A stretch of 64,000 nt of DNA, taken from NCBI RefSeq assembly GCF_900167555.1, contig NZ_FUYF01000012.1, positions 1 through 64,000 on the forward strand, given 5' to 3'. Shown here in pieces: positions 1-64,000 of the stretch (the stretch's first letter is position 1; each line of letters begins with the position of its first letter). This stretch comes from Gemmiger formicilis. Lineage in GTDB: Bacteria > Bacillota > Clostridia > Oscillospirales > Ruminococcaceae. The translations under genes were made by a program, and so were the position numbers. The notes beneath the pieces are model-generated. The model made no database searches. It saw only the letters and a program-made list of their open reading frames with translations, and was not told the DNA's origin.

Positions 1-399
1 CAATGCTCATGTACGGTAAAGAAGCAAGCAACCGAAAACAATAGATAGACCGCCAGCACTACACTATTCCGAACCAAAGACCAAAAGATAAGCATTTTGA
101 GAAAATCTAAACTTTTGGATTTTCCTACAATGCCGACTACGGCGGAATCCCTCCCACTCCTTATATATTTCTTTCTGTATACATTGAATTTGTATTTAGT
201 AAAATGCAGACAACACCACGGATCGGCTTTTGGCTGGACAATTCCAACCAAACACCGCAGCAGACAGTAGAAACCATTCTGAACGTTAGGAAGCCGGTAT
301 GATTGTTACATATAAGGGGAAGAAAAATTTCTTTTAGATACTTGTTTTCCTAAAACTGATGTGATATAATAATTCAATTCCAGAAAAGGAGTAAAAAAT
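1..399. other. Left edge region without a full gene
   Basis: AT-rich stretch upstream of tet(W). A 32-codon open frame at 204-302 on the plus strand (MQTTPRIGFWLDNS...) looks like the C-terminal tail of a longer protein, because nothing upstream continues it. It could be debris of the site where tet(W) arrived. I cannot name its family. The last 60 bases hold the tet(W) promoter, listed separately. Confidence 0.4.
342..370 (+). promoter_or_regulatory. tet(W) promoter
   Basis: TTGTTT at 342-347 and TATAAT at 365-370 with a 17-base spacer, a good sigma-A promoter. It lies 30 bases before the leader peptide start and is the only strong promoter between here and tet(W). Confidence 0.75.
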
Positions 400-423
400 A
401 TGCGGCAAGGTATTCTTAAATAA
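400..423 (+). CDS. tet(W) leader peptide MRQGILK
   Basis: A seven-codon open frame (ATG at 400, TAA at 421) preceded by an AAAAGGA ribosome binding site at 384-390. Its coding bases are one arm of an inverted repeat: 404-420 pairs with 496-513. In ribosomal-protection tetracycline resistance genes such as tet(M), translation of a short leader controls whether transcription reads through into the resistance gene. The arrangement here fits that scheme, with a drug-stalled ribosome expected to change leader RNA folding. The mechanism is inferred by analogy; the peptide, ribosome binding site and pairing are seen directly. Confidence 0.7.
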   Translation: MRQGILK

Positions 424-591
424 AACTATAATCAAATAGTGGGAACAAAGGATTATGATAGTCCCTTTTGTAGGGGCTTAGTTTTTTGTACCCAATTTAA
501 GAATACTTTTGCCTTATCAATTTTGACATATCCCCAAAAACAGCACTCACAAACAGGTGTATGCTGTATATGTGTATGTCCGCAAATTATC

Positions 592-630
592 ATCCCCAGT
601 GGTAAAAGTATTTTACTGCTGGGGATTTTT
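592..630 (+). terminator. Attenuator terminator before tet(W)
   Basis: Strong stem formed by CCCCAGTGGTAAAA (594-607) and TTTTACTGCTGGGG (611-624) with a 3-base loop, followed by a T run at 626-630. It sits between the leader peptide and tet(W), so it would stop transcription unless the upstream leader folds differently. Together with the 404-420/496-513 pairing this makes a complete transcriptional attenuator. Confidence 0.8.
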
Positions 631-664
631 ATGCCCTTCGGGGCAGTAAAGGGAGGACAATCAC

Positions 665-2584
665 ATGAAAATAATCAATATTGGAATTCTTGCCCATGTA
701 GACGCTGGAAAGACGACCTTGACGGAGAGCCTGCTATATGCCAGCGGAGCCATTTCAGAACCGGGGAGCGTCGAAAAAGGGACAACGAGGACGGACACCA
801 TGTTTTTGGAGCGGCAGCGTGGGATTACCATTCAAGCGGCAGTCACTTCCTTCCAGTGGCACAGATGTAAAGTCAACATTGTGGATACGCCCGGCCACAT
901 GGATTTTTTGGCGGAGGTGTACCGCTCTTTGGCTGTTTTAGATGGGGCCATCTTGGTGATCTCCGCTAAAGATGGCGTGCAGGCCCAGACCCGTATTCTG
1001 TTCCATGCCCTGCGGAAAATGAACATTCCCACCGTTATCTTTATCAACAAGATCGACCAGGCTGGCGTTGATTTGCAGAGCGTGGTTCAGTCTGTTCGGG
1101 ATAAGCTCTCCGCCGATATTATCATCAAGCAGACGGTGTCGCTGTCCCCGGAAATAGTCCTGGAGGAAAATACCGACATAGAAGCATGGGATGCGGTCAT
1201 CGAAAATAACGATAAATTATTGGAAAAGTATATCGCAGGAGAACCAATCAGCCGGGAAAAACTTGTGCGGGAGGAACAGCGGCGGGTTCAAGACGCCTCC
1301 CTGTTCCCGGTCTATTATGGCAGCGCCAAAAAGGGCCTTGGCATTCAACCGTTGATGGATGCGGTGACAGGGCTGTTCCAACCGATTGGGGAACAGGGGA
1401 GCGCCGCCCTATGCGGCAGCGTTTTCAAGGTGGAGTATACAGATTGCGGCCAGCGGCGTGTCTATCTACGGCTATACAGCGGAACGCTGCGCCTGCGGGA
1501 TACGGTGGCCCTGGCCGGGAGAGAAAAGCTGAAAATCACAGAGATGCGTATTCCATCCAAAGGGGAAATTGTTCGGACAGACACCGCTTATCCGGGTGAA
1601 ATTGTTATCCTTCCCAGCGACAGCGTGAGGTTAAACGATGTATTAGGGGACCCAACCCGGCTCCCTCGTAAAAGGTGGCGTGAGGACCCCCTCCCCATGC
1701 TGCGGACGTCGATTGCGCCGAAAACGGCAGCGCAAAGAGAACGGCTGCTGGACGCTCTTACGCAACTTGCGGATACTGACCCGCTTTTGCGCTGCGAGGT
1801 GGATTCCATCACCCATGAGATCATTCTTTCTTTTTTGGGCCGGGTGCAGTTGGAGGTTGTTTCCGCTTTGCTGTCGGAAAAATACAAGCTTGAAACAGTG
1901 GTAAAGGAACCCACCGTCATTTATATGGAGCGGCCGCTCAAAGCAGCCAGCCACACCATCCATATCGAGGTGCCGCCCAACCCGTTTTGGGCATCCATCG
2001 GACTGTCTGTTACACCACTCCCGCTTGGCTCCGGTGTACAATACGAGAGCCGGGTTTCGCTGGGATACTTGAACCAGAGTTTTCAAAACGCTGTCAGGGA
2101 TGGTATCCGTTACGGGCTGGAGCAGGGCTTGTTCGGCTGGAACGTAACGGACTGTAAGATTTGCTTTGAATACGGGCTTTATTACAGTCCGGTCAGCACG
2201 CCGGCGGACTTCCGCTCATTGGCCCCGATTGTATTGGAACAGGCATTGAAGGAATCAGGGACGCAACTGCTGGAACCTTATCTCTCCTTCACCCTCTATG
2301 CGCCCCGGGAATATCTTTCCAGGGCTTATCATGATGCACCGAAATACTGTGCCACCATCGAAACGGTCCAGGTAAAAAAGGATGAAGTTGTCTTTACTGG
2401 CGAGATTCCCGCCCGCTGTATACAGGCATACCGTACTGATCTGGCCTTTTACACCAACGGGCAGAGCGTATGCCTTACAGAACTGAAAGGGTATCAGGCC
2501 GCTGTCGGCAAGCCAGTCATCCAGCCCCGCCGTCCAAACAGCCGCCTGGACAAGGTGCGCTATATGTTTCAGAAGATAATGTAA
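665..2584 (+). CDS. tet(W): Tetracycline resistance ribosomal protection protein Tet(W)
   Basis: A 639-residue translational GTPase of the EF-G superfamily that binds tetracycline-blocked ribosomes and releases the drug in a GTP-dependent way. The G1 loop AHVDAGKT is at residues 10-17, the G3 motif DTPGH at 74-78 and the G4 motif NKID at 128-131; EF-G-like domains II to V follow. Length and sequence match Tet(W), which is 639 residues, rather than Tet(M) or Tet(O), as far as I can recall them. The ATG at 665 follows GGGAGG at 651-656. An intact leader/attenuator lies upstream, so expression is probably drug-inducible. The gene is the resistance cargo of the composite element. Its GC-rich codon use differs from the AT-rich genes immediately downstream, consistent with separate origins. 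Confidence 0.96.
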
Positions 2585-2665
2585 CGTCTTGCGCAATGCA
2601 AGCGTTCATTGCTGGCTATTGCGAAATATCATTGATAAAATCAGTATCAGAGAGGAGAAACTATT

Positions 2666-3121
2666 TTGAACCAGGAACAGACGAATATTACAACAGGAAA
2701 GCAAATACGTCATCTGCGAACACAATTGGGAATGACACAGGAAGAACTAGCCGGGGAATTGAATGTTACCCGGCAGGCACTATCGAATTGGGAGAGAGAT
2801 GTTAATGAACCCGATTTAAATATGTTGAAAAAAATTTGCTTTCTTTTTGGAGTCAACATGGACGATTTTGCGAAGGAGGTAATAACAAAGATGGAAACAT
2901 ATGAAAAAAAGGAGAAACGACAATTTAATAAGTACGATATGGCAATTGGACTTTTTTATGGTGTTGGTATATTTCTTGGCATTGGTATTTTCTTTGTTGG
3001 CGGTTTTATGACAATGTCAGGTGCAGGGTGGGGAGCATCACTATTTGGCGGTGGCTGTTTTTCTCTTGTATTTGGCTTGATATGCCATGCAGTTATTACA
3101 TTGAGAAGAAATGACAAATGA
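2666..3121 (+). CDS. Membrane-tethered XRE-family regulator
   Basis: A 151-residue protein beginning at a TTG codon 8-9 bases after GAGGAG. Residues about 9-65 form an XRE/Cro helix-turn-helix (IRHLRTQLGMTQEELAGEL, VTRQALSNWE). A charged linker is followed by two hydrophobic segments at about 92-115 and 119-143. This is a DNA-binding domain anchored in the membrane, a layout common in Firmicutes for regulators that answer to envelope or small-molecule signals. It lies 81 bases after tet(W) and could be read through from it. The target is unknown. A second, differently arranged membrane-anchored XRE protein lies at 16499-16837. Confidence 0.8.
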   Translation: MNQEQTNITTGKQIRHLRTQLGMTQEELAGELNVTRQALSNWERDVNEPDLNMLKKICFLFGVNMDDFAKEVITKMETYEKKEKRQFNKYDMAIGLFYGVGIFLGIGIFFVGGFMTMSGAGWGASLFGGGCFSLVFGLICHAVITLRRNDK

Positions 3122-3161
3122 TGACATATCCTGCTTTCTATACTTTTCGGTAATACCGAGT

Positions 3162-3202
3162 AAAAAAAGCCGCTGCTTTTGGCTTTCCAATAGCGGCGGC
3201 TT
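3162..3202. terminator. Hairpin after the XRE gene
   Basis: AAGCCGCTGC (3167-3176) pairs imperfectly with AGCGGCGGCTT (3192-3202). A run of seven A precedes it, so it is a proper T-tailed terminator for minus-strand transcription. It may also slow plus-strand transcripts. Confidence 0.5.
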
Positions 3203-3352
3203 AATGCAAGCGGCGGCAAAGGGAAATATCCTTTGAATACCTTACAGAAGAAAAGTTTTGCAGCATTACAAAAATAAAAGCCTATACCATTTTGGAAAGA
3301 AAAGATACATAATAGTCAAGACGACAACAATCAGAAGTTATGGAGGGTAACA

Positions 3353-4120
3353 ATGGAATATAGTAAGGAAGATTTAATGGAAGCAAAAAAGCAAATTTTG
3401 GGAGTGGGAGAGAACATGGGAACAGAGGAAAGTAAAAAAATCTGGGAGGAGAACGCACAATTTTGGGATAATGCAATGGGTGACGAATCTAATGAATTTC
3501 ACAGAGAGGTAGTGCGCCCCAAAGTAACGGAACTTCTATCTCCTAATCCTGCGGATTACATTTTGGATATTGCGTGTGGCAATGGAAATTATTCTTCGTA
3601 TCTTGCACAAAGAGGTGCTTCGGTTGTCGCTTTTGATTACAGCAAAAAAATGATAGAATTGGCTAAAAGACGGCAATCACAATATGCAAAACAAATTGAA
3701 TTTTGTGTGGCGGATGCGACCGATAGAAAAAGTATATTAGAATTAAAAAGAAATCGAGCCTTTACGAAAGCAGTTTCTAATATGGCAATTATGGATATTA
3801 CGGACATTGAACCACTTCTTATGGCTGTTTATGAACTGTTGCAGGAAAGCGGAATTTTTGTCTTTGCAACGCAACACCCTTGTTTTGTCACGTTGACTGA
3901 AAAATATATGACACCGCACAGTTACTATGATATAGCGATTGAAGGGCAACCGAAAGAGCAGATTTATTATCATCGTTCCATACAAGATATTTTTAACCTT
4001 TGTTTTAGAGCTGGATTTGTCATTGATGGATTTTATGAAGAATGTTTCAAAACCAACAAAGAAATTCCTATGGTAATGATAGTAAGGCTTAAGAAGGTAA
4101 AACGTGATAGCTTAAAATAA
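3353..4120 (+). CDS. Class I SAM-dependent methyltransferase
   Basis: A 255-residue cytoplasmic methyltransferase of the Rossmann type. The SAM-binding glycine motif LDIACGNGNYSSYL is at about residues 70-83, followed by an acidic loop (VVAFDYS, about 92-98) and motif II-like CVADATD (about 119-125). The substrate is unknown; UbiE/MenG-like small-molecule methylation is most likely. Two starts are possible. ATG 3353 follows TGGAGGG and is translated as given. ATG 3416 (MGTEESKKIWEEN) also has a purine-rich GGGAGAG upstream and begins where the methyltransferase homology should begin. The first 21 residues (MEYSKEDLMEAKKQI...) resemble the start of an unrelated small protein common in such elements, so the gene looks like a start-region fusion. 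Confidence 0.8.
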   Translation: MEYSKEDLMEAKKQILGVGENMGTEESKKIWEENAQFWDNAMGDESNEFHREVVRPKVTELLSPNPADYILDIACGNGNYSSYLAQRGASVVAFDYSKKMIELAKRRQSQYAKQIEFCVADATDRKSILELKRNRAFTKAVSNMAIMDITDIEPLLMAVYELLQESGIFVFATQHPCFVTLTEKYMTPHSYYDIAIEGQPKEQIYYHRSIQDIFNLCFRAGFVIDGFYEECFKTNKEIPMVMIVRLKKVKRDSLK

Positions 4121-4159
4121 ATTCAAGTTTGTCGGGTAAATAGCAAACCCAGCCGAGCC

Positions 4160-4199
4160 AGTCAACGATAAAATGAACGCCGCTTCGCGCCGTCGTTGA
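4160..4199. other. Hairpin upstream of the broken sigma-like gene
   Basis: TCAACGA and TCGTTGA form the arms around a GC-rich centre (CGCCGCTTCGCGCCG). A second GC-rich stem (GGGGCG ... CGCCCC) follows near 4214-4262. They lie in the 170-base gap after the methyltransferase and may end its transcript, but there is no clear T run. Confidence 0.4.
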
Positions 4200-4290
4200 C
4201 AGCCCCGCCCGTCTTTGCTGGTAGGCAATCAAGGGGCGACAGCAAGGAGTACTGCCGCCCCGCACTATTATTCAGAGAGGGGGAATTTCC

Positions 4291-4713
4291 ATGACCGAAG
4301 ATGAAGCCTACAAGGTGCATATCCAGTACACATTCAATGCCTTTTGCAAGGTAGTCATTCGTCACGCAGCCATAGATAAAATCTTGAAGCTGCGCCGGAG
4401 GTGGGAACGGGAAGTTTCCCTTGATTATCTGATGAGTGAAAAGTTTGTCCAGCTTGCCGAGCCGGAGTAGCTTGAAGAATATCTTTTTACCGCCTGCGGC
4501 CAGACCGCCGTTCTGTATCATGCGGAGCTTGCCGCCGCCCTTGCCCTTTTGCCGGAGCAGACGCAGGAAGAAATTTTTCGTTACTATTTCCTGCGCCAGC
4601 CGCAGCGAGTGATCGGCGTACATATTGGCCGGACACGCAGCACAGCGGGGCGGCATATCCGGCTTGCCTTGCAGCGGTTAAGGCGGCTCATGGAGGGAAA
4701 TGACTATGAGTAA
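4291..4713 (+). pseudogene. Sigma-70-like regulator interrupted by TAG
   Basis: An open frame starts at ATG 4291 (MTEDEAYKVHIQYTF) after GAGAGGGGG, runs 59 codons and meets TAG at 4468-4470. It then stays open in the same frame for a further 80 codons to TAA at 4711. The part after the stop carries the region-4-like helix-turn-helix (LALLPEQTQEEIFRYYFLR, RTRSTAGRHIRLALQRLRRL). Length (140 codons) and order match the intact pair at 46305-46736 plus 46743-46988 in the same window. The family consists of sigma-like proteins of Tn916/CTn-type elements. Since only one base is wrong, this is either a recent nonsense mutation or a site of amber read-through; the former is more likely. Confidence 0.75.
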
Positions 4714-4903
4714 ACTTCTCCCCTATGAAACAATCGTCAAAGCCCATGAGGGCGACCCGGACGCAATCGACACCATTCTTTCCCACTATGCCGGATATAT
4801 CCGCTACTGTTCCAAAGTACACGGGAAAGTCAACGCCGAAGTTGAGGAACATATAAAGCAACAGCTCATTGCCGCCCTGTTCAAATTTCGCTTTGACCGA
4901 TAA
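4706..4903 (+). CDS. Small helix-turn-helix protein (HTH_16-like)
   Basis: A 65-residue protein starting at ATG 4706 (MSKLLPYETIVKAHEGDPD). This start is preferred over ATG 4700 because GGAGGG at 4692-4697 is then correctly spaced. It overlaps the end of the sigma-like frame by 8 bases, so the two are translationally coupled. The N-terminal pattern (PYETIVKAHEGDPDAIDTILSHYAGYI) is the element-encoded helix-turn-helix family that follows sigma-like genes in Tn916-type elements; the paralogue at 46743-46988 has the same layout. Presumed role: control of conjugation or excision genes. Confidence 0.75.
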   Translation: MSKLLPYETIVKAHEGDPDAIDTILSHYAGYIRYCSKVHGKVNAEVEEHIKQQLIAALFKFRFDR

Positions 4904-5034
4904 ACAAAGAACAAACACTGGCTGTCATTAGCGGTTTCACTCCAGCCAGTTTACAATTCATCTATTCCTAAAGGAAGCAGGTCATAGTATAATAGAACCA
5001 ACGACAAATATACTTTTAGGGGAGATATAGCAAT

Positions 5035-5226
5035 ATGAAAAGTAATAAATACTTAACTATTGGCTTATTAACAGGATTTATTGTCGGTGGTTGCATAGGT
5101 GTGTTGGCATGGGCGTTTTTGCAAAATCTTTTTGCTATTTCTATTTGTGCAGGTATCGGAATGTTGATTGGAATTGTTATAGGTACATTGATTGATTATG
5201 AAAAAAATAATCATCAAGAGAAATAG
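5035..5226 (+). CDS. Small two-segment membrane protein
   Basis: A 63-residue hydrophobic protein with two probable membrane helices (about residues 8-29 and 33-54) separated by a short loop and ending in a charged tail (DYEKNNHQEK). Both helices are glycine-rich (GLLTGFIVGGCIGV, GIGMLIGIVIG), as in small glycine-zipper membrane proteins. The ATG follows GGGGAGATATAG. Its AT-rich composition resembles the XRE and methyltransferase genes and not the GC-rich mobilization genes that follow. Function unknown. Confidence 0.6.
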   Translation: MKSNKYLTIGLLTGFIVGGCIGVLAWAFLQNLFAISICAGIGMLIGIVIGTLIDYEKNNHQEK

Positions 5227-5274
5227 AAAAAATGCACAATGCCTTAAAGGGAAAACAGGAATTTATTGTGCTAT

Positions 5275-5379
5275 CCATCATCGGGCCAACCTGACCTGAA
5301 CTTTCAAAACTGAATATCCACCGCCCATCGGCGGCCAGCGAAAGCAGTAAGTCTGAAAAAGATTTGCTGCTTTTTTCTT
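5275..5379 (+). repeat. Conserved structured leader, copy A
   Basis: About 105 bases, closely similar to copy B at 16858-16965. Shared blocks are CATCATCGGGCCA, CTTTCAAAACTGAATA, a CCGCC...GGCGG stem, and a final AGCAG...CTGCTTTTTT hairpin with a T run. Each copy lies upstream of the mobilization genes of its element (mobC/relaxase here, MobA/MobL there). The hairpin with its T run looks like a terminator, so the block could be a transcriptional attenuator or insulator for the mob operon. Confidence 0.6.
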
Positions 5380-5687
5380 TATCCGTTTGGCAAAATCGCA
5401 AAGTCATCCGTAGTAGGTAGGTGAAGCCGGAAACAAAAAATTTTCTGCGGCGGTAGCCAAATCTGCATTTTCTGTATTTCTAAGGCAAAGGAAAATTTGA
5501 GAAAATTCCCGGCAAGCGGGTAGCTGGCGGCCTTTGAAATGTATCTTTAGCGGAAAGAAAGAACTGCGGGTAAAAATCGCCCCACGCCGTAAGATTTTTG
5601 CAGAAATCCGGCCAAAACAGGCGGCAGCTATACGAGTAGTAAGTGCAAGGGGAAATCTACGGCTTACTTAGAGCAAGTTTCTACCAC

Positions 5688-5790
5688 GGTGCCAAAATCC
5701 GCAATTCTGCGGTTTTGCCCCTCGCGGGAAACTTGTTGGGGAGTGCCTTCCCCAAACCCTGCTATGCGGCTTACGCCGCAAAAATATTTC
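5688..5790 (+). other. oriT: Candidate origin of transfer of element A
   Basis: Two inverted repeats in tandem: AAAATCCGCA/TGCGGTTTT around 5694-5716, and TTGGGGA/TCCCCAA with a 6-base loop at 5736-5755. The second includes CTTGTTGGGGAGT, almost identical to CTTGCTGGGGAGT found upstream of the minus-strand mobC at 39807. Position directly before mobC and the relaxase, the inverted repeats, and sharing of the motif with a second relaxase locus all fit oriT. The nick base cannot be assigned. Confidence 0.5.
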
Positions 5791-5872
5791 TGTCCGGCAG
5801 ACAGGAAATGCCCCGAAAATAGCTAACAGACCAGCCCATTTTTTGTGATAAGTGAAAGGAGGTTTACAGCCC

Positions 5873-6271
5873 ATGCCGAAGCGATACAACACCCCCCACC
5901 GCAGCCATGTTGTGAAAACCCGGCTGACCGATGAAGAATACGCCGACTTCACAGAACGGCTTGCGCCCTATGGTATCAGTCAGTCCGAATTTCTCCGGCA
6001 GGCCATCCGGCGCACTACCATACGCCCCGTACTCCATGTGTCGTCAGTCAATGACGAGCTGCTCTCCGCTGTCGGGAAGCTCACAGCCGAGTACGGCAGG
6101 ATTGGCGGCAATCTCAACCAGATTGCCCGCACCCTCAACGAGTGGCATAGCCCCTACCCGGCTATGGCAAAGGAATTGCGGGAAGCGGCCGCCGACCTTG
6201 CCGCCCTCAAGTATGAAGTCCTAAAGAAAGTAGGTGACGCCGTTGGCAACACTCAAGCATTTAGGCTCTAA
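5873..6271 (+). CDS. mobC: MobC-like relaxosome accessory protein
   Basis: A 132-residue protein that should bind the transfer origin and help the relaxase open the strands. The N-terminus carries a ribbon-helix-helix-like stretch (VVKTRLTDEEYADFTERLAPYGISQSEFLRQAI, about residues 13-45), and the MobC signature (GRIGGNLNQIARTLNE, about 78-93) follows. ATG 5873 is preceded by AAAGGAGGT at 5855-5863; the upstream GTG at 5852 lies inside the ribosome binding site and is rejected. It overlaps the relaxase gene by 38 bases, so the two are coupled. Confidence 0.85.
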   Translation: MPKRYNTPHRSHVVKTRLTDEEYADFTERLAPYGISQSEFLRQAIRRTTIRPVLHVSSVNDELLSAVGKLTAEYGRIGGNLNQIARTLNEWHSPYPAMAKELREAAADLAALKYEVLKKVGDAVGNTQAFRL

Positions 6272-7910
6272 GAACGCCGACTACGGAGCCGCCGAACAAT
6301 ACCTGCTCTTTGAGCATGACGAATTTACTATGAAGCCCGTCCTTGATGAAAACGGCAGGCTTATCCCCCGTGAGGATTATCGCTTGTCCACGCTGAACTG
6401 CGGCGGCGAGGATTTTGCCGTTGCGTGTATGCGCTCCAATCTCCGCTATGAGAAAAATCAGCGGCGGGAGGATGTGAAAAGCCACCACTATATCATCAGC
6501 TTTGACCCACGGGACGGGCCGGACAACGGCCTGACCGTAGACCGGGCGCAGGCGTTGGGGGAGCAATTCTGTAAAGAGCATTTCCCCGGCCATCAGGCCC
6601 TTGTCTGCACCCACCCGGACGGGCATAACCACAGCGGCAACATCCATGTGCATATCGTCATTAACAGCCTGCGGATAGAGGAAGTGCCGTTCCTGCCCTA
6701 CATGGACAGGCCAGCGGACACGAAAGCCGGGTGCAAGCACCGCTGCACCGACGCAGCCCTACGCTACTTCAAGTCCGAGGTCATGGAGATGTGCCACCGG
6801 GAAGGACTTTACCAAATCGACCTCTTGAACGGCAGCAAGAACCGTGTCACAGACCGGGAATATTGGGCGCAGAAAAAGGGACAGGCCGCACTGGACAAGC
6901 AGAACGCCCCCATGATTGCAGGCGGTATCACGCCCCGGCAGACCAAGTTTGAAACGAACAAGGAGAAGCTGCGGCAGACCCTACGGAAAGCCCTTGCCAC
7001 CGCTGCCAGCTTTGACGAGTTTTCCTCTCTGCTGTTGCGGGAGGGTGTGACCGTCAAGGAGAGCCGGGGGCGGCTGTCCTACCTCACGCCAGACAGGACG
7101 AAGCCTATCACCGCCCGGAAGCTGGGCGGCGACTTTGACCGCACCGCCGTCCTTGCCGTTTTGGAGCAGAACGCCCAGAGGGGCGTAACGGTTCGCTACA
7201 CCCCGCAGCACCAAGCCGCCAGAGCCGCCGAACAGACCGCAGCCATACCCGAATACCTACACGCCGGGAAAGGCCGCTTACAGGGCGAAAAGACAGGGAA
7301 AATCGACCCCAGACAGGACAGTGTGCAGCGGCTTGTGGACATTGAGCAGAAGATGGCCGAGGGCAAGGGCAAAGGCTATGAACGATGGGCGAAGATACAC
7401 AATCTGAAACAGGCCGCCAAGACCCTGACCATCTACCAACAGTACGGCTTTTCTTCCCCGGAACAGCTTGAAGCCGCCGTTGCTACCGCCTATCAGGAAA
7501 TGCGCCAGACCAGCGGCGAACTGAAAGCACTGGAAACGAAGCTGCAAGGGAAAAGGGAGTTGCGGCAACAGGTACTTGCCTATGCCAAGACCAAGCCCAT
7601 CCGCGAGGGGCTGAAAGCGCAGAAATCCGAGAAAGCCCGCGCCGCATACCGCCAGGCAAACGAGAGCGATTTTATCATAGCCGAAGCCGCCGCCCGGTAT
7701 TTCAAGGCACAGGGGCTTACCAAGCTGCCCGGCCGAAAAGCGTTGCAGGCCGAGATCGAGCAGCTTATCTCCGAGAAAGACGGCCTGTACAACACCTATC
7801 ACGAACAGAAGCAGCGGTTCAGGGAGTTGCAGACCGTCAAGCGGAACATCGACCAGATTTTGCGCCGGGAAGAGCCGCACCGCAGAAAGGAGCAGAGCCA
7901 TGAACGATAA
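6234..7910 (+). CDS. Relaxase/mobilization nuclease of element A
   Basis: A 558-residue HUH relaxase that would nick one strand at oriT, stay bound to the 5' end and lead the strand into the recipient. The metal-binding histidines are in HPDGHNHSGNIHVHIVINSL (about residues 126-145). An upstream histidine pair (KSHHYIISFDP) and an N-terminal YLLFEH segment complete the catalytic domain (about 1-230). The rest is a long charged helical tail. The start is GTG 6234 inside mobC; a weak AAAGAAAG lies before it. This is the MOBP-type relaxase found in Tn1549/Tn4451-like gut elements, distinct from the MobA/MobL-type at 17024. Confidence 0.88.
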   Translation: MTPLATLKHLGSKNADYGAAEQYLLFEHDEFTMKPVLDENGRLIPREDYRLSTLNCGGEDFAVACMRSNLRYEKNQRREDVKSHHYIISFDPRDGPDNGLTVDRAQALGEQFCKEHFPGHQALVCTHPDGHNHSGNIHVHIVINSLRIEEVPFLPYMDRPADTKAGCKHRCTDAALRYFKSEVMEMCHREGLYQIDLLNGSKNRVTDREYWAQKKGQAALDKQNAPMIAGGITPRQTKFETNKEKLRQTLRKALATAASFDEFSSLLLREGVTVKESRGRLSYLTPDRTKPITARKLGGDFDRTAVLAVLEQNAQRGVTVRYTPQHQAARAAEQTAAIPEYLHAGKGRLQGEKTGKIDPRQDSVQRLVDIEQKMAEGKGKGYERWAKIHNLKQAAKTLTIYQQYGFSSPEQLEAAVATAYQEMRQTSGELKALETKLQGKRELRQQVLAYAKTKPIREGLKAQKSEKARAAYRQANESDFIIAEAAARYFKAQGLTKLPGRKALQAEIEQLISEKDGLYNTYHEQKQRFRELQTVKRNIDQILRREEPHRRKEQSHER

Positions 7911-8286
7911 GCCGTCCCGCATGGACTACCGCCAGCACCAGGCAGCCCGCCGCCTTGTGCATGAGTGCTGTAACTACGACGAGGGGAACTGCCTGCTGTT
8001 AGACGACGGGGAGCCTTGCGTGTGCGTCCAGAGCATTTCCTATTCCCTCATGTGCCGCTGGTTCCGTGTGGCTGTCCTGCCCCTTGACGGGGAGCTGGCC
8101 GCAGCCCTCTTGTACCGGGGGAGCCGGAAACGCTGCGCGGTCTGCGGGGCGGCCTTTGTCCCCAAATCCAACCGGGGGAAATACTGCCCCGGCTGCGCCG
8201 GGTGCATGAAGAAACGCAAAGCCGCCGAGAGAAAGCGGAAACAAAGGCAGAAATGTCACGCTTTAGAGCCTTTCAAACCCGCATAA
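7900..8286 (+). CDS. Cysteine-rich VLP-domain protein
   Basis: A 128-residue protein overlapping the relaxase end by 11 bases, with ATG 7900 after AAGGAG. It has two cysteine clusters: ECCNYDEGNCLLLDDGEPCVC (about residues 24-44) and CAVCGAAFVPKSNRGKYCPGC (about 79-99), the second typical of a zinc ribbon. A basic tail follows (KKRKAAERKRKQRQK). This is the cysteine-rich VLP family that regularly follows the relaxase in these elements. The basic tail suggests nucleic-acid binding. The exact role is unknown. Confidence 0.8.
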   Translation: MNDKPSRMDYRQHQAARRLVHECCNYDEGNCLLLDDGEPCVCVQSISYSLMCRWFRVAVLPLDGELAAALLYRGSRKRCAVCGAAFVPKSNRGKYCPGCAGCMKKRKAAERKRKQRQKCHALEPFKPA

Positions 8287-8406
8287 ATCAAGGCTTTTTT
8301 CGTGGGTGTCAAAGGGTATGCGATACATTTATCCTTTCCCCCCGGAAATGCCGTCCTAATGCGTGACAAAGCCCAAAAACGACACAACACAGAGGGAGGT
8401 GATACT

Positions 8407-9153
8407 ATCGCTGATTATATCAGGGCAGACACCACGCTGCCCGCCTATCTTCCATACCCCCGTTTCCTGCTGAAAATGGAGATTTCACAGACCGCCAAGC
8501 TGCTGTATGCGCTTTTATTAGACCGCTCCACCCTGTCACAGAAGAACGGCTGGCAGGACGGCGAGGGCAGGATATTCATTGTCTACCCCGTTGCGGAGAT
8601 AGCGGAAATGCTGGACAAGGGTTGTACCGCCATCAAGGGAGCCTTGAAAGAACTGGACGCAGCCGGGCTTTTAGAACGGGAACGGCGGGGCTTCTCCGCA
8701 CCCAATCGGCTTTATGTGAAAGTGCCGCCTGTCCCAGTGGTACGGTTTTCCGACCAACTGATGGCCGGAAAAGCGACCCTCATACAGTCGGAAAAGCGAC
8801 CTTATGACGGTCGGAAAACCGACCCTATGATGGTCGGAAAACCGACCCCTAACAAAACTAATATAAACAACTTAATAGAGAACCAAACAATGAGAGCGAG
8901 TGGGGAGCCGCCCACAGCTTATGGCCGATATGAGAATATTTTTCTGTCAAAGGACGAATATGACGAGTTACAGGCAGAATACCCGGACAGGCTGGAACGG
9001 CTGATTGAGGAAATGAGCCATTACCTTGCCGCCAGCGGGAAAGCCTACCAGAATTATGCCGCCGCCTTGCACAGATGGGCGGCCAATGACAAAAAGGGAG
9101 CCGTAAAACAGGGCATCCCCGACTATACCTGTATGGAGGGAGAAAGCTTATGA
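8407..9153 (+). CDS. RepA-type replication initiator, apparent AUC start
   Basis: Homologous to replication initiator protein A of mobilizable elements. The N-terminal winged-helix part (MEISQTAKLLYALLLDRSTL..., IFIVYPVAEIAEML, AIKGALKELDAAGLLE) is followed by an iteron-bearing linker and a C-terminal domain. A near-perfect ribosome binding site, GGGAGGTGAT, is at 8394-8403 and is followed at ideal distance by ATC (8407-8409), then a reading IADYIRADTTLPAYLPYPRF where I would expect the protein to begin. No ATG is nearby. The frame can also be read from GTG 8302 or ATG 8359, but those upstream residues look random. I place the start at the ATC codon, or less likely at ATG 8359. A shorter paralogue of the N-terminal domain lies at 15343. 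Confidence 0.7.
   Translation: MADYIRADTTLPAYLPYPRFLLKMEISQTAKLLYALLLDRSTLSQKNGWQDGEGRIFIVYPVAEIAEMLDKGCTAIKGALKELDAAGLLERERRGFSAPNRLYVKVPPVPVVRFSDQLMAGKATLIQSEKRPYDGRKTDPMMVGKPTPNKTNINNLIENQTMRASGEPPTAYGRYENIFLSKDEYDELQAEYPDRLERLIEEMSHYLAASGKAYQNYAAALHRWAANDKKGAVKQGIPDYTCMEGESL
8740..8847 (+). repeat. Five 23-bp-spaced iterons inside repA
   Basis: Five 16-base units start at 8740, 8763, 8786, 8809 and 8832, exactly 23 bases apart. The best two read GGTCGGAAAACCGACC, a palindrome with an AAAA centre; the next are GGCCGGAAAAGCGACC and AGTCGGAAAAGCGACC. The first has TTTT in the centre. Because 23 is not a multiple of 3, the periodicity cannot come from the protein and must be kept at DNA level. 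RepA_N-type replicons carry their origin inside the rep gene, so this is the likely origin of replication or autoregulatory site. Confidence 0.85.
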
Positions 9154-9989
9154 CAAGTGAAATCAAAGATATTTTGGAGAACATGACAACCGCCGCCCCG
9201 GAGATGGAGGACTATATCGGCGAGGACGGACTGCTTTACTGCGGAAAGTGCCATACGCCGAAAGAAGCCTACTTCCCGGAGGGTAAGGAGCTGTTTGGCC
9301 GTGACCGCCACCCGGCAGAGTGCGACTGCCAGAGAGCCGCCCGTGAGCAGCGGCAGGCCGCCGAGGAACACCGCCGCCATGTGGAAGCCGTGGAAAATCT
9401 GAAACAGAGGGCTTTTGCCGACTCAGCCATGCAGCAATGGACATTCGAGAACGACAACGGCAGAAACCCGCAGACCGGGATTGCCCGGCGGTATGCGGAG
9501 CATTGGGAAGAAATGCAGGCCGAAAACATCGGCTGCCTGTTCTGGGGGAACGTCGGCAACGGGAAAAGCTACCTTGCGGGCTGTATCGCAAACGCCCTCA
9601 TGGAGAAAGAAGTCCCCGTATATATGACGAACTTCGCCGTTATCCTGGGCGACCTCTCTCCCGGCTTTACAGGCCGGAATGAGTATATTTCCCGCCTTTG
9701 CCGCTATCCGCTGCTTATCATTGACGACTTCGGCATGGAGCGTGGCACCGACTATGGACTGGAACAGGTATTCCATGTGATTGATACCCGATACCGCAGC
9801 AACAAGCCGCTGATCGCCACCACCAACCGCCCGCTGGACGAGTTGAAAAAGCCGACAGACACGGCCCATTCCCGGATTTATGACCGACTGCTGTCCATGT
9901 GCGTCCCGATACGCTTTACTGGCGTCAACTTCCGGCAGGAAACCGCAAAGCGGAAAATGGAAACCATGAAGAAACTGCTGGCTGAATGA
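9150..9989 (+). CDS. DnaC/IstB-like AAA+ ATPase
   Basis: A 279-residue ATPase overlapping repA by 4 bases (ATGA). A cysteine pair region (YCGKCHTPKEA ... CDCQ, about residues 30-55) precedes the AAA+ core. Walker A GNVGNGKS is at about residues 132-139 and Walker B LLIIDDFGME at about 188-197, with a sensor-like ATTNRP (about 223-228). It resembles helicase loaders, so it probably delivers a host replicative helicase to the RepA-bound origin. Together with repA it suggests the excised circle can replicate. Confidence 0.85.
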   Translation: MTSEIKDILENMTTAAPEMEDYIGEDGLLYCGKCHTPKEAYFPEGKELFGRDRHPAECDCQRAAREQRQAAEEHRRHVEAVENLKQRAFADSAMQQWTFENDNGRNPQTGIARRYAEHWEEMQAENIGCLFWGNVGNGKSYLAGCIANALMEKEVPVYMTNFAVILGDLSPGFTGRNEYISRLCRYPLLIIDDFGMERGTDYGLEQVFHVIDTRYRSNKPLIATTNRPLDELKKPTDTAHSRIYDRLLSMCVPIRFTGVNFRQETAKRKMETMKKLLAE

Positions 9990-10003
9990 AAGGAGTATTG
10001 CCT

Positions 10004-10192
10004 ATGGAGAATATCAAGCAGCACGACCACCGTACCACCCGCCGCCCCGACTGCGTGACGGAAATCCGCATGGGGAATACCGTTCTTGTCGTGTCCGGCT
10101 TTTTCAAGAAAGACACCACCAGCACCGCCGCCGACAAGATGGCGAGGGTACTGGAAGCGGAAGCCGCTGCTACACAAAAAAAGGCGATTTGA
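10004..10192 (+). CDS. tnpW: TnpW-family transposon protein
   Basis: A 62-residue protein of the TnpW family described from Tn4451 (pattern RIGNTVLVVSGFF here as EIRMGNTVLVVSGFFKKDTTSTAADKM). ATG 10004 follows AAGGAG. It lies just before the large serine recombinase, as do small proteins at 20863 and 47344 in the other two units. Function unknown; constant linkage to the recombinase suggests an accessory role in excision or its control. Confidence 0.8.
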   Translation: MENIKQHDHRTTRRPDCVTEIRMGNTVLVVSGFFKKDTTSTAADKMARVLEAEAAATQKKAI

Positions 10193-10231
10193 CAAGCTGT
10201 AAAGAAGCAGATTTATCACTTTTACCGCTGT

Positions 10232-11923
<1,692 letters not shown>

Positions 11924-11930
11924 CGCCTGA

Positions 11931-11978
11931 CCTATCCGACACAGCCCTAAGTGCCGGATAGGAACGGCAAAATTTTTT
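11931..11978 (+). terminator. Hairpin after recombinase A
   Basis: CCTATCCG (11931-11938) pairs with CGGATAGG (11955-11962); a T run follows at 11973-11978 after a 10-base gap. A likely transcript end or element-terminal structure. Confidence 0.5.
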
Positions 11979-12112
11979 ACACTTCTATTACTTCTTTATC
12001 GCACATTAGCAAAGAGCCAGGGCGTGAAGCAGTTCATGGCTAATTAGTTGGAACAAAAAACGAAAGGAAAAGCACAATCCAGACGGTATCAGCGGCAGGC
12101 TACAAGAATAAA

Positions 12113-12141
12113 TTGTGATTTCACAAGATTGGTGCTATAAT
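12113..12141 (+). promoter_or_regulatory. Promoter of the HTH-TnpV operon
   Basis: TTGTGA at 12113-12118 and TATAAT at 12136-12141 with a 17-base spacer. It is followed by a GC-rich hairpin (CCGGGGC...GCCCCGG, about 12159-12174) in the leader. Confidence 0.65.
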
Positions 12142-12204
12142 AAGAGAAAAGTTCCTGCCGGGGCAGCCGCCCCGGTGGTATAGATAGAAAGGCAGGAAAA
12201 CAAT

Positions 12205-12477
12205 ATGCACATCAGCTATAAGCCACTCTGGCACACACTGTTAGAGCGTGATATGAGAAAAGAGGATTTAAGGCTTGCCGCTGGTATGACAACAAATATG
12301 ATTGCCAACATGAGCAAAGAGGGAAAGCACATCAGCATGGATACATTAGCCCGTATCTGCGAAACGCTGAATTGTGAGATTACCGATGTGATTGAGTTAG
12401 TACCAGACGAGCCTGCTTCCACAGGAGGTAAGGAACATGAGCGAATTGAAACCAAGAATAACGGAAAACGGAATTGA
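12205..12477 (+). CDS. Cro/C1-type HTH regulator
   Basis: A 90-residue protein with a single compact helix-turn-helix (RDMRKEDLRLAAGMTTNMIANMSKEG, about residues 13-38; TLARICETLNCEITDVIEL, about 48-66), the pattern of the small YozG/HipB-like XRE regulators. Its end overlaps tnpV by 41 bases, so both are made from one transcript. The promoter at 12113-12141 serves them. Probably an autoregulator of the element. Confidence 0.8.
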   Translation: MHISYKPLWHTLLERDMRKEDLRLAAGMTTNMIANMSKEGKHISMDTLARICETLNCEITDVIELVPDEPASTGGKEHERIETKNNGKRN

Positions 12478-12814
12478 TTATATCCTTGTCGGAGATTATT
12501 ACATCCCGGACTTGAAACTGCCGGAGGAACACCGCCCTATCGGAAAGTACGGACGGATGCACCGGGAATATTTAAGGGAAGTCCACCCAGCCAGATTGAA
12601 TACATTGATACTGACCGGGGAATTGTGGACATATCTTGCAGACCTGAACGAACAGGCACAGGAACGGTTAGACACCATCATGGAGCAGATGAAAACTGCC
12701 GAGGGCGTAACCGAGGAATTGAAGCGTACCCACCAAATGGAATGGGTGCAGCGTTGCAATAACATTCATAACCGGGCAGAAGAAATTGTTTTGCATGAGA
12801 TGATTTATTCATAA
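12437..12814 (+). CDS. tnpV: TnpV-family transposon protein
   Basis: A 125-residue protein of the TnpV family known from Tn4451 (ITENGIDYILVGDYYIPDL at the N-terminus, ILTGELWTYLADLNEQAQERLDTIMEQM in the middle). ATG 12437 follows AGGAGGTAAGGAAC. Its biochemical role is not known; in Tn4451 it is dispensable for transposition as far as I recall. Marks the left part of element B. Confidence 0.85.
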   Translation: MSELKPRITENGIDYILVGDYYIPDLKLPEEHRPIGKYGRMHREYLREVHPARLNTLILTGELWTYLADLNEQAQERLDTIMEQMKTAEGVTEELKRTHQMEWVQRCNNIHNRAEEIVLHEMIYS

Positions 12815-12843
12815 CGGGAGCAATTAAATCGGAGGTATATAAG

Positions 12844-13806
12844 ATGATTGAAATTGTATTTGGTGAAAGTGCCTGTGGAAGTTTGAAAATTGCCCAAACT
12901 TACGGCAAGGGAAAGTATAGAGGAAGTGCTGTTTCAATATTTATGAGGCATGAAGACGGGAGTGTTCCATCTTCAGATGAAATGAAAAAAGCACAGCTTC
13001 AAGCACAGGAACAAGAACGCATTGCTTGGGAGAATGCTATTCCATTGGGAGGCAAGAGCTGTGATGTTTATTGTTTTGATATGGCTCTTAGTGTGGGAGA
13101 TATTTCTGATAATGGAATTGGCGAACAGCGGAAAAATGTTTTCAAGAAAATGCTGTCTGTCTGCTTTGTAGAGGATTTAGATTATCAGGTTGAAGAAAAA
13201 ATACAGAAAATTAAAACTACATTGACCTCAGTGATTGAACGATATGTAGCTGGGGAAGAAATTCGCATTTGGTATAGCTATAATCCAGATGAGCTTTGTG
13301 GTATGTATTGGCTTATGAAACAACTTCAACCCTTAAACTGCCAGACAACAATTTATTTGGTTAAGTTACCTACATGGGAATATGGAAAAGAAAATACTAT
13401 GACATCCAAAATAGCATGGGGCGAGGTCTCTCCTGGCGAATGGGGAAACTATATAACTCTACAAGAGAAAGCTAATCCTGTATTTCTTTCAGCTTGTGCT
13501 ATGAAATGGAATCAACTTCAAAATGAAAATGCACCTTTGCGTGCAATGTTAAATGGTAAATTGCAAAGCGTTTCAGAAGATATATATGATAGTTTCATTC
13601 TTCGTGAAATTGCGGAACAGCCAGAGCAATTCAAAATGGCTATTGTCATAGGTAATGTTTTAGGAAAATATCAACTTGGAATTAGTGATGTATGGATTTC
13701 CAATCGCATTGATAAAATGCTTGAAGATGGTGTGTTGGAAATTATACAGGACGCACCAAAGGGAGAAACAAATTATCGCCGAATATTAAGAAAACGAATG
13801 AAGTAA
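12844..13806 (+). CDS. DUF1835 and DUF3658 domain protein
   Basis: A 320-residue protein. The N-terminal part (MIEIVFGESACGSLKIAQ..., IRIWYSYNPDELCGMYWLMKQL) is the DUF1835 domain and the C-terminal part (about residues 225-315, LRAMLNGKLQSVSEDIYDSFIL) is DUF3658. Proteins of this pair are common in Firmicutes but have no established function. The AT-rich base composition, unlike the GC-rich mob and rep genes on both sides, marks it as cargo. It ends at a bidirectional terminator shared with the minus-strand XRE gene. Confidence 0.8.
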   Translation: MIEIVFGESACGSLKIAQTYGKGKYRGSAVSIFMRHEDGSVPSSDEMKKAQLQAQEQERIAWENAIPLGGKSCDVYCFDMALSVGDISDNGIGEQRKNVFKKMLSVCFVEDLDYQVEEKIQKIKTTLTSVIERYVAGEEIRIWYSYNPDELCGMYWLMKQLQPLNCQTTIYLVKLPTWEYGKENTMTSKIAWGEVSPGEWGNYITLQEKANPVFLSACAMKWNQLQNENAPLRAMLNGKLQSVSEDIYDSFILREIAEQPEQFKMAIVIGNVLGKYQLGISDVWISNRIDKMLEDGVLEIIQDAPKGETNYRRILRKRMK

Positions 13807-13827
13807 TAACCACAGCACAAACCGCTG

Positions 13828-13866
13828 CTACATGGAATCCAACAAACCATGCAACAGCGGTTTTCC
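13828..13866. terminator. Bidirectional terminator
   Basis: AAACCGCTGCTACATGG pairs with CCATGCAACAGCGGTTTT between two convergent genes; T-rich on both sides. Confidence 0.75.
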
Positions 13867-13867
13867 T

Positions 13868-14680
13868 TTACCGTTTTTTCCTCTGGTTGATAGGCGTTCC
13901 CGTTTTCTTTGATTTTTGGAGAATCCGAATAAGCCAGCGAAATTCTTCATCTGACAGATTTTTATAGTTGATACCGAGCTGCTTGCAGTAAAGCACTGCC
14001 AGTTTTTCCAAACGGCTGCCCTTGAAATTTTCGACCGCTTCCAGATTTTCTTTCAGTTCATTGGCAACAGTGGTCTGGGGCGCACTCTCACTATCCTTTT
14101 TATGGGTTTCCCGAATATCCCGGATAATCAGGTTTAGGTCATCCAGAACCATGTGGCTGAAATATTCATCATCACTGATATGGGCGGCTTGCAGCACTTT
14201 CAAATGTGGGTCATCTTCGCCAGGGCGATACCGTTCTATGATTTCATGTCGGACAGTATCGACAAGGGTGTTGAGGTTTTGAATCTGCATGGTGGCAATC
14301 CCATCCACATAAATCTCAATGTCCGCAAGAAACTTGATAAAGTCCTTATGGGTGGCAAGTTCGCAGAGCAGACGGTTGTTGATCCGACCGCTTTTCAGAA
14401 GTGCAACCATTTCATCGTTCAAATGCAGCTCCGTCAGTGGCGTGTTGATCTGCTCCCTGTTCTCTGTCCGGCACAGCAGATAATCGACGGAAACCCCATA
14501 GAAGTCTGCCAGCGTGATAAGGTTGCCATGATTGATTTCCTTAAAATCTTCTTTTTCATAACTGCCAAGGGCTGATTTAGAAATACCCGTTAGTTTTGAT
14601 AGTTCTTCCAGATTTAAGCCTTTGTCCTTGCGGAGTTCCCAAAGGCGTTCCTGTATGCTTGTTGCTCCTTTCATGGGCAC
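13868..14680 (-). CDS. XRE-family regulator with long C-terminal domain
   Basis: A 270-residue protein with an N-terminal XRE helix-turn-helix (residues about 9-65: IQERLWELRKDKGLNLEELSKLTGISKSALGSYE). A long C-terminal region without recognised catalytic motifs follows; it is mostly helical and charged (HKDFIKFLADIEIYVDGIATM, ILQKSKKTGTPINQRKKR). The DNA ahead of the start holds an imperfect inverted repeat (TTTCC...GGAAA near 14729-14746) that could be its operator. The gene is opposed to the rest of element B, as expected for a repressor that keeps it quiet. Start at the second ATG (MKGATS) is also possible. Confidence 0.8.
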   Translation of the reverse strand: MPMKGATSIQERLWELRKDKGLNLEELSKLTGISKSALGSYEKEDFKEINHGNLITLADFYGVSVDYLLCRTENREQINTPLTELHLNDEMVALLKSGRINNRLLCELATHKDFIKFLADIEIYVDGIATMQIQNLNTLVDTVRHEIIERYRPGEDDPHLKVLQAAHISDDEYFSHMVLDDLNLIIRDIRETHKKDSESAPQTTVANELKENLEAVENFKGSRLEKLAVLYCKQLGINYKNLSDEEFRWLIRILQKSKKTGTPINQRKKR

Positions 14681-15157
14681 ACGCTCCTTTCCAACGGTTT
14701 CATTGCTGCCGCTTATCTGGATTATATCACACTTTCCGTAATCGTGGAAATTTCTGATTTTTACCCTTAATTCCTACTTTGTGGACATACGGCACAGGGC
14801 ACAAAAATGTTCTATGATACAGGTAGTTCATCGATGGATTATTCCAATCGAATGACCAGCCTGTGTGGGATATGCTTCCCCGGCGATGTAGCGCCATGAA
14901 TTTTGGCAGGGATATGGAGGAACCCTGACCAAAACGAGCGTACCAAAGGGAGCGATACGCCGCTGTGAGATTCAGGGGAGGAACGACACCGGGGAGAACT
15001 GGCGAACTGACACCGAAATGATACCGAAACACAACAATCTGATAGGGGGACAGTCTACCCTATCGCTGATACTTCGGGAGATTTTAAGCGGCTCTATGGC
15101 TGTAATTTTACCGAAAATCGCCCCGAAACCATACACTAAAACGGGAGGAAGCGCAAT
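14681..15157. other. Control region of element B
   Basis: About 475 bases without a convincing gene. It contains the divergent promoter area of the minus-strand XRE repressor, with TTTCCgtaatCGTGGAAA-like dyad symmetry near 14729-14746. A GGATAGGG-type dyad lies near 15042-15063 (GATAGGGGG ... TACCCTATC), which could be an operator or hairpin in the leader of the 15158 gene. No RNA gene recognised. Confidence 0.5.
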
Positions 15158-15346
15158 ATGCCGAGAATGAGCAAAAAGAGGAAGTATGAGCTTTCCTTTT
15201 ACCTCAATGACCGGGGGCGTGTCACTTACAACGAATTATGCCGGAAATGCCAGCATGGGTGCAGGCAGAGCTTCCGGGCAGTTGTGGTTGACTGCCCTCT
15301 TTATTTATCCAAACGAGCAAAGAAAAAGGAGGAACACACAAAATGA
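15158..15346 (+). CDS. Small four-cysteine protein
   Basis: A 62-residue basic protein with CRKCQHGCRQS ... VVVDCP (about residues 29-48), a probable zinc-binding knuckle. ATG 15158 follows GGGAGG. It overlaps the next gene by 4 bases, so it belongs to the replication/mobilization operon. Not assigned to a named family by me; a position-equivalent of the Cys-rich protein next to repA in element A. Confidence 0.6.
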   Translation: MPRMSKKRKYELSFYLNDRGRVTYNELCRKCQHGCRQSFRAVVVDCPLYLSKRAKKKEEHTK

Positions 15347-15684
15347 ATTTTGAATTTATGACGATAGACACACCCTTGCCGCCCTGTATGCCATTTCCCA
15401 GAGCGTTGACAGGATTTCCAGTCAGCAGCACAGCAAAGCTCATGTACTGCCGGATGCTGGACGCTATGCTCTCCAAAGGACAGGAGGACGAGAACGGAAT
15501 CCTGTTTGTCTGCTTCCCTGTCACAGCCATTGCCGCAGTCCTGTCCCGCAGCTCCATGACGGTCAAGCGTTCTCTGAATGAACTGGAAACTGCAGGACTT
15601 ATCATGCGGGTGCGTCAGAGCGTTGGAGAACCAAACAGGATTTATGTTCTGATACCGGGAAAGGAGGACGCTGCCCTTGCCTGA
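15343..15684 (+). CDS. RepA-like winged-helix protein, single domain
   Basis: A 113-residue protein clearly related to the N-terminal domain of the element A initiator: FPVSSTAKLMYCRMLDAMLS, LFVCFPVTAIAAVLSRSSMTVKRSLNELETAGLI and NRIYVLIPG correspond one by one to segments of the protein at 8407. It stops where the iteron-bearing linker of that protein begins, so it keeps the DNA-binding part only. It may regulate or initiate replication together with the CHC2 primase and VirE-type protein of this element. ATG 15343 follows AAGGAGG. Confidence 0.75.
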   Translation: MNFEFMTIDTPLPPCMPFPRALTGFPVSSTAKLMYCRMLDAMLSKGQEDENGILFVCFPVTAIAAVLSRSSMTVKRSLNELETAGLIMRVRQSVGEPNRIYVLIPGKEDAALA

Positions 15685-15973
15685 TACCTCAAAGCTGGAA
15701 AAGCTCAACCGGGAGCTGGAGAAAAGCGAAAAGAAACTGCGGAAAGCCATCAATGATGAAAAGGCATTGCAGCACCAGTTGAAGCAGCTTACCCGAAAAG
15801 AACGGACACACCGGCTCTGTACTCGTGGCGGTATGCTGGAAAGTTTTCTGCAAGAGCCGGAACGCCTGACAGATGATGATGTCATGCTGTTGTTGAAACT
15901 CATTTTTCACAGGCAGGACACGCAGGAACTATTGAAAAAACTGTTGGAACGGGAGAAGCCGGAAACCCCTTAG
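15677..15973 (+). CDS. DUF3847-family coiled-coil protein
   Basis: A 98-residue protein starting at TTG 15677 inside the previous gene. The first 45 residues are a heptad-rich coiled coil (KLEKLNRELEKSEKKLRKAINDEKAL), followed by RKERTHRLCTRGGMLESFL, the DUF3847 signature, and LTDDDVMLLLKLIFH. These small proteins lie before the MobA/MobL relaxase and behave as MobC-like accessories in related elements; that role is inferred. The stop codon lies within the inverted repeat of the Q-type oriT candidate. Confidence 0.8.
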   Translation: MPDTSKLEKLNRELEKSEKKLRKAINDEKALQHQLKQLTRKERTHRLCTRGGMLESFLQEPERLTDDDVMLLLKLIFHRQDTQELLKKLLEREKPETP

Positions 15974-16013
15974 TTTACTAAGGGCGCAATTATACACCAC
16001 CCAAAGGTTGGTG
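15969..16013 (+). other. oriT: Candidate Q-type origin of transfer of element B
   Basis: A CTTAG/CTAAG inverted repeat (15969-15973, 15978-15982) runs into AAGGGCGCAATTATAC (15980-15995). It is followed by CACCACC/GGTTGGTG (15995-16001, 16006-16013). The core reads like the nick region of RSF1010/Ti-type (MOBQ) transfer origins as I remember it. Upstream of a MobA/MobL relaxase this is a strong oriT candidate. Confidence 0.7.
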
Positions 16014-16355
16014 CATTGCGTTCTCCGAAGGCTCCTCGCCGGAGGGCTGTGATTTTCCGCAGTCATGGTCTGCTCCAAATCAAACAGGGGACGCTACGCT
16101 TCCCCTGCGCTGGCTGTCGCCAGCTACCCTTTTGTGGACTTGCCGCCCGGAAACACCTTGCGCTGCAAGCTGTTCCCGTCCAGCAAGTTTTATCAGTCGA
16201 GCTATCCTTATCTACGGTAATTTAGTATAATAAGGTCAAAAAACAGAACGCTATCATTGTGCAACCGATATGCAACTGATAATTGCTTGATAGTTGGTGG
16301 TAGCAACACGGTAATTCAGATAGAATAAAGCCAACAAAGAAAGGAGGTCATCCAA
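16014..16355. other. Gene-free region after the oriT candidate
   Basis: About 340 bases. The first 150 are GC-rich with several short stems (CTCCGAAGGCTCCTCGCCGGAG and GGGGACGC...GCTTCCCC); the rest is AT-rich and contains the promoter area of the microprotein gene. No convincing gene found. Confidence 0.45.
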
Positions 16356-16469
16356 ATGTTAGTAAACATCATTATAATTGTAGTCGGAATAGTTTTCTCA
16401 TGTATCTTTGTCGGCTTGCTTATCCTTGTTATTCGTGCATTGCTTAAATATATCCGTACAGAGAAATGA
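16356..16469 (+). CDS. 37-residue single-TM microprotein
   Basis: ATG 16356 follows AAAGGAGGTCA, an excellent ribosome binding site; TGA at 16467. The protein (MLVNIIIIVVGIVFSCIFVG...ALLKYIRTEK) is one membrane helix with a basic tail. It is nearly a copy of the first 37 residues of the next gene (IIVGIIFLCIFVGLLTLIV...ALLKYIHSKD). The two genes therefore arose by partial tandem duplication. Too small to be called by most gene finders. A role as a partner or competitor of the membrane-bound regulator is inferred. Confidence 0.7.
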   Translation: MLVNIIIIVVGIVFSCIFVGLLILVIRALLKYIRTEK

Positions 16470-16498
16470 AGCCAACAGCAACATTAGGAGGTGGTCAA

Positions 16499-16837
16499 AT
16501 GAAAGTAACCGTATTTATGATAATCGTTGGAATAATTTTCTTATGTATCTTTGTTGGTTTGCTTACCCTTATTGTTCGTGCATTACTCAAATATATCCAT
16601 TCAAAAGATGTACGGCAGGAAAAATCCGTAGTGAGGAAATCGTTGGGTGAAGCACTCAAAGTACACAGAACACAGTGCAAAATGACGCAGGAATTTGTTG
16701 CTGAAACGATTGGTGTTAGCAGGCAGGCTGTTTCAAAATGGGAAAATGGAACATCCGACCCTTCCACATCAAATCTTTTTGCACTTGCAAAACTTTACGG
16801 TATTTCTGTTGAAGAATTACTAAAAGAAGTTGAATAA
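16499..16837 (+). CDS. Membrane-anchored XRE-family regulator
   Basis: A 112-residue protein from ATG 16499 (MKVTVFMII), preceded by AGGAGGTGGTC; the in-frame ATG at 16466 overlaps the previous stop and is rejected. Residues 4-33 are a single membrane helix. Residues about 46-105 are an XRE helix-turn-helix (LGEALKVHRTQCKMTQEFVA, ETIGVSRQAVSKWENGTSDPSTSNLFAL). This is the reverse order of the tet(W)-linked XRE protein at 2666, whose membrane part is C-terminal. The DNA-binding domain is expected on the cytoplasmic side. Confidence 0.8.
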   Translation: MKVTVFMIIVGIIFLCIFVGLLTLIVRALLKYIHSKDVRQEKSVVRKSLGEALKVHRTQCKMTQEFVAETIGVSRQAVSKWENGTSDPSTSNLFALAKLYGISVEELLKEVE

Positions 16838-16857
16838 TCTTCATGCAGATATTTTAT

Positions 16858-16965
16858 TTCATCATCGGGCCACCCTGACCCGAACTTTCAAAACTGAATA
16901 CCAGCCGCCCACCGGCGGCACCACCGAGCAGGAAATCTGAAAAGGTCTCCTGCTTTTTTTCTGCC
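16858..16965 (+). repeat. Conserved structured leader, copy B
   Basis: Partner of copy A (5275-5379), with the same CATCATCGGGCCA, CTTTCAAAACTGAATA, CCGCC...GGCGG and AGCAG...CTGCTTTTTTT blocks in the same order. It ends 58 bases before the MobA/MobL start. The final hairpin plus T run is a plausible terminator, so an attenuator function is possible. Confidence 0.6.
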
Positions 16966-17023
16966 CCAAATGAGGTGGTAAAACGCCACCCCATCCACCA
17001 ATTACCGAAAGGAGGGACACGAA

Positions 17024-18604
17024 ATGCCCTGTCCACACAACGAAATCTCGATTGTGCAGCGAAGCCAACAGCAGTCTGCGGTTGCCGCCGCTGCCTACCA
17101 GAGCGGCGAAAAGCTGTTCTGTGGATACGATCAGGAAGTGAAGCACTACCCGGAAAAGCGTGGTATCGTCCACAATGAAATCTTGCTTCCGGCAAATGCC
17201 CCACGGTCGTATGCAGACCGCAATACTTTATGGAACGCCGCCGAAGCGGTGGAGAAGCAATGGAATTCCCAGCTTGCAAGGCGGTGGGTGCTTACCATCC
17301 CCAGAGAGATACCGCCCGACCAGTACGCTGTCCTTGTCCGGGAGTTTTGTGAACAGCAGTTTGTTTCCAAAGGCATGATTGTTGACTTTGCCATCCACGA
17401 CCCCTATCCGCCGGGACATAATCCCCACGCCCATGTCCTGCTCACTATGCGGGCAATGGACGAACATGGGAAATGGCTTCCCAAGAGCCGCAAGGTTTAT
17501 GACCTTGACGAGAATGGGGAACGGATAAAGCTGCCATCCGGCAGGTGGAAAAGCCACAAGGAGGATACGGTGGACTGGAACGACCAGAAGTATTGTGAAA
17601 TCTGGCGGCATGAATGGGAGGTCATCCAGAACCGCTATCTGGAAGCCAATGACCGCCCGGAGCGTGTGGACTTGCGTTCCTATGCCAGACAGGGGTTTGA
17701 TATTATCCCTACTGTCCATGAGGGGGCTGCTGTCCGGCAGATGGAAAAGCGAGGTATCCAGACGAATATCGGCAACCTGAACCGGGAAATCAGAGCCGCC
17801 AACCGCCTGATGAAGTCCATCCGGCAGCTTATCCAAAACCTCAAAGGCTGGATTACCGAGCTGGGAGAAAAACGGAAGGAGCTGCTTGCACAAAAGGCGG
17901 CGGAGGAAGCGACACTTCTTCCCAATCTGCTGATGAAGTATATGGAGATACGAAAGGAAGAACGGAAGGACTGGACAAGGGCTGGACAGAACCGGGGAAC
18001 TTCACAGGACTTAAAGGCAGTCAGCGAAGCCCTGTCCTATCTCCGGCAAAAGGGGCTTTCCACTGTGGAGGACTTAGAAGCGTTTCTGGAATCTTCCGGG
18101 AAATCAGCCGCAGATTACCGCAATCAGATGAAGCCAAAGGAAGCCCGGAGCAAAGTGATTGACGGGATTCTTGCCAGCCGGACAGACTGCAAGGAATGTA
18201 AGGCTGTCTATGAGAAGTACCAGAAGATATTTTTTAAGAAAACAAAGGAGAAATTCAAACAGGAACACCCGGAGGTTGCCCGATATGCGAAAGCCGCCGC
18301 CTATCTTGCCAAGCACCCGGACGATAAGGATAAAACGAAAAATGAGCTGCAACAGGAGCAGGAAACGCTTCTTAGCGAAATCGCAGAGCTGAAAATACCG
18401 CTGACCGAGGTACAGGAGGATTTGAAGAAGCTGCGGGACATCCGCTACTGGGTACGGAAAGCCACACCCGGCACAGAGGAAAGCAAAGAGCCGCCCAGGA
18501 AGCAGCCTATCAAGGAAGTCTTGCAGGATAAGGCAGACGAGAAAAAAGCACAAAGAACCGCCCCGACGCAGACGAAACACAGACAACAGGATATGGAACT
18601 TTAA
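17024..18604 (+). CDS. MobA/MobL-type relaxase of element B
   Basis: A 526-residue relaxase of the MOBQ type. The N-terminal domain has the characteristic SIVQRSQQQSAVAAAAYQSG segment (residues 9-28) and the metal-binding HDPYPPGHNPHAHVLLTMR (about 125-143). A helical, highly charged C-terminal half follows. It nicks at oriT and pilots the strand during mobilization. ATG 17024 follows AAAGGAGGG. The Q-type oriT candidate 1 kb upstream is of the matching class, and no mating channel genes are present in element B itself. Confidence 0.92.
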   Translation: MPCPHNEISIVQRSQQQSAVAAAAYQSGEKLFCGYDQEVKHYPEKRGIVHNEILLPANAPRSYADRNTLWNAAEAVEKQWNSQLARRWVLTIPREIPPDQYAVLVREFCEQQFVSKGMIVDFAIHDPYPPGHNPHAHVLLTMRAMDEHGKWLPKSRKVYDLDENGERIKLPSGRWKSHKEDTVDWNDQKYCEIWRHEWEVIQNRYLEANDRPERVDLRSYARQGFDIIPTVHEGAAVRQMEKRGIQTNIGNLNREIRAANRLMKSIRQLIQNLKGWITELGEKRKELLAQKAAEEATLLPNLLMKYMEIRKEERKDWTRAGQNRGTSQDLKAVSEALSYLRQKGLSTVEDLEAFLESSGKSAADYRNQMKPKEARSKVIDGILASRTDCKECKAVYEKYQKIFFKKTKEKFKQEHPEVARYAKAAAYLAKHPDDKDKTKNELQQEQETLLSEIAELKIPLTEVQEDLKKLRDIRYWVRKATPGTEESKEPPRKQPIKEVLQDKADEKKAQRTAPTQTKHRQQDMEL

Positions 18605-18669
18605 CAGGCACTTGCCATTTTCAAGCAGAGAATGTCAGGTGCTTTTCTTATTTTCAAGGAGGGATAGAT

Positions 18670-19314
18670 TTGAATGTATTTGAAGCTGTGAAGCAGTCCG
18701 TCACAACAAGACAGGCTGCGGAGCATTATGGAATCCATGTAGGTCGGAACGGGATGGCTTGCTGCCCGTTCCATCACGATAAAACCCCAAGCATGAAGCT
18801 GGATCGGCGTTACCACTGCTTCGGCTGCGGTGCGGATGGGGATGTGATTGATTTTGCCGCCGCCCTGTATGGGCTGGGAAAGAAAGAAGCCGCCACACAA
18901 CTGGCAAATGACTTCGGGCTTTCCTATGAGGACTGGAAGCCGCCGGGAAAGGCAAAAAAGCCCAAGCCTCGGCAGAAATCCCCGGAGGAACAGTTTCAGG
19001 AAGCAAAGAACCGCTGCTTCCGTATCCTTGCCGACTATCTCCATTTGCTAATGGCATGGAGAACGGACTATGCCCCGCACTCCCCGGAGGAAGCCTTTCA
19101 TCCCCGGTTTGTGGAAGCCTTACAGAAGCAAGCCCATGTGGAATATCTGCTGGATGTGCTTCTGTTTGGGGAAACGGAGGAAAAAGCGGCTTTGATTACG
19201 GACTACGGAAAGGATGTGATACAGCTTGAACAGCGAATGGCAGAGCTTGCAGCCGCAGACGCAGCAAGAACTAAAAAACACCATGAACGCCATGCAGCCG
19301 CCCCAGAGCATTGA
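18670..19314 (+). CDS. CHC2 zinc-finger DNA primase-like protein
   Basis: A 214-residue protein starting at TTG 18670 after AAGGAGGG. Residues about 36-62 are a CHC2 zinc finger (CCPFHHDKTPSMKL ... YHCFGCGADGDVIDF), the DNA-binding module of bacterial primases. The Toprim catalytic domain of full primases is absent; instead a helical tail follows. It probably primes or assists element replication with the VirE-type protein, whose gene overlaps its 3' end by 89 bases. Confidence 0.85.
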   Translation: MNVFEAVKQSVTTRQAAEHYGIHVGRNGMACCPFHHDKTPSMKLDRRYHCFGCGADGDVIDFAAALYGLGKKEAATQLANDFGLSYEDWKPPGKAKKPKPRQKSPEEQFQEAKNRCFRILADYLHLLMAWRTDYAPHSPEEAFHPRFVEALQKQAHVEYLLDVLLFGETEEKAALITDYGKDVIQLEQRMAELAAADAARTKKHHERHAAAPEH

Positions 19315-20620
19315 GGAAATCAAGGCGGGGCTGGAAACCACCGAGAAAGGCGGCGTCCGTCAGAGCATCCGGAACTGCTTGACCGTATTCCAGCGTGACC
19401 CGCTGCTTTCCGGGGCTATCGCATACAACATCCTGACCGACCGCAAGGACATCATAAAGCCCATCGGCTTCCACAGGGAAAGCACCGCCCTGAACGATAC
19501 GGACATGAAGTATCTGCTTCTCTATCTGGAAGAAACCTACGGGCTTACCAATGAGAAAAAGATTGATAACGCCATCGGGATTGTGGCGAATGAAAACAAG
19601 TACCACCCCATCCGGGACTATTTAAGTGCCCTTGTGTGGGACGGTACAGAACGAATCCGTTTCTGTCTGCGGCACTTTCTGGGGGCTGACGCAGACGATT
19701 ACACCTATGAAGCGTTGAAGCTGTTCCTGCTGGGTGCAATCTCACGAGCCTTTCAGCCGGGGGGCAAGTTTGAAATCATGCTCTGTCTGGTCGGCGGTCA
19801 GGGGGCTGGCAAGTCCACTTTCTTCCGTCTGCTGGCAGTCCGGGACGAGTGGTTCTCCGATGATTTGCGGAAGCTGGACGATGACAATGTGTACCGCAAG
19901 CTGCAAGGTCACTGGATAATTGAAATGTCGGAAATGATGGCAACCGCCAATGCCAAGAGCATTGAGGAAATCAAGTCCTTTCTAAGCCGCCAGAAAGAGG
20001 TTTACAAAATTCCCTATGAAACTCACCCGGCAGACCGCCCCCGTCAATGCGTGTTCGGCGGCACTTCCAACGCCCTTGACTTTCTCCCCCTTGACCGTTC
20101 CGGCAACCGCCGATTTATCCCGGTCATGGTGTACCCGGAGCAAGCCGAGGTTCACATTTTGGAGGACGAAGCCGCTTCCAGAGCCTATATCAGCCAGATG
20201 TGGGCGGAAGCAATGGAGATTTACCGAAGCGGCATGTTCAAGCTGTCATTCAGCCCAGCCATGCAGCGGTATCTCAAAGAACACCAGCGGGATTTTATGC
20301 CGGAGGACACCAAAGCCGGGATGATACAGGCTTACCTTGATAAGTACACCGGGGAAACGGTCTGCTCCAAGCAGCTCTACAAGGAAGCCTTAAACCACAC
20401 CTTTGATGAGCCGAAGCAATGGGAAATCCGGGAAATCAACGAGATTATGAACCAGTGCATTACCGGGTGGAACTACTTTTCCAATCCGAGGATGTTTGCG
20501 GAATACGGCAGACAAAAGGGCTGGGAGCGTGAAATCCCGGCAACGGACACCGACAACCCGCCCGAAAAATCTATGGACGGTTTTGTGGAGGTCACAGAGC
20601 AGATGGAGCTTCCATTCTGA
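19226..20620 (+). CDS. VirE-type P-loop replication protein
   Basis: A 464-residue member of the virulence-associated E family, related to D5/primase-associated helicases. Residues about 120-140 (YHPIRDYLSALVWDGTERI) and the P loop LVGGQGAGKST (about 188-198) are typical; an arginine-finger-like SGNRRFIPV lies near 290. Together with the CHC2 protein it makes a primase-helicase pair. The start is TTG 19226 within the primase gene; ATG 19284 is an alternative that would remove the long overlap. Confidence 0.85.
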   Translation: MNSEWQSLQPQTQQELKNTMNAMQPPQSIEEIKAGLETTEKGGVRQSIRNCLTVFQRDPLLSGAIAYNILTDRKDIIKPIGFHRESTALNDTDMKYLLLYLEETYGLTNEKKIDNAIGIVANENKYHPIRDYLSALVWDGTERIRFCLRHFLGADADDYTYEALKLFLLGAISRAFQPGGKFEIMLCLVGGQGAGKSTFFRLLAVRDEWFSDDLRKLDDDNVYRKLQGHWIIEMSEMMATANAKSIEEIKSFLSRQKEVYKIPYETHPADRPRQCVFGGTSNALDFLPLDRSGNRRFIPVMVYPEQAEVHILEDEAASRAYISQMWAEAMEIYRSGMFKLSFSPAMQRYLKEHQRDFMPEDTKAGMIQAYLDKYTGETVCSKQLYKEALNHTFDEPKQWEIREINEIMNQCITGWNYFSNPRMFAEYGRQKGWEREIPATDTDNPPEKSMDGFVEVTEQMELPF

Positions 20621-20627
20621 AAATGAC

Positions 20628-20816
20628 AGCCCGTTGCCGACTTCGTTGCTATCCCGTTGCCGAGCCGGTTGCCGGGGAAAATCCCTTATTTCCGGGCTTT
20701 TTCCCTCTCTGACAACCAAAACAACAGAAAAATAAAAGAAAAGTATAAATAGTAATCAACGCCAGATTGAGATTGTTTGCAAGGTCTTTTGAAGCCCGTT
20801 GCCGGACTTCGTTGCC
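20628..20816 (+). repeat. GTTGCCG iteron-like repeats
   Basis: AGCCCGTTGCCGACTTCGTTGC at 20628 and a near copy at 20793, plus further GTTGCCG copies at about 20655 and 20668. They fall in the 240-base gap between the VirE-type gene and the small gene before the recombinase. Placement after the replication genes suggests binding sites for an initiator. No gene is seen in the gap. Confidence 0.55.
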
Positions 20817-20862
20817 GACCGTTCTCTGTCTGGCTATTTTCATGTATGGAGGATAACTGCCT

Positions 20863-21060
20863 ATGGCGAAAAATAAGACCAAGATTGAAGTGACAACCGT
20901 ATTTGACGGGGAACTGGACGCCACCGATGTGTTCGTCAGCCTGATTTCCCAGAAATACGGCAAAACAAATACAAAAGAATATCTTGCTAAAAAGAAAGAT
21001 TTGAAGTATAATGAAGATGAGGTTCAACAGAGCCAGATACCGTCTGGATTGTGTGGGTAA
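20863..21060 (+). CDS. Small protein preceding recombinase B
   Basis: A 65-residue protein (IEVTTVFDGELDATDVFVSL, QIPSGLCG at the end). ATG 20863 follows TGGAGG. Its stop abuts the recombinase start with no gap. It occupies the position of TnpW in the other two units but I do not recognise the TnpW pattern, so the name is withheld. Presumably a recombinase-linked accessory. Confidence 0.65.
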   Translation: MAKNKTKIEVTTVFDGELDATDVFVSLISQKYGKTNTKEYLAKKKDLKYNEDEVQQSQIPSGLCG

Positions 21061-22731
21061 ATGGCTATGATGAACGAAATGGAATACAGAACAATCGGTT
21101 CAGCACTTGCCGGGGGCTATCGTGCGGCGGTCTATTGCAGGCTGTCAAAGGACGATGACCTGCAAGGCGAAAGTGCCAGTATCGCAAACCAGCGTGATAT
21201 GCTGGAAAAATACTGCGAAAAGCAGGGATGGGAGGTTGTGGCAGTCTATCAGGACGATGGCTTCACAGGTCTTAATATGGAGCGTCCTGATTTACAGAGA
21301 ATGTTGAGAGCCATTGAGCGCAGGCAAATCAACCTTGTCATCACGAAAGACCTCAGCCGACTGGGGCGTAACTATCTGCAAACCGGGCATTTGATTGAGG
21401 ACTTTTTCCCAAGAAACGGTGTCCGCTATATTGCCATGAATGACGGTATCGACACCCTGCGGGATAACAACGACATCGCCCCGTTCAAGAATATCCTGAA
21501 TGAGATGTACAGCAAGGATATTTCCAAGAAAGTCCATTCCTCTTATCTTCTGAAAGCGCAGAAAGGACAGTTTACCGGGTGTCTTGCCCCGTTTGGGTAT
21601 CGGAAAGACCCGGAGGACAAAAACCATCTGCTCATTGACGAGGAAACCGCCCCGATTGTGCGGCTGATTTTCGGATATGCCCTGAACGGTCATGGTCCGA
21701 ACTATATCCGCAGACGGCTGGAGGAAGAAAAAATCCCCTGCCCCACATGGTGGAACCGGGAACGGGGGCTTCGCAACACCCGAACCAAATGGGAAAAGAA
21801 AGACCCGGAAAACGGGCGGTATATGTGGGACTTCTCCGTTATCAAAGACCTTTTGATGAATCCCGTCTACACCGGTGCGATTGCTTCCCAGAAAAAAGAC
21901 TACCGTTTCAAAATCGGCACAATTGGGGAAAAGAAGCCGGAGGACTGGATTGTGGTGGAGGGACAGCATGAACCGCTGATTGACCGCATGAGCTTTGACA
22001 TTGTGCAGAACAAGCTGAAATCCCGCCAGCGTCCGGGGCAGACCGATGAAATCAGCCTGTTTGCCGGATTGTTAAAATGCGGCGAGTGTGGGAAGTCGCT
22101 GACGGTACGCTACACAAACGCAAAACATCCCCAGCGGATTTATTCCTGCAAGACCTACAACGCCTTTGGAAAGAACCACTGCACCCAGCACCGGATTGAC
22201 TATGACACCCTTTACAGCCATGTGCTGCGGAAAATCCGGGAATGTGCCAGAGCTGCCCTGATGGACGGGGAAGCGGTTGCCGACCGCCTGACCAATACCT
22301 GTGAAGCAGAGCAGCGGGAACAGCGGGAAGCAATGGAACGCTCCCTTACAAGGGACGAGGAACGGATTGAGGTTCTGGACAAAATGGTCATGCGGCTTTA
22401 TGAGGATATGATTGCAGGGCGTATCAGTGAGCAGAATTTCAACACCATGCTGGAAAAGACACAGACCGAGCAGACGGAGCTTAAAGCAAAAGTGTCCGAG
22501 GGCAGAAAGCGGCTGTCTGATGAAGTCCAGCTTGCCAATGACGCAAAACAATGGGTGGAAGCCATTCAGGAATATGCCAACATCACAGAGCTGGACGCAG
22601 CCACCCTTAACCGCTTAATCAAAGAAATCGTCGTGCATGAACGCATTGACGAAGATAAAACAAGACACATTTCTATCGAAATTCATTTTAATCTCAAACC
22701 CATCCCGGAGGTGGAACAGGTCACTGCCTGA
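21061..22731 (+). CDS. Large serine recombinase of element B
   Basis: A 556-residue recombinase with catalytic serine in VYCRLSKDD (Ser29), GFTGLNMERPDLQRML and [13 protein letters not shown] in the resolvase domain. The recombinase domain follows, then a zinc ribbon (CGECGKSLTV ... YSCKTYNAFGKNHC), and a coiled-coil tail. Its gene ends 90 bases before the remnant of Maff2, so it lies at the right end of the unit it moves. It differs clearly in sequence from the recombinases at 10304 and 47622, so the three units integrate independently. ATG 21070 (MMNEME) is an alternative start. Confidence 0.92.
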   Translation: MAMMNEMEYRTIGSALAGGYRAAVYCRLSKDDDLQGESASIANQRDMLEKYCEKQGWEVVAVYQDDGFTGLNMERPDLQRMLRAIERRQINLVITKDLSRLGRNYLQTGHLIEDFFPRNGVRYIAMNDGIDTLRDNNDIAPFKNILNEMYSKDISKKVHSSYLLKAQKGQFTGCLAPFGYRKDPEDKNHLLIDEETAPIVRLIFGYALNGHGPNYIRRRLEEEKIPCPTWWNRERGLRNTRTKWEKKDPENGRYMWDFSVIKDLLMNPVYTGAIASQKKDYRFKIGTIGEKKPEDWIVVEGQHEPLIDRMSFDIVQNKLKSRQRPGQTDEISLFAGLLKCGECGKSLTVRYTNAKHPQRIYSCKTYNAFGKNHCTQHRIDYDTLYSHVLRKIRECARAALMDGEAVADRLTNTCEAEQREQREAMERSLTRDEERIEVLDKMVMRLYEDMIAGRISEQNFNTMLEKTQTEQTELKAKVSEGRKRLSDEVQLANDAKQWVEAIQEYANITELDAATLNRLIKEIVVHERIDEDKTRHISIEIHFNLKPIPEVEQVTA

Positions 22732-22821
22732 CCTGTCCCGCCGGGACGGTTCTCTTAAAAACACCATATAGATTTTTTGTACGCCGCCGCCCGCCATCGA
22801 GCAGAGTTTTACACCTAATTG
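22732..22821. other. Right end of element B
   Basis: Short gap between recombinase B and the Maff2 remnant. GCCGCCGCCCGC (about 22782-22793) is the inverted copy of GCGGGCGGCGGC inside the remnant (about 22840-22851). This may be part of the recombination site. The exact crossover cannot be set without the empty site. Confidence 0.4.
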
Positions 22822-22905
22822 GGGATAAAACAGCTGGTCGCGGGCGGCGGCGTTGCCCTGATCGGCGTGACCCTTGTCCCGCTGCTGTCCGGGCTGCTGG
22901 GCTAA
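22822..22905 (+). pseudogene. 3' remnant of Maff2 gene
   Basis: The frame reads G-I-K-Q-L-V-A-G-G-G, then VALIGVTLVPLLSG and a stop at 22903. This is the C-terminal end of the small Maff2 membrane protein that normally precedes the VirB6-like gene in Tn1549-type elements. No start or upstream part exists here; the preceding codons belong to the end of element B. The gene has been split by integration, and its 5' part must lie left of the window. It would not be translated as it stands. Confidence 0.75.
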
Positions 22906-23008
22906 GTCCTGCATCGCTGCCCACAATTTTCCGAACAACTAACACTTAAAATCCTACTCCGCGCTCTCCCTCTCACATGGGAGGGCGCGGGAAAGGAGGT
23001 ATCTTTTC

Positions 23009-23872
23009 TTGATTAGTGAGATCATCGAGAAATGGATAAAGGGCATTTTGATAGATGGCATCACGGGCAACCTCTCCGGCCTGTTCGATAACGTGAACGC
23101 CAAGGTGGGCGAAATCGCTTCGGATGTCGGCTCTACCCCGCAGGCGTGGAACAGCGGCATTTTCAATATGCTGCGTAGTCTTTCCGAAACGGTAGTGCTG
23201 CCCATTGCAGCGGCCATCCTTGCCCTTGTGATGTGCCATGAACTTATCCAGATGATTACCGAAAAGAACAATATGCACGACTTCGACACCTCTATGTTCT
23301 TCCGCTGGATTTTCAAGTCTGCCTTTGCCATCCTCATTGTCAGCAACACATGGAATATCGTTATGGGTGTGTTCGATGCCACCCAGAGCGTTGTCAACCA
23401 AAGCTCCGGCGTGATCATCGGCGAAACATCCATCCACTTTGACCGCCTGATACCCGGACTGGAATTTCAACTGGAAAGCATGACCATCGGCAGTCTGCTC
23501 AGCCTATGGTTCCAGACCCTTGTAGTGGGCCTGACCATGAACATCCTGTCCATCTGCATCTTCCTTGTGACCTACGGCCGCATGATTGAGATTTACGTTG
23601 TGACCGCACTGGCGCCTATCCCGCTGGCGACCATGGGCAGCAGCGAGTGGCGCAGCACCGGGCAGAACTATTTGAAATCGCTTTTGGCGTTAGGCTTCCA
23701 AGCGTTCCTGATTATGATTGTCGTGGGCATCTATGCGGTGCTGATACGCAACATTTCAGGTGCAGCGGACATTGCCGGGGCCATCTGGGGCTGCATGGGC
23801 TACACCGTGCTACTCTGTTTCTGTCTGTTCAAGACCGGCAGCATCAGCAAGTCGGTGTTTGGTGCCCACTAA
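23009..23872 (+). CDS. VirB6/TrbL-like conjugal transfer membrane protein
   Basis: A 287-residue polytopic membrane protein, probable inner-membrane channel component of the type IV secretion system. Starts at TTG 23009 after AAAGGAGGT. Hydrophobic segments lie at about residues 60-82, 103-123, 160-190, 195-215, 225-250 and 260-280. The conserved YVVTALAPIPLATMGSSEWR loop (about 198-217) is characteristic of the family. First intact gene of the ICE transfer operon; the PrgI and VirB4 genes follow closely. Confidence 0.85.
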   Translation: MISEIIEKWIKGILIDGITGNLSGLFDNVNAKVGEIASDVGSTPQAWNSGIFNMLRSLSETVVLPIAAAILALVMCHELIQMITEKNNMHDFDTSMFFRWIFKSAFAILIVSNTWNIVMGVFDATQSVVNQSSGVIIGETSIHFDRLIPGLEFQLESMTIGSLLSLWFQTLVVGLTMNILSICIFLVTYGRMIEIYVVTALAPIPLATMGSSEWRSTGQNYLKSLLALGFQAFLIMIVVGIYAVLIRNISGAADIAGAIWGCMGYTVLLCFCLFKTGSISKSVFGAH

Positions 23873-23892
23873 GGCCGAGAAAGGAAAAACGT

Positions 23893-24318
23893 ATGGCGTA
23901 TGTGACCGTTCCCAAAGATTTGACCCATGTAAAATCCAAAGTCTTATTCGGGCTGACCAAGCGGCAGCTGGTCTGCTTCGGCGGCGCGCTCCTCACGGGC
24001 GGGCCGCTTTATTTTTTGACCCGGGACTATCTTTCCAACAGCGCGGCGGCCCTGCTGATGATTTTTGCCATGTTGCCGGGGCTGCTGTTCGCTCTGTTTG
24101 AGCGGCACGGCCAGCCCCTTGAAGTGGTGATTCAGCAAATGATTCAGTGCTGCTTTATTCGTCCCAAGGAAAGGCCCTATCAGACCAACAATGCTTACGC
24201 CGCCCTTGTGCGGCAATACCAAATGGAACAGGAGGTAAAGGCCATTGTCCAGAAAAACGATACCCCGCGAAACCGAAAAGCCCAAAAAGCTCACCCGCGC
24301 CCAGAAAAAAGAAATTGA
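23893..24318 (+). CDS. PrgI-family conjugal transfer protein
   Basis: A 141-residue protein starting at ATG 23893 (MAYVTVPKDLTHVKSKVLFGLTKRQL), the hallmark start of PrgI-family proteins, with two membrane segments (about residues 29-47 and 52-70). The basic C-terminal tail overlaps the start of virB4 by 74 bases. It is the VirB3-like partner of the VirB4 ATPase. Confidence 0.85.
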   Translation: MAYVTVPKDLTHVKSKVLFGLTKRQLVCFGGALLTGGPLYFLTRDYLSNSAAALLMIFAMLPGLLFALFERHGQPLEVVIQQMIQCCFIRPKERPYQTNNAYAALVRQYQMEQEVKAIVQKNDTPRNRKAQKAHPRPEKRN

Positions 24319-26647
24319 TGCCGTTCTCCGCAAGTACAAGGGTGACGGCAAGCCCCGCACGGCACAGGCCACCATCCCGTATGAGGCCATCTACCCGGAC
24401 GGTGTGTGCCGCATTGACCGACGCACGTTCTCCAAGTGCATTGCCTTTGAGGACATCAGCTATCAGCTGGCCCAGCCGGAAACGAGGACCGCCATCTTTG
24501 AACACCTGTGCGACCTGTACAACTATGTGGATGCCTCCATCCATGTGCAGCTTTCGTTTCTCAATCGCAAGGTTGACCCGGTGCAGTACGCAAAAAGTTT
24601 TGAGATCGCACCGCAGGGGGATGATTTTGACGACATCCGCGCCGAGTACACCGCCATCCTGCAAAAGCAGCTTGCCAGCGGAAACAACGGCATTGTCAAA
24701 ACCAAGTACCTGACCTTCACCATCGAGGCAGACAATCTAAAAACCGCACGGGCGCGGCTGACCCGCATTGGTCTTGACCTGCTGGGCTATTTCAAGACCA
24801 TGGGCTGCGTGGCGCACGTCATGGACGGACAGGAGCGTTTGGAGGTTCTGCACGGCATCTTCCACCCGGACGGCGAACCGTTCCGTTTTGACTGGGACTG
24901 GCTGGCACCCTCCGGCCTCTCCACCAAGGACTTTGTGGCACCGTCCTCCCTCTGCTTCGGCACGGCCAAGACCTTTGGGCTGGGCGGAAAATATGGAGCG
25001 GTGAGCTTTTTACAAATCCTTGCGCCGGAACTTTCGGACGAAATGCTGGCCGACTTTCTCAAAACGGAAAGCGGCATTCTCGTCAATCTCCATGTGCAGG
25101 CCATTGACCAGACCGAGGCCATCAAAACCATCAAGCGGAAGATAACAGACCTTGATGCCATGAAGATTCAGGAGCAGAAAAAGGCTGTCCGTTCTGGGTA
25201 CGACATGGACATCCTCCCCAGCGACCTTGCCACCTACGGCGAGGATGCCAAAAAGCTGCTGAACAAATTGCAGACCCGGAACGAACGGCTTTTCATGCTG
25301 ACTTTTTTAGTGCTGAATGTGGCCGACACCAAGCAAAAACTGGGCAACGATGTGTTCCAAGCCGCAGGTGTAGCCCAAAAGTACAACTGCTCCCTTATCC
25401 GGCTGGACTACCAGCAGGAGCAGGGCCTTGTGTCCAGTCTGCCGCTGGGCATCAACCAGATAAGGATTCAGCGCAGCCTTACCACCTCCAACGTGGCGGT
25501 GTTTGTGCCCTTTGTCACGCAGGAGCTTTTCCAGAGCGGCGCGGCCATGTACTACGGCATCAACGCAAAATCCCACAACATGATCATGCTGGACCGCAAG
25601 CAGGCCCGGTGTCCCAACGGCTTGAAGCTGGGCACGCCCGGCAGCGGCAAATCCATGAGCTGCAAGTCCGAAATCGTCAGTGTGTTTTTAACGACTGCTG
25701 ACGATATTTTTATTTCAGACCCAGAGGCCGAGTATTACCCGCTGGTCAAGCGGCTGCATGGGCAGGTCATCAAACTTTCGCCCACCAGCAAGGACTATGT
25801 GAATCCTCTGGACATCAACCTCAACTACTCCGAGGATGATAGTCCGCTTGCCCTGAAATCGGATTTTGTGCTGTCGTTCTGTGAGCTGGTCATGGGCGGT
25901 AAAACAGGTCTGGAAGCGATTGAGCGCACCGTGATAGACCGTGCCGTGAAAGCCATCTACCGCCCCTATCTGGCGAGCCCCTGCCCGGAGAATATTCCCA
26001 TCCTCTCCGATTTGCACCAAGCCCTGCTCGACCAACACTTGCCGGAAGCGGACCGGGTAGCGCAGGCATTGGACCTGTATGTGTCCGGCTCGCTGAACGT
26101 GTTTAACCACAAAACGAATGTGGACATCCACAACCGGCTTGTGGCCTTTGACATCAAAGAGTTAGGAAAACAGTTAAAAAAATTGGGGATGCTCATTATC
26201 CAAGACCAGATATGGGGCCGCGTCACCCAGAACCGCAGCCAAGGCCGGGCCACATGGTATTTTGCAGACGAGTTCCACCTTTTGCTGAAAGAGGAACAGA
26301 CCGCCGCGTACAGTGCCGAGATTTGGAAGCGCTTCCGCAAATGGGGCGGCGTGCCCACAGGTGCCACCCAAAATGTGAAGGACCTTCTTTCTTCCCCGGA
26401 GATTGAGAACATTCTGGAAAACAGCGACTTCATCACGCTGCTGAATCAGGCATCCGGCGACCGCAAAATCCTTTCGGAACGGCTGAACCTCTCCGCAGAC
26501 CAGCAGAAGTACATCGACAATTCGGAACCGGGCGAAGGACTGCTGATTTTTGAAAACGTGGTGCTTCCGTTTTCCAACCCCATCCCGAAAAACACACAGC
26601 TCTATAAGATCATGACCACCCGGCTCAGCGAGGTGGTGGAGCTATGA
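24245..26647 (+). CDS. VirB4-type conjugation ATPase
   Basis: An 800-residue cytoplasmic ATPase that powers assembly of, and DNA/protein passage through, the mating channel. Walker A GTPGSGKS is at residues 463-470 and Walker B FADEFH at about 673-678, with the usual long N-terminal domain. It starts at TTG 24245 nine bases after GGAGG, inside the PrgI gene. Length is as expected for gut ICEs. This is the only full-length VirB4 in the window, so elements A and B must use this or another channel. Confidence 0.93.
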   Translation: MSRKTIPRETEKPKKLTRAQKKEIDAVLRKYKGDGKPRTAQATIPYEAIYPDGVCRIDRRTFSKCIAFEDISYQLAQPETRTAIFEHLCDLYNYVDASIHVQLSFLNRKVDPVQYAKSFEIAPQGDDFDDIRAEYTAILQKQLASGNNGIVKTKYLTFTIEADNLKTARARLTRIGLDLLGYFKTMGCVAHVMDGQERLEVLHGIFHPDGEPFRFDWDWLAPSGLSTKDFVAPSSLCFGTAKTFGLGGKYGAVSFLQILAPELSDEMLADFLKTESGILVNLHVQAIDQTEAIKTIKRKITDLDAMKIQEQKKAVRSGYDMDILPSDLATYGEDAKKLLNKLQTRNERLFMLTFLVLNVADTKQKLGNDVFQAAGVAQKYNCSLIRLDYQQEQGLVSSLPLGINQIRIQRSLTTSNVAVFVPFVTQELFQSGAAMYYGINAKSHNMIMLDRKQARCPNGLKLGTPGSGKSMSCKSEIVSVFLTTADDIFISDPEAEYYPLVKRLHGQVIKLSPTSKDYVNPLDINLNYSEDDSPLALKSDFVLSFCELVMGGKTGLEAIERTVIDRAVKAIYRPYLASPCPENIPILSDLHQALLDQHLPEADRVAQALDLYVSGSLNVFNHKTNVDIHNRLVAFDIKELGKQLKKLGMLIIQDQIWGRVTQNRSQGRATWYFADEFHLLLKEEQTAAYSAEIWKRFRKWGGVPTGATQNVKDLLSSPEIENILENSDFITLLNQASGDRKILSERLNLSADQQKYIDNSEPGEGLLIFENVVLPFSNPIPKNTQLYKIMTTRLSEVVEL

Positions 26648-27540
26648 GCTTAACACATTTCAGCTTGTTTTCCGGCATCGGCGGCATCGACCTTGCCGCG
26701 GAAGCAGCGGGGTTTACCTCTGTCTGTCAATGCGAGTGGGCGGCATTTCCCGCCGCTGTGCTGGCAAGCCACTGGCCGGAAGTGCCCCGTTTTCAGGACA
26801 TCACCACTGTAACAAAGGAGGCTTTCTTTGAAAAAACAGGACTTCGCACCGTCACCCTCATTTCAGGTGGCTTCCCGTGCCAGCCGTTCTCCACCGCAGG
26901 GCGGCAGCGCGGCTTCCACGATGAACGCTACCTGTGGCCCGAAATGCTGCGGGTCATCCGGGAATTGCAGCCCCGTTGGGTGCTTGGAGAAAATGTTGCT
27001 GGCTTCCTCCGTATGGGGCTCGACAAAACGCTCATTGACTTGGAGCAGGCAGGTTACGATGTTCGGGTTTTCGTATTACCTGCTGCTGCCGTTGGCGCGT
27101 GGCACGAACGGAAACGGGTATTCATCATCGGCTCCGCTGCTTCCCACACCCCTTGCCAGCGACACCGGGGATGTGGGCAAGGGGTTGGACATCCAAATCT
27201 CTGCGAACGGCAGTTACCGCAAGATGAACAAGGATGGCAAGGCGTGGACGGCGCGGCTTTCCCATGTGGTCTACCGCATGACACCTACCACGCTGGAAAA
27301 GCCCTACCTCAACCCGGACTGGGTAGAGTGGCTGATGGGTTTCCCGCGCAAATGGACGGACATTCCCTTTGGGCCGAAGAACCCGCCGACATCCCGCGCC
27401 TGACCGAAGATGTGCCGAACTGCAGCAAGCGGATGAAAACGCTGGGCAATGCGGTTTCGCCGCCGCAGGTGTTCCCGATTCTCAAATACATTGCGGACAT
27501 TGAAACGGGCCGCTGTCCGATGGGAGGTGAAGAACCTTGA
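26644..27540 (+). CDS. C5 DNA cytosine methyltransferase
   Basis: A 298-residue DNA (cytosine-5) methyltransferase. Motif I FSGIGGIDLAAEAAGF (residues about 9-24), catalytic motif IV GGFPCQPFSTAGRQRG (about 76-91), ENVAG (about 117-121), motif VIII HERKRVFIIG (about 154-163) and the final SKRMKTLGNAVSPPQVFP (about 262-279) are all present. It overlaps virB4 by 4 bases and lies within the transfer operon, so it probably protects the transferred DNA from host restriction. The target-recognition region between motifs VIII and IX is also open in a second frame that reads as a plausible methyltransferase segment; see findings. Confidence 0.9.
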   Translation: MSLTHFSLFSGIGGIDLAAEAAGFTSVCQCEWAAFPAAVLASHWPEVPRFQDITTVTKEAFFEKTGLRTVTLISGGFPCQPFSTAGRQRGFHDERYLWPEMLRVIRELQPRWVLGENVAGFLRMGLDKTLIDLEQAGYDVRVFVLPAAAVGAWHERKRVFIIGSAASHTPCQRHRGCGQGVGHPNLCERQLPQDEQGWQGVDGAAFPCGLPHDTYHAGKALPQPGLGRVADGFPAQMDGHSLWAEEPADIPRLTEDVPNCSKRMKTLGNAVSPPQVFPILKYIADIETGRCPMGGEEP

Positions 27541-29522
27541 AAGAATTGCAGGCAAAAGCCAAAGTCACCCAGACCATGACCCGTGACGGTCTGGTGGTAG
27601 AAAATCAAGCGGACGCCACTGTAGAGAATGTTTCCAGTCGGGAGGCGGAACAGGACTACTCCACGGATGCCGAGGGCAAGGCTGAAAAAATCTTAGAACG
27701 GGCCGAGGACATCAAGGGCGGGCATAAAAATAAAAAGAAAGCGAAAAAGGCGGCAGAAACCGCAGCCACCGCTGAAAGTGAAGATGGTCTGCACGGTTCC
27801 GCTGCCCGTCTGGAATTGACCGAGGAAGAACGGGCAGACCCGGAATTACAGCCGTATATCCACAAAGCGGAAGCAAAAGCCGACAAGCTGGATGCGGCCC
27901 GCGCCGCTCTGCCGAAAAAGCGTGTCCCGGTCAAAGAAAAAGTCTACGATGCCGCCAGCGGCAAGGCAAAATTCACCTTGCGTTTTGAGAAGCAGGACAA
28001 AGGTCCGCCCGGTCTGAAACCAAACCCGGCCAGCCGCCCGCTATCAGAAGCGTTGCTGTTCGCTCACGGAAAAATCCATGAAGTCGAACACGAAAATGTG
28101 GGTGTGGAGGGTGGCCACAAGGGTGAAGAACTGGTGGAGCATCAGACCGCCAAGGCCATCCGCAGCGGCATCCGGCACCACAAGATGAAACCCTACAAGG
28201 CCGTGGAAAAGGCAGAGCGTCAGCTCATGTCTGCCAATGCAGAATACTTTTACCAGAAATCCTTGCGGGACAATCCGCAAATTGCACAGGCGGCCAGCAA
28301 CCCCATTTCCCGGATGTGGCAGAAACGGCGTATCAAACAGCAGTATGCCAAAGCTGCACGGCAGGCCGGCCAAGCCGCCGCGCAGGGTGCAGCCGCCACC
28401 GCAGAGAACGGTTTCCGGGTAACAAAGCTGGCAGCCGAGGGCGGCGAACGGGTAGCCGAATTTGCGGCCCGGAACTGGAAAACCATTCTGATCGTGGCGG
28501 TGTTCGGTCTGCTGGCCCTGCTGTTGATAACGGGTTTGCAGTCCTGCACCGTGATGGCGGGCACCGCTGGAACCGGCGTGACGGCATCCTCTTATTTTTC
28601 CAAGGACAAGGATATGCTGGGTGCCGAAAAAGCCTACGCCAAGCTGGAACAAAAACTGCAACGGTATCTCGACACCTACGAGGCCACCCACAACTACGAT
28701 GAATACCATTTTTATCTGGACGAAATCGAGCATGACCCCTATGTGCTGATCTCGATTTTGTCCGCGCTCCATGATGGCGTTTTTACATTGGCCGAGGTGC
28801 AGGGCGAACTTGAAATGCTCTTTGAAAAGCAGTACATCCTGACCGAGACCGTGACCATGCAGATACGTTACCGTACAAAAATGATGGTTATTATTGGCCC
28901 GTATGGTGTGCCGCAAGTTATCACCTACCAAGAACCGTATGAATACTACATCTGCACCGTCAAACTGAAGAACAAGGATTTATCCCATCTGCCCGTGGAA
29001 GTGCTGACCGAGGAACAGCTTAGTGCCTATTCGCTCTATATGCGCACGCTGGGCAACCGGCCGGATTTGTTTGGCAAAGCGCAATACCCCAATGCGTCCA
29101 CCATCAAGCAGCCCACCTACTACGATATTCCCCCGGAAGCGTTAAAGGATGATAAGTTCGCCGCCATGATGGAGGAAGCCACGAAGTACATCGGCTATCC
29201 GTATGTGTGGGGCGGCAGTTCGCCCAGCACCAGCTTTGATTGCAGCGGCTACATTTCGTGGGTTCTGAATCACTCCGGCTGGAACGTGGGCCGCCAGACC
29301 GCACAGGGCCTTTACAACCTCTGTACTCCTGTTTCGACGGCGCAGGTCAAACCGGGCGACCTTGTGTTTTTCAAGGGAACCTACGATACCCCCGGCGTGA
29401 GCCATTGCGGCATCTATGTGGGCAATTCCATCATGCTGCACTGCGGCGACCCTATCTCTTACACAAACCTCAACTCAAAATATTGGCAGGAACATTTTTA
29501 CAGCTATGGGCGTTTACCGTGA
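27537..29522 (+). CDS. NlpC/P60 cell-wall hydrolase of the transfer operon (CD1108-like)
   Basis: A 661-residue protein. The first 300 residues are charged and coiled, followed by one membrane helix (about residues 320-341), an extracellular helical region, and a C-terminal NlpC/P60 domain (about 538-661). The catalytic cysteine is in SFDCSGYISWV and the histidines in SHCGIYVGN and MLHCGD. It should cut peptidoglycan to let the mating channel through the wall. TTG 27537 overlaps the methyltransferase end. This is the VirB1/CwlT-like function of the ICE. Confidence 0.88.
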   Translation: MKELQAKAKVTQTMTRDGLVVENQADATVENVSSREAEQDYSTDAEGKAEKILERAEDIKGGHKNKKKAKKAAETAATAESEDGLHGSAARLELTEEERADPELQPYIHKAEAKADKLDAARAALPKKRVPVKEKVYDAASGKAKFTLRFEKQDKGPPGLKPNPASRPLSEALLFAHGKIHEVEHENVGVEGGHKGEELVEHQTAKAIRSGIRHHKMKPYKAVEKAERQLMSANAEYFYQKSLRDNPQIAQAASNPISRMWQKRRIKQQYAKAARQAGQAAAQGAAATAENGFRVTKLAAEGGERVAEFAARNWKTILIVAVFGLLALLLITGLQSCTVMAGTAGTGVTASSYFSKDKDMLGAEKAYAKLEQKLQRYLDTYEATHNYDEYHFYLDEIEHDPYVLISILSALHDGVFTLAEVQGELEMLFEKQYILTETVTMQIRYRTKMMVIIGPYGVPQVITYQEPYEYYICTVKLKNKDLSHLPVEVLTEEQLSAYSLYMRTLGNRPDLFGKAQYPNASTIKQPTYYDIPPEALKDDKFAAMMEEATKYIGYPYVWGGSSPSTSFDCSGYISWVLNHSGWNVGRQTAQGLYNLCTPVSTAQVKPGDLVFFKGTYDTPGVSHCGIYVGNSIMLHCGDPISYTNLNSKYWQEHFYSYGRLP

Positions 29523-29540
29523 CGCCAGAAAGGATTTTGT

Positions 29541-29792
29541 ATGGCAAAAAGACTTTCCCGCATTGAGCGCGATATTGAACGGCTCAAAGAAAAAATCTCC
29601 GAATACCAGCAGCAGTTGAAAGAACTGGAAGCTGCAAAGACTGAGCAGGAAAATCTTCAAATCATTCAGCTGGTGCGCAGCATGAATATGACACCGGACG
29701 AGTTTGCGGCCTTCCTGCGCAGCGGTGCGCTGAATGCTGCACCCACCGCCACACCGTACCACAAACAGGAGGATGCCGCTGATGAAACCTGA
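29541..29792 (+). CDS. DUF4315-family protein
   Basis: An 83-residue protein, mostly one coiled coil (LSRIERDIERLKEKISEYQQQLKELEAAK, residues 4-32), followed by NMTPDEFAAFLRSG. This is the DUF4315 family, found only in conjugative element operons. ATG 29541 is preceded by AAAGGA. Function unknown; probably a scaffold or partner of the transfer machinery. Overlaps the next gene by 11 bases. Confidence 0.85.
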   Translation: MAKRLSRIERDIERLKEKISEYQQQLKELEAAKTEQENLQIIQLVRSMNMTPDEFAAFLRSGALNAAPTATPYHKQEDAADET

Positions 29793-30504
29793 TTGGAACC
29801 GCCGTTTTGCAGCTGGGCTGCTGGCTATCCTGCTCTGCCTCTGCTCCTTTTCCATGCCCGCTTTTGCAAGCGGCTCTGACCCTGCCCCGGAACCTCTGCC
29901 GGAGATTATCGAAGAAGAACCCACTACGGGCGGCATGGAGCCGGAGGGCGTGTCCATCACGCCCAAAGGCAACGCAACACTGGTGGATGATTTTTACGGC
30001 GACAAGCAGCTTATCACCGTGACCACCAAGGCCGGGAATTATTTTTACATCCTGATTGACCGCGCCAACGAGGACAAAGAAACCTCTGTCCACTTCCTGA
30101 ACCAAGTGGATGATGCCGACTTGCTGGCTCTGCTGGATGAAGAACCGCAGGAAACCGAAGTCTGCACCTGCACCGTGAAGTGTGATGTCGGGGATGTCAA
30201 TGAAAACTGCCCCTTGTGTGAAAAGAGCCTGCGCAACTGCACGGCCCCGGAAGCGGTGAAAACCGACACCGAAACGCCGCAGGAAAAGCCCAAGTCCAAC
30301 ATGGGCAGTCTGATGATCCTGCTGGTGCTGGCTTTGGCTGGCGGTGGCGCGGCACTCTATTATTTCAAGTTCCGCAAGCCCAAGGCCGATACCACCGGGC
30401 ACGATGATCTGGACGAATACGATTTTGGCGAGGACGAAGATGCAGACGAGGAACCGGCTGAAATCGAAATTCATTCAGAGGACGGACAGGAGGACGAAAC
30501 ATGA
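29782..30504 (+). CDS. DUF4366-family membrane protein
   Basis: A 240-residue protein with a signal peptide (AGLLAILLCLCSFSMPAFAS, about residues 11-30), an extracellular beta-rich domain with four cysteines in CTCTVKCDVGDVNENCPLC (about 133-151), a second membrane helix (about 177-193) and an acidic cytoplasmic tail. The pattern matches DUF4366 of ICEs. ATG 29782 lies within the previous gene. Likely part of the mating-pair envelope complex. Confidence 0.85.
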   Translation: MKPDWNRRFAAGLLAILLCLCSFSMPAFASGSDPAPEPLPEIIEEEPTTGGMEPEGVSITPKGNATLVDDFYGDKQLITVTTKAGNYFYILIDRANEDKETSVHFLNQVDDADLLALLDEEPQETEVCTCTVKCDVGDVNENCPLCEKSLRNCTAPEAVKTDTETPQEKPKSNMGSLMILLVLALAGGGAALYYFKFRKPKADTTGHDDLDEYDFGEDEDADEEPAEIEIHSEDGQEDET

Positions 30505-32624
30505 GCTTTCAGCTGGTAATTGCCGAAAAGCCCAGTGTAGCCCGCAGCATCGCCGCCGTGATCGGGGCCACTGAAAAGCAAAACGGCTATTGGCAGGGCG
30601 GCGGGTATCTGGTCAGCTGGTGCATCGGGCATCTGGTGTCCTTTGCCGAGGCGGGCCAGTACGATGAAAAATACTGCAAGTGGAAGTATGAAGATTTGCC
30701 CATCCTGCCCCAGCCGTGGAAGTTCATCGTGCCGGACGAAAAGAAACAGCAGTTTGAAATTGTGCGCTCTCTGCTCAACCACCCGGATGTGGACAGTGTG
30801 ACCGCCGCGACCGATGCAGGCCGGGAGGGAGAACTGATTTTCCGTTTCGTCTACCAAATAGCCGGTTGCACAAAACCTGTGAAGCGGCTCTGGATTTCCA
30901 GCATGGAGGATGCCGCCATCCGGGAGGGCTTTGCAAACCTGCGCCCGGATTCGGACTACGACGCGCTATACCAGTCGGCCCTCTGCCGCGCAAAGGCGGA
31001 TTGGCTGGTGGGCATCAATGCAACGCGGCTGTTTTCGGTGCTGTATCACAAAACCCTGACGGTGGGCCGGGTGCAGACCCCGACACTGAAAATACTGGTG
31101 GACCGGGATGCAAAAATTCTGCGCTTCCAGAAAGAAAAGTATTATACGGTCGGTATCCAGTCCGGCAGCCTGAAAGCGGACAGCGGACGCATTGCGGATG
31201 CAGAAACCGCAAATTCTCTCAAAGAAAAATGCACAGGTGCAAATGCAGTCTGCACGTCCATTCGGCGAGAGAAAAAGGCGGAACAGCCGCCCAAACTTTA
31301 TGACCTGACTACCTTGCAGCGGGAGGCAAACCGCCTGTTCGGCTTCACGGCAAAGCAGACCCTTGACTATGCCCAGCAGCTTTACGAAAAGAAACTGCTG
31401 ACCTATCCCCGCACGGACAGCCAATATCTGACCGAGGACATGGGCCAAACGGTACAACATCTTGTGTCTGACCTACTGGGGCTGCTGCCCTTTGCTCAAG
31501 GGCTTGCACTTGCCCCGAATGTGGGCCGGGTGCTGAACAGCAAAAAGGTGTCGGACCACCACGCCATCATCCCCACGTCCGAATTTGTAAAGCAGGGTTT
31601 CACTGGTCTTGCCGAGAGTGAATGCAAGCTGATGAACCTTGTCTGCTCCAAACTGCTCTGCGCGATAGCCGCGCCCCATGAGTACGAAACCGTGACTGCG
31701 GTATTTTCCAGTGCAGGAAATGAGTTCACCGCCAAGGGAAAGACCGTGCTTGTCCCCGGCTGGAAAGAGATCGACCAACGGTTCCGCTCCACCATGAAAG
31801 CAGACGGCGAAGAAGAAGTGGAAAGCCTGAACACCCTGCCGGAACTGGCCGAGGGGCAGAGTTTCCGCGTAACTTCTACCGTATCGGAACACTTCACGTC
31901 CCCGCCGAAAGCCTACACCGAAGATACGCTCCTATCAACAATGGAGCGGGCCGGGGCCGAAGATATACCGGAGGACAAGGTGAATTGCTTCGCAGGAGCA
32001 AGAGAGGGTGGTCTGGGCCATGCGGAACGCAAAGGACTGGGTACACCCGCCACCCGCGCCGCAATTCTGGAAAAACTGGTGCAAGTGGGCTTTGTGCAGC
32101 GCAAGGGCAAGCAGCTTGTCCCCACCAAGGATGGCATCAATCTGGCGGTCGTTCTGCCGGAAAGCCTGACCTCTCCCACCCTGACTGCCGAATGGGAAAA
32201 TCGCCTGACCGAGATCGCCAAGGGCAGCGCAGACCCGGACGAGTTCATGGCCGAAATCGAGGCGCAGGTGCGCCAGCTGGTCAAGACCTATTCCTGCATC
32301 AGCGCAGACAAGCAAAACCTGTTCCAGTCAGAACGGCTCATCATCGGCAAGTGTCCCCGGTGCGGAGAAAATGTCTATGAGGGTAAAAAGAACTTCTACT
32401 GCGGGAACCGTGGCTGTCAGTTCGTGATGTGGAAGAATGACCGCTTCTTTGAGCAGCGGAAAAAGGTGTTCACCCCGAAGATTGCCGCCGCTCTGCTCAA
32501 AAACGGCAAGGCAAAAGTCAAGGGCCTCTACTCCGAGAAAACAGGCAAAACTTATGATGCAACGGTGCTTCTGGAAGATACGGGAGGCAAGTACGTCAAT
32601 TACCGGGTAGAGCGTAAAGAGTAA
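30501..32624 (+). CDS. topB: Type IA DNA topoisomerase III
   Basis: A 707-residue topoisomerase. Toprim motif TAATDAGREGELIFR has its key aspartate at about residue 105; the active-site tyrosine is Tyr302 in LLTYPRTDSQYL. A C-terminal zinc-ribbon-like CPRCGENVYEGKKNFYCGNRGC is at about 616-637. It relaxes or decatenates DNA during element replication and transfer. Element-encoded TopB at this position is typical of Tn1549-like ICEs. Overlaps the previous gene by 4 bases. Confidence 0.95.
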   Translation: MSFQLVIAEKPSVARSIAAVIGATEKQNGYWQGGGYLVSWCIGHLVSFAEAGQYDEKYCKWKYEDLPILPQPWKFIVPDEKKQQFEIVRSLLNHPDVDSVTAATDAGREGELIFRFVYQIAGCTKPVKRLWISSMEDAAIREGFANLRPDSDYDALYQSALCRAKADWLVGINATRLFSVLYHKTLTVGRVQTPTLKILVDRDAKILRFQKEKYYTVGIQSGSLKADSGRIADAETANSLKEKCTGANAVCTSIRREKKAEQPPKLYDLTTLQREANRLFGFTAKQTLDYAQQLYEKKLLTYPRTDSQYLTEDMGQTVQHLVSDLLGLLPFAQGLALAPNVGRVLNSKKVSDHHAIIPTSEFVKQGFTGLAESECKLMNLVCSKLLCAIAAPHEYETVTAVFSSAGNEFTAKGKTVLVPGWKEIDQRFRSTMKADGEEEVESLNTLPELAEGQSFRVTSTVSEHFTSPPKAYTEDTLLSTMERAGAEDIPEDKVNCFAGAREGGLGHAERKGLGTPATRAAILEKLVQVGFVQRKGKQLVPTKDGINLAVVLPESLTSPTLTAEWENRLTEIAKGSADPDEFMAEIEAQVRQLVKTYSCISADKQNLFQSERLIIGKCPRCGENVYEGKKNFYCGNRGCQFVMWKNDRFFEQRKKVFTPKIAAALLKNGKAKVKGLYSEKTGKTYDATVLLEDTGGKYVNYRVERKE

Positions 32625-32721
32625 GGAAAAATACGAGGGCCGGTTATGGTAAGGTGAAGCATTCATTTTGCCATAACCGGCTCTCTCTATCCGTAGGATA
32701 GCAAAAAAGGAGTGTGACCGA

Positions 32722-35700
32722 ATGAGCGAATTGTTTTCCATCCAGCTGCAAAATCGGCAGCAGCAAGGCAGGGATGGCGTCTGGCTGGACCTGCCCACCA
32801 CAACCGAACAGGTACAAGCAGCCCTGCGGCAAATCGGCATTTCGTCTGATAATCCGCAGGGCCTTTTTGTTTCCGGCTACTTTGCCGAGGAAGAAAAGCG
32901 TTTTGCGATTCCTTACAACATGGTGCTGGCATCCAGTGTGGATGAATTGAACTTTCTGGCGGCACGGCTGGAAACACTCTCTGCCGGGGAACGCGCAGAG
33001 CTGAACGCCGCCCTGCAAGCCCCGCAGAGTGAGCTTTCCAGCATTGGGAAAATCACCGACTTTCCCGAAAACGTGGACTATTATGTGCATCTGCCGGAGA
33101 TACACGGGCCTGCCCAGCTGGGCGACTACTACTTGAACCGCTCCGGCATGGTGGATATGCCGGAGGAATGGAAAGGCGGCATCGACACGGCGCAGTTTGG
33201 CCGCTATGTGGCCCAGCAGGAGCAGGGCGTGTTCACCCAGTACGGCTACCTTGTCAAAAGCGGGGACGAGTGGCAGAAAGTACACGAGGGCCAGCCTGTA
33301 CCAGAAGAATACCGGGTGCTGTCCTTTCCTGCGCCGGAAATCCTGCGGGATGCGGTCAACATCCCGCCGCCCATCCAGAGTGGACCGCAACGGCAAAAAG
33401 TTCTCCCCATCATCCTGAACGGCAAGGACAGTGCAGAGCGGATGAAAGAGATAACGGACCGGCTGGAAACAGGGATTCAAGAATTATTCGACAGTGACCG
33501 CTATAAAGCCTACCTCACCACGATGGCAAAATTCCACAATTACAGCTTCAATAACACCTTGCTGATCGCCATGCAGGGCGGGCAGCTGGTGGCAGGCTTC
33601 AACAAGTGGAAAGGCACATTCCACCGCACCGTAAAAAAGGGCGAAAAGGGCATTAAAATCCTTGCTCCTGCGCCTTACAAGGTCAAGCAGAAGATGGAAA
33701 AGCTGGACGAACAGGGCAAGCCGATTCTGGGCAAGGACGGAAAGCCGCTGACGGAAGAAAAGACGGTGCAGATTCCGGCCTTCAAGGTGGTGTCCGTGTT
33801 CGATGTCAGCCAGACCGAGGGCGAACCGCTGCCATCTATCGCAGTGGATGAACTGTCCGGCAGCGTGCAGGACTACCAAGATTTTTTCAAGGCATTGGAG
33901 CAGGCATCCCCGGTGCCCATCGGGTTTGAGGACATCGAGGGCGGGGCGCACGGCTATTTTCATCTGCTCGACAACCGCATTGCCATCCAAGAGGGCATGA
34001 GCCAGCTGCAAACCATCAAGACAGCCATCCATGAGATTGCCCATGCTAAGTTGCACGCCATCGACCCCAACGACCCGGAACAGACCAACTGCCCGGACAG
34101 CCGCACCCGCGAGGTGCAGGCCGAAAGTGTGGCCTATGCCGTCTGCCAGCACTACGGGCTGGACACGTCCGAGTATTCCTTTGGCTATGTGGCCGGGTGG
34201 AGTTCGGGTCGGGAACTGGCCGAACTAAAAGCCTCTCTGGAAATTATTCGTAGTGCGGCCCATGAGCTGATCTCTGCGCTGGACGAACATCTGGCAGAAC
34301 TGCGCCAGCAACGGGAAGCGAATCTTTCTGCTGCACAGGAGACTGCATTTGTGCTGGACAGTGGCAACACCCTGTTCATCCAGACCTGCGATTCCGGCTA
34401 TGACTACACCCTGTACGGCCCGGATAACAAGACTTTGGACGGAGGCCAGCTGGACGCGCCCGGTCTGACCCTGCCGGATGCCGGGCAGGAAGCGCTTAAT
34501 CTGTTGGGGCAGACAGCCGCGGTGTCAGAAGTCCTGTTGGGCGATAAGCTAGCGGCATTCCAAGAGGCCGCCGAAAAGGCCAACGAAATTCCCGCACCCA
34601 TTAAAATTCCAGACCCCACCGCAGAGCCCACGGTTACGATTTTGTGGAGTGAAAGCGACAAGCTGCAGGACGGCGAAATCATGCCGCTGTCTGTGGCAAA
34701 CCGCGTCTTTGAAGAACTGGACACCGCCCAGCACACGGACAGGGAAAAGGACGGCTACACGGGCGGCTGGTACGACAAGACCGCATTCCGTATTGATTTT
34801 ACCCTGAACGGCCAGCCCGACAACTACGAGGGACGGCAGGATTTTGGTGACGGAGAGGGTTCTTTGGTTCAGCATATCCAGAACTACCACGAATACTACG
34901 CCAAGGACGAGAACTGGAAAAATTTTGTTCTACACAACAAAGGCCCGGAAGCGTGGGAACAAGACAAGGCAGAGCGGGAAATGGTGCTGACCGAGTTTAT
35001 CCCGTACCTCAAACAACATTGCAATCTTTCGGCCATGGAGCAGGCAGCCACCGCCGCTTTGCGGGAGGGACAGAACATTTCGCCGGAACAGGCTGCCTAT
35101 TACAACGCTGTTGTGACCTATGTGCAGGACTGCCGCCCACTGCTCAACCAAGGCCAGTACAACTTGCCGGAACCGCCCAAGCTGGCTGACTTTGACCAGA
35201 GCTTGCAGAATTACAAGGCACAGGTGCAGGCCGAGATCGCGCAGGAAGCGGCTGCAGCCGGAATGACCGTAGAGGAATACGCAGCGGCAGGCTTTGAAGC
35301 ACCGCAGCAGGACAGCTTTTCCATCTACCAGCTGCGCAATGAGGATTCCACCCGTGATTATCATTTTGAGCCCTACGACCGCCTGCAGACTGCCGGTTTG
35401 ACCGTGGACAAGGCCAACTATACGGAAGTATACGCCGCGCCGCTGACTGCTGGCACCACGTTGGAGGACATCTACCGCACATTCAATGTGGACTATCCGG
35501 CAGATTTCAAGGGACACTCACTGTCTGTTTCGGATGTGGTGGTGCTGCACCAGAATGGGCAGGATACCGCCCACTACTGCGACAGTGTGGGCTTCCAGCA
35601 GGTGCCGGAATTTTTGCGGGAAAATCCGCTGCGCACCGCAGAACTTTCCACCGAACAAAACGAAAATATGATTGATGGTGTGTTGAACAATGCGCCCTCT

Positions 35701-35916
35701 CTGGGCGAATTGGAGGCAAAAGCAAAAGCCGGGGAACAAATTTCTCTGACGGACCTTGCCGCCGCAGTCAAGGCCGAGGAAAAGGCACCGAAAACCAAGA
35801 AGTCCCGCGCCGCAAAACCGAAAAAGCCGTCCATCCGGGCACAGCTGGATGCCGCAAAAAAGGAGCAGAGCAAGCAAACGCAGCCACGGGAAAAGACAAA
35901 GGAATTGGAGGTATAA
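32722..35916 (+). CDS. Polyvalent anti-defence protein (ArdA-like, ArdC, zincin, YodL)
   Basis: A 1064-residue multidomain protein. Residues 1-220 resemble ArdA antirestriction proteins (GVWLDLP...QVQAALRQIGI, AQFGRYVAQQEQGVFTQYGYL). Residues about 235-350 are the ssDNA-binding ArdC N-terminal type (MAKFHNYSFNNTLLIAMQ, FNKWKGTFHRTVKKGEKGI). A zincin metallopeptidase follows with HEIAH at 437-441. Residues about 637-790 look like a large-polyvalent-protein-associated domain, about 863-960 are YodL-like, and the tail is DUF4316-like. Such proteins are thought to enter or act early in the recipient and shield transferred DNA. Only domain recognition supports this. Confidence 0.85.
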   Translation: MSELFSIQLQNRQQQGRDGVWLDLPTTTEQVQAALRQIGISSDNPQGLFVSGYFAEEEKRFAIPYNMVLASSVDELNFLAARLETLSAGERAELNAALQAPQSELSSIGKITDFPENVDYYVHLPEIHGPAQLGDYYLNRSGMVDMPEEWKGGIDTAQFGRYVAQQEQGVFTQYGYLVKSGDEWQKVHEGQPVPEEYRVLSFPAPEILRDAVNIPPPIQSGPQRQKVLPIILNGKDSAERMKEITDRLETGIQELFDSDRYKAYLTTMAKFHNYSFNNTLLIAMQGGQLVAGFNKWKGTFHRTVKKGEKGIKILAPAPYKVKQKMEKLDEQGKPILGKDGKPLTEEKTVQIPAFKVVSVFDVSQTEGEPLPSIAVDELSGSVQDYQDFFKALEQASPVPIGFEDIEGGAHGYFHLLDNRIAIQEGMSQLQTIKTAIHEIAHAKLHAIDPNDPEQTNCPDSRTREVQAESVAYAVCQHYGLDTSEYSFGYVAGWSSGRELAELKASLEIIRSAAHELISALDEHLAELRQQREANLSAAQETAFVLDSGNTLFIQTCDSGYDYTLYGPDNKTLDGGQLDAPGLTLPDAGQEALNLLGQTAAVSEVLLGDKLAAFQEAAEKANEIPAPIKIPDPTAEPTVTILWSESDKLQDGEIMPLSVANRVFEELDTAQHTDREKDGYTGGWYDKTAFRIDFTLNGQPDNYEGRQDFGDGEGSLVQHIQNYHEYYAKDENWKNFVLHNKGPEAWEQDKAEREMVLTEFIPYLKQHCNLSAMEQAATAALREGQNISPEQAAYYNAVVTYVQDCRPLLNQGQYNLPEPPKLADFDQSLQNYKAQVQAEIAQEAAAAGMTVEEYAAAGFEAPQQDSFSIYQLRNEDSTRDYHFEPYDRLQTAGLTVDKANYTEVYAAPLTAGTTLEDIYRTFNVDYPADFKGHSLSVSDVVVLHQNGQDTAHYCDSVGFQQVPEFLRENPLRTAELSTEQNENMIDGVLNNAPSLGELEAKAKAGEQISLTDLAAAVKAEEKAPKTKKSRAAKPKKPSIRAQLDAAKKEQSKQTQPREKTKELEV

Positions 35917-35919
35917 GCC

Positions 35920-36864
35920 GTGCAAAAATTTGAAAATATGGATGTGATCGCTGCGCTGGAAGCCATTATGCACCAGAACACCGCATACTATCAGAGCGAT
36001 TTTGCCTATGACATCAAGATGCTGCGGGAGGCCGCCCGCAGCGACCAGCCGGAAGATAAGCTGCTGTTGTGGCTGTCCCGGCCCTCTGGAACATTCTGCT
36101 TCCGGGAACGGGATGCGTTGCTCAAAGATACCCAAGCCTACAACACATGGAAGTTCTGCGGCGAACAGACCCATGACAGGATTCTTGCCTATGCGGTGGA
36201 GTTGACCGGTGCGGCCAACGGAACCGTGCAAGGCCATCTGTATGAACTGGACTATCAGCAGCACTTCCAGCATATCCGGGATGCCGCTCTGCCCGTGGGT
36301 GCCAATCGCCTGATCTACGAAAGCGGGATGCGGGAGATTGGCCCCAAAGAGCATTTCGACAGTCGCCCGGACAAATATTTCGGAGAGTTCGTGCGGTATG
36401 AAATGCAGCCCCGTGACCCGGAACTTCTGCAAACGGCCATCCGGCAAGAGCAGCGCAGTCGAGAACCGGCACGGCCCGGTGATTTCAAAGAACATCTTGC
36501 GGCACTGCACACTGGGCTGATCGAGGCCGAGGCGCAGCGTATCGTAGCCGATATGAAGCGTCTGGCTGCTCCCAACAGCCCGGACAAGAATCATTTCATG
36601 GTAGAGGTATCGCCCTACTTCACCAAGCTGGCATCCAGCCGGGACACGGACCAGCTGCTTGCCATGCTGCCGTATAAATCTTTACATCTGTCCAGCGTAA
36701 AAGACCGTTTCGGCATCTACGCACTGGTTGACAAAAAGGAGAACCGGGACAGGGGCATCCGCAAGCCCCGTGCTTCCGTCCGCAAGCAGCTTTCCGAAAC
36801 CAAACAGGCCGTCAGCCCGAAAAAGGCAGCGGCCCGCAGCAAACAATACGAAATGGAGGTCTGA
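35920..36864 (+). CDS. Conserved ICE protein of unknown function
   Basis: A 314-residue soluble protein starting at GTG 35920, eight bases after GGAGG; ATG 35938 is an alternative. It has a repeated-looking acidic/aromatic N-terminal half (NTAYYQSDFAYDIKMLREAA, LSRPSGTFCFRERDALL) and a basic C-terminal tail (RKPRASVRKQLSETKQAVSPKKAAARSK). I see no catalytic motif. It follows the polyvalent protein with 3 bases between, and its tail resembles the tails of that family, so it may be another anti-defence or early-transfer protein. Confidence 0.6.
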   Translation: MQKFENMDVIAALEAIMHQNTAYYQSDFAYDIKMLREAARSDQPEDKLLLWLSRPSGTFCFRERDALLKDTQAYNTWKFCGEQTHDRILAYAVELTGAANGTVQGHLYELDYQQHFQHIRDAALPVGANRLIYESGMREIGPKEHFDSRPDKYFGEFVRYEMQPRDPELLQTAIRQEQRSREPARPGDFKEHLAALHTGLIEAEAQRIVADMKRLAAPNSPDKNHFMVEVSPYFTKLASSRDTDQLLAMLPYKSLHLSSVKDRFGIYALVDKKENRDRGIRKPRASVRKQLSETKQAVSPKKAAARSKQYEMEV

Positions 36865-36866
36865 CC

Positions 36867-37067
36867 ATGAATTTCAGCGTTGAAGAAGAAAATTTGATCT
36901 GTATGTACCACACCTCTGACCGCCGCCGGACGATGGCGCGGATGCTGGCCGCTCTACCGGGTATGAACACGGAAATGCGGCGGCTGGCAAACGGTACCAT
37001 TGCAAAGTTGGAGCGTATGACTGACGCTGACTTTGACGGACAGAGGTTTGATTTTACGGGTGAATAA
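36867..37067 (+). CDS. Transposon-transfer assisting protein (TTRAP family)
   Basis: A 66-residue protein beginning MNFSVEEENLICMYHTSDR and ending KLERMTDADFDGQRFDFTGE, the pattern of the TTRAP family found in conjugative transposons. ATG 36867 lies 2 bases after the previous stop. Last gene of the plus-strand transfer operon. Mechanism unknown. Confidence 0.8.
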   Translation: MNFSVEEENLICMYHTSDRRRTMARMLAALPGMNTEMRRLANGTIAKLERMTDADFDGQRFDFTGE

Positions 37068-37126
37068 TACCGTCAGCTTGACAATGACGCATTATTTTTA
37101 ATCAAAGTAATGTGTCGTTGTCAACA

Positions 37127-37180
37127 CAGAAATAGCCGGACACGGTGGCCTTGGGGTTGCTGTGTCCGGCTATTTTTCAT
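37127..37180. terminator. Bidirectional terminator of the transfer operon
   Basis: AAATAGCCGGACAC pairs with GTGTCCGGCTATTTTT between the plus-strand transfer operon and the minus-strand BRO gene. Confidence 0.8.
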
Positions 37181-37183
37181 GTA

Positions 37184-38077
37184 TCAGTCTTTATCTTTTT
37201 TCTCGGTGGGATTTTCCGGCAGTTCGGCGGCATCTTCTACAATGTCGGTCACAAGCTGCTGGAAGTCAAACGCATTCTTTTCTGTGATAACAGGCTTGCC
37301 TGTTTCCGCTTCAAGAGCCTGCCGCGCAATGCCGGCCACCTTGCCGCCGCGTTTGGCAACCTGCTTGTTTTCTTCAAAGGTCTGTGGCTTTGCAGTTTTG
37401 GAAATATCCGTGGTGGAGGCTTCCGCCAGCATGGTCAGCACAAGTTCCAAATCGGTCATATTGTCCCGGAGATTTTCTTTCGTCAGACCTTTCAGCCGCT
37501 TGTACTGCCCTGTGGTCATGCCAGACCATGCGCGGGAGATTTCATCGGTCAGGATAGCATACTCCTTGCCCTTTTGTACTCCGCGCTTCTTCCATTCATC
37601 CGTCAGTTCGTTTCGGATACGGATTGCCAAAAGCCGCTGGTGAATCCATTCTTCGGAGTAGCCTTTCTTCAAATAGGTATCAAGCGCACGGTCAATGGCC
37701 TGCTCCGGGTCGATTGTTTCCTCGATGCGTTCTTTGCCTACCATTGCCAGCCATGCCTTAAACGGTTCAGCTTTCGGAGATGGGATTGACTGGATGATGC
37801 GCAGGAGCTGTTCGGTGTTAGCAACATCCGTTTTGCGCTTTTTGCCGTCAGGAGCGGTCATTTTCAAACCATTACAATTTGTAATGGTTTCATTTCCTTC
37901 GTCTTTAAGACGCTTTTTTAGAACGCGCCAATAGTTCTGTGGGTCTGCGCTGTCAGTCAGAACAGCAATCACATCAACGATGGCAAAATACCATTCTTCC
38001 TTTTCTGCATCCCATGCAGTGCGGATTTTCTGATCTTCAAAAAGCTGGATAGAGCTGTTATCGTTCACTTCTGCCAT
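37184..38077 (-). CDS. BRO-family phage antirepressor-like protein
   Basis: A 297-residue protein with an N-terminal BRO domain (IRTAWDAEKEEWYFAIVDVIAVLTDSADPQNYWRVLKKRL, about residues 18-57) as in phage antirepressors. The C-terminal half (about 140-290) holds SRAWSGMTTGQYKRLKGL and a basic segment. BRO proteins bind DNA and often relieve repression in phages and ICEs. Transcribed toward the transfer operon on the opposite strand. Its start region may be controlled together with the relaxase genes behind it. Confidence 0.8.
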   Translation of the reverse strand: MAEVNDNSSIQLFEDQKIRTAWDAEKEEWYFAIVDVIAVLTDSADPQNYWRVLKKRLKDEGNETITNCNGLKMTAPDGKKRKTDVANTEQLLRIIQSIPSPKAEPFKAWLAMVGKERIEETIDPEQAIDRALDTYLKKGYSEEWIHQRLLAIRIRNELTDEWKKRGVQKGKEYAILTDEISRAWSGMTTGQYKRLKGLTKENLRDNMTDLELVLTMLAEASTTDISKTAKPQTFEENKQVAKRGGKVAGIARQALEAETGKPVITEKNAFDFQQLVTDIVEDAAELPENPTEKKDKD

Positions 38078-38188
38078 AGAGGGTTCCTCGCTTTCGTTGT
38101 CTAAGTCTATTTTACATGATTTCGGGCGGAAACGCCACCCGGTCTAAGCGTTTGGAATTCAAAAATCCGAACAATATTTTGTGCAGAT
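38078..38188. other. Gap between relaxase and BRO genes
   Basis: 111 bases with the minus-strand promoter region of the BRO gene. Nothing else recognised. Confidence 0.4.
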
Positions 38189-39517
38189 TTACCGTTCCTG
38201 CATCTGCTCCTTTCCCGGTGCTATCCGCAGAATGCCGTCCACATTCTGCTTTATGATGCCATACTCCTGCATCTGGCGTTTGATTTCGGCGTACTGCTGT
38301 TGCAGTTGCTTTTTCTGCTCGGTTAGTTGCTTATACTCGGCTTTCAGGGCGTAGAGGTCGGGCCGCTTTTGAAAGCCCTGCTCTTTCAGGGCCTTGGCCG
38401 CAGCTTCATAGAGAATCAGGGTGCCCTCGTGCCTGCGCCGGAATTGCTTTTTGTCAGCGGCCCGCTGGTATTCCTGCACCAGTGGACGCAGTTCCTTACA
38501 GGTGGTGACATCCTTTATCAGCACAGCCATTTCTGCAAGTCGGCGTTCGGCTGCTTTCAGCGCGGCGACAGCTTCGGTGCTGGCGGCGGTGATCTCGGCC
38601 ACCCGGCTTTCCAAATCCGGGTAACTATCAATTTCATGCTCCGTCAGAAAGTTCAGCGTCCGGGCAGCCTGTTTCAGATTGTGGAGTTTTGCCCACTTCT
38701 CATACCCTGCGGACTGCTGGGCCTTAATGCTGTTCTCCAAATCAATCCGCAGCGAAATTTTGCGGTTTTCTTTGGGCTTCCGCTCCACGAACCGCCCTTT
38801 GATGCGCTCGGTGATGGCTTCCTCGGTGTAGGCTTCGCCCAGCGTTTTGCAGCGGGTGAACCGTTCCTGTCCGGGCGCACGGAACGACACATACTTGCCC
38901 CTTTTGACCTCATAGCTTTGCTCCTGCAGGAGCCGCAGAAAATCGTCAAAATCCTTGGCCTGCGGGATGGCTGCATCTATGGCGGCTTTCAGTTTTGCCT
39001 TCCAGCTCATGCCCTTGCGGTGTGCGTCCCACTCGGTATAGCTTTTACCCCGGTCTTGACCGGGGACCAACACAGACAGGCCGTGTTCCTTGCACAGACG
39101 GTCGCTGGTGCGCCGGATGTAGGCATAGCTCTGGCGATTGGAAACATACTTTCGTTGGTTCACCATGTCCACGGCGCAAAAGATGATGTGGTTGTGGACG
39201 TGCCCTTTGTCAATGTGTGTGGTCAGCACATACGGGTATTTGCCTTGCAGGACTTCATCTGCAAGCTGCCGGCCGATCTCGTGGGCCTGCTCCGGCGTGG
39301 TTTCTCCCGGCGCAAAAGACTGTATCAGGTGATGGGCCAGATTGTTGCCTTTCTGCATGGCCTGTGACAACAGCAGTTCAAATTCGATGTCGGCGGTTTC
39401 GTAGGAGCAGGCAAAGGAGGACACCAGCATTTTTTCGTCCGTCTTGGCCGGATTCTCGATGTAGTCCAATGCCTTTTTCAGCGTTGACTTGATAGGATGT
39501 ATCTTTGTAACTGCCAT
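38189..39517 (-). CDS. MOBP-type relaxase of the ICE
   Basis: A 442-residue relaxase with histidine-rich motif THIDKGHVHNHIIFCAVDM (about residues 100-118) and an early HHLIQSFAPGETTPEQAHEIG segment (about 62-82). The N-terminus MAVTKIHPIKSTLKKALDYI is typical of Tn1549-like relaxases. It nicks oriT for transfer of the whole ICE. Overlaps mobC by 40 bases on the same strand. Its C-terminal coiled region ends in a basic tail. Confidence 0.92.
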   Translation of the reverse strand: MAVTKIHPIKSTLKKALDYIENPAKTDEKMLVSSFACSYETADIEFELLLSQAMQKGNNLAHHLIQSFAPGETTPEQAHEIGRQLADEVLQGKYPYVLTTHIDKGHVHNHIIFCAVDMVNQRKYVSNRQSYAYIRRTSDRLCKEHGLSVLVPGQDRGKSYTEWDAHRKGMSWKAKLKAAIDAAIPQAKDFDDFLRLLQEQSYEVKRGKYVSFRAPGQERFTRCKTLGEAYTEEAITERIKGRFVERKPKENRKISLRIDLENSIKAQQSAGYEKWAKLHNLKQAARTLNFLTEHEIDSYPDLESRVAEITAASTEAVAALKAAERRLAEMAVLIKDVTTCKELRPLVQEYQRAADKKQFRRRHEGTLILYEAAAKALKEQGFQKRPDLYALKAEYKQLTEQKKQLQQQYAEIKRQMQEYGIIKQNVDGILRIAPGKEQMQER

Positions 39518-39807
39518 ATCTGCGCCAATGCTCCCTTGATGTCCGCAACGTCTTGTGTGTACAGCGGCCCCATGCTGTTCAGCCGCCGCGCGATCTGATT
39601 GACGTTGACACCAATCTTTTGCAGTTCGGCGGTTTGCGCCCGGATGTCGGTGGTGTCGATGTGGACAACATAACCATCTATCAGCATCTTCCGGGCGTAG
39701 GCAGAAAAATTCCGTGTGTTCAGCAGAGCCATCTTCTGCCGGATAAGTTCCTGTTCCTCCGGCGTCACGGGAACACGCAGAACAATTTTTCGGGTTCGAT
39801 TCGTCAT
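39478..39807 (-). CDS. mobC: MobC-like relaxosome protein of the ICE
   Basis: A 109-residue protein starting at the ATG at 39807 (MTNRTRKIVLRVPVTPEEQEL), preceded by GAGGTGAAACT. Upstream in-frame codons run through the oriT-like region and are rejected. The MobC core is GVNVNQIARRLNSMGPLYTQDV (about residues 66-87). It should assist the relaxase encoded by the overlapping downstream gene. Confidence 0.88.
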   Translation of the reverse strand: MTNRTRKIVLRVPVTPEEQELIRQKMALLNTRNFSAYARKMLIDGYVVHIDTTDIRAQTAELQKIGVNVNQIARRLNSMGPLYTQDVADIKGALAQIWQLQRYILSSQR

Positions 39808-39814
39808 AGTTTCA

Positions 39815-39900
39815 CCTCGTTTCTTGGGGGTCTGGGGTACTCCCCAGCAAGCATTTTTGCCGGGAGTGGCTACACTCCCTATGCTTGCTACGTTACCTTT
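39815..39900 (-). other. oriT: Candidate origin of transfer of the ICE
   Basis: Read on the minus strand, the DNA before mobC carries a GGGAGTG...CACTCCC stem followed by CTTGCTGGGGAGT and the short GGGGAGTACCCC dyad. CTTG(T/C)TGGGGAGT is shared with the region before mobC of element A. Likely oriT; the nick base is not determined. Confidence 0.5.
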
Positions 39901-39947
39901 CCCCACTACTATGACACCGCAACACCCCCGTTTTGCCCGCAAAATGC

Positions 39948-39985
39948 AAAAAAAAAAAAAAATAAGAGGATGCTTTTGCATCCTC
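39948..39985 (-). terminator. Terminator of the minus-strand XRE gene
   Basis: GAGGATGC/GCATCCTC with a 4-base loop (39966-39985), followed on the minus strand by about 15 T residues (39948-39962). Confidence 0.85.
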
Positions 39986-40005
39986 TCAATGACCGTGCAT
40001 GACAA

Positions 40006-40374
40006 TCAGACACACACGGGCTCTTTTTCCTGTTCATGGATTCGTAAGGCACCGTCAATGGCACCTTCTACGATGGGCAAGTATTCTTCCGGGCAAAGCT
40101 GCAGCTTGTGGCTGACCCGCTGACGCTCTGCACTTTCTTCCCGCATAAGTTCCGGGTTGAAGTACCGTTCCACCGGCAGACCACATATTTTTATCAGCTG
40201 AATCACCACCGGCAAGCTGGGCAACGTGCCTTCGTTTTCGATGTTCGCAAGATACCGGCTGTCACAATGTATCATGTCGGCCAGCGCACTGCGGGAAAGC
40301 TGTTTTGCCTTTCGTGCTGCCTTGACATCCGCTCCGAACGTTTCAAAGCCGGGACAGTCCTCAATTTTTGCCAT
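40006..40374 (-). CDS. XRE-family regulator
   Basis: A 122-residue protein with an XRE helix-turn-helix (FGADVKAARKAKQLSRSALADMI, residues 13-35; YLANIENEGTLPSLPVVIQLIKICGLPVERYF, about 41-72). The C-terminal part resembles a small helical regulatory domain. It lies upstream of mobC on the same strand but is separated from it by a strong terminator, and is divergent from the HTH/RR genes at 40517. Likely controls this divergent promoter pair. Confidence 0.8.
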   Translation of the reverse strand: MAKIEDCPGFETFGADVKAARKAKQLSRSALADMIHCDSRYLANIENEGTLPSLPVVIQLIKICGLPVERYFNPELMREESAERQRVSHKLQLCPEEYLPIVEGAIDGALRIHEQEKEPVCV

Positions 40375-40516
40375 TCTGCATCACCCATATACATTTTATA
40401 GTTCATGGACGATTGGCGAAATGATGCAAACTGCATATATGCTAAACTTTATTGTTCATACTTTGTGCATTGTATTCTTCGAGCAAGCGAAATATAATAG
40501 AACTTGGAGGTGTGCT
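40375..40516. promoter_or_regulatory. Divergent promoter region
   Basis: 142 AT-rich bases between the minus-strand XRE gene and the plus-strand HTH gene. TATAAT lies at 40494-40499, ahead of the GGAGG at 40506-40510. No clear -35 box stands out. Confidence 0.45.
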
Positions 40517-40720
40517 ATGGATTACATGACCTTGAAAGAGACCGCCGAAAAGTGGAACGTAACACCTCGGCAAGTCAACTACCTGTGTTCAGCTGGACGC
40601 ATTCCCGGTGCGGTAAAAATGGCCAGCGTTTGGCTGGTGCCAAAAAATGCTGATAAGCCGGTGGATGGCCGGACGAAACAGGGAAAGGAATTGAAAAATG
40701 CAGAAGATACTTTACGTTGA
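40517..40720 (+). CDS. Small excisionase-like helix-turn-helix protein
   Basis: A 67-residue protein starting at ATG 40517 after GGAGG. MDYMTLKETAEKWNVTPRQVNYLCSAGRIPGAVKMASVWLVP is a MerR/excisionase-type winged helix. Overlaps the response regulator gene by 23 bases, so both are co-translated. It may act as a local regulator, or as a recombination directionality factor for the ICE. Confidence 0.75.
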   Translation: MDYMTLKETAEKWNVTPRQVNYLCSAGRIPGAVKMASVWLVPKNADKPVDGRTKQGKELKNAEDTLR

Positions 40721-41381
40721 AGATGATTTAAGCCTGATTGATGGTTTGAAGTACACGCTGGAAAACAGCGGGTATTTTGTGGATAATGCCCGAACGGCAA
40801 GTGAGGCTTTGGCACGATTCAAGCAAGACACTTACGATTTATTATTGCTGGATGTTACACTTCCAGATGGAACCGGGTTTGATGTCTGCAAGGAAGTGCG
40901 TGCCATTTCAACCATTCCTATTATATTTCTGACGGCATCCGATCAGGAAATCAGCATTGTAAGAGGGCTTGATATAGGCGCGGATGACTATATCACAAAG
41001 CCGTTTAAGTTAAACGAATTGCTTTCTCGAATCAAAGCCATCCTCCGCCGTTCTCTGCAATTCTCCAAGGTAGCCGCTGTTTTGGAAGCAAACGGAATAC
41101 GCATTGACACAGCAGAACGGCGCGTCTGGAAAAATGGAAAATCGCTTGACCTGCCATTGGTCGAGTATAAATTACTGTGCCTGTTCCTGCAAAATCCAAA
41201 CCACCTTTTGTCCCGTGAACTTATTCTTGATAGAATGTGGGACGGGAATGGAAACTTTGTGGATGATAACACCTTGTCCGTCTATATCCGCAGGCTGCGG
41301 AACAAAATTGAGGACACCCCCAATCAGCCCAAGTTCCTATTGACGGAACGCGGAATTGGTTATAAGTGGGTCGTTGTGTGA
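40698..41381 (+). CDS. OmpR/PhoB-type response regulator
   Basis: A 227-residue two-component regulator. Receiver phosphorylation site Asp52 (LLLLDVTLPDGTG) and Lys101 (YITKPFKL) are present; the C-terminal winged helix (about residues 128-227) ends in SVYIRRLRNKIEDTP...GIGYKWVVV. The kinase gene follows 7 bases later. With the ABC transporter genes it forms a BceRSAB/VraDE-like module that usually senses and resists antimicrobial peptides such as bacitracin or lantibiotics. The inducer is unknown. Confidence 0.92.
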   Translation: MQKILYVEDDLSLIDGLKYTLENSGYFVDNARTASEALARFKQDTYDLLLLDVTLPDGTGFDVCKEVRAISTIPIIFLTASDQEISIVRGLDIGADDYITKPFKLNELLSRIKAILRRSLQFSKVAAVLEANGIRIDTAERRVWKNGKSLDLPLVEYKLLCLFLQNPNHLLSRELILDRMWDGNGNFVDDNTLSVYIRRLRNKIEDTPNQPKFLLTERGIGYKWVVV

Positions 41382-41388
41382 GGAAAAT

Positions 41389-42624
41389 ATGGGAAAGTTC
41401 GGAAAAGAAACAAAGATTCTGCTGCTGGCCATTACCACAATCTGTGTAATTTCATTTTTATTGGCGACCGGAATTTCTTTTTTCTTAGCAAAAGGCTTTC
41501 AGCAGGAATTGTTGCTCCATGACTATGGCGTTTCCGGCTATCAGCTGAATCATACGGAAAAATTGCTGATTTCGGCATTCACAGCACAGCCCAACGAAAG
41601 TGATATTGCGCGTGGAAAAAATGCTTTAGCTTCCATTGGGTACAGCAGCGCAACTTCGATGCAGCTTTTGCCCATGGTTCAGAACTATCGCAATCAAACC
41701 ATGTGGTGTCTGTTTTTGCTGTTGCTGTTCTCGTTTGGTACAATTTATTTTGCGCTATTTCTTTATCTGAACCGCCAGCATAAAGCAATCCGTGAAGCCG
41801 AGGGCAAAATCCGAGAATTTTTGGACGGAAATACAATGTCCCGAATTGAGTGCGCACAGGCTGGTGATTGGTACAGTTTGTTCCACAGCGTAAATGAAAT
41901 GGCGGCTATTCTCTCGGCTCATGCAGAAAGTCAAAAACAGACGAAAGAGTTCTTACAATCCATCATTTCGGATGTGTCCCATCAAATCAAAACACCGCTG
42001 GCCGCATTAAAAATGTACCACGAAATCATTATCAGCCATAAAGAAGATTCTGAAACTGTGCAGAGTTTTTCCGAAAAATCGCAACGGGAAATCAAGCGGA
42101 TGGAAGATGTTATCTATACTCTGCTGAAACTGGCACGGCTGGATGCCGGCATTATCCAGATGGAGAAAAACGAGGAAAACCTTTCCGTTCTTATGCAGGA
42201 TGTGATGGAACGCTTTGAAACATGGGCCGAACAAGACCATAAAGAAATCGTTCTATCCGGCGGAAGCGATGTCACACTTGCTTGTGATGCGCTATGGATG
42301 TCGGAAGCCTTCGGAAATATCATTAAAAATGCGCTGGAACATACACGGCCGGGTGGTCACATTTCCGTGCAGTGGGCACGATCGCCGCTCATGACGCAAA
42401 TTGTTATCTCGGATGATGGAATCGGCATTCATCAAGAGGACCTCTATAATATTTTCAAACGGTTTTACCGCAGCCGCTTTTCATCGGATGTCCATGGAGT
42501 AGGATTGGGGCTGCCGTTGGCAAAGTCCATTGTTGAGGCGCACGGAGGAACCATTTCTGTAAACAGCACGCTCGGCGCAGGAACCACTTTCACACTCAAT
42601 TTTTTCAATCTTACAAAGGAGTAA
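41389..42624 (+). CDS. Sensor histidine kinase
   Basis: A 411-residue kinase starting at ATG 41389 (MGKFGKETKILLL), preceded by GAGGAAAAT; the reading frame extends 11 codons upstream inside the regulator gene. Two membrane helices (about residues 8-32 and 105-127) enclose an extracellular sensor of about 70 residues. HAMP-like linker, phospho-acceptor His198 in SDVSHQIKTPLA, and ATP-binding motifs (IIKNALEHT, ISDDGIGIHQEDLYNIFKRFYR, GLGLPLAKSIVEAHGG) follow. Partner of the regulator at 40698. Confidence 0.92.
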   Translation: MGKFGKETKILLLAITTICVISFLLATGISFFLAKGFQQELLLHDYGVSGYQLNHTEKLLISAFTAQPNESDIARGKNALASIGYSSATSMQLLPMVQNYRNQTMWCLFLLLLFSFGTIYFALFLYLNRQHKAIREAEGKIREFLDGNTMSRIECAQAGDWYSLFHSVNEMAAILSAHAESQKQTKEFLQSIISDVSHQIKTPLAALKMYHEIIISHKEDSETVQSFSEKSQREIKRMEDVIYTLLKLARLDAGIIQMEKNEENLSVLMQDVMERFETWAEQDHKEIVLSGGSDVTLACDALWMSEAFGNIIKNALEHTRPGGHISVQWARSPLMTQIVISDDGIGIHQEDLYNIFKRFYRSRFSSDVHGVGLGLPLAKSIVEAHGGTISVNSTLGAGTTFTLNFFNLTKE

Positions 42625-42687
42625 GGCAGCGGTCATACGGAAGTAAGCCAAGGAAGCTATGCTAGGCTGCATAAGGAGGCATGAAAT

Positions 42688-43371
42688 ATGAACATTCTTG
42701 AAGTACAAAACTTATGCAAAACCTATGGCAAAGGGGAAGCTGCCGTTCAAGCTCTGCGCGATGTGACATTTTCTGTTCACAAAGGAGAATTTGTTGCGAT
42801 TGTCGGTGAGTCCGGCTCCGGCAAAAGTACGCTGCTGAATGTTGTGGGGGCTTTGGATAACCCCACGGCGGGAAAAGTTTTGATTGATGGAAAAGATATT
42901 TTTTCTATGCCTGAAAAGAAACTGACTGTATTTCGTCGGCAGCATATTGGCTTTATCTTTCAGTCCTTCAACCTTATTCCTGAACTGAATGTAGAGCAGA
43001 ACATCACTTTCCCGCTTCTGTTGGACTATAAGAAGCCAGATCAGAAATTTGTAAACGAACTGCTGCAAGTGCTGGGGCTGACCGAGCGCAGAAATCACTT
43101 GCCCAGCCAGCTTTCAGGTGGTCAGCAGCAACGAGTCGCGATTGGCCGGGCACTGGTTACCCACCCGGCTCTGATTATGGCCGATGAACCGACAGGAAAC
43201 CTTGACAGCAAAAACAGTCAGGAGGTGATTGCTCTCCTGCAATCCATGTCGCAGAAATACCAGCAGACGATTTTAATGATTACCCATAATGAAAATCAAG
43301 CTGGGGCGGCTGATCGTGTTTTCCGTATGTCAGATGGGGTTCTGAAAGATTTGGGGGTGGCGTTACGGTGA
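42688..43371 (+). CDS. ABC transporter ATP-binding protein (BceA/MacB type)
   Basis: A 227-residue ATPase of the LolD/MacB/BceA group. Walker A GESGSGKST is at residues 40-48, signature LSGGQQQRVAIGRALV near 139-154 and Walker B LIMADEPTGNLDS near 159-171. ATG 42688 follows AAGGAGG. Its stop overlaps the permease start by 4 bases. It drives the FtsX-type permease in antimicrobial-peptide detoxification modules. Confidence 0.93.
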   Translation: MNILEVQNLCKTYGKGEAAVQALRDVTFSVHKGEFVAIVGESGSGKSTLLNVVGALDNPTAGKVLIDGKDIFSMPEKKLTVFRRQHIGFIFQSFNLIPELNVEQNITFPLLLDYKKPDQKFVNELLQVLGLTERRNHLPSQLSGGQQQRVAIGRALVTHPALIMADEPTGNLDSKNSQEVIALLQSMSQKYQQTILMITHNENQAGAADRVFRMSDGVLKDLGVALR

Positions 43372-45722
43372 AAAGCTATCTTGATCTGGTTCCTCAATAT
43401 GAAAAAGTACATCGGAAGCAAAGCAAGATGTCCCGCATCTGTATCATTCTTGCCGTCTTTTTGGTGGCTGTTATGTTTGGGCTTGCAGATATGTACTTGC
43501 AGGGCATTACCCAAAAAGTGATGCAAGAAAATGGAGACTGGCATTATCAGATTACTTCCATTGATACCAAAACCTCTGATCTTATTGCGGCTCGGCCCGA
43601 AGTAGAAGTTTCTGGCTGGCATAGTACAATTTCCGCCGACGCAGGATATTCTATCAGCGGACAACCTATCGCAATTAGCGGGTTGGACGAAGATGTTTTT
43701 GGTGAAATTTATTTGGCTTCATTAGCAGAGGGGAAATATCCCAATGCAGCCAATGAAATTGCGGTGTCTTCTGTATTGAAAGAAAGCAATGATCTTGACT
43801 TAGGAAGCGTAATTGATTTGACCTGTCCTGACGGAAGCACTGTGAGTTTTTCTATTGTTGGTTTTTTTGATAATCCTGAAAAAGCAAGACTGATCGTCGG
43901 AAGCGAACAAAGTGTAATATTAGCACAAGAGGGATTTACCACTTTTATATCTGCTTCTAATAGCCCTGCTTCTGAAAAATATATTATTCAGCTTTCACAG
44001 CATTGCGATATGTCAAGTACAATCGAAAAGATAAAATCGCAATATTCCTTATCCGACGGGCAAATTGAAGCAAATATGAACCTGCTGAATATTGAGGGGC
44101 AGTTAGCAGGAAAAACAGGTGTAAACCAGATTTATTCAATCGCGCTTATCCTTTCAATCATTGTTATGCTGACGTGTATTTTAATGATTTCAAGTACCTT
44201 GAACAGTAATGTCACACAACGTACAGAGTTTTTTGGTATGCTTCGGTGTTTGGGGGCTACTAAAAAACAAATTATGAATTTTGTTCGGCTTGAGGGATTA
44301 TACTGGTGCAAGACAGCCATTCCAGCAGGTGTAGCATTATCTATTGTTGTGGTTTGGGTAACATCTGCTGCTATGCGTAAAATCAGCCCGCAATGGTTTG
44401 CGTATATGCCAACATGGGGAATTAGTTGGATCAGTATTGCAGTAAGCGTATTGTTAGGACTTCTGACAGTGCTATTAGCGGCCCGTACTCCTGCAAAAAA
44501 GGCAGCAAAATCTTCCCCGTTAGAGGCTGTTTCAGGCAATGCACAACAAACAACTATGTTTCGTAAGGCTGCAAATACGAGCTTTTTTAAGATTGAAACC
44601 GCTATGGGCGTCCATCATGCCAAATCAAATAAGAAGAACTATGTCCTAATGACAGGTGCATTTGCAATTTGCATTGTATTATTTCTTACATTCAGCACGC
44701 TTGTAAATTTTATGCAAAATGCTTTTATGCCATCTGAATGGACACCAGAACTATCAATCGTTAGCGAAACAAATACTTGTTCCATTGACAGCGTTTTGTT
44801 AGAAAATATCAAGCAGAATGAAAATGTTAAGCGGGCGTATGGGCGTATGTTTGCCTATGATGTACCTGTAAACATTGACGGAAGTAACCACAAAGCAAAT
44901 GTTATTTCGTATGAGGCAAATCAATTTAAGTGGTCTGCCGATTATTTGACAGCAGGTTCAATAAGTGTTGTAGAACAAGAAGAAAATCAGGTTTTGGTTG
45001 TGAATACTGAAAATACGGATGTTCGAGTTGGAGATGTGATAACTTTATCCATCAACGGCAAGGAACAAGCGGTGACGGTAGCCGGTATTCTGTCTGACAG
45101 TCCGTTGGCACGCGAGGAGGGAACGGAAACCATTTTCTGCTCTGAAAAGACCTTTGTTGCATTAACAGGGCAAACAGGATATACAATTATTGACGTCCAG
45201 TTTCAAAATGGAGCTTCTATTGAAGATGTGAAAGATATTGAAAATATTTTTACCGATGGTGGGGTGGTATTTACAGAGCAGCTTTCACAAGTTCAACAAC
45301 AAAGAAACCTGTATTCTGCTTTCGCTGTACTTGTATATGGTTTTCTCTCGATCATTGTTGCGATAACCATTTTTCACATTATGAATACAATTAACATGGG
45401 CGTTATCGCAAAAACGAAACAATATGGGACAATGCGGGCAATCGGCATGAGTAATCAGCAACTCATAAAAATGATTGTTGCAGAAGCAATGACATACGCA
45501 GTAAGCGGTATAATTTTGGGCTGTATCATTGGACTTCCTATGCACTGGGTTGTTTTTGCAAGTCTCATAACGAATTTCTGGGGTACAGCATGGAGTATTC
45601 CTATCTTTCCGCTTGCATTGATAATTGGTATTGTGTTATTTACTTCTTTTCTTGCGGTACGAAGCCCCGCAAAACGTTTACATGATATGGCAATCGTAGA
45701 CACCATTAAATCCCAACAATAA
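43368..45722 (+). CDS. FtsX-type ABC transporter permease
   Basis: A 784-residue permease starting at GTG 43368. An N-terminal membrane helix (about residues 23-43), a large extracellular domain, three helices of the first FtsX domain (about 255-370), a fourth central helix (about 425-445), a second extracellular domain and three C-terminal helices (about 650-770) give the two-copy FtsX layout. Its AT-rich second half contrasts with the ATPase and kinase. Works with the ATPase at 42688; the extracellular domain is probably the peptide sensor surface. Confidence 0.9.
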   Translation: MKSYLDLVPQYEKVHRKQSKMSRICIILAVFLVAVMFGLADMYLQGITQKVMQENGDWHYQITSIDTKTSDLIAARPEVEVSGWHSTISADAGYSISGQPIAISGLDEDVFGEIYLASLAEGKYPNAANEIAVSSVLKESNDLDLGSVIDLTCPDGSTVSFSIVGFFDNPEKARLIVGSEQSVILAQEGFTTFISASNSPASEKYIIQLSQHCDMSSTIEKIKSQYSLSDGQIEANMNLLNIEGQLAGKTGVNQIYSIALILSIIVMLTCILMISSTLNSNVTQRTEFFGMLRCLGATKKQIMNFVRLEGLYWCKTAIPAGVALSIVVVWVTSAAMRKISPQWFAYMPTWGISWISIAVSVLLGLLTVLLAARTPAKKAAKSSPLEAVSGNAQQTTMFRKAANTSFFKIETAMGVHHAKSNKKNYVLMTGAFAICIVLFLTFSTLVNFMQNAFMPSEWTPELSIVSETNTCSIDSVLLENIKQNENVKRAYGRMFAYDVPVNIDGSNHKANVISYEANQFKWSADYLTAGSISVVEQEENQVLVVNTENTDVRVGDVITLSINGKEQAVTVAGILSDSPLAREEGTETIFCSEKTFVALTGQTGYTIIDVQFQNGASIEDVKDIENIFTDGGVVFTEQLSQVQQQRNLYSAFAVLVYGFLSIIVAITIFHIMNTINMGVIAKTKQYGTMRAIGMSNQQLIKMIVAEAMTYAVSGIILGCIIGLPMHWVVFASLITNFWGTAWSIPIFPLALIIGIVLFTSFLAVRSPAKRLHDMAIVDTIKSQQ

Positions 45723-46304
45723 TCATCATAATGGCTGGTCTGCCACATTTGTAGCAGGCCAGCTTCTTTACCCTTACAAATGAGTAAGATGGATTTCACT
45801 TCAAAGTAAGATTGAACCTGTAAAATACACATATAGAACAACCTGCCGCACGACGGCAAAAGAAAAAAAGTCGTCGTGTAGCAGGCATATCCGTGCGTCC
45901 ATTTTTGACCGGCGGCTTTTGAGAAAATCAAGGCCGCCGGTTCTTTTTGCTTATCAAAGCGTTTCATCGTCCGTATGGCGGCCACTAGGAGGATGCCGCC
46001 ATGCGCCTGATATTCTATCGAACGCCTAGCTTTGAACTGTCAAAAAAAGCCTTGCTCCCGCACAGGGTCAGCAGGGCTTTTACTATGTACTATACGATGT
46101 AGGTACTGCGCGTTTCGTGCTGCCATTATGCCCGGTTGACCGTTTTCGGTCTGCTGGGCTTTTCTATTGCCGCCTGAAAAGCTGCCTGTTTCAAAAATAT
46201 TTTTGGAAATTTTCAAAAAAGCGGGCAGAATCGGGTGTTTCAGGTGTCATATTAGCGGAAAGGGAAAAATCCACCCGACATCCCCACGGAAAGGGGGTGA
46301 GAAG
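45723..46304 (+). other. Multi-hairpin gap after the ABC module
   Basis: About 580 bases with stacked stem-loops: GGCTGGTCTGC/GCAGGCCAGC (45732-45764), CCTGC..CACGACG/CGTCGTG..GCAGG (45842-45884), ACCGGCGGC/GCCGCCGGT followed by TCTTTTT (45908-45948), and GCCTTGCT/AGCAGGGC followed by TTTT (about 46048-46079). The third is a clear terminator. A 33-codon frame at 46001-46102 after GGAGG (MRLIFYRTPSFELSKKALLP) overlaps the last stem and is probably chance. Confidence 0.6.
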
Positions 46305-46736
46305 ATGGAAGCTATCCCTCGCAACGATGGCGAACAGTACCGATTCGATGCGTTCTGCAAAGCGGTGCTGCGAAATGAGGCCCGGAACTATCACCGAAAT
46401 AAGAAACGTCTGCTTGACCGTGAAAAGTCATTCAGCGTTCTTTCGTTGGAAGAACTGGGGCAGCTCACGAGTGTAGACCATTATCCAAGTGAAGAATTTG
46501 TATTTTCATCCTACGGCTGTGATCTGCACATCGACAATGAACTTGTTGCCAATGCGTTTGCCGCTCTGCCAAAGCAAGAACAGAGCATTCTGATTCTGTT
46601 TTGCGTTCTGGAACTGGGCGATGGCGAGATTGGCGACCTCATGGGACTGTCCCGGAGTGCTGTACAGCGCCACCGGACAAAAACGCTGAACGAGCTGCAA
46701 AAAAAGCTAAAGGCGCACTTGCCGGAGGGAGGTTAG
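46305..46736 (+). CDS. Sigma-70-like regulator of the ICE
   Basis: A 143-residue sigma-like protein from ATG 46305 (MEAIPRNDGEQYRF) after AAGGGGGTGA; the frame upstream crosses terminator-like hairpins and is rejected. Region-2-like helices (FDAFCKAVLRNEARNYHRNKKRLLDREKSF) are followed by a region-4 helix-turn-helix (LPKQEQSILILFCVLELGDGEIGDLMGLSRSAVQRHRTKTLNELQ). It is the intact counterpart of the TAG-broken gene at 4291. In Tn916-like elements such proteins control transfer or excision genes. Confidence 0.85.
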   Translation: MEAIPRNDGEQYRFDAFCKAVLRNEARNYHRNKKRLLDREKSFSVLSLEELGQLTSVDHYPSEEFVFSSYGCDLHIDNELVANAFAALPKQEQSILILFCVLELGDGEIGDLMGLSRSAVQRHRTKTLNELQKKLKAHLPEGG

Positions 46737-46742
46737 GCGTAA

Positions 46743-46988
46743 ATGAACTCCTATGAACACACGAGCAGAGAGTTTTTACCGCTCTCGGTGATTCGCTCTG
46801 CCTGCGCTGGGGACACCGATGCAGTTGAACAGGTTTTGCGACATTACAGAGGTTATATCAACAAGCTCTGTACAGGCATTCTCTATGACAAGCACGGTCA
46901 GCCTCATGTGTGCATAGACGAGTACATGAAACGCCATCTGGAAATCAAACTGATTTCTTCTATTGTAACCAAAGCCGAAACGGGCTGA
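46743..46988 (+). CDS. Small helix-turn-helix protein (HTH_16-like)
   Basis: An 81-residue protein starting 6 bases after the sigma-like gene. The N-terminal half (FLPLSVIRSACAGDTDAVEQVLRHYRGYINKL) is the same helix-turn-helix family as the protein at 4706. A charged C-terminal part follows. Together with the sigma-like gene it forms the usual regulatory pair near the recombinase end of these elements. Confidence 0.8.
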   Translation: MNSYEHTSREFLPLSVIRSACAGDTDAVEQVLRHYRGYINKLCTGILYDKHGQPHVCIDEYMKRHLEIKLISSIVTKAETG

Positions 46989-47037
46989 CCCTTTCCACGT
47001 TTCGGGACAGCACCTTGAAAAATATGCCCGCAGGACA

Positions 47038-47193
47038 ATGGCGGTGCATCATAGGGCAAACGGATACGTTGCTGTCTGTATCGAGCCGGACGGCGGGTGC
47101 GCCACGATGCTTTTCTCTGAAAAGTGGAGCGATCACCACCACGCCGCAATGCAAGCGCGGCTGCTTGCGGGCCATGACATACAGGCAGGCTGA
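47038..47193 (+). CDS. Possible 51-residue protein
   Basis: An open frame MAVHHRANGYVAVCIEPDGG..., with a His-rich stretch (SDHHHAAMQARLL) and stop at 47191. The ribosome binding site (CAGGACA) is weak, but composition looks protein-like and the frame is open further upstream to about 46978. I know no homologue. Treat as uncertain; the surrounding 350 bases hold no other gene candidate. Confidence 0.3.
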   Translation: MAVHHRANGYVAVCIEPDGGCATMLFSEKWSDHHHAAMQARLLAGHDIQAG

Positions 47194-47343
47194 TACTCCC
47201 TTACCGTCAAAGTCCGAGCGTTCAGAGCGTCGCAGGCAATGAGTAGGGCTGCATGAGGAATGCAGGGGTGAGATTCCCGTGGGTTGCTGCCAGCAGCCAT
47301 CCGTTGGCTCATTTTTTGATTTTTAAGAAAGGGGATTTTTACG

Positions 47344-47523
47344 ATGCAAGCGAAAAAGACAAACCCGGAAAAAACAAAAAATCCAGAGATGCTTACTCTG
47401 GATTCGACTTATCGTATTGGCAATCGCTCCTTTATCGTTGAGCCGGTGTTCAAAGAAGAAAGTTCCCAGACCTTAGGAGAAGTTCTTCTCCGGCTGATGA
47501 AATCCGAAAGCGAAAAATTATAA
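47344..47523 (+). CDS. tnpW: TnpW-family protein of the ICE
   Basis: A 59-residue protein starting at ATG 47344 after AAAGGGG; TAA at 47521. TYRIGNRSFIVEPVFKEESS followed by LGEVLLRLMKSE is the TnpW pattern, as in the protein at 10004. It precedes the third large serine recombinase, repeating the arrangement seen in element A. Confidence 0.7.
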   Translation: MQAKKTNPEKTKNPEMLTLDSTYRIGNRSFIVEPVFKEESSQTLGEVLLRLMKSESEKL

Positions 47524-47542
47524 TGACCTTTCGGGAGGCAGC

Positions 47543-47605
47543 GGACAGAGAAAGCGGATTGTGTTATAATATAGGTGTACAAGTGAATTTGCTATTCGAC
47601 TGTCC
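47543..47605 (+). promoter_or_regulatory. Promoter region of the ICE recombinase
   Basis: TATAAT at 47565-47570 with a weak CGGACA at 47542-47547 (17-base spacer). The region is bracketed by GGACAG (47543-47548) and CTGTCC (47600-47605). Confidence 0.45.
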
Positions 47606-47621
47606 CAAGAAAGGAGCGAGT

Positions 47622-49331
47622 ATGAAACAGTCGAGTAACAAGAAATCCCGTGAAGCAACCGCTTTTCTCTATGAGCGTCTTTCCCGTGATGATAATTTGG
47701 AGGGCGAGAGTTACAGCATCGGCAACCAAAAGAAACTGCTCACCAAAGTTGCAAAGGAAAAAGGCTATACCAATCTGGTTCACTTTCTGGATGATGGCAT
47801 TTCCGGCGTGACCATGAACCGTCCCGGTTTCGTTGAAATGATGCAGCAACTTGAACAAGGGAAAGCCTCCGCTGTGTTCGTCAAAGACCTTTCCCGTCTG
47901 GGCCGAAACTATATCGAGGTCGGGCGGCTGACAGAAGAATTTTTCCCGGACCATGACATCCGACTTGTTGCCGTTTCGGACAACATCGACACGGCCGAGG
48001 GAGAAAATGAACTGGCACCCATCCGAAACCTGTTCAATGAGTGGTATGCCCGCGACATCAGCAAGAAACGCCGTATCAGTAATAAAATCAAAGGCAACTC
48101 CGGCGAACCGATGGGGCTTCCTCCCTATGGATATATCAAGGACCCGAACAATCCCAAGCATTGGGTCATTGATGAAGAAGCTGCACAAGTTGTCCGGCGC
48201 ATTTTTGATATGACGTTGGAGGGCTTTGGCACGGAACAGATTGCCACCCAGTTTGAAAAGGAAGGCATCCTGACGCCGCAGGCCTACTGGATTCAGAAAG
48301 GCATCGGCCGTCCCGGAAAGACCAAGACGCGCCCCGCCACCAAGTGGAATGGCTCCACGATTACCCATCTTCTGTACCAGCAGGAGTATTGTGGTGATGT
48401 TCTGAACTTCAAAACCTACTCCAAGTCCTACAAGAACAAGAAGCGGATTCATAACGACCCGGAAAATTGGGTGGTGTTCCAAGATGTTCACGAACCCATT
48501 ATTGAACGTGCCGTGTTTGAGCAGGTACAGCAGAAACGCGGAAAAATGCGCAAACGCCGTACCAGCAACGGAGAACACAATATGTTCTCTGGCTTACTTG
48601 TCTGCGCAGACTGCGGCTGCAATCTGCACTTCCACTTCAATCAGGGCAACCCGGAAATCAAGTATTTCAACTGCTCCAACTACAAGGGCAACCGTGGCAC
48701 CTGCCAATCCACCCATTACATCCGTGTGGATTTTCTGGAAGAAGTGGTGCTGGGCGAGATTCAGCGGCTGACCAAGTTTGCCAGCCTCTATGAGGACGAC
48801 TTTTTGAAGGCTGTTATCGGGCACTCCCAGCAGGCAGACGAAGCCGACCGCAAGCTGAAAGAGAAAGAGTTGAAAGCACTCCTTGCCCGTGATGAAGAAC
48901 TGGACGGCCTCTTTGAGCGCATCTATGAGGACAACGTTTCCGGCAAAATCTCTGATGAACGCTTTTCCAGAATGTCCCGGAGATATGAGGACGAGCAAAA
49001 GGAGCTGACCGAGAAAATCAAACAGCTCCGCTCCGAAATCGAAAAGCAGAGCAGCCGCACCATGACAACGGATATGTTCATCCGTCTGGTTCGCAAGTAC
49101 ACCAGAGCGAAAAAGCTGACACCCCGGATGCTGAACGAACTGGTGGAAAAAATCGAAGTGTTCAATGCAGAAAAGGTCAACGGTGTATGGGAGCAGCGGC
49201 TCCGCATTCACTACAACTGCGTGGGCACCATCGAGATTCCAAGCGCACTTCCTTTACCGACACCCGATGTGTCGGTGAATACAAGAAAAGGCGTAGTTGT
49301 GAACTACGCCCCCTGTGATGTCGCTATTTAG
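47622..49331 (+). CDS. Large serine recombinase, probable ICE integrase
   Basis: A 569-residue recombinase starting at ATG 47622 (MKQSSNKKSREATAF) after AAAGGAGCG; the frame extends 33 codons upstream without support. The catalytic serine is in LYERLSRDD (Ser21). GISGVTMNRPGFVEMM and DLSRLGRNYIEVG complete the resolvase domain. The recombinase domain, zinc ribbon (CADCGCNLHF ... FNCSNYKGNRGTC) and coiled coil follow. It is the last mobile gene before chromosomal tRNA-Leu and therefore the best candidate for the enzyme that inserted the complete ICE here. Confidence 0.9.
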   Translation: MKQSSNKKSREATAFLYERLSRDDNLEGESYSIGNQKKLLTKVAKEKGYTNLVHFLDDGISGVTMNRPGFVEMMQQLEQGKASAVFVKDLSRLGRNYIEVGRLTEEFFPDHDIRLVAVSDNIDTAEGENELAPIRNLFNEWYARDISKKRRISNKIKGNSGEPMGLPPYGYIKDPNNPKHWVIDEEAAQVVRRIFDMTLEGFGTEQIATQFEKEGILTPQAYWIQKGIGRPGKTKTRPATKWNGSTITHLLYQQEYCGDVLNFKTYSKSYKNKKRIHNDPENWVVFQDVHEPIIERAVFEQVQQKRGKMRKRRTSNGEHNMFSGLLVCADCGCNLHFHFNQGNPEIKYFNCSNYKGNRGTCQSTHYIRVDFLEEVVLGEIQRLTKFASLYEDDFLKAVIGHSQQADEADRKLKEKELKALLARDEELDGLFERIYEDNVSGKISDERFSRMSRRYEDEQKELTEKIKQLRSEIEKQSSRTMTTDMFIRLVRKYTRAKKLTPRMLNELVEKIEVFNAEKVNGVWEQRLRIHYNCVGTIEIPSALPLPTPDVSVNTRKGVVVNYAPCDVAI

Positions 49332-49335
49332 CAAA

Positions 49336-49388
49336 TAAAAAATGACGAATGTTCTTTGACAGCTAAATGCTGTAAGAACATTCGTCAT
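49336..49388 (-). terminator. tRNA-Leu terminator
   Basis: Perfect 15-bp inverted repeat, ATGACGAATGTTCTT (49342-49356) and AAGAACATTCGTCAT (49374-49388), with an inner ACAGC/GCTGT stem in the loop. On the minus strand it directly follows the tRNA CCA end and is followed by TTTTTT. It separates the tRNA from the recombinase of the ICE. Confidence 0.85.
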
Positions 49389-49471
49389 GGTGCGGCTAAC
49401 AGGACTTGAACCTGCACGTCGTGGACACTGGACCCTAAAACCAGCGCGTCTGCCAATTCCGCCATAGCCGC
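49388..49471 (-). tRNA. tRNA-Leu (anticodon UAG)
   Basis: 84 bases including an encoded CCA end. The acceptor stem GCGGCTA pairs with TAGCCGC; the D arm reads GGCGGAATTGGCAGACGC. The anticodon arm CTGG..TTTAGGG..CCAG gives UAG. A variable arm and a T arm with GGTTCAAGTCC are present. It has one T-T mismatch at the closing position of the anticodon stem, so the anticodon is read from a 7-base loop. This marks the boundary between ICE and chromosome. Confidence 0.88.
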
Positions 49472-49830
49472 ATAACAAAATTAGTATACGTTTTTTTGTG
49501 CGGTTTGTCAATGGCAAAACCGTATTGACACGGGCATCCGTTTTAATATAGGGCAATACCGCATAATTCTAAGTGCCGATACGGCGAGCGAGGTGCGGCA
49601 GCTGCTAAGCCAAAAGCGCAGATAATACTTTGTGTATTATCGAGCATTTTGGCAACGCAGATGCCGTGCCGCAGCTGCCGGAGCGGTGCTTAAGCCGTAA
49701 GGCGGGAATTATGCGGTGTTGCCATAGGAAGGCTTGCGCACAATTTACGTTTTATCTATGGACGTGTGCCCCTGCTGTACGGTATACTATAGGCAAACCG
49801 CCTGCCAGCCTGTGACCACGGAGGTAGACC
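49472..49830. other. Gap between tRNA-Leu and the yitT-like gene
   Basis: About 360 bases: the tRNA promoter area on the minus strand, then the large hairpin repeat at 49551-49723. TATACT at 49783-49788 is a -10 candidate for the following gene. No gene seen. Confidence 0.5.
49551..49723. repeat. Large imperfect hairpin repeat
   Basis: Ends GGGCAATACCGCATAATTC and GAATTATGCGGTGTTGCC are inverted copies. Inside, CGGCAGCTGC pairs with GCAGCTGCCG, GCCAAAA-GC with GC-ATTTTGGC, and the tip is GATAATAC/GTATTATC. About 173 bases fold into one long stem. It lies between genes on the chromosome and looks like a dispersed palindromic element (MITE-like) or a structured RNA. Confidence 0.7.
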
Positions 49831-50721
49831 TTGAAAAAGAACATCCTAGCCAAGCTCTCGCCCTTCCATTTTTTGATGCTGCTGATCGCAGGCATCATCA
49901 ATGCTATCGGTGTAACGCTGTTTATTGCGCCGGTACAGCTGTACGACAGCGGCATCTCCGGCACATCCATCCTGCTCTCCCAGCTGACGCCGGACTATCT
50001 TTCGCTGTCCTTCTTCCTGATCCTGCTCAACATCCCGCTGCTGCTGTTCGGCTTCAAGCGGCAGGGGGCGGTGTTCTCGATTTACGCCATCTTTACGGTC
50101 TGCGTCTACTCGGTGGCGGCCTGGCTCATCACCGATGTGCTGCCCATCGACGTCAGCATTGCCTCGCCGCTGGCGGGCACGGATTTGTTTTTGTGTGCGC
50201 TGTTCGGCGGCATCATCTCGGGCGTTGGCAGCGGCCTGGCCATCCGCTACGGCGGCGCGATGGACGGCATTGAGGTCGTCGCCGTCATCTTTGCAAAGCC
50301 GCTCGGGCTGTCCGTCGGTACATTTGTGCTGATTTACAACGTGCTGCTGTACATGATCTGCGGCATCGTCATGGGCAGCTGGATACTGCCGCTCTACTCC
50401 ATCGTCACCTACGCGGCGGGCTCCAAGACCGTAGACTTCATCGTGGACGGCCTTGACAGCGCCAAGGCTGCCATGATCATCACGACCCACCCGGACGAGA
50501 TCGCCCGCGCCGTGTCGGAGGAATTCGGCACGGGTCTGACCATCATAGACGCTCACGGCTTCTACTCGGACACGCCCAAGACGGTGCTGTACGTTGTGGT
50601 CAACCGCTTCCAGACCGTCAAGCTCAAGACGCTGGTCAAGGGTGTCGACGCAAACGCCTATATGGCCATCAGCCCGGTGGCCGACCTGCTGCACGGCAGC
50701 AAGGAAGAAGAAACCGCCTGA
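49831..50721 (+). CDS. YitT-family membrane protein
   Basis: A 296-residue protein starting at TTG 49831, eight bases after GGAGG. The N-terminal YitT domain has five or six membrane helices (about residues 13-200); the soluble C-terminal DUF2179 domain follows (about 205-285, TKTVLYVVVNRFQTVKLK). Transport function has been suggested for the family but the substrate is unknown. Starts the chromosomal segment next to spoIVB. A clean terminator ends it at 50726-50760. Confidence 0.88.
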   Translation: MKKNILAKLSPFHFLMLLIAGIINAIGVTLFIAPVQLYDSGISGTSILLSQLTPDYLSLSFFLILLNIPLLLFGFKRQGAVFSIYAIFTVCVYSVAAWLITDVLPIDVSIASPLAGTDLFLCALFGGIISGVGSGLAIRYGGAMDGIEVVAVIFAKPLGLSVGTFVLIYNVLLYMICGIVMGSWILPLYSIVTYAAGSKTVDFIVDGLDSAKAAMIITTHPDEIARAVSEEFGTGLTIIDAHGFYSDTPKTVLYVVVNRFQTVKLKTLVKGVDANAYMAISPVADLLHGSKEEETA

Positions 50722-50725
50722 CCCA

Positions 50726-50760
50726 AGCCCCCTGCATCCCCGCGATGCAGGGGGCTTTTT
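50726..50760 (+). terminator. Terminator after the yitT-like gene
   Basis: AGCCCCCTGCAT and ATGCAGGGGGCT with a 6- to 7-base loop, followed by TTTTT. Confidence 0.9.
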
Positions 50761-50814
50761 GTGACATAATCCGCGGACTGCCTGCACATTCTAATCCCAA
50801 AGCGAGGGATGAAT

Positions 50815-52032
50815 ATGCACCGACACAAATTTTTACGGCATGCGGCGGCTGTCCTGGCGGCAGCGGCCCTGCTGGCGGCCGTGGTACTGGCGGGCCTGGC
50901 GGCGGCTCTGCCGGATACACTTTACACCGACGGCCCGGCGGCGGAGCTGGAAATTGCCTCGATGCCCTACCTGACCGTAAAAAAGCGGCAGGGGAGTGTG
51001 GCCGCGGACAGCACGACGCCTGACACAAGCGCCAACGTCACGCTGACGCTGTTCGGCACGCTGCCGGTCAAGACCGTGCGTGCCGTCAGCACCGAGCGGC
51101 GCACCGTGCAGGTCTGCGGGACACCGTTCGGCGTCAAGATGTTCTCCGACGGGGCGCTTGTCGTGGCGTTCTCGGATCGCTACACGGTGCTGGGCAGCGA
51201 GAACCCCGCCAAGGCAGCCGGGCTGCGGCTGGGCGATTTGATCGTCTCCGCCAACGGCAGGCCGGTACGCAGCAACGAGGACCTGACCGCGGCCATTCAG
51301 GCGGCGGGCGGCGCACCCCTGACCGTGGTGTACCGGCGCAGCGGTGCCCGGCACACGGCGACGCTGACCCCGACGGCGGACGAAAGCGGTCACTACAAGG
51401 CGGGCGTCTGGGTGCGGGACTCGGGCGCGGGCATCGGCACCATGAGCTTTGTGGACCCGCAGCGCGGCACATTCGCGGGGCTGGGGCATTCCATCAGCGA
51501 TGCCGACACAGGTGCGGATCTGACGCTGCTCTCCGGGGAAATCGTCCCGGTGACGATTACCGGCTGCATCCGCGGCGCAGCGGGCAGCCCGGGCGAGCTG
51601 CGCGGGGAGTTCGCCGCCGCGCCAGCCGGAACCGTGTTGGCCAACGATGCCGCCGGGGTCTACGGCAGCTACACCGGCAGCTGCACCGCCCCGGCACTGC
51701 CCGTGGCAAATTTGCAGGAGGTCACGCCCGGCGAGGCCGAGCTGTGGACCACTGTGCTGGGCACGACGGCGCAGCCCTATACGATTCAGGTCGAGCGTGT
51801 GACGATGACCGGCAGCGACCCGAACCGAAATCTGCTGATCCGCGTGACGGACAAGCGCCTGCTTGACGCCACCGGCGGCGTAGTGCAGGGCATGAGCGGT
51901 TCGCCCATCGTGCAGAATGGCCGTCTGGCGGCAGTGCTTACACATGTGCTGGTGAACGATCCGAGCAGGGGCTACGCAATCTTTGCAACAACCATGCTGG
52001 AAAAAGCGGATGCTGTCGCCAGCAGCAAATGA
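50815..52032 (+). CDS. spoIVB: SpoIVB sporulation serine peptidase
   Basis: A 405-residue S55-family peptidase. It is secreted from the forespore into the intermembrane space and triggers pro-sigma-K processing in sporulation. A signal/anchor helix lies at about residues 7-33, a PDZ domain around 120-190 (LRLGDLIVSANGRPV), and the peptidase domain carries His225 (GLGHSISD) and Ser363 (GMSGSPI). The start is set at ATG 50815 because GAGGG lies at the right distance; ATG 50809 is also in frame. spo0A follows, the order conserved in clostridia and bacilli. Confidence 0.92.
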   Translation: MHRHKFLRHAAAVLAAAALLAAVVLAGLAAALPDTLYTDGPAAELEIASMPYLTVKKRQGSVAADSTTPDTSANVTLTLFGTLPVKTVRAVSTERRTVQVCGTPFGVKMFSDGALVVAFSDRYTVLGSENPAKAAGLRLGDLIVSANGRPVRSNEDLTAAIQAAGGAPLTVVYRRSGARHTATLTPTADESGHYKAGVWVRDSGAGIGTMSFVDPQRGTFAGLGHSISDADTGADLTLLSGEIVPVTITGCIRGAAGSPGELRGEFAAAPAGTVLANDAAGVYGSYTGSCTAPALPVANLQEVTPGEAELWTTVLGTTAQPYTIQVERVTMTGSDPNRNLLIRVTDKRLLDATGGVVQGMSGSPIVQNGRLAAVLTHVLVNDPSRGYAIFATTMLEKADAVASSK

Positions 52033-52312
52033 GCGCCGAAAGTGGGACGCATCGGACGAAAAAGCGGGACTGCTGACCGACAACAAAAACCACGAAAAGA
52101 ATAAAATGATGTTGATACGTGTACTATTTTGCCGATGACTGACGAATTATAGAAAAAATTGTCGAACGAAAATTTCGGGAAATAACAATAAACAGCGGGA
52201 AATCTATTGATAAATGTGGGAAAATATGGTAGAATTCCCAATGTAAACAGAAACCGAGCGAAGTTTACGCGCGGGGTACGCGCAGCTCAAAATGTATGGA
52301 GGATATGTGACG
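52033..52312 (+). promoter_or_regulatory. spo0A promoter region
   Basis: A 280-base gap. TTGATA at 52207-52212 and TAGAAT at 52230-52235 (17-base spacer) make a sigma-A promoter. GGAGGA at about 52298-52303 serves the spo0A start. I see no clear Spo0A box (TGNCGAA) near it apart from TGTCGAA at about 52158-52164 in the AT-rich part upstream. Confidence 0.65.
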
Positions 52313-53071
52313 ATGGAAAAGATCAAATTTGTAATGACCGACACGGACACGCAGGTGTCCGCTGTGTGCCGCCGTGCGCTGGAAGCCAAAGGCATTGCCG
52401 TGACCGTCTGTGAGAAAAACGGCACCAAGGCCCTGGAAACCCTTCTGGCCGTTCATCCGCAGGCCGTTCTGCTGGATGCGTTCATGCCGGACCTGGACGC
52501 GATCACGGTCAAGCAGCGCTACGAGGCCCAGAACACCAGCAGCACCCACACGACGTTCTTCGTCACGGGGGCATTCCAGAGCGAGGAGATGGAGCAGGAA
52601 CTTCTTGACAGCGGGTTCTCGTTCTTCTTCGTCAAGCCGTTTGACGAGTCGGTCCTCGTCAGCCGTGTGCTGAAGGCGGCGGGCAACACGATGCGCCCGC
52701 AGGTCGTCTCGCAGGACAGCGATGAGCTGACCGTGACGGAAATTCTGCACCAGATCGGCGTACCCGCGCACATCAAGGGTTACCAGTTCCTGCGCGACGC
52801 CATTCTGCTGACGATCTCCGACCACGGGTACATCAACGCCGTGACCAAGCGGCTTTATCCCGAAATCGCCAAGCGCAACATGACCACGGCCAGCCGCGTC
52901 GAGCGCGCGATCCGCCACGCCATCGAGGTCGCCTGGGACCGCGGCGACGTGGACACGCTGAACAGCTACTTTGGCTATACGATCCACAACCTGCGCGGCA
53001 AGCCGACGAACAGTGAATTTATTGCCATGATAAGCGATAAAATTCGTCTGGACAAAAAGCGGCATGCGTAA
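52313..53071 (+). CDS. spo0A: Sporulation master regulator Spo0A
   Basis: A 252-residue response regulator from ATG 52313 (MEKIKFVMTDTDTQV). The receiver has Asp55 in LLDAFMPDLD and Lys in VKPFDES. The C-terminal sigma-like DNA-binding domain contains the family hallmarks HIKGYQFLRDAI, TASRVERAIRHAIEVAWDRGD and FGYTIHN...PTNSEFIAMISDKIRL. It directs entry into sporulation when phosphorylated. The receiver acidic pair is slightly unusual (MTDTDTQ instead of the common DD). The spoIVB neighbour confirms the identity. The organism thus has sporulation capacity or a remnant of it. Confidence 0.95.
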   Translation: MEKIKFVMTDTDTQVSAVCRRALEAKGIAVTVCEKNGTKALETLLAVHPQAVLLDAFMPDLDAITVKQRYEAQNTSSTHTTFFVTGAFQSEEMEQELLDSGFSFFFVKPFDESVLVSRVLKAAGNTMRPQVVSQDSDELTVTEILHQIGVPAHIKGYQFLRDAILLTISDHGYINAVTKRLYPEIAKRNMTTASRVERAIRHAIEVAWDRGDVDTLNSYFGYTIHNLRGKPTNSEFIAMISDKIRLDKKRHA

Positions 53072-53087
53072 ACTGCCAGCCGCCCGG

Positions 53088-53116
53088 TTGCCACACTCCC
53101 AACTTCGTGTTATAAT
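53088..53116 (+). promoter_or_regulatory. Promoter of the nucleotide-sugar dehydrogenase gene
   Basis: TTGCCA at 53088-53093 and TATAAT at 53111-53116 with a 17-base spacer. A GC-rich stem (GCACCG...CGGTGC, 53149-53179) follows in the leader. Confidence 0.75.
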
Positions 53117-53210
53117 ACATTTATTATAAGGCAATACCAAAACAAAAGCACCGCAGGATGCACACTGCGTCCGCCGGTGCCGCCAAAATAACACGGAGAA
53201 GGAATCGGCT

Positions 53211-54461
53211 ATGGACAAAATGCTTAAAATTGCGGTTGCGGGAACGGGCTATGTGGGACTTTCCATTGCAACGCTGCTGGCGCAGCACCACGAGGTCTGC
53301 GCGATTGACGTGATCCCGGCCAAGGTCGATCTCATCAACCGGCGCAAATCTCCGATCCGGGACGAATACATTGAAAAATACCTGGCCGAAAAGGAACTGA
53401 AACTGACCGCCACGCTTGACCCGGCACAGGCGTACAGCGGCGCTGACTTTGTCGTCATCGCCGCGCCTACAAACTACGACAGCCGCACCCAGCACTTTGA
53501 CACCTCGGCTGTCGAGGCGGTCATTCAGCTTGTCATGCAGTACAACCCCAACGCCGTCATGGTCATCAAGTCGACGATTCCCGTGGGCTACACGGTGTCG
53601 GTGCGCGAAAAATTCGGCAGCAGCAACATCATCTTCAGCCCCGAGTTCCTGCGCGAGTCTAAGGCGCTCTACGACAACCTTTACCCGAGCCGCATCATTG
53701 TCGGCACTGACCTGAACGACCCGCGCCTGGTGGAGGCCGCGCACACCTTTGCGGCACTGCTGCAGGAGGGAGCTATCAAGGAGAACATCGACACGCTGTT
53801 CATGGGCTTCACTGAGGCCGAGGCTGTCAAGCTGTTTGCCAACACCTATCTGGCGCTGCGCGTGGCGTACTTCAATGAGCTGGACACCTACGCCGAGAGC
53901 AAGGGTCTGAATACCCAGCAGATCATCGACGGTGTCTGCCTTGACCCGCGTATCGGCAGCCACTACAATAATCCCAGCTTCGGCTACGGCGGCTACTGCC
54001 TGCCCAAGGATACCAAGCAGCTGCTGGCCAACTATGCCGATGTGCCCGAAAAGCTGATCGAGGCCATTGTTGACAGCAACCGCACCCGCAAGGACTTTAT
54101 CGCGGATCGTGTGCTGAAGCTGGCCGGGTACTACGGCTACGCCGACGAGAATGAGTATGATGCCGGCAGGGAAAAGCCCGTGACCATCGGCGTCTACCGC
54201 CTGACGATGAAGAGCAACAGCGATAACTTCCGCCAGAGCTCGATTCAGGGTGTCATGAAGCGCATCAAGGCCAAGGGGGCGACGGTCATCATCTATGAGC
54301 CGACGCTGAAGGATGGCGAGACCTTCTTTGGCAGTGTTGTCGTCAACGACTTGGACAGGTTCAAGGCACAGTCGCAGGCCATTCTGGCAAACCGCTATGA
54401 CAAATGCCTGGACGACGTAAAGGAAAAGGTCTACACGCGCGACATCTTCCGCCGCGATTGA
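53211..54461 (+). CDS. UDP-glucose/GDP-mannose dehydrogenase family protein
   Basis: A 416-residue NAD-dependent nucleotide-sugar dehydrogenase. The N-terminal Rossmann motif is [11 protein letters not shown] (about residues 5-15), [10 protein letters not shown] about 120-129, and the catalytic cysteine is Cys263 in [15 protein letters not shown]. It probably oxidises UDP-glucose or a similar sugar to the uronate for capsule or exopolysaccharide. No glycan synthesis genes flank it, so the product remains open. ATG 53211 follows GGAGAAGG. Confidence 0.88.
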
Positions 54462-54580
54462 CCGCGTTTGCCATGCTGTTTATGCAGCTGCGCCGCGCCC
54501 CGATGACCCGGGGCACGGCAGCAGCTGCTTTATTTTTTTGAAATTCAGGCAAAATCCGGCAGAAAATTGTAAAAACGCGC

Positions 54581-54609
54581 TTGACAGATGTCCCTCCTTC
54601 GTGTATAAT
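54581..54609 (+). promoter_or_regulatory. tRNA operon promoter
   Basis: TTGACA at 54581-54586 and TATAAT at 54604-54609, 17-base spacer, just ahead of tRNA-Phe. Consensus-level strength. Confidence 0.9.
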
Positions 54610-54623
54610 CATACCTGTTGTTT

Positions 54624-54699
54624 GCCTCTGTAGCTCAGTCGGTAGAGCAGGGGACTGAAAATCCCCGTGTCATTGGTTCGATTCCGATCGGAGGCACCA
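54624..54699 (+). tRNA. tRNA-Phe (anticodon GAA)
   Basis: 76 bases with encoded CCA. GCCTCTG pairs with CGGAGGC; the anticodon arm GGGGA-CTGAAAA-TCCCC gives GAA; GGTTCGATTCC T loop present. Confidence 0.95.
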
Positions 54700-54705
54700 T
54701 TTTAT

Positions 54706-54781
54706 GCGGCCGTAGCTCATCTGGTAGAGCGCCACCTTGCCAAGGTGGAGGTAGCGAGTTCGAGCCTCGTCGGCCGCTCCA
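54706..54781 (+). tRNA. tRNA-Gly (anticodon GCC)
   Basis: 76 bases with encoded CCA, six bases after tRNA-Phe. GCGGCCG pairs with CGGCCGC; the anticodon arm CACCT-TGCCAAG-GTGG is read as GCC; T loop AGTTCGAGCCT. Confidence 0.95.
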
Positions 54782-54787
54782 CTTTTG

Positions 54788-54811
54788 ACCACCCTTCGGG
54801 GTGGTTTTTTT
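54788..54811 (+). terminator. Terminator of the tRNA operon
   Basis: CCACCC/GGGTGG hairpin with TTCG loop followed by seven T residues. Confidence 0.9.
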
Positions 54812-54856
54812 GTGCCGAAATCTCACCAAAATAGTGCATACCTCGACTTTTGCCCA

Positions 54857-54886
54857 TTGACAGCGGCACTTTTATAACAGTATACT
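54857..54886 (+). promoter_or_regulatory. Promoter of the ECF transporter operon
   Basis: TTGACA at 54857-54862 and TATACT at 54881-54886 with an 18-base spacer, 66 bases before the S-component start. A second -10-like TATAGT lies at 54926-54931. Confidence 0.7.
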
Positions 54887-54951
54887 TAAACTGTTCTTTT
54901 GCGAAAGCGGAAGAACGATTTGCGGTATAGTAATAAAAGGAGTGCGGAATC

Positions 54952-55500
54952 ATGAAAAACTCGAACAGTAAAACCTTCGTTGCCGTCGGCATCGGCGCAG
55001 CCCTGTTCTTTGTTCTGGGGCGCTTTGTCGCTATCCCCAGCCCGGTGCCCAACACCAACATCAGCCTGCAGTACGCGGTGCTCGGTCTGCTGGCCGCCAT
55101 GTACGGCCCTGTGGCCGGCGCCCTGATCGGCTTCATCGGCCATGCCCTCATCGACCTGTCCTGGGGCGGCATCCCGTGGTGGAGCTGGGTCATCGCCTCC
55201 GCCTTCACCGGCGTGGTCGTCGGCCTGTTTGCCAAGAAGCTGAATGTGCAGGAGGGCGACTTCAACAAGCGTAAGGTTGCCACCTTCGCCATTGCCAATG
55301 TCGCGGCCCATGCCATTGCCTGGATCGTCGTTGCGCCTGTGCTGGACATCCTGATCTACGCCGAGCCCGCCAAAAAGGTCTTTGCACAGGGCGCGTTTGC
55401 CGCTGTGTCCAACATCATCACGGCTGTCGTCGTCGGCGGCCTGCTGATTCTGGCCTACACCAAGACCATCGCCAAGAAGGGTTCTCTGGACAAAGAGTGA
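54952..55500 (+). CDS. ECF transporter S component (UPF0397 type)
   Basis: A 182-residue membrane protein, substrate-capturing subunit of an energy-coupling factor transporter. Five or six helices; the N-terminal TFVAVGIGAALFFVLGRF and the loop SPVPNTNISLQYAVLGLLAAMYGP, then PWWSWVIAS, are those of the UPF0397 family. Members are annotated as probable riboflavin transporters in some databases, which I cannot confirm here. No FMN riboswitch is visible upstream. The ATPase gene follows in the same direction 83 bases later. Confidence 0.85.
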   Translation: MKNSNSKTFVAVGIGAALFFVLGRFVAIPSPVPNTNISLQYAVLGLLAAMYGPVAGALIGFIGHALIDLSWGGIPWWSWVIASAFTGVVVGLFAKKLNVQEGDFNKRKVATFAIANVAAHAIAWIVVAPVLDILIYAEPAKKVFAQGAFAAVSNIITAVVVGGLLILAYTKTIAKKGSLDKE

Positions 55501-55583
55501 TCCGCTGTTAAACCCGTATGCCTTCCCACAAACGCGGGAAGGCATTTTGCTGTTCCACCACAATTTCCCCTGCGAGGTGCCGT

Positions 55584-57308
55584 ATGGCTGAAACGAGAAC
55601 CCCGATCATATCCTTCAAAAATTTTTCCTTCCAATATCGCGCCCAGAAGCAGCCCACGCTGCATGACATCAATCTGGACATCTACCCCGGGGAGCGCGTG
55701 CTGATCGCCGGGCCGTCCGGCAGCGGCAAGTCCACGCTGGCGGCCTGCATCAACGGCCTGAACCCGTTCTCCTACCCCGGCGAGTGCACGGGCACGCTGA
55801 CTGTGGACGGCGTGGACGCGCCCCACAGCAGTATTTTTGAGCTGGCGGGCCACGTCGGCACGGTGCTGCAGGACCCGGACGGCCAGTTCATCGGCTTGAC
55901 GGTGGGGGAGGACATCGCCTTTGCGCTGGAAAACAGCTGCACCCCGCAGGACGAAATGCACGAGATCACCCGCCGCGCCGCCGAGTTGGTCGGAATCGAG
56001 AACCACCTCGACTACGCTCCGCACGAGCTTTCCGGCGGCCAGAAGCAGCGTGTCAGCCTCGCGGGCGTCATGGTCGACGAGGTGAAGATTTTACTGTTCG
56101 ATGAGCCGCTGGCAAACCTTGACCCGGCCACGGGCAAGCAGGCCATTGAGCTGATCGACACGATCCAGCAAAAGACCGACACGACGGTCCTCATCATTGA
56201 GCACCGCCTTGAGGACGTGCTCTGGCGCAGCGTGGATCGCATTGTGCTGGTCAACGAGGGCCGCATCCTGGCCGACCTGCGCCCCGACGAGCTGCTGTCC
56301 GGCGCACTGCTGGCAGAAAACGGCATCCGTGAGCCGCTTTACGTCACGGCCATGCGGTATGCGGGCATTGACATCACGCCCGCCAAGCACCCCGCCCACG
56401 TTGACTCTGTCGTGCTGGATGATGCCGATACCGAGAAGCTGCGCGCCTGGTTCCGCGCCGAGCCGCTGCCCGCGACCAAGCCTGCCCCGACCCCGCTACT
56501 GGAGGTCAAGGGTCTGTCCTTCGGCTACAGCAAGGACCAGCACACCCTGTCTGACGTGAGCTTCACGATTGGAAAAGGGGAGATGGTCAGCATCGTGGGC
56601 CGCAACGGCGCGGGCAAGTCAACGCTCTCCAAGCTGATCTGCGGCTTTGAGACGCCCGACAGCGGTGAAATTTTCTTTGACGGAAAAGACCTGAAAGATG
56701 AAAACATCCGCCGCCGCGCCAGGCATATCGGCTATGTCATGCAGAACCCGAACCAGATGATCTCCAAGACGATGATCTTTGACGAGGTCGCGCTGGGCCT
56801 GCAGGGCAGCGGCCTGACCGATGCTGAGATTCGCGCCAGGGTCGAGGACACGCTGAAGGTCTGCGGTTTGTACCCATTCCGCAACTGGCCCATCTCGGCG
56901 CTGAGCTTCGGCCAGAAAAAGCGCGTGACCATCGCCAGCGTGCTGGTGCAGGACCCCGAGCTTATCATTCTGGACGAGCCGACGGCGGGCCAGGATTTCC
57001 GACATTACACCGACATTATGGAGTTCCTGCGCGGGCTGAACGCCAAGGGTGTGACCGTGGTCATGATCACCCACGACATGCACCTGATGCTGGAATACAC
57101 GCCGCGGGCGCTGGCCTTTTGCGACGGGCGGCTCATTGCGGACCGCAGCGCGGCGGCCATCCTCTGTGACCCGGCGCTGATCGAGCAGGCGGCCTTGAAG
57201 GAGACGAGCCTTTACACGCTGGCCAACCGCTGCGGCATCACGCCCGCCGAGAAATTTGTGGAGCGCTTTATCGCGGCAGACAGGGAGGTGCGCGCCGATG
57301 GCTGCTAA
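55584..57308 (+). CDS. ECF transporter double ATPase
   Basis: A 574-residue fusion of two ABC ATPase domains, from ATG 55584 (MAETRTPIISFKNF); the upstream frame is not supported. Domain 1: Walker A GPSGSGKST (about residues 45-53), signature LSGGQKQRVSLAG (about 149-161), DEPLANLDP. Domain 2: GRNGAGKST (about 338-346), LSFGQKKRVTIAS (about 439-451), DEPTAGQD. This is the EcfA1-A2 pair as one chain, as usual next to UPF0397 proteins. It overlaps the T-component gene by 11 bases. Confidence 0.92.
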   Translation: MAETRTPIISFKNFSFQYRAQKQPTLHDINLDIYPGERVLIAGPSGSGKSTLAACINGLNPFSYPGECTGTLTVDGVDAPHSSIFELAGHVGTVLQDPDGQFIGLTVGEDIAFALENSCTPQDEMHEITRRAAELVGIENHLDYAPHELSGGQKQRVSLAGVMVDEVKILLFDEPLANLDPATGKQAIELIDTIQQKTDTTVLIIEHRLEDVLWRSVDRIVLVNEGRILADLRPDELLSGALLAENGIREPLYVTAMRYAGIDITPAKHPAHVDSVVLDDADTEKLRAWFRAEPLPATKPAPTPLLEVKGLSFGYSKDQHTLSDVSFTIGKGEMVSIVGRNGAGKSTLSKLICGFETPDSGEIFFDGKDLKDENIRRRARHIGYVMQNPNQMISKTMIFDEVALGLQGSGLTDAEIRARVEDTLKVCGLYPFRNWPISALSFGQKKRVTIASVLVQDPELIILDEPTAGQDFRHYTDIMEFLRGLNAKGVTVVMITHDMHLMLEYTPRALAFCDGRLIADRSAAAILCDPALIEQAALKETSLYTLANRCGITPAEKFVERFIAADREVRADGC

Positions 57309-58128
57309 TACCGTTTTGAACTATATACCGCGCAAAAGCGTGGTACACGACCTGACCGGCACGACAAAGCTGGCGTTCTTTCTGCTGTTTACCTTCGCCA
57401 GCATGATCACCTACAACACCTGGGTGCTGCTGGGGCTGATGGCCGTCAGCCTTGCGGTGTTCAGGCTCAGCCACATCAAGCTGCGCGAGGTTCGTTTCAT
57501 GCTGGTCTTTATGCTGGTGTTCCTCGCGCTGAACGACCTGTTCATCTTCCTGTTCGACCCGAACCAGGGCACGGCGCTCTACGGCACCCGCACGGTGCTT
57601 TGCCACTTGCTCTGGCGGTACGACCTGACCGCCGAGCAGCTGTTCTATATGTTCAACATCTCGCTGAAATATTTTGTCGCGCTGCCGGTGGCCATTCTGT
57701 TCATCTCGGCCACGAACCCCAGTGAGTTCGCCGCCAGTCTGAACAGCATCGGCATCTCATACAAGGTCGGCTATTCCGTCGCCATTGCGCTGCGGTACAT
57801 TCCGGATATTCAGCGCGATTACCACAGCATCAGCCAGGCACAGCAGGCCCGCGGCGTCGAGCTGGGCCGCAGCGAGCCGTTCTTCAAGCGCCTGAAGAAC
57901 TCGGTCAGCATCCTGCTGCCGCTGATTCTGACGAGCTTGAACCGCATCGACACGATCTCCAACGCCATGGAGCTGCGCGGCTTCGGCAAGCATGACAAGC
58001 GCACCTGGTACACACGCCGCCCCTTTGCCCGCCGCGATTTTATCGCGCTGGCAGTCGGCGTCGTGCTGCTGCTCATCAGCCTGACCGTGACGATCAGGTT
58101 TGGGCGGTTTTATAATCCGTTTGTGTAA
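57298..58128 (+). CDS. ECF transporter T component (EcfT)
   Basis: A 276-residue integral membrane protein from ATG 57298. The conserved ARG motifs are QARGVELGRS (about 182-191) and ELRGFGKHDKRTWY (about 224-237), typical of EcfT coupling helices. Helices lie at about 25-70, 105-130 and near 245-265. It couples the ATPases to the S component encoded upstream. Last gene of the operon; a terminator follows. Confidence 0.9.
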   Translation: MAANTVLNYIPRKSVVHDLTGTTKLAFFLLFTFASMITYNTWVLLGLMAVSLAVFRLSHIKLREVRFMLVFMLVFLALNDLFIFLFDPNQGTALYGTRTVLCHLLWRYDLTAEQLFYMFNISLKYFVALPVAILFISATNPSEFAASLNSIGISYKVGYSVAIALRYIPDIQRDYHSISQAQQARGVELGRSEPFFKRLKNSVSILLPLILTSLNRIDTISNAMELRGFGKHDKRTWYTRRPFARRDFIALAVGVVLLLISLTVTIRFGRFYNPFV

Positions 58129-58138
58129 AAAACGAAAA

Positions 58139-58180
58139 TTGCGCCCCTGCAGAAAACAGATTCCGCAGGGGCGCATTTTT
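58139..58180 (+). terminator. Terminator of the ECF operon
   Basis: TGCGCCCCTGC and GCAGGGGCGCA with a 14-base loop, followed by TTTTT. Confidence 0.85.
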
Positions 58181-58194
58181 ATATCATATAGAGC

Positions 58195-58220
58195 GGTAGG
58201 GGCCGGGCATGCCCGGCCCT
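58195..58220. repeat. REP-like palindrome 1
   Basis: GGGCCGGGCATGCCCGGCCC at 58200-58219 is a perfect 20-base palindrome, preceded by GGTAGG. The same core is at 61479-61498, and related ones at 59225-59254 and 59289-59319. Confidence 0.75.
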
Positions 58221-58279
58221 CACCATTCCTATAGCCGCCCGTGTACGGGATACATAGCCGCGCAAAACAAAAATCCTTA

Positions 58280-58308
58280 TTGCTTTTGCAGAAAAATTCT
58301 TCTATACT
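58280..58308 (+). promoter_or_regulatory. Promoter of the GIY-YIG gene
   Basis: TTGCTT at 58280-58285 and TATACT at 58303-58308, 17-base spacer. Confidence 0.65.
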
Positions 58309-58339
58309 AGAATCAAATGACAGATAGGAGAGAACTGCT

Positions 58340-59212
58340 ATGCCGCGAGGAAAAAGCCTGAACCTGTACTTGATGGATGGGAGCGTCAACGGCCGCGTAA
58401 AATGCACGCTGGCAAACTGGACAGGCCTTGCCTTTAAAATTCCCCGCACGGCGCTGGACCTGTGCAGGGACCGGAAGGAACTGAAGCAGACAGGTGTGTA
58501 CTTCCTTTTCGGCAAAGATGAGGAGCATGATCAATCCGTTGTCTATGTTGGGCAGGCCAGCGTCCGAAAAAATGGGGAAGGCATTCTCAAACGCTTGCAG
58601 GAGCACAACGGCAGCCCGGAAAAGGACTACTGGACAGAGGCTATTGCCATCACCACCTCTAACGATTCCCTTGGCCCCACGGAAATCAGCTACCTTGAGC
58701 ACCGCTTCTATCAGTTGGCCGTGGAAGCAAAGCGCTATGCTGTAAAGAATGGCGTTGACCCTGCGCAGGGGAACCCTTCCGAGGAAAAGCAGAGTGAGCT
58801 GGAGGACTTCATTGACTACGCCAAAATTGTAGTAGGTATTTTGGGGCATAAGGTATTTGTGCCGCTGGTGGAGCCGACAAGCACGGATACAGTGGGGACG
58901 GAAGGGCCGGTACTGCTCTGTGTGAAAAACGGCGTTCAGGCAACAGCCATTCGCACAAGTGACGGCTTTGTGGTGAAGAGGGGGAGCGTGCTCTCGATGA
59001 AGCCAACCAAAAGCTGTCCGGAATTTGTCTTAAAGAAGCGCGAGCAATATAAAAATGCGATTGATGAAAACGGCGTTTTGCAGGAGGATGTGCTGTTCAA
59101 TACACCCTCCGGTGCGTCCAGCTTTGTGTGCGCAGCCAGCACAAGCGGCTATGTGGAATGGAAAACACAGGATGGCAAAACGCTGAAGCAGCTGGAAAAG
59201 TCGGATACATAA
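58340..59212 (+). CDS. GIY-YIG nuclease-like protein with DUF4357
   Basis: A 290-residue protein. The GIY-YIG core is present as TGVYFLFGK (about residues 51-59) and VVYVGQASV (about 67-75), with a conserved Glu in SYLEHRFYQLA (about 117-127). The C-terminal DUF4357 domain (about 180-285) has the ATAIRTSDGFVVKRGS stretch. Such proteins are thought to be DNA-acting; restriction- or recombination-linked roles are proposed but not shown. Stands alone between REP-like repeats on a chromosomal segment. Confidence 0.85.
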   Translation: MPRGKSLNLYLMDGSVNGRVKCTLANWTGLAFKIPRTALDLCRDRKELKQTGVYFLFGKDEEHDQSVVYVGQASVRKNGEGILKRLQEHNGSPEKDYWTEAIAITTSNDSLGPTEISYLEHRFYQLAVEAKRYAVKNGVDPAQGNPSEEKQSELEDFIDYAKIVVGILGHKVFVPLVEPTSTDTVGTEGPVLLCVKNGVQATAIRTSDGFVVKRGSVLSMKPTKSCPEFVLKKREQYKNAIDENGVLQEDVLFNTPSGASSFVCAASTSGYVEWKTQDGKTLKQLEKSDT

Positions 59213-59224
59213 AGATATTTCCGC

Positions 59225-59319
59225 GTAGGGGAGAGGCATGAATGCCTCCCCCTACAAAACTTCCAACAAGCACCAGCCAGCCGGAAGCCGGTAGGCCGGG
59301 CATGCCCGCCCCTGCTACC
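59225..59319. repeat. REP-like palindromes 2 and 3
   Basis: GTAGGGG..AGGCAT/ATGCCT..CCCCTAC (59225-59254), then GGTAGGCCGGGCATGCCC with GCCCCTGCTACC (59289-59319). Both have inverted GTAGG/CCTAC-type ends and a GGCATGCC-like centre, related to copies 1 and 4. Confidence 0.65.
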
Positions 59320-59324
59320 CCATC

Positions 59325-59370
59325 AAAAAACAGCCGCCCGCTCAGGCATCGTACCTGGGCGGGCGGCTGT
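59325..59370 (-). terminator. htpG terminator
   Basis: AGCCGCCCGC..AGG and CCTGGGCGGGCGGCT form a long GC stem; on the minus strand it is followed by TTTTTT (59325-59330). It lies just beyond the htpG stop. Confidence 0.85.
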
Positions 59371-59380
59371 TATTCTGATT

Positions 59381-61282
59381 TTACTGCATCAGCCCACACA
59401 CCAGCTGTGCATAGGCAACGGGGTCCTCAATGGGCAGACCGGCGATCAGCAGGGCTTGGTCATAGAGCAACTCGGCGTACTTGGCGACCTTGTCGGTGTC
59501 GCCCGCGGCGTGGGCAGCCTTCAGGGCGGCAAAGACCGTGTGGTTCGGGTTCAGCTCCAGCACCTTCGTGCTCTCGACGCCCTCTGCGTTGGGCATGCGG
59601 CGCAGTACCTTCTCCATCTCCATCGAGATACCGCCCTCGGCAGACAGGGTGACGGGGTGCTCCTGCAGGGTCGGATTGACCTTGACCTCTTTGACCTTGC
59701 CGTTCAGGTCCTTCTTGATTTCCTCAAACAGGTCCTTGTTCTCGGTCTCGGCAGCCTCGGCGGCCTTCTTCTCGTCCTCGGTCTCCAGACCCAGGTCACC
59801 GGAGTTGATGTTCTTAAACTCCTTCTCCTTGTAGTCGCGCATCATCTGCAGGCAGAACTCATCCACATCCTCGGTGCAGAGCAGCAGGTCGTAGCCCTTG
59901 CTCAACACCAGCTGGGCGTTGGGCAGCTTGCCCAGACGGTCCGTGTCGTCACCGGCGGCAAAGTAGATGCACTTCTGACCCTCGGGCATCTTCTCGACGT
60001 ACTCGTCCAGCGTGACGAGCTTTTTCTCCTTGGCGGAGTAGAACATCAGCAGGTCGCCCAGCAGATCCTTGTGCATGCCGTAGTCGCCGTAGATGCCGAA
60101 CTTGATCTGGCGGCCAAAGTTCTTCCAGAAGGTCTCATACTTCTCGCGGTCATTGATGAGCATCGCGTGCAGTTCGTTCTTGATCTTCTTTTCCAGAGAA
60201 TTGCGCATCAGCTTGAGCTGGTTGTCCTTCTGCAGCGTCTCACGGCTGATGTTCAGACTCAGATCCTCGCTGTCCACAACACCCTTCACAAAGCTGAAAT
60301 AATCCGGCAGCAGGTCGGCACACTTCTCCATGATCATAACGCCGGAGGCATACAGCGCCAGACCCTTCTCGTACTCCTTGGTGTAGTAGTCGTACGGGGT
60401 CGAGCCGGGGATGAACAGCAGCGCGGTGTAGGTCGCCGTACCCTCGGTGCGGCTGGTGATGACGCGCAGCGGGTCGGTGTAGTCCATAAACTTGTTCTTG
60501 TAGAACTCGTTGTAGTCCTCGTCCTTGACCTCGTTCTTCGGGCGCTTCCAGATGGGCACCATGCTGTTCAGCGTTTCCAGCTCGGTGTAGGTCTCGTACT
60601 CGGGCTTGTAGTCGTCGCCCGCGTCCTCCGGCTTCGGCTTCTGGCGGGATTTCTCACGGTACATCGTGATGGGGAAGCGGATGTAGTCGCTGTACTTCTT
60701 AACGAGGTTTGCAAGCTCGTAATCCTCAAGGTACTCGCTGTACTTGTCGGTATCGGTGTCGTCCTTCAGCACCAGAATGATCTCGGTGCCGACGTCCTCC
60801 TTGTCAGCCTCGGTCAGGGTGTAGCCCTCGACGCCGGTGGACTCCCACTTCCAGGCCGTGTCAGCGCCCTGTGCGCGGGAGATGACGGTGACCTTTTTGG
60901 CCACCATGAACGCGGAATAGAAGCCGACGCCGAACTGACCGATGATGTCGATGTTATCGCTCTGGTTCTCGGTCTTGAAGTCAAGGGAGCCGGACCTGGC
61001 AATCGTGCCGAGGTTCTTCTCCAGCTCCTCCTTCGTCATGCCGATGCCGTTATCGGTGATGGTCAGCGTGCGGCTGTCCTTGTCGGGCTGGATGTGGATT
61101 TTCAGGTCATCCTTCGTGATGCCGATGGACGTGTCGGTCAGGCTCTTGAAGTAGCGCTTGTCGCAGGCGTCCGATGCGTTGGAGATCAGCTCACGCAGGA
61201 AGATCTCTCGGTTTGTATAGATAGAATTGATCATCAGGTCAAGCAGCTTTTTGCTCTCGGCCTTAAACTGATGCATAGCCAT
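59381..61282 (-). CDS. htpG: HtpG chaperone (bacterial Hsp90)
   Basis: A 633-residue Hsp90 from the ATG at 61282 (MAMHQFKAESKKLLDLM), preceded by GTGAGGT; eight upstream in-frame codons are rejected. The N-terminal ATP-binding domain has the catalytic Glu in FLRELISNASDACDK, DNGIGMTKEEL and IGQFGVGFYSAFMV. The middle domain and C-terminal dimerisation domain complete it. ATP-dependent folding of client proteins in the cytoplasm, induced by heat. Two CIRCE-like operators overlap its promoter. Confidence 0.95.
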   Translation of the reverse strand: MAMHQFKAESKKLLDLMINSIYTNREIFLRELISNASDACDKRYFKSLTDTSIGITKDDLKIHIQPDKDSRTLTITDNGIGMTKEELEKNLGTIARSGSLDFKTENQSDNIDIIGQFGVGFYSAFMVAKKVTVISRAQGADTAWKWESTGVEGYTLTEADKEDVGTEIILVLKDDTDTDKYSEYLEDYELANLVKKYSDYIRFPITMYREKSRQKPKPEDAGDDYKPEYETYTELETLNSMVPIWKRPKNEVKDEDYNEFYKNKFMDYTDPLRVITSRTEGTATYTALLFIPGSTPYDYYTKEYEKGLALYASGVMIMEKCADLLPDYFSFVKGVVDSEDLSLNISRETLQKDNQLKLMRNSLEKKIKNELHAMLINDREKYETFWKNFGRQIKFGIYGDYGMHKDLLGDLLMFYSAKEKKLVTLDEYVEKMPEGQKCIYFAAGDDTDRLGKLPNAQLVLSKGYDLLLCTEDVDEFCLQMMRDYKEKEFKNINSGDLGLETEDEKKAAEAAETENKDLFEEIKKDLNGKVKEVKVNPTLQEHPVTLSAEGGISMEMEKVLRRMPNAEGVESTKVLELNPNHTVFAALKAAHAAGDTDKVAKYAELLYDQALLIAGLPIEDPVAYAQLVCGLMQ

Positions 61283-61312
61283 GGTAGAAAACCTCACTTT
61301 ATACAAATGAAA

Positions 61313-61373
61313 TTAGCACTCGTTTATTTCAACTGCTAAAGCTAGTTTAGCACTCTTTTTAATAAAGTGCAAC
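61313..61373 (-). promoter_or_regulatory. htpG promoter with two CIRCE-like operators
   Basis: On the minus strand TTGCAC (complement of 61367-61372), a 17-base spacer and TAAACT (complement of 61344-61349) form the promoter. TTAGCACTC-N9-AACTGCTAA at 61313-61339 matches the HrcA operator TTAGCACTC-N9-GAGTGCTAA at 16 of 18 positions. A second, weaker one (TTAGCACTC-N9-AAGTGCAAC) at 61347-61373 overlaps the promoter. HrcA repression is implied. Confidence 0.8.
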
Positions 61374-61470
61374 CCTTGCACAGCATTTTAACAAAAAATT
61401 TAAATTCAGGGCTTTTCAAACGTGGGAATTTGCGGTATGCTAACAATGTATAAGGTATTCTGTTAAACAG

Positions 61471-61566
61471 CGCGGTAGGGGCCGGGCATGCCCGGCCCGC
61501 GGGCTTGCCCGTGAATGTCTGCCTGCGTACAGCTGCGGGCCGCATATAGGCGGCCCCTACGCCCTG
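61471..61566. repeat. REP-like element 4 with inverted ends
   Basis: Begins GCGGTAGGGGCCG and ends CGGCCCCTACGCC (inverted), with the 20-base palindrome GGGCCGGGCATGCCCGGCCC at 61479-61498. Size about 96 bases, MITE-like. It sits in the 340-base gap between htpG and the esterase gene; no gene in that gap. Confidence 0.7.
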
Positions 61567-61619
61567 CCGACAAAAAACGATCCCTTACCATAGAAATACC
61601 ATAGAAAGAAGAATCCATC

Positions 61620-62429
61620 ATGCTAATATACACCCACACTCTCCCCGGCGGCGCACAGCTCATCGGGTATCTGCGCGATAGGACCGTCGAGATGCCTGCC
61701 TTCAACACCCGTCCGGCCATTCTCATCCTGCCGGGCGGCGGCTACGCCTGGTGCAGCAAACGCGAGGCCGACCCCGTTGCCATGCAGTTCCTGCAGGCTG
61801 GCTACAACGTTTTTACCCTCTATTACACCTGCCGAAGTGACGAGACCGTGCCCGCGCTGCGTTGGCAGCCGCTGATCGATGCTGCCGGGGCGATCCTGCA
61901 TATCCGCCGCAATGCAGAGCAGTTCGGCATCGACCCGGCGAAAATCGCCATCTGCGGCTTCTCGGCGGGCGGCCATCTGGCGGCGTCCACGGCCATCCTG
62001 TGGGACGCCGAGCCTGTGCAGACCGCCCTTGGCATCCACGGCACCGAGGCCCGCCCCGATGCCGTTGTGCTGGGCTATCCGGTCATCACGGCGGGGAAAT
62101 ACCGCCACGACGGCTCCCTTGTCAACCTCTGCGGCGATGACGCCGACCTGCGCGCCACAATGAGCCTGGAAAACCAGGTCCGCGACGGTCTGCCGCCCTT
62201 CTTCGTCTGGCATACGGTGGAGGACCCGTCCGTCCCCGTGCAGAACTCTTTGATGCTTGCCGGTGCGCTGACAGCCCATAAGGTCCCGCTGGAGCTGCAT
62301 CTTTTCGCCCACGACGGCCACGGCACAAGTACCTGCACGCGGGAGGTCAACACCCCCAACAAGCATAACAGCGCCTGGGTGGCCCTCTGCACGGACTGGC
62401 TGGCCGAAACCTTTGATTTTCACCTGTAA
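61620..62429 (+). CDS. Alpha/beta hydrolase, esterase-like
   Basis: A 269-residue hydrolase. The oxyanion motif ILPGGGYAWCSKRE (about residues 36-49), nucleophile Ser115 in ICGFSAGGHLA, acid Asp202 in HTVEDPSVPV and a His in LFAHDGHGTS (His231 or His234) make the catalytic triad. The pattern fits carbohydrate-type esterases such as acetyl-xylan or sugar esterases, but the substrate is not fixed. No signal peptide. It is followed after 16 bases by the dehydrogenase gene in the same direction. Confidence 0.82.
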   Translation: MLIYTHTLPGGAQLIGYLRDRTVEMPAFNTRPAILILPGGGYAWCSKREADPVAMQFLQAGYNVFTLYYTCRSDETVPALRWQPLIDAAGAILHIRRNAEQFGIDPAKIAICGFSAGGHLAASTAILWDAEPVQTALGIHGTEARPDAVVLGYPVITAGKYRHDGSLVNLCGDDADLRATMSLENQVRDGLPPFFVWHTVEDPSVPVQNSLMLAGALTAHKVPLELHLFAHDGHGTSTCTREVNTPNKHNSAWVALCTDWLAETFDFHL

Positions 62430-62445
62430 CAGGAGATGACAAAGC

Positions 62446-63432
62446 ATGAAAATCATGTTTTACGCGCTGCGCCCCTTTGATGAGCAGCAATACTGCGAGC
62501 CCTACAAAGCCCGCTACGGCATCGACTACACCGGCACGCCCGACGTGCCGCGCCCGGATAACCTGCATCTGGCCGAGGGCTGCGACGCCGTCAGCACGAA
62601 CCCCTGCGAGATACGCCCTGAATATTTGCAGACATGGGCTGAAATGGGCGTCAAATATCTGCCTTGCCGCAGCATCGGCTATGATCATATCCCGCTGGAC
62701 ACCGCCAAAAAGCTGGGTCTGCGCATCAGCCACAGCCACTACCCGCCGGACGGCGTGGCCAACTATACGATCATGCTCATGCTGATGTGTACCCGCCGCA
62801 TGAACGAAATCATGCTGCGCGCCAATGTGCAGGACTACTCGCTGCCCGGCAAGATGGGCCGCGATATTTCCGGCTGCACGGTGGGCGTCATCGGTACGGG
62901 CAAGATCGGCCAGACGGTCATCCGCCACCTGAGCGGCTTCGGCTGCAAGATTTTGGCCTACGACCTCTACCCGAACGACGCGGTCAGGCAGTACGCCGAC
63001 TACGTCACGCTGGACGAGCTTTACGCGCAAAGTGACATTATCACGCTGCACACGAACGCCACGGCGGAAAACCACCACCTCATCAACGCCGGCGCCCTTG
63101 CAAAAATGAAGGACGGCGTGCTGCTCGTCAACACGGCGCGGGGCACGCTCATTGACCCCGACACGCTGATCGCCGGGCTGGAAAGCGGTAAGATCGGCGG
63201 CGCGGGCCTCGACGTCATTGAGGATGAGACCGGTATTTACTATTACAACCGCATGGGGCAGGCCATCCCGAACCGCGAACTGAACCTGTTGCGCAGCTAT
63301 CCCAATGTCATTGTCAGCCCGCACACGGCGTTTTACACCGACGTCAATGTCGCCAGCATGGTGCAGAGCCCGTTTGAGGCGCTGGACGCCTACGCCCACG
63401 GCCAGCCCTACGCCGGTGAGGTGCAGATGTGA
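62446..63432 (+). CDS. D-lactate dehydrogenase-like 2-hydroxyacid dehydrogenase
   Basis: A 328-residue NAD-dependent dehydrogenase. The Rossmann motif is GVIGTGKIGQTV (about residues 146-157), Arg232 is in LVNTARGTLID and His293 in VIVSPHTAFYTD; DVIEDETGIYYY holds the acidic partner. Closest in layout to D-lactate dehydrogenases and VanH. It reduces pyruvate-like 2-oxoacids to D-hydroxyacids. No van ligase genes adjoin, so a fermentation role is more likely. It overlaps the next gene by 3 bases (TGATG). Confidence 0.85.
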   Translation: MKIMFYALRPFDEQQYCEPYKARYGIDYTGTPDVPRPDNLHLAEGCDAVSTNPCEIRPEYLQTWAEMGVKYLPCRSIGYDHIPLDTAKKLGLRISHSHYPPDGVANYTIMLMLMCTRRMNEIMLRANVQDYSLPGKMGRDISGCTVGVIGTGKIGQTVIRHLSGFGCKILAYDLYPNDAVRQYADYVTLDELYAQSDIITLHTNATAENHHLINAGALAKMKDGVLLVNTARGTLIDPDTLIAGLESGKIGGAGLDVIEDETGIYYYNRMGQAIPNRELNLLRSYPNVIVSPHTAFYTDVNVASMVQSPFEALDAYAHGQPYAGEVQM

Positions 63433-64000
63433 TGCCAGCCGTTGAGCCGGGCCGCTGCGGCGAACACTGGGACGACTGCCCGCGGCTGGCGGCAGGGGAC
63501 CGCTTTGACTTTGCCTGTGCGGGCTGCGGCGACTGCTGCCGCCAGAGGCGCGATCTGGTGCTGTCGGGGTATGACCTCTACCGCATTGCGCGGCGGCTTA
63601 GCTTGCCGCCCCGTATCGTGGCGGCGGCGTTCTGCAAAAGCTACCTTGCGCCTGAAAGCTGCCTGCCCGCCCTGCGCCTGACGCCGGACCCCAAAACCGG
63701 CAACTGCCGCTTTTTTGAGGGCAGCGCCTGCACCATCCACGCCGCGCGCCCGCTGGCCTGTGCGCTCTACCCGCTGGGGCAGAGCATCGACACGGTGACA
63801 GCGCAGACGGAATATTACGTACAGACGCCGCTTTGCGGTGCGCGGGCAGGGGAGGCACGGACGCTGCAGGACTATCTGCAGGATTCCGCCGTGCTGGACC
63901 GCGCGGGGGTGGATGCCCGCTGGGCCATCGTCTGCACGCAGCTTTCCCACCGGTTACAGGCCGCGGGCGGCACGGATAACCCCCGTTTCTCCGCCGCTGT
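63432..64000 (+). CDS. YkgJ-family cysteine cluster protein, partial
   Basis: Open from ATG 63432 (MPAVEPGRCGEHWDDCPRL) to the window edge, at least 189 residues. The pattern CAGCGDCCRQR (about residues 32-42), then NCRFF...SACTIHAARPLACALYPLG, is that of the YkgJ cysteine cluster that binds an iron-sulfur or zinc site. It overlaps the dehydrogenase stop, so the two genes are coupled. The C-terminus lies outside the window. Function of the family is not established. Confidence 0.8.
   Translation, partial: MPAVEPGRCGEHWDDCPRLAAGDRFDFACAGCGDCCRQRRDLVLSGYDLYRIARRLSLPPRIVAAAFCKSYLAPESCLPALRLTPDPKTGNCRFFEGSACTIHAARPLACALYPLGQSIDTVTAQTEYYVQTPLCGARAGEARTLQDYLQDSAVLDRAGVDARWAIVCTQLSHRLQAAGGTDNPRFSAA

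Follow-up and report, generated by a model that had tools for sequence, protein, structure and literature searches.

The repA gene of a mobilizable element integrated in the Gemmiger formicilis genome contains five 16-bp units at 8740-8847, and their starts (8740, 8763, 8786, 8809 and 8832) are spaced by exactly 23 bp. On sequence comparison, this array is likely (probability about 0.75) to provide the iterons of a theta origin of RepA_N type, situated inside its own initiator gene. All coordinates refer to the window, the whole 64,000-nt stretch of contig NZ_FUYF01000012.1 that was analysed. The features of the repA region are as follows.

8394..8403, + strand: Shine-Dalgarno-like GGGAGGTGAT, with 7 nt from its GGAGG to the ATC at 8407
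8407..9153, + strand: repA, RepA_N initiator (PF06970); open frame 8401-9153, probable start ATC 8407
8431..8739, + strand: N-terminal winged-helix DNA-binding domain of RepA, limits approximate (PF06970 at residues 27-85, PDB matches at residues 27-111)
8740..8755, + strand: iteron unit 1, GTACGGTTTTCCGACC, A-tract reversed
8763..8778, + strand: iteron unit 2, GGCCGGAAAAGCGACC
8786..8801, + strand: iteron unit 3, AGTCGGAAAAGCGACC
8809..8824, + strand: iteron unit 4, GGTCGGAAAACCGACC, arms perfect
8832..8847, + strand: iteron unit 5, GGTCGGAAAACCGACC, arms perfect, 16 bases the same as in unit 4
8848..8895, + strand: A+T-rich patch (73% A+T), candidate DNA-unwinding element
8908..9150, + strand: C-terminal domain of RepA, replisome-organizer-like (phrog_13246 'replisome organizer', residues 170-230, a weak match, E 1.6e-4)
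9150..9989, + strand: DnaC-like helicase loader (PF01695, NF005992, phrog_50 with E 4e-53), its start overlapping the repA stop (ATGA)

In units 4 and 5 all 6 pairs of the six-base inverted arms are matched around AAAA. Units 1-3 have 4/6 arm pairs each, and the centre of unit 1 is TTTT, not AAAA. Inverted repeats converging on a poly-A tract, a mark of RepA_N iterons (PMC7145576, available text), are therefore complete in units 4-5 and partial in units 1-3. The first-pass annotation had described five palindromic 16-mers every 23 bases; their number, places and spacing were reproduced, but strict palindromy holds for two of them, because only units 4 and 5 have 6/6 arm pairs. The position of the array, centrally within the rep coding sequence, is another RepA_N feature evident from the sequence. 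The repA frame at the starts of units 1-5 is 0, 2, 1, 0 and 2, so the coded residues differ between units, as had been pointed out before. The lag-23 self-identity of 8740-8854 was 0.696, a value reached by 0/3000 protein-keeping synonymous-codon shuffles (mean 0.481, maximum 0.620). Over the whole repA gene the best period was 23 (z 8.8), which was reached by 0/3000 synonymous and 0/2000 mononucleotide shuffles. A weaker 23-bp signal (z above 5.7) persisted in 825/3000 synonymous shuffles of repA, indicating that the periodicity is in part carried by the RepA protein sequence. The 23-bp array exceeds chance even with the RepA protein fixed. Stretches of 48 nt as A+T-rich as 8848-8895 represent 0.05% within 5852-11923, but 2.7% over the whole element.

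RepA matched PF06970 with 55.8 bits (Pfam cut-off 30) and its best PDB sequence matches were the RepA_N chains 4pta, 4pql, 5kbj and 4pt7 (E 3e-14 to 4e-11), in agreement with the earlier assignment to RepA_N-type initiators. An AlphaFold model of RepA built with 8 close sequences was poor (mean pLDDT 53.7), being lowest at residues 112-175, encoded by the array with the stretch immediately downstream, and in the last 20 residues. With this poor model, matches 1-8 of Foldseek were RepA_N structures, none reaching E 0.001. A pSK41-type C-terminal domain (about 120 aa, DnaG-interacting) was not found in RepA, whose C-domain measures about 81 aa. Such a domain was not treated as family-defining because, according to PMC5703833 (available text), conservation of RepA_N C-domains does not extend beyond the genus. 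The DnaC-like loader, also recognised in the first reading, was confirmed after repA by all three family models listed above.

The start of repA is probably the ATC at 8407. Other in-frame starts upstream of it are GTG 8302 and ATG 8359. The GGGAGGTGAT 10-mer and the ATC are kept in 80/80 related loci, which show 14 distinct sequences around the start, and the upstream ATG/GTG start codons vary among the 11 sequences compared; in two loci (L034 and L044) the upstream frame differs. A distant relative (L114) has an ATG beside the position of the ATC start. A literature search for a non-AUG start of a replication initiator found nothing related.

The repA gene belongs to element A, which possesses the following features.

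1..12014, + strand: element A, integrative mobilizable element, whole; identical on contig ends C42, C54, C44 and C57
665..2584, + strand: TetM/TetW/TetO/TetS-type ribosomal protection protein, cargo (NF033148, 1284.8 bits, cut-off 1100; under the Tet(M) cut-off), presumably tet(W)
2666..3121, + strand: helix-turn-helix regulator (PF01381)
3353..4120, + strand: methyltransferase-domain protein (PF13847 and others)
5852..6271, + strand: MobC/NikA-like relaxosome protein (PF21983, PF19514, PF05713)
6234..7910, + strand: relaxase (PF03432)
7900..8286, + strand: cysteine-rich VLP protein (PF14194)
10004..10192, + strand: TnpW (PF14202)
10304..11923, + strand: large serine recombinase (PF00239, PF07508, PF13408, PF14287)

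Element A thus combines its own relaxase, MobC-like protein and serine recombinase, as expected of an integrative mobilizable element (IME). No mating-apparatus family was found among the main ORFs searched (those for the cargo, regulator, methyltransferase, MobC-like protein, relaxase, VLP protein, RepA, loader, TnpW and recombinase). C42 and C54 diverge from each other immediately left of position 1, and C44 and C57 do so from 12015 onward. Two left and two right flanks imply two chromosomal copies of element A; four copies, considered because the protein search returned four identical repA places, were rejected on these contig ends. The left flank on C42 carries a TraG-type coupling-protein gene followed by Maff2 residues 1-40 (E 2e-16), ending at element A; the annotated Maff2 protein of plasmid pAPRE01 served as reference. 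After element A, Maff2 residues 43-51 match at 12015 (a weak match of nine residues, E 0.013). Residues 45-70 are found at 22822-22899, after element B (E 6e-11), with a TrbL/VirB6 gene beyond. The C42 flank is presumably paired with the C57 flank. From the Maff2 pieces and the flanking TraG and TrbL/VirB6 genes, elements A and B appear to be adjacent insertions in maff2 of a conjugative element. Element B (12015-22900), at the same maff2 site, possesses genes for TnpV, a MobQ relaxase, a CHC2 zinc-finger (primase-type) protein, a VapE-like protein and a serine recombinase. It also encodes a 113-aa RepA_N-like protein (15343-15684; 20.4 bits, under the cut-off of 30), for which no significant array was found.

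A genome scan found 96 relatives, of which 80 were kept; because two of its six search peptides fall within the array, the sample is biased towards it. Together with the window they make 81 sequences with 18 distinct repA genes, all ungapped and in the same 23-bp phase; over 750 nt, 14 loci show no difference from the window. In the 80 loci the lag-23 identity across the array region ranges from 0.60 to 0.70. The first-pass annotation had proposed to compare this phase in related repA genes and had regarded homologues lacking the repeats as evidence against its reading. The phase was conserved in 80/80 relatives kept from the 96 of this biased sample and none of them lacked the repeats; yet 13/44 distant RepA_N clusters have no such array. 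In the commonest variant, representing 38/81 sequences, the units are weakened, notably unit 2, and lag-23 identity is 0.60 versus 0.70.

Comparison of the window with a locus of this commonest variant (L048) gave, per site, 0.12 synonymous differences for the array and 0.08 for the following stretch, while the N- and C-domains had 0.41 and 0.46, respectively. Non-synonymous differences showed the reverse distribution, 0.16 in the array and 0.19 in the following stretch against 0.08 and 0.11 in the N- and C-domains. Changed synonymous sites numbered 4/38 in the array and A+T patch and 58/137 elsewhere in repA (Fisher P 2e-4), and the same test of array and patch between the window and another locus, L024, gave P 8e-5. 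Between L024 and L048 the synonymous change of the array (0.12) was little below that of the N- and C-domains (0.17 and 0.17), with pN/pS 0.39; with so small a contrast, DNA constraint is clear only across the deeper split. Portions of the relaxase gene and of the Cys-rich VLP gene likewise showed low synonymous change, and the effect was weak between nearer variants, so that it was rejected as a mark unique to the array. Among the segments of lowest synonymous change listed for L048, the one in repA (8824-8913) had a pN of 0.17 and the others 0-0.07. The Cys-rich VLP gene before repA contains stretches (8008-8277) with zero synonymous change between lineages, possibly reflecting recombination or control DNA.

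Five of the relatives have a RepA that is identical (L011, L017, L022) or 79% identical (L063, L082). L022 is an isolate record of Bifidobacterium boum, in which the RepA protein is identical up to its contig end. The other four come from metagenome bins, which may be contaminated, with the labels Fibrobacter, Negativicutes, Prevotella and Bacteroidales. In one genome, the element-bearing contigs (L027, L023 and L039) have coverage of 51, 48 and 49 according to the contig names, a similarity that does not point to an excess of circles in the culture. One scan of viral contigs for RepA relatives gave 6 pattern matches, none of them a relative.

To place the array in the wider family, PF06970 was sought in 100 relatives and, more broadly, in 391 class-level and 398 phylum-level genomes; loci came from up to 30 listed matches of each search, supplemented by 80 further stretches from the same matches. 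Removal of L170 (a run-of-N artefact) and of loci with <200 nt after the domain reduced 169 loci to 162, which with the window gave 163 usable domains; grouped at 60% N-domain identity, these fell into 57 clusters. In 37/57 clusters a tandem array exceeded the 99% level of a null preserving all dinucleotides, and the best period was 23 in 22 of them; among the twelve periods printed for null arrays exceeding this level, 23 does not occur. At the 99.9% level of a per-period null, which shuffles non-overlapping dinucleotides, a 23-bp array was detected in 31/57 clusters, a 15-bp array in 17, and arrays of 24 and 45 bp in 7 each; every other period was detected in <=4 of 57 clusters. Where the frame continues >=150 nt past the domain, 28/44 clusters have a 23-bp array and 13/44 have none at 22-24 bp. 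Where it ends <150 nt past the domain, 3/13 clusters have a 23-bp array. In the cases read, the DNA after the iterons of RepA_N genes often shows an A+T-rich repeat of 15 bp (AATAATACTGATATT-like), which is a candidate unwinding element. Plasmid rep loci were also analysed, ten being picked by hand from 40 listed of 2211 matching records. The best period was 23 in 7/10 of these and another in 3/10; one of these three, L275, lacks a rep annotation and was analysed as raw sequence.

Similarity of the array among the 85 genes with a 23-bp array was correlated with N-domain identity when the C-domain was held fixed (partial correlation 0.60; 0/500 permutations). It was not correlated with C-domain identity when the N-domain was held fixed (-0.03; 412/500 permutations). 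By these correlations the repeat sequence tracks the DNA-binding domain of RepA_N proteins, although the array adjoins the N-domain and linkage may explain part of the relation. A sibling element in the same genome (L266, C54:37000-43000) has an 87%-identical recombinase and also a relaxase, loader and TnpW. Its initiator is 46% identical to RepA over residues 160-250, in the C-domain, while its N-domain is Phage_rep_org_N. The gene of this initiator has no 23-bp signal (z 2.5); its best period is 18 (z 7.2), and its linker DNA shows 6-bp-type repeats. It appears that a change of DNA-binding domain goes with a change of its repeats.

Among the closest known arrangements is that of pSK41, a Staphylococcus aureus plasmid, in which a RepA_N N-domain is likewise followed by iterons with a 23-bp period centrally in rep. 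The pSK41 rep gene has four TGTCAAAAGGACAC units, the best three 98% identical, and shares with the window inverted arms around an A-tract and A+T-rich DNA after the last unit. According to the available text of PMC5703833, four Rep boxes in the central part of rep are the binding sites of the pSK41 N-domain, and the linker which they encode is dispensable. The two systems differ in iteron sequence, in being plasmid and integrated element, and in the C-domain, which in pSK41 is longer and DnaG-interacting (PMC5703833, available text) and in the window is replisome-organizer-like with a DnaC-like loader next to it. The earlier iteron reading of the array was strengthened by the same 23-bp period in pSK41 rep, by the reduced synonymous change against another lineage and by the family survey. 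The 115,566-bp circular plasmid pAPRE01 of Anaerococcus prevotii has a 23-bp array and a repA overlapping a gene for an ATP-binding protein (dnaC-like), as in the window. In the aligned parts the RepA and loader proteins of the two pairs are 29% and 35% identical, respectively. Unlike element A, pAPRE01 is a conjugative plasmid with its own transfer genes, and its iteron sequence is different. It also encodes elsewhere a phage-type replisome organizer, so RepA_N need not be its only initiator. As evidence that such a repA-dnaC pair replicates DNA, pAPRE01 is supporting, not conclusive.

Among integrated elements, Salmonella genomic island 1 (SGI1) is mobilizable like element A, and its excised form replicates in dependence on rep and a putative iteron-based origin. 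Its Rep has a RepA_C domain, it belongs to enterobacteria and needs a helper IncC plasmid for activation, and its origin lies downstream of rep and is not described as inside rep, in contrast to the array inside repA of element A (PMC7433901, available text). PLE, a Vibrio cholerae satellite, resembles element A in its RepA_N initiator, excisability and large serine recombinase, and its iterons are semi-palindromic around a poly-A tract like those of the window (PMC7145576, available text). PLE iterons, however, are about 30 bp and lie in a non-coding region, and its replication needs phage infection (excerpts of PMC7145576 and PMC8263062). The maff2 IMEs of Tn5252-related ICEs, such as IME_ScoC232_maff2, share with element A a serine integrase, the maff2 site, a replication protein and DnaC. 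The replication protein of IME_ScoC232_maff2 is a replisome organizer (both points from the available text of PMC5704250), whereas element A has a RepA_N N-domain with iterons. The TnGBS1/2 ICEs are integrated and encode a RepA_N protein as element A does, and their excised form is maintained by replication (PMC4701971, PMC5704250, available text); unlike A, they are conjugative and use a DDE transposase.

A theta origin of this kind would be expected to work as follows. The N-terminal winged-helix domain of RepA would bind the 23-bp-spaced units, and the A+T-rich patch at 8848-8895, just downstream of the array, would melt. The C-domain of RepA may then bring the DnaC-like loader, and with the loader the host helicase. 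Only the flexible linker between the two domains of RepA is encoded by the array, so the DNA can stay while the amino acids drift. In the integrated state the origin would be silent or act at a low level. After excision by the serine recombinase the circle would replicate and so survive division before transfer or re-integration. In this scheme RepA binding, melting, loader recruitment and circle replication are predicted steps, the last of which draw on knowledge of the RepA_N family (PMC5703833 and PMC7145576, available text). Replication of the excised circle of element A, as suggested in the first-pass annotation, is about as likely as not or slightly more so.

Other explanations of the array were considered. 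The DNA repeat is extremely improbable as a by-product of a repetitive protein linker. Some 23-bp signal does survive in the 825/3000 synonymous shuffles, but the reading frames of the units rotate, the observed periodicity is above every shuffle and, in comparison with L048, the amino acids of the array change faster and its synonymous bases slower than the rest of repA; on frame rotation, shuffles and substitution tests the protein-repeat explanation was disfavoured. There is very little likelihood that the constraint acts on the mRNA, with the array as a long hairpin controlling repA or dnaC expression. RNA folding is strong in the window (z -8.2) and in pSK41 (z -5.1), and the reversed unit 1 pairs over 13 bp with unit 4, the bases of which are the same in unit 5. 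Such folding, however, arises by construction, the repeats being palindromic; z is -3.2 in the majority variant and is not below -3 in 16/30 other clusters, and no Rfam family reached the gathering score in 1-12100.

Regulation would also be compatible with RepA binding an array, and one promoter-like match (8804-8831) is situated inside it. Such an array could be a RepA operator or a copy-control/incompatibility site, repressing or titrating, and not a replication start. Promoter-like matches, however, are at chance level in 7850-10320 (2 found against 1.6 expected), and the array, some 330 bp past the translation start, is followed by the A+T-rich patch and the loader gene, making this function unlikely. 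It is also unlikely that a plasmid origin which no longer works has left the array behind as a relic, the RepA_N protein having taken another role in transfer or maintenance. The reduced synonymous change over the array and A+T patch across the deeper split and the 23-bp phase kept in 80 relatives stand against such a relic. In its favour, the units are weakened in the majority variant, and other roles for chromosomal RepA_N proteins were speculated on by Weaver et al. 2009, as cited in the available text of PMC7145576.

RepA_N plasmids are already known to have their iterons within rep, and SGI1 is a known case of an IME that replicates after excision; what element A adds is the combination. 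It departs from known systems as an integrated element of a Gram-positive host, by its replisome-organizer-like C-domain accompanied by an encoded loader, and by the 23-bp period that more than half of the clusters in a broad survey share. According to the available text of two 2017 papers (PMC5704250 and PMC5357655), replication of excised IMEs was not studied or reported at that time. SGI1 was shown to replicate later (PMC7433901, available text), and the literature search found no replication test for a RepA_N IME of Firmicutes. It also found no report of a family-wide 23-bp period; key older RepA_N papers were outside this search, and the period may already be in print.

The origin reading can be put to a direct test, since a common element offers a defined array, an A+T patch and a loader. 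Being shared by diverse RepA_N genes, the period of 23 bp is also a simple signature by which integrated elements could be screened for such origins, and a geometric constraint to set against RepA_N-DNA structures. The chances are evenly balanced that a whole class of widespread gut mobilizable elements are hidden theta plasmids, with a 23-bp-phased origin in the initiator gene, their own loader and an excised circle that replicates with little need of host initiation proteins; the 23-bp period would in that case be a family-wide geometric rule arising from the assembly of RepA_N domains on DNA. If so, this would help to explain the presence of identical copies in isolates of at least two phyla.
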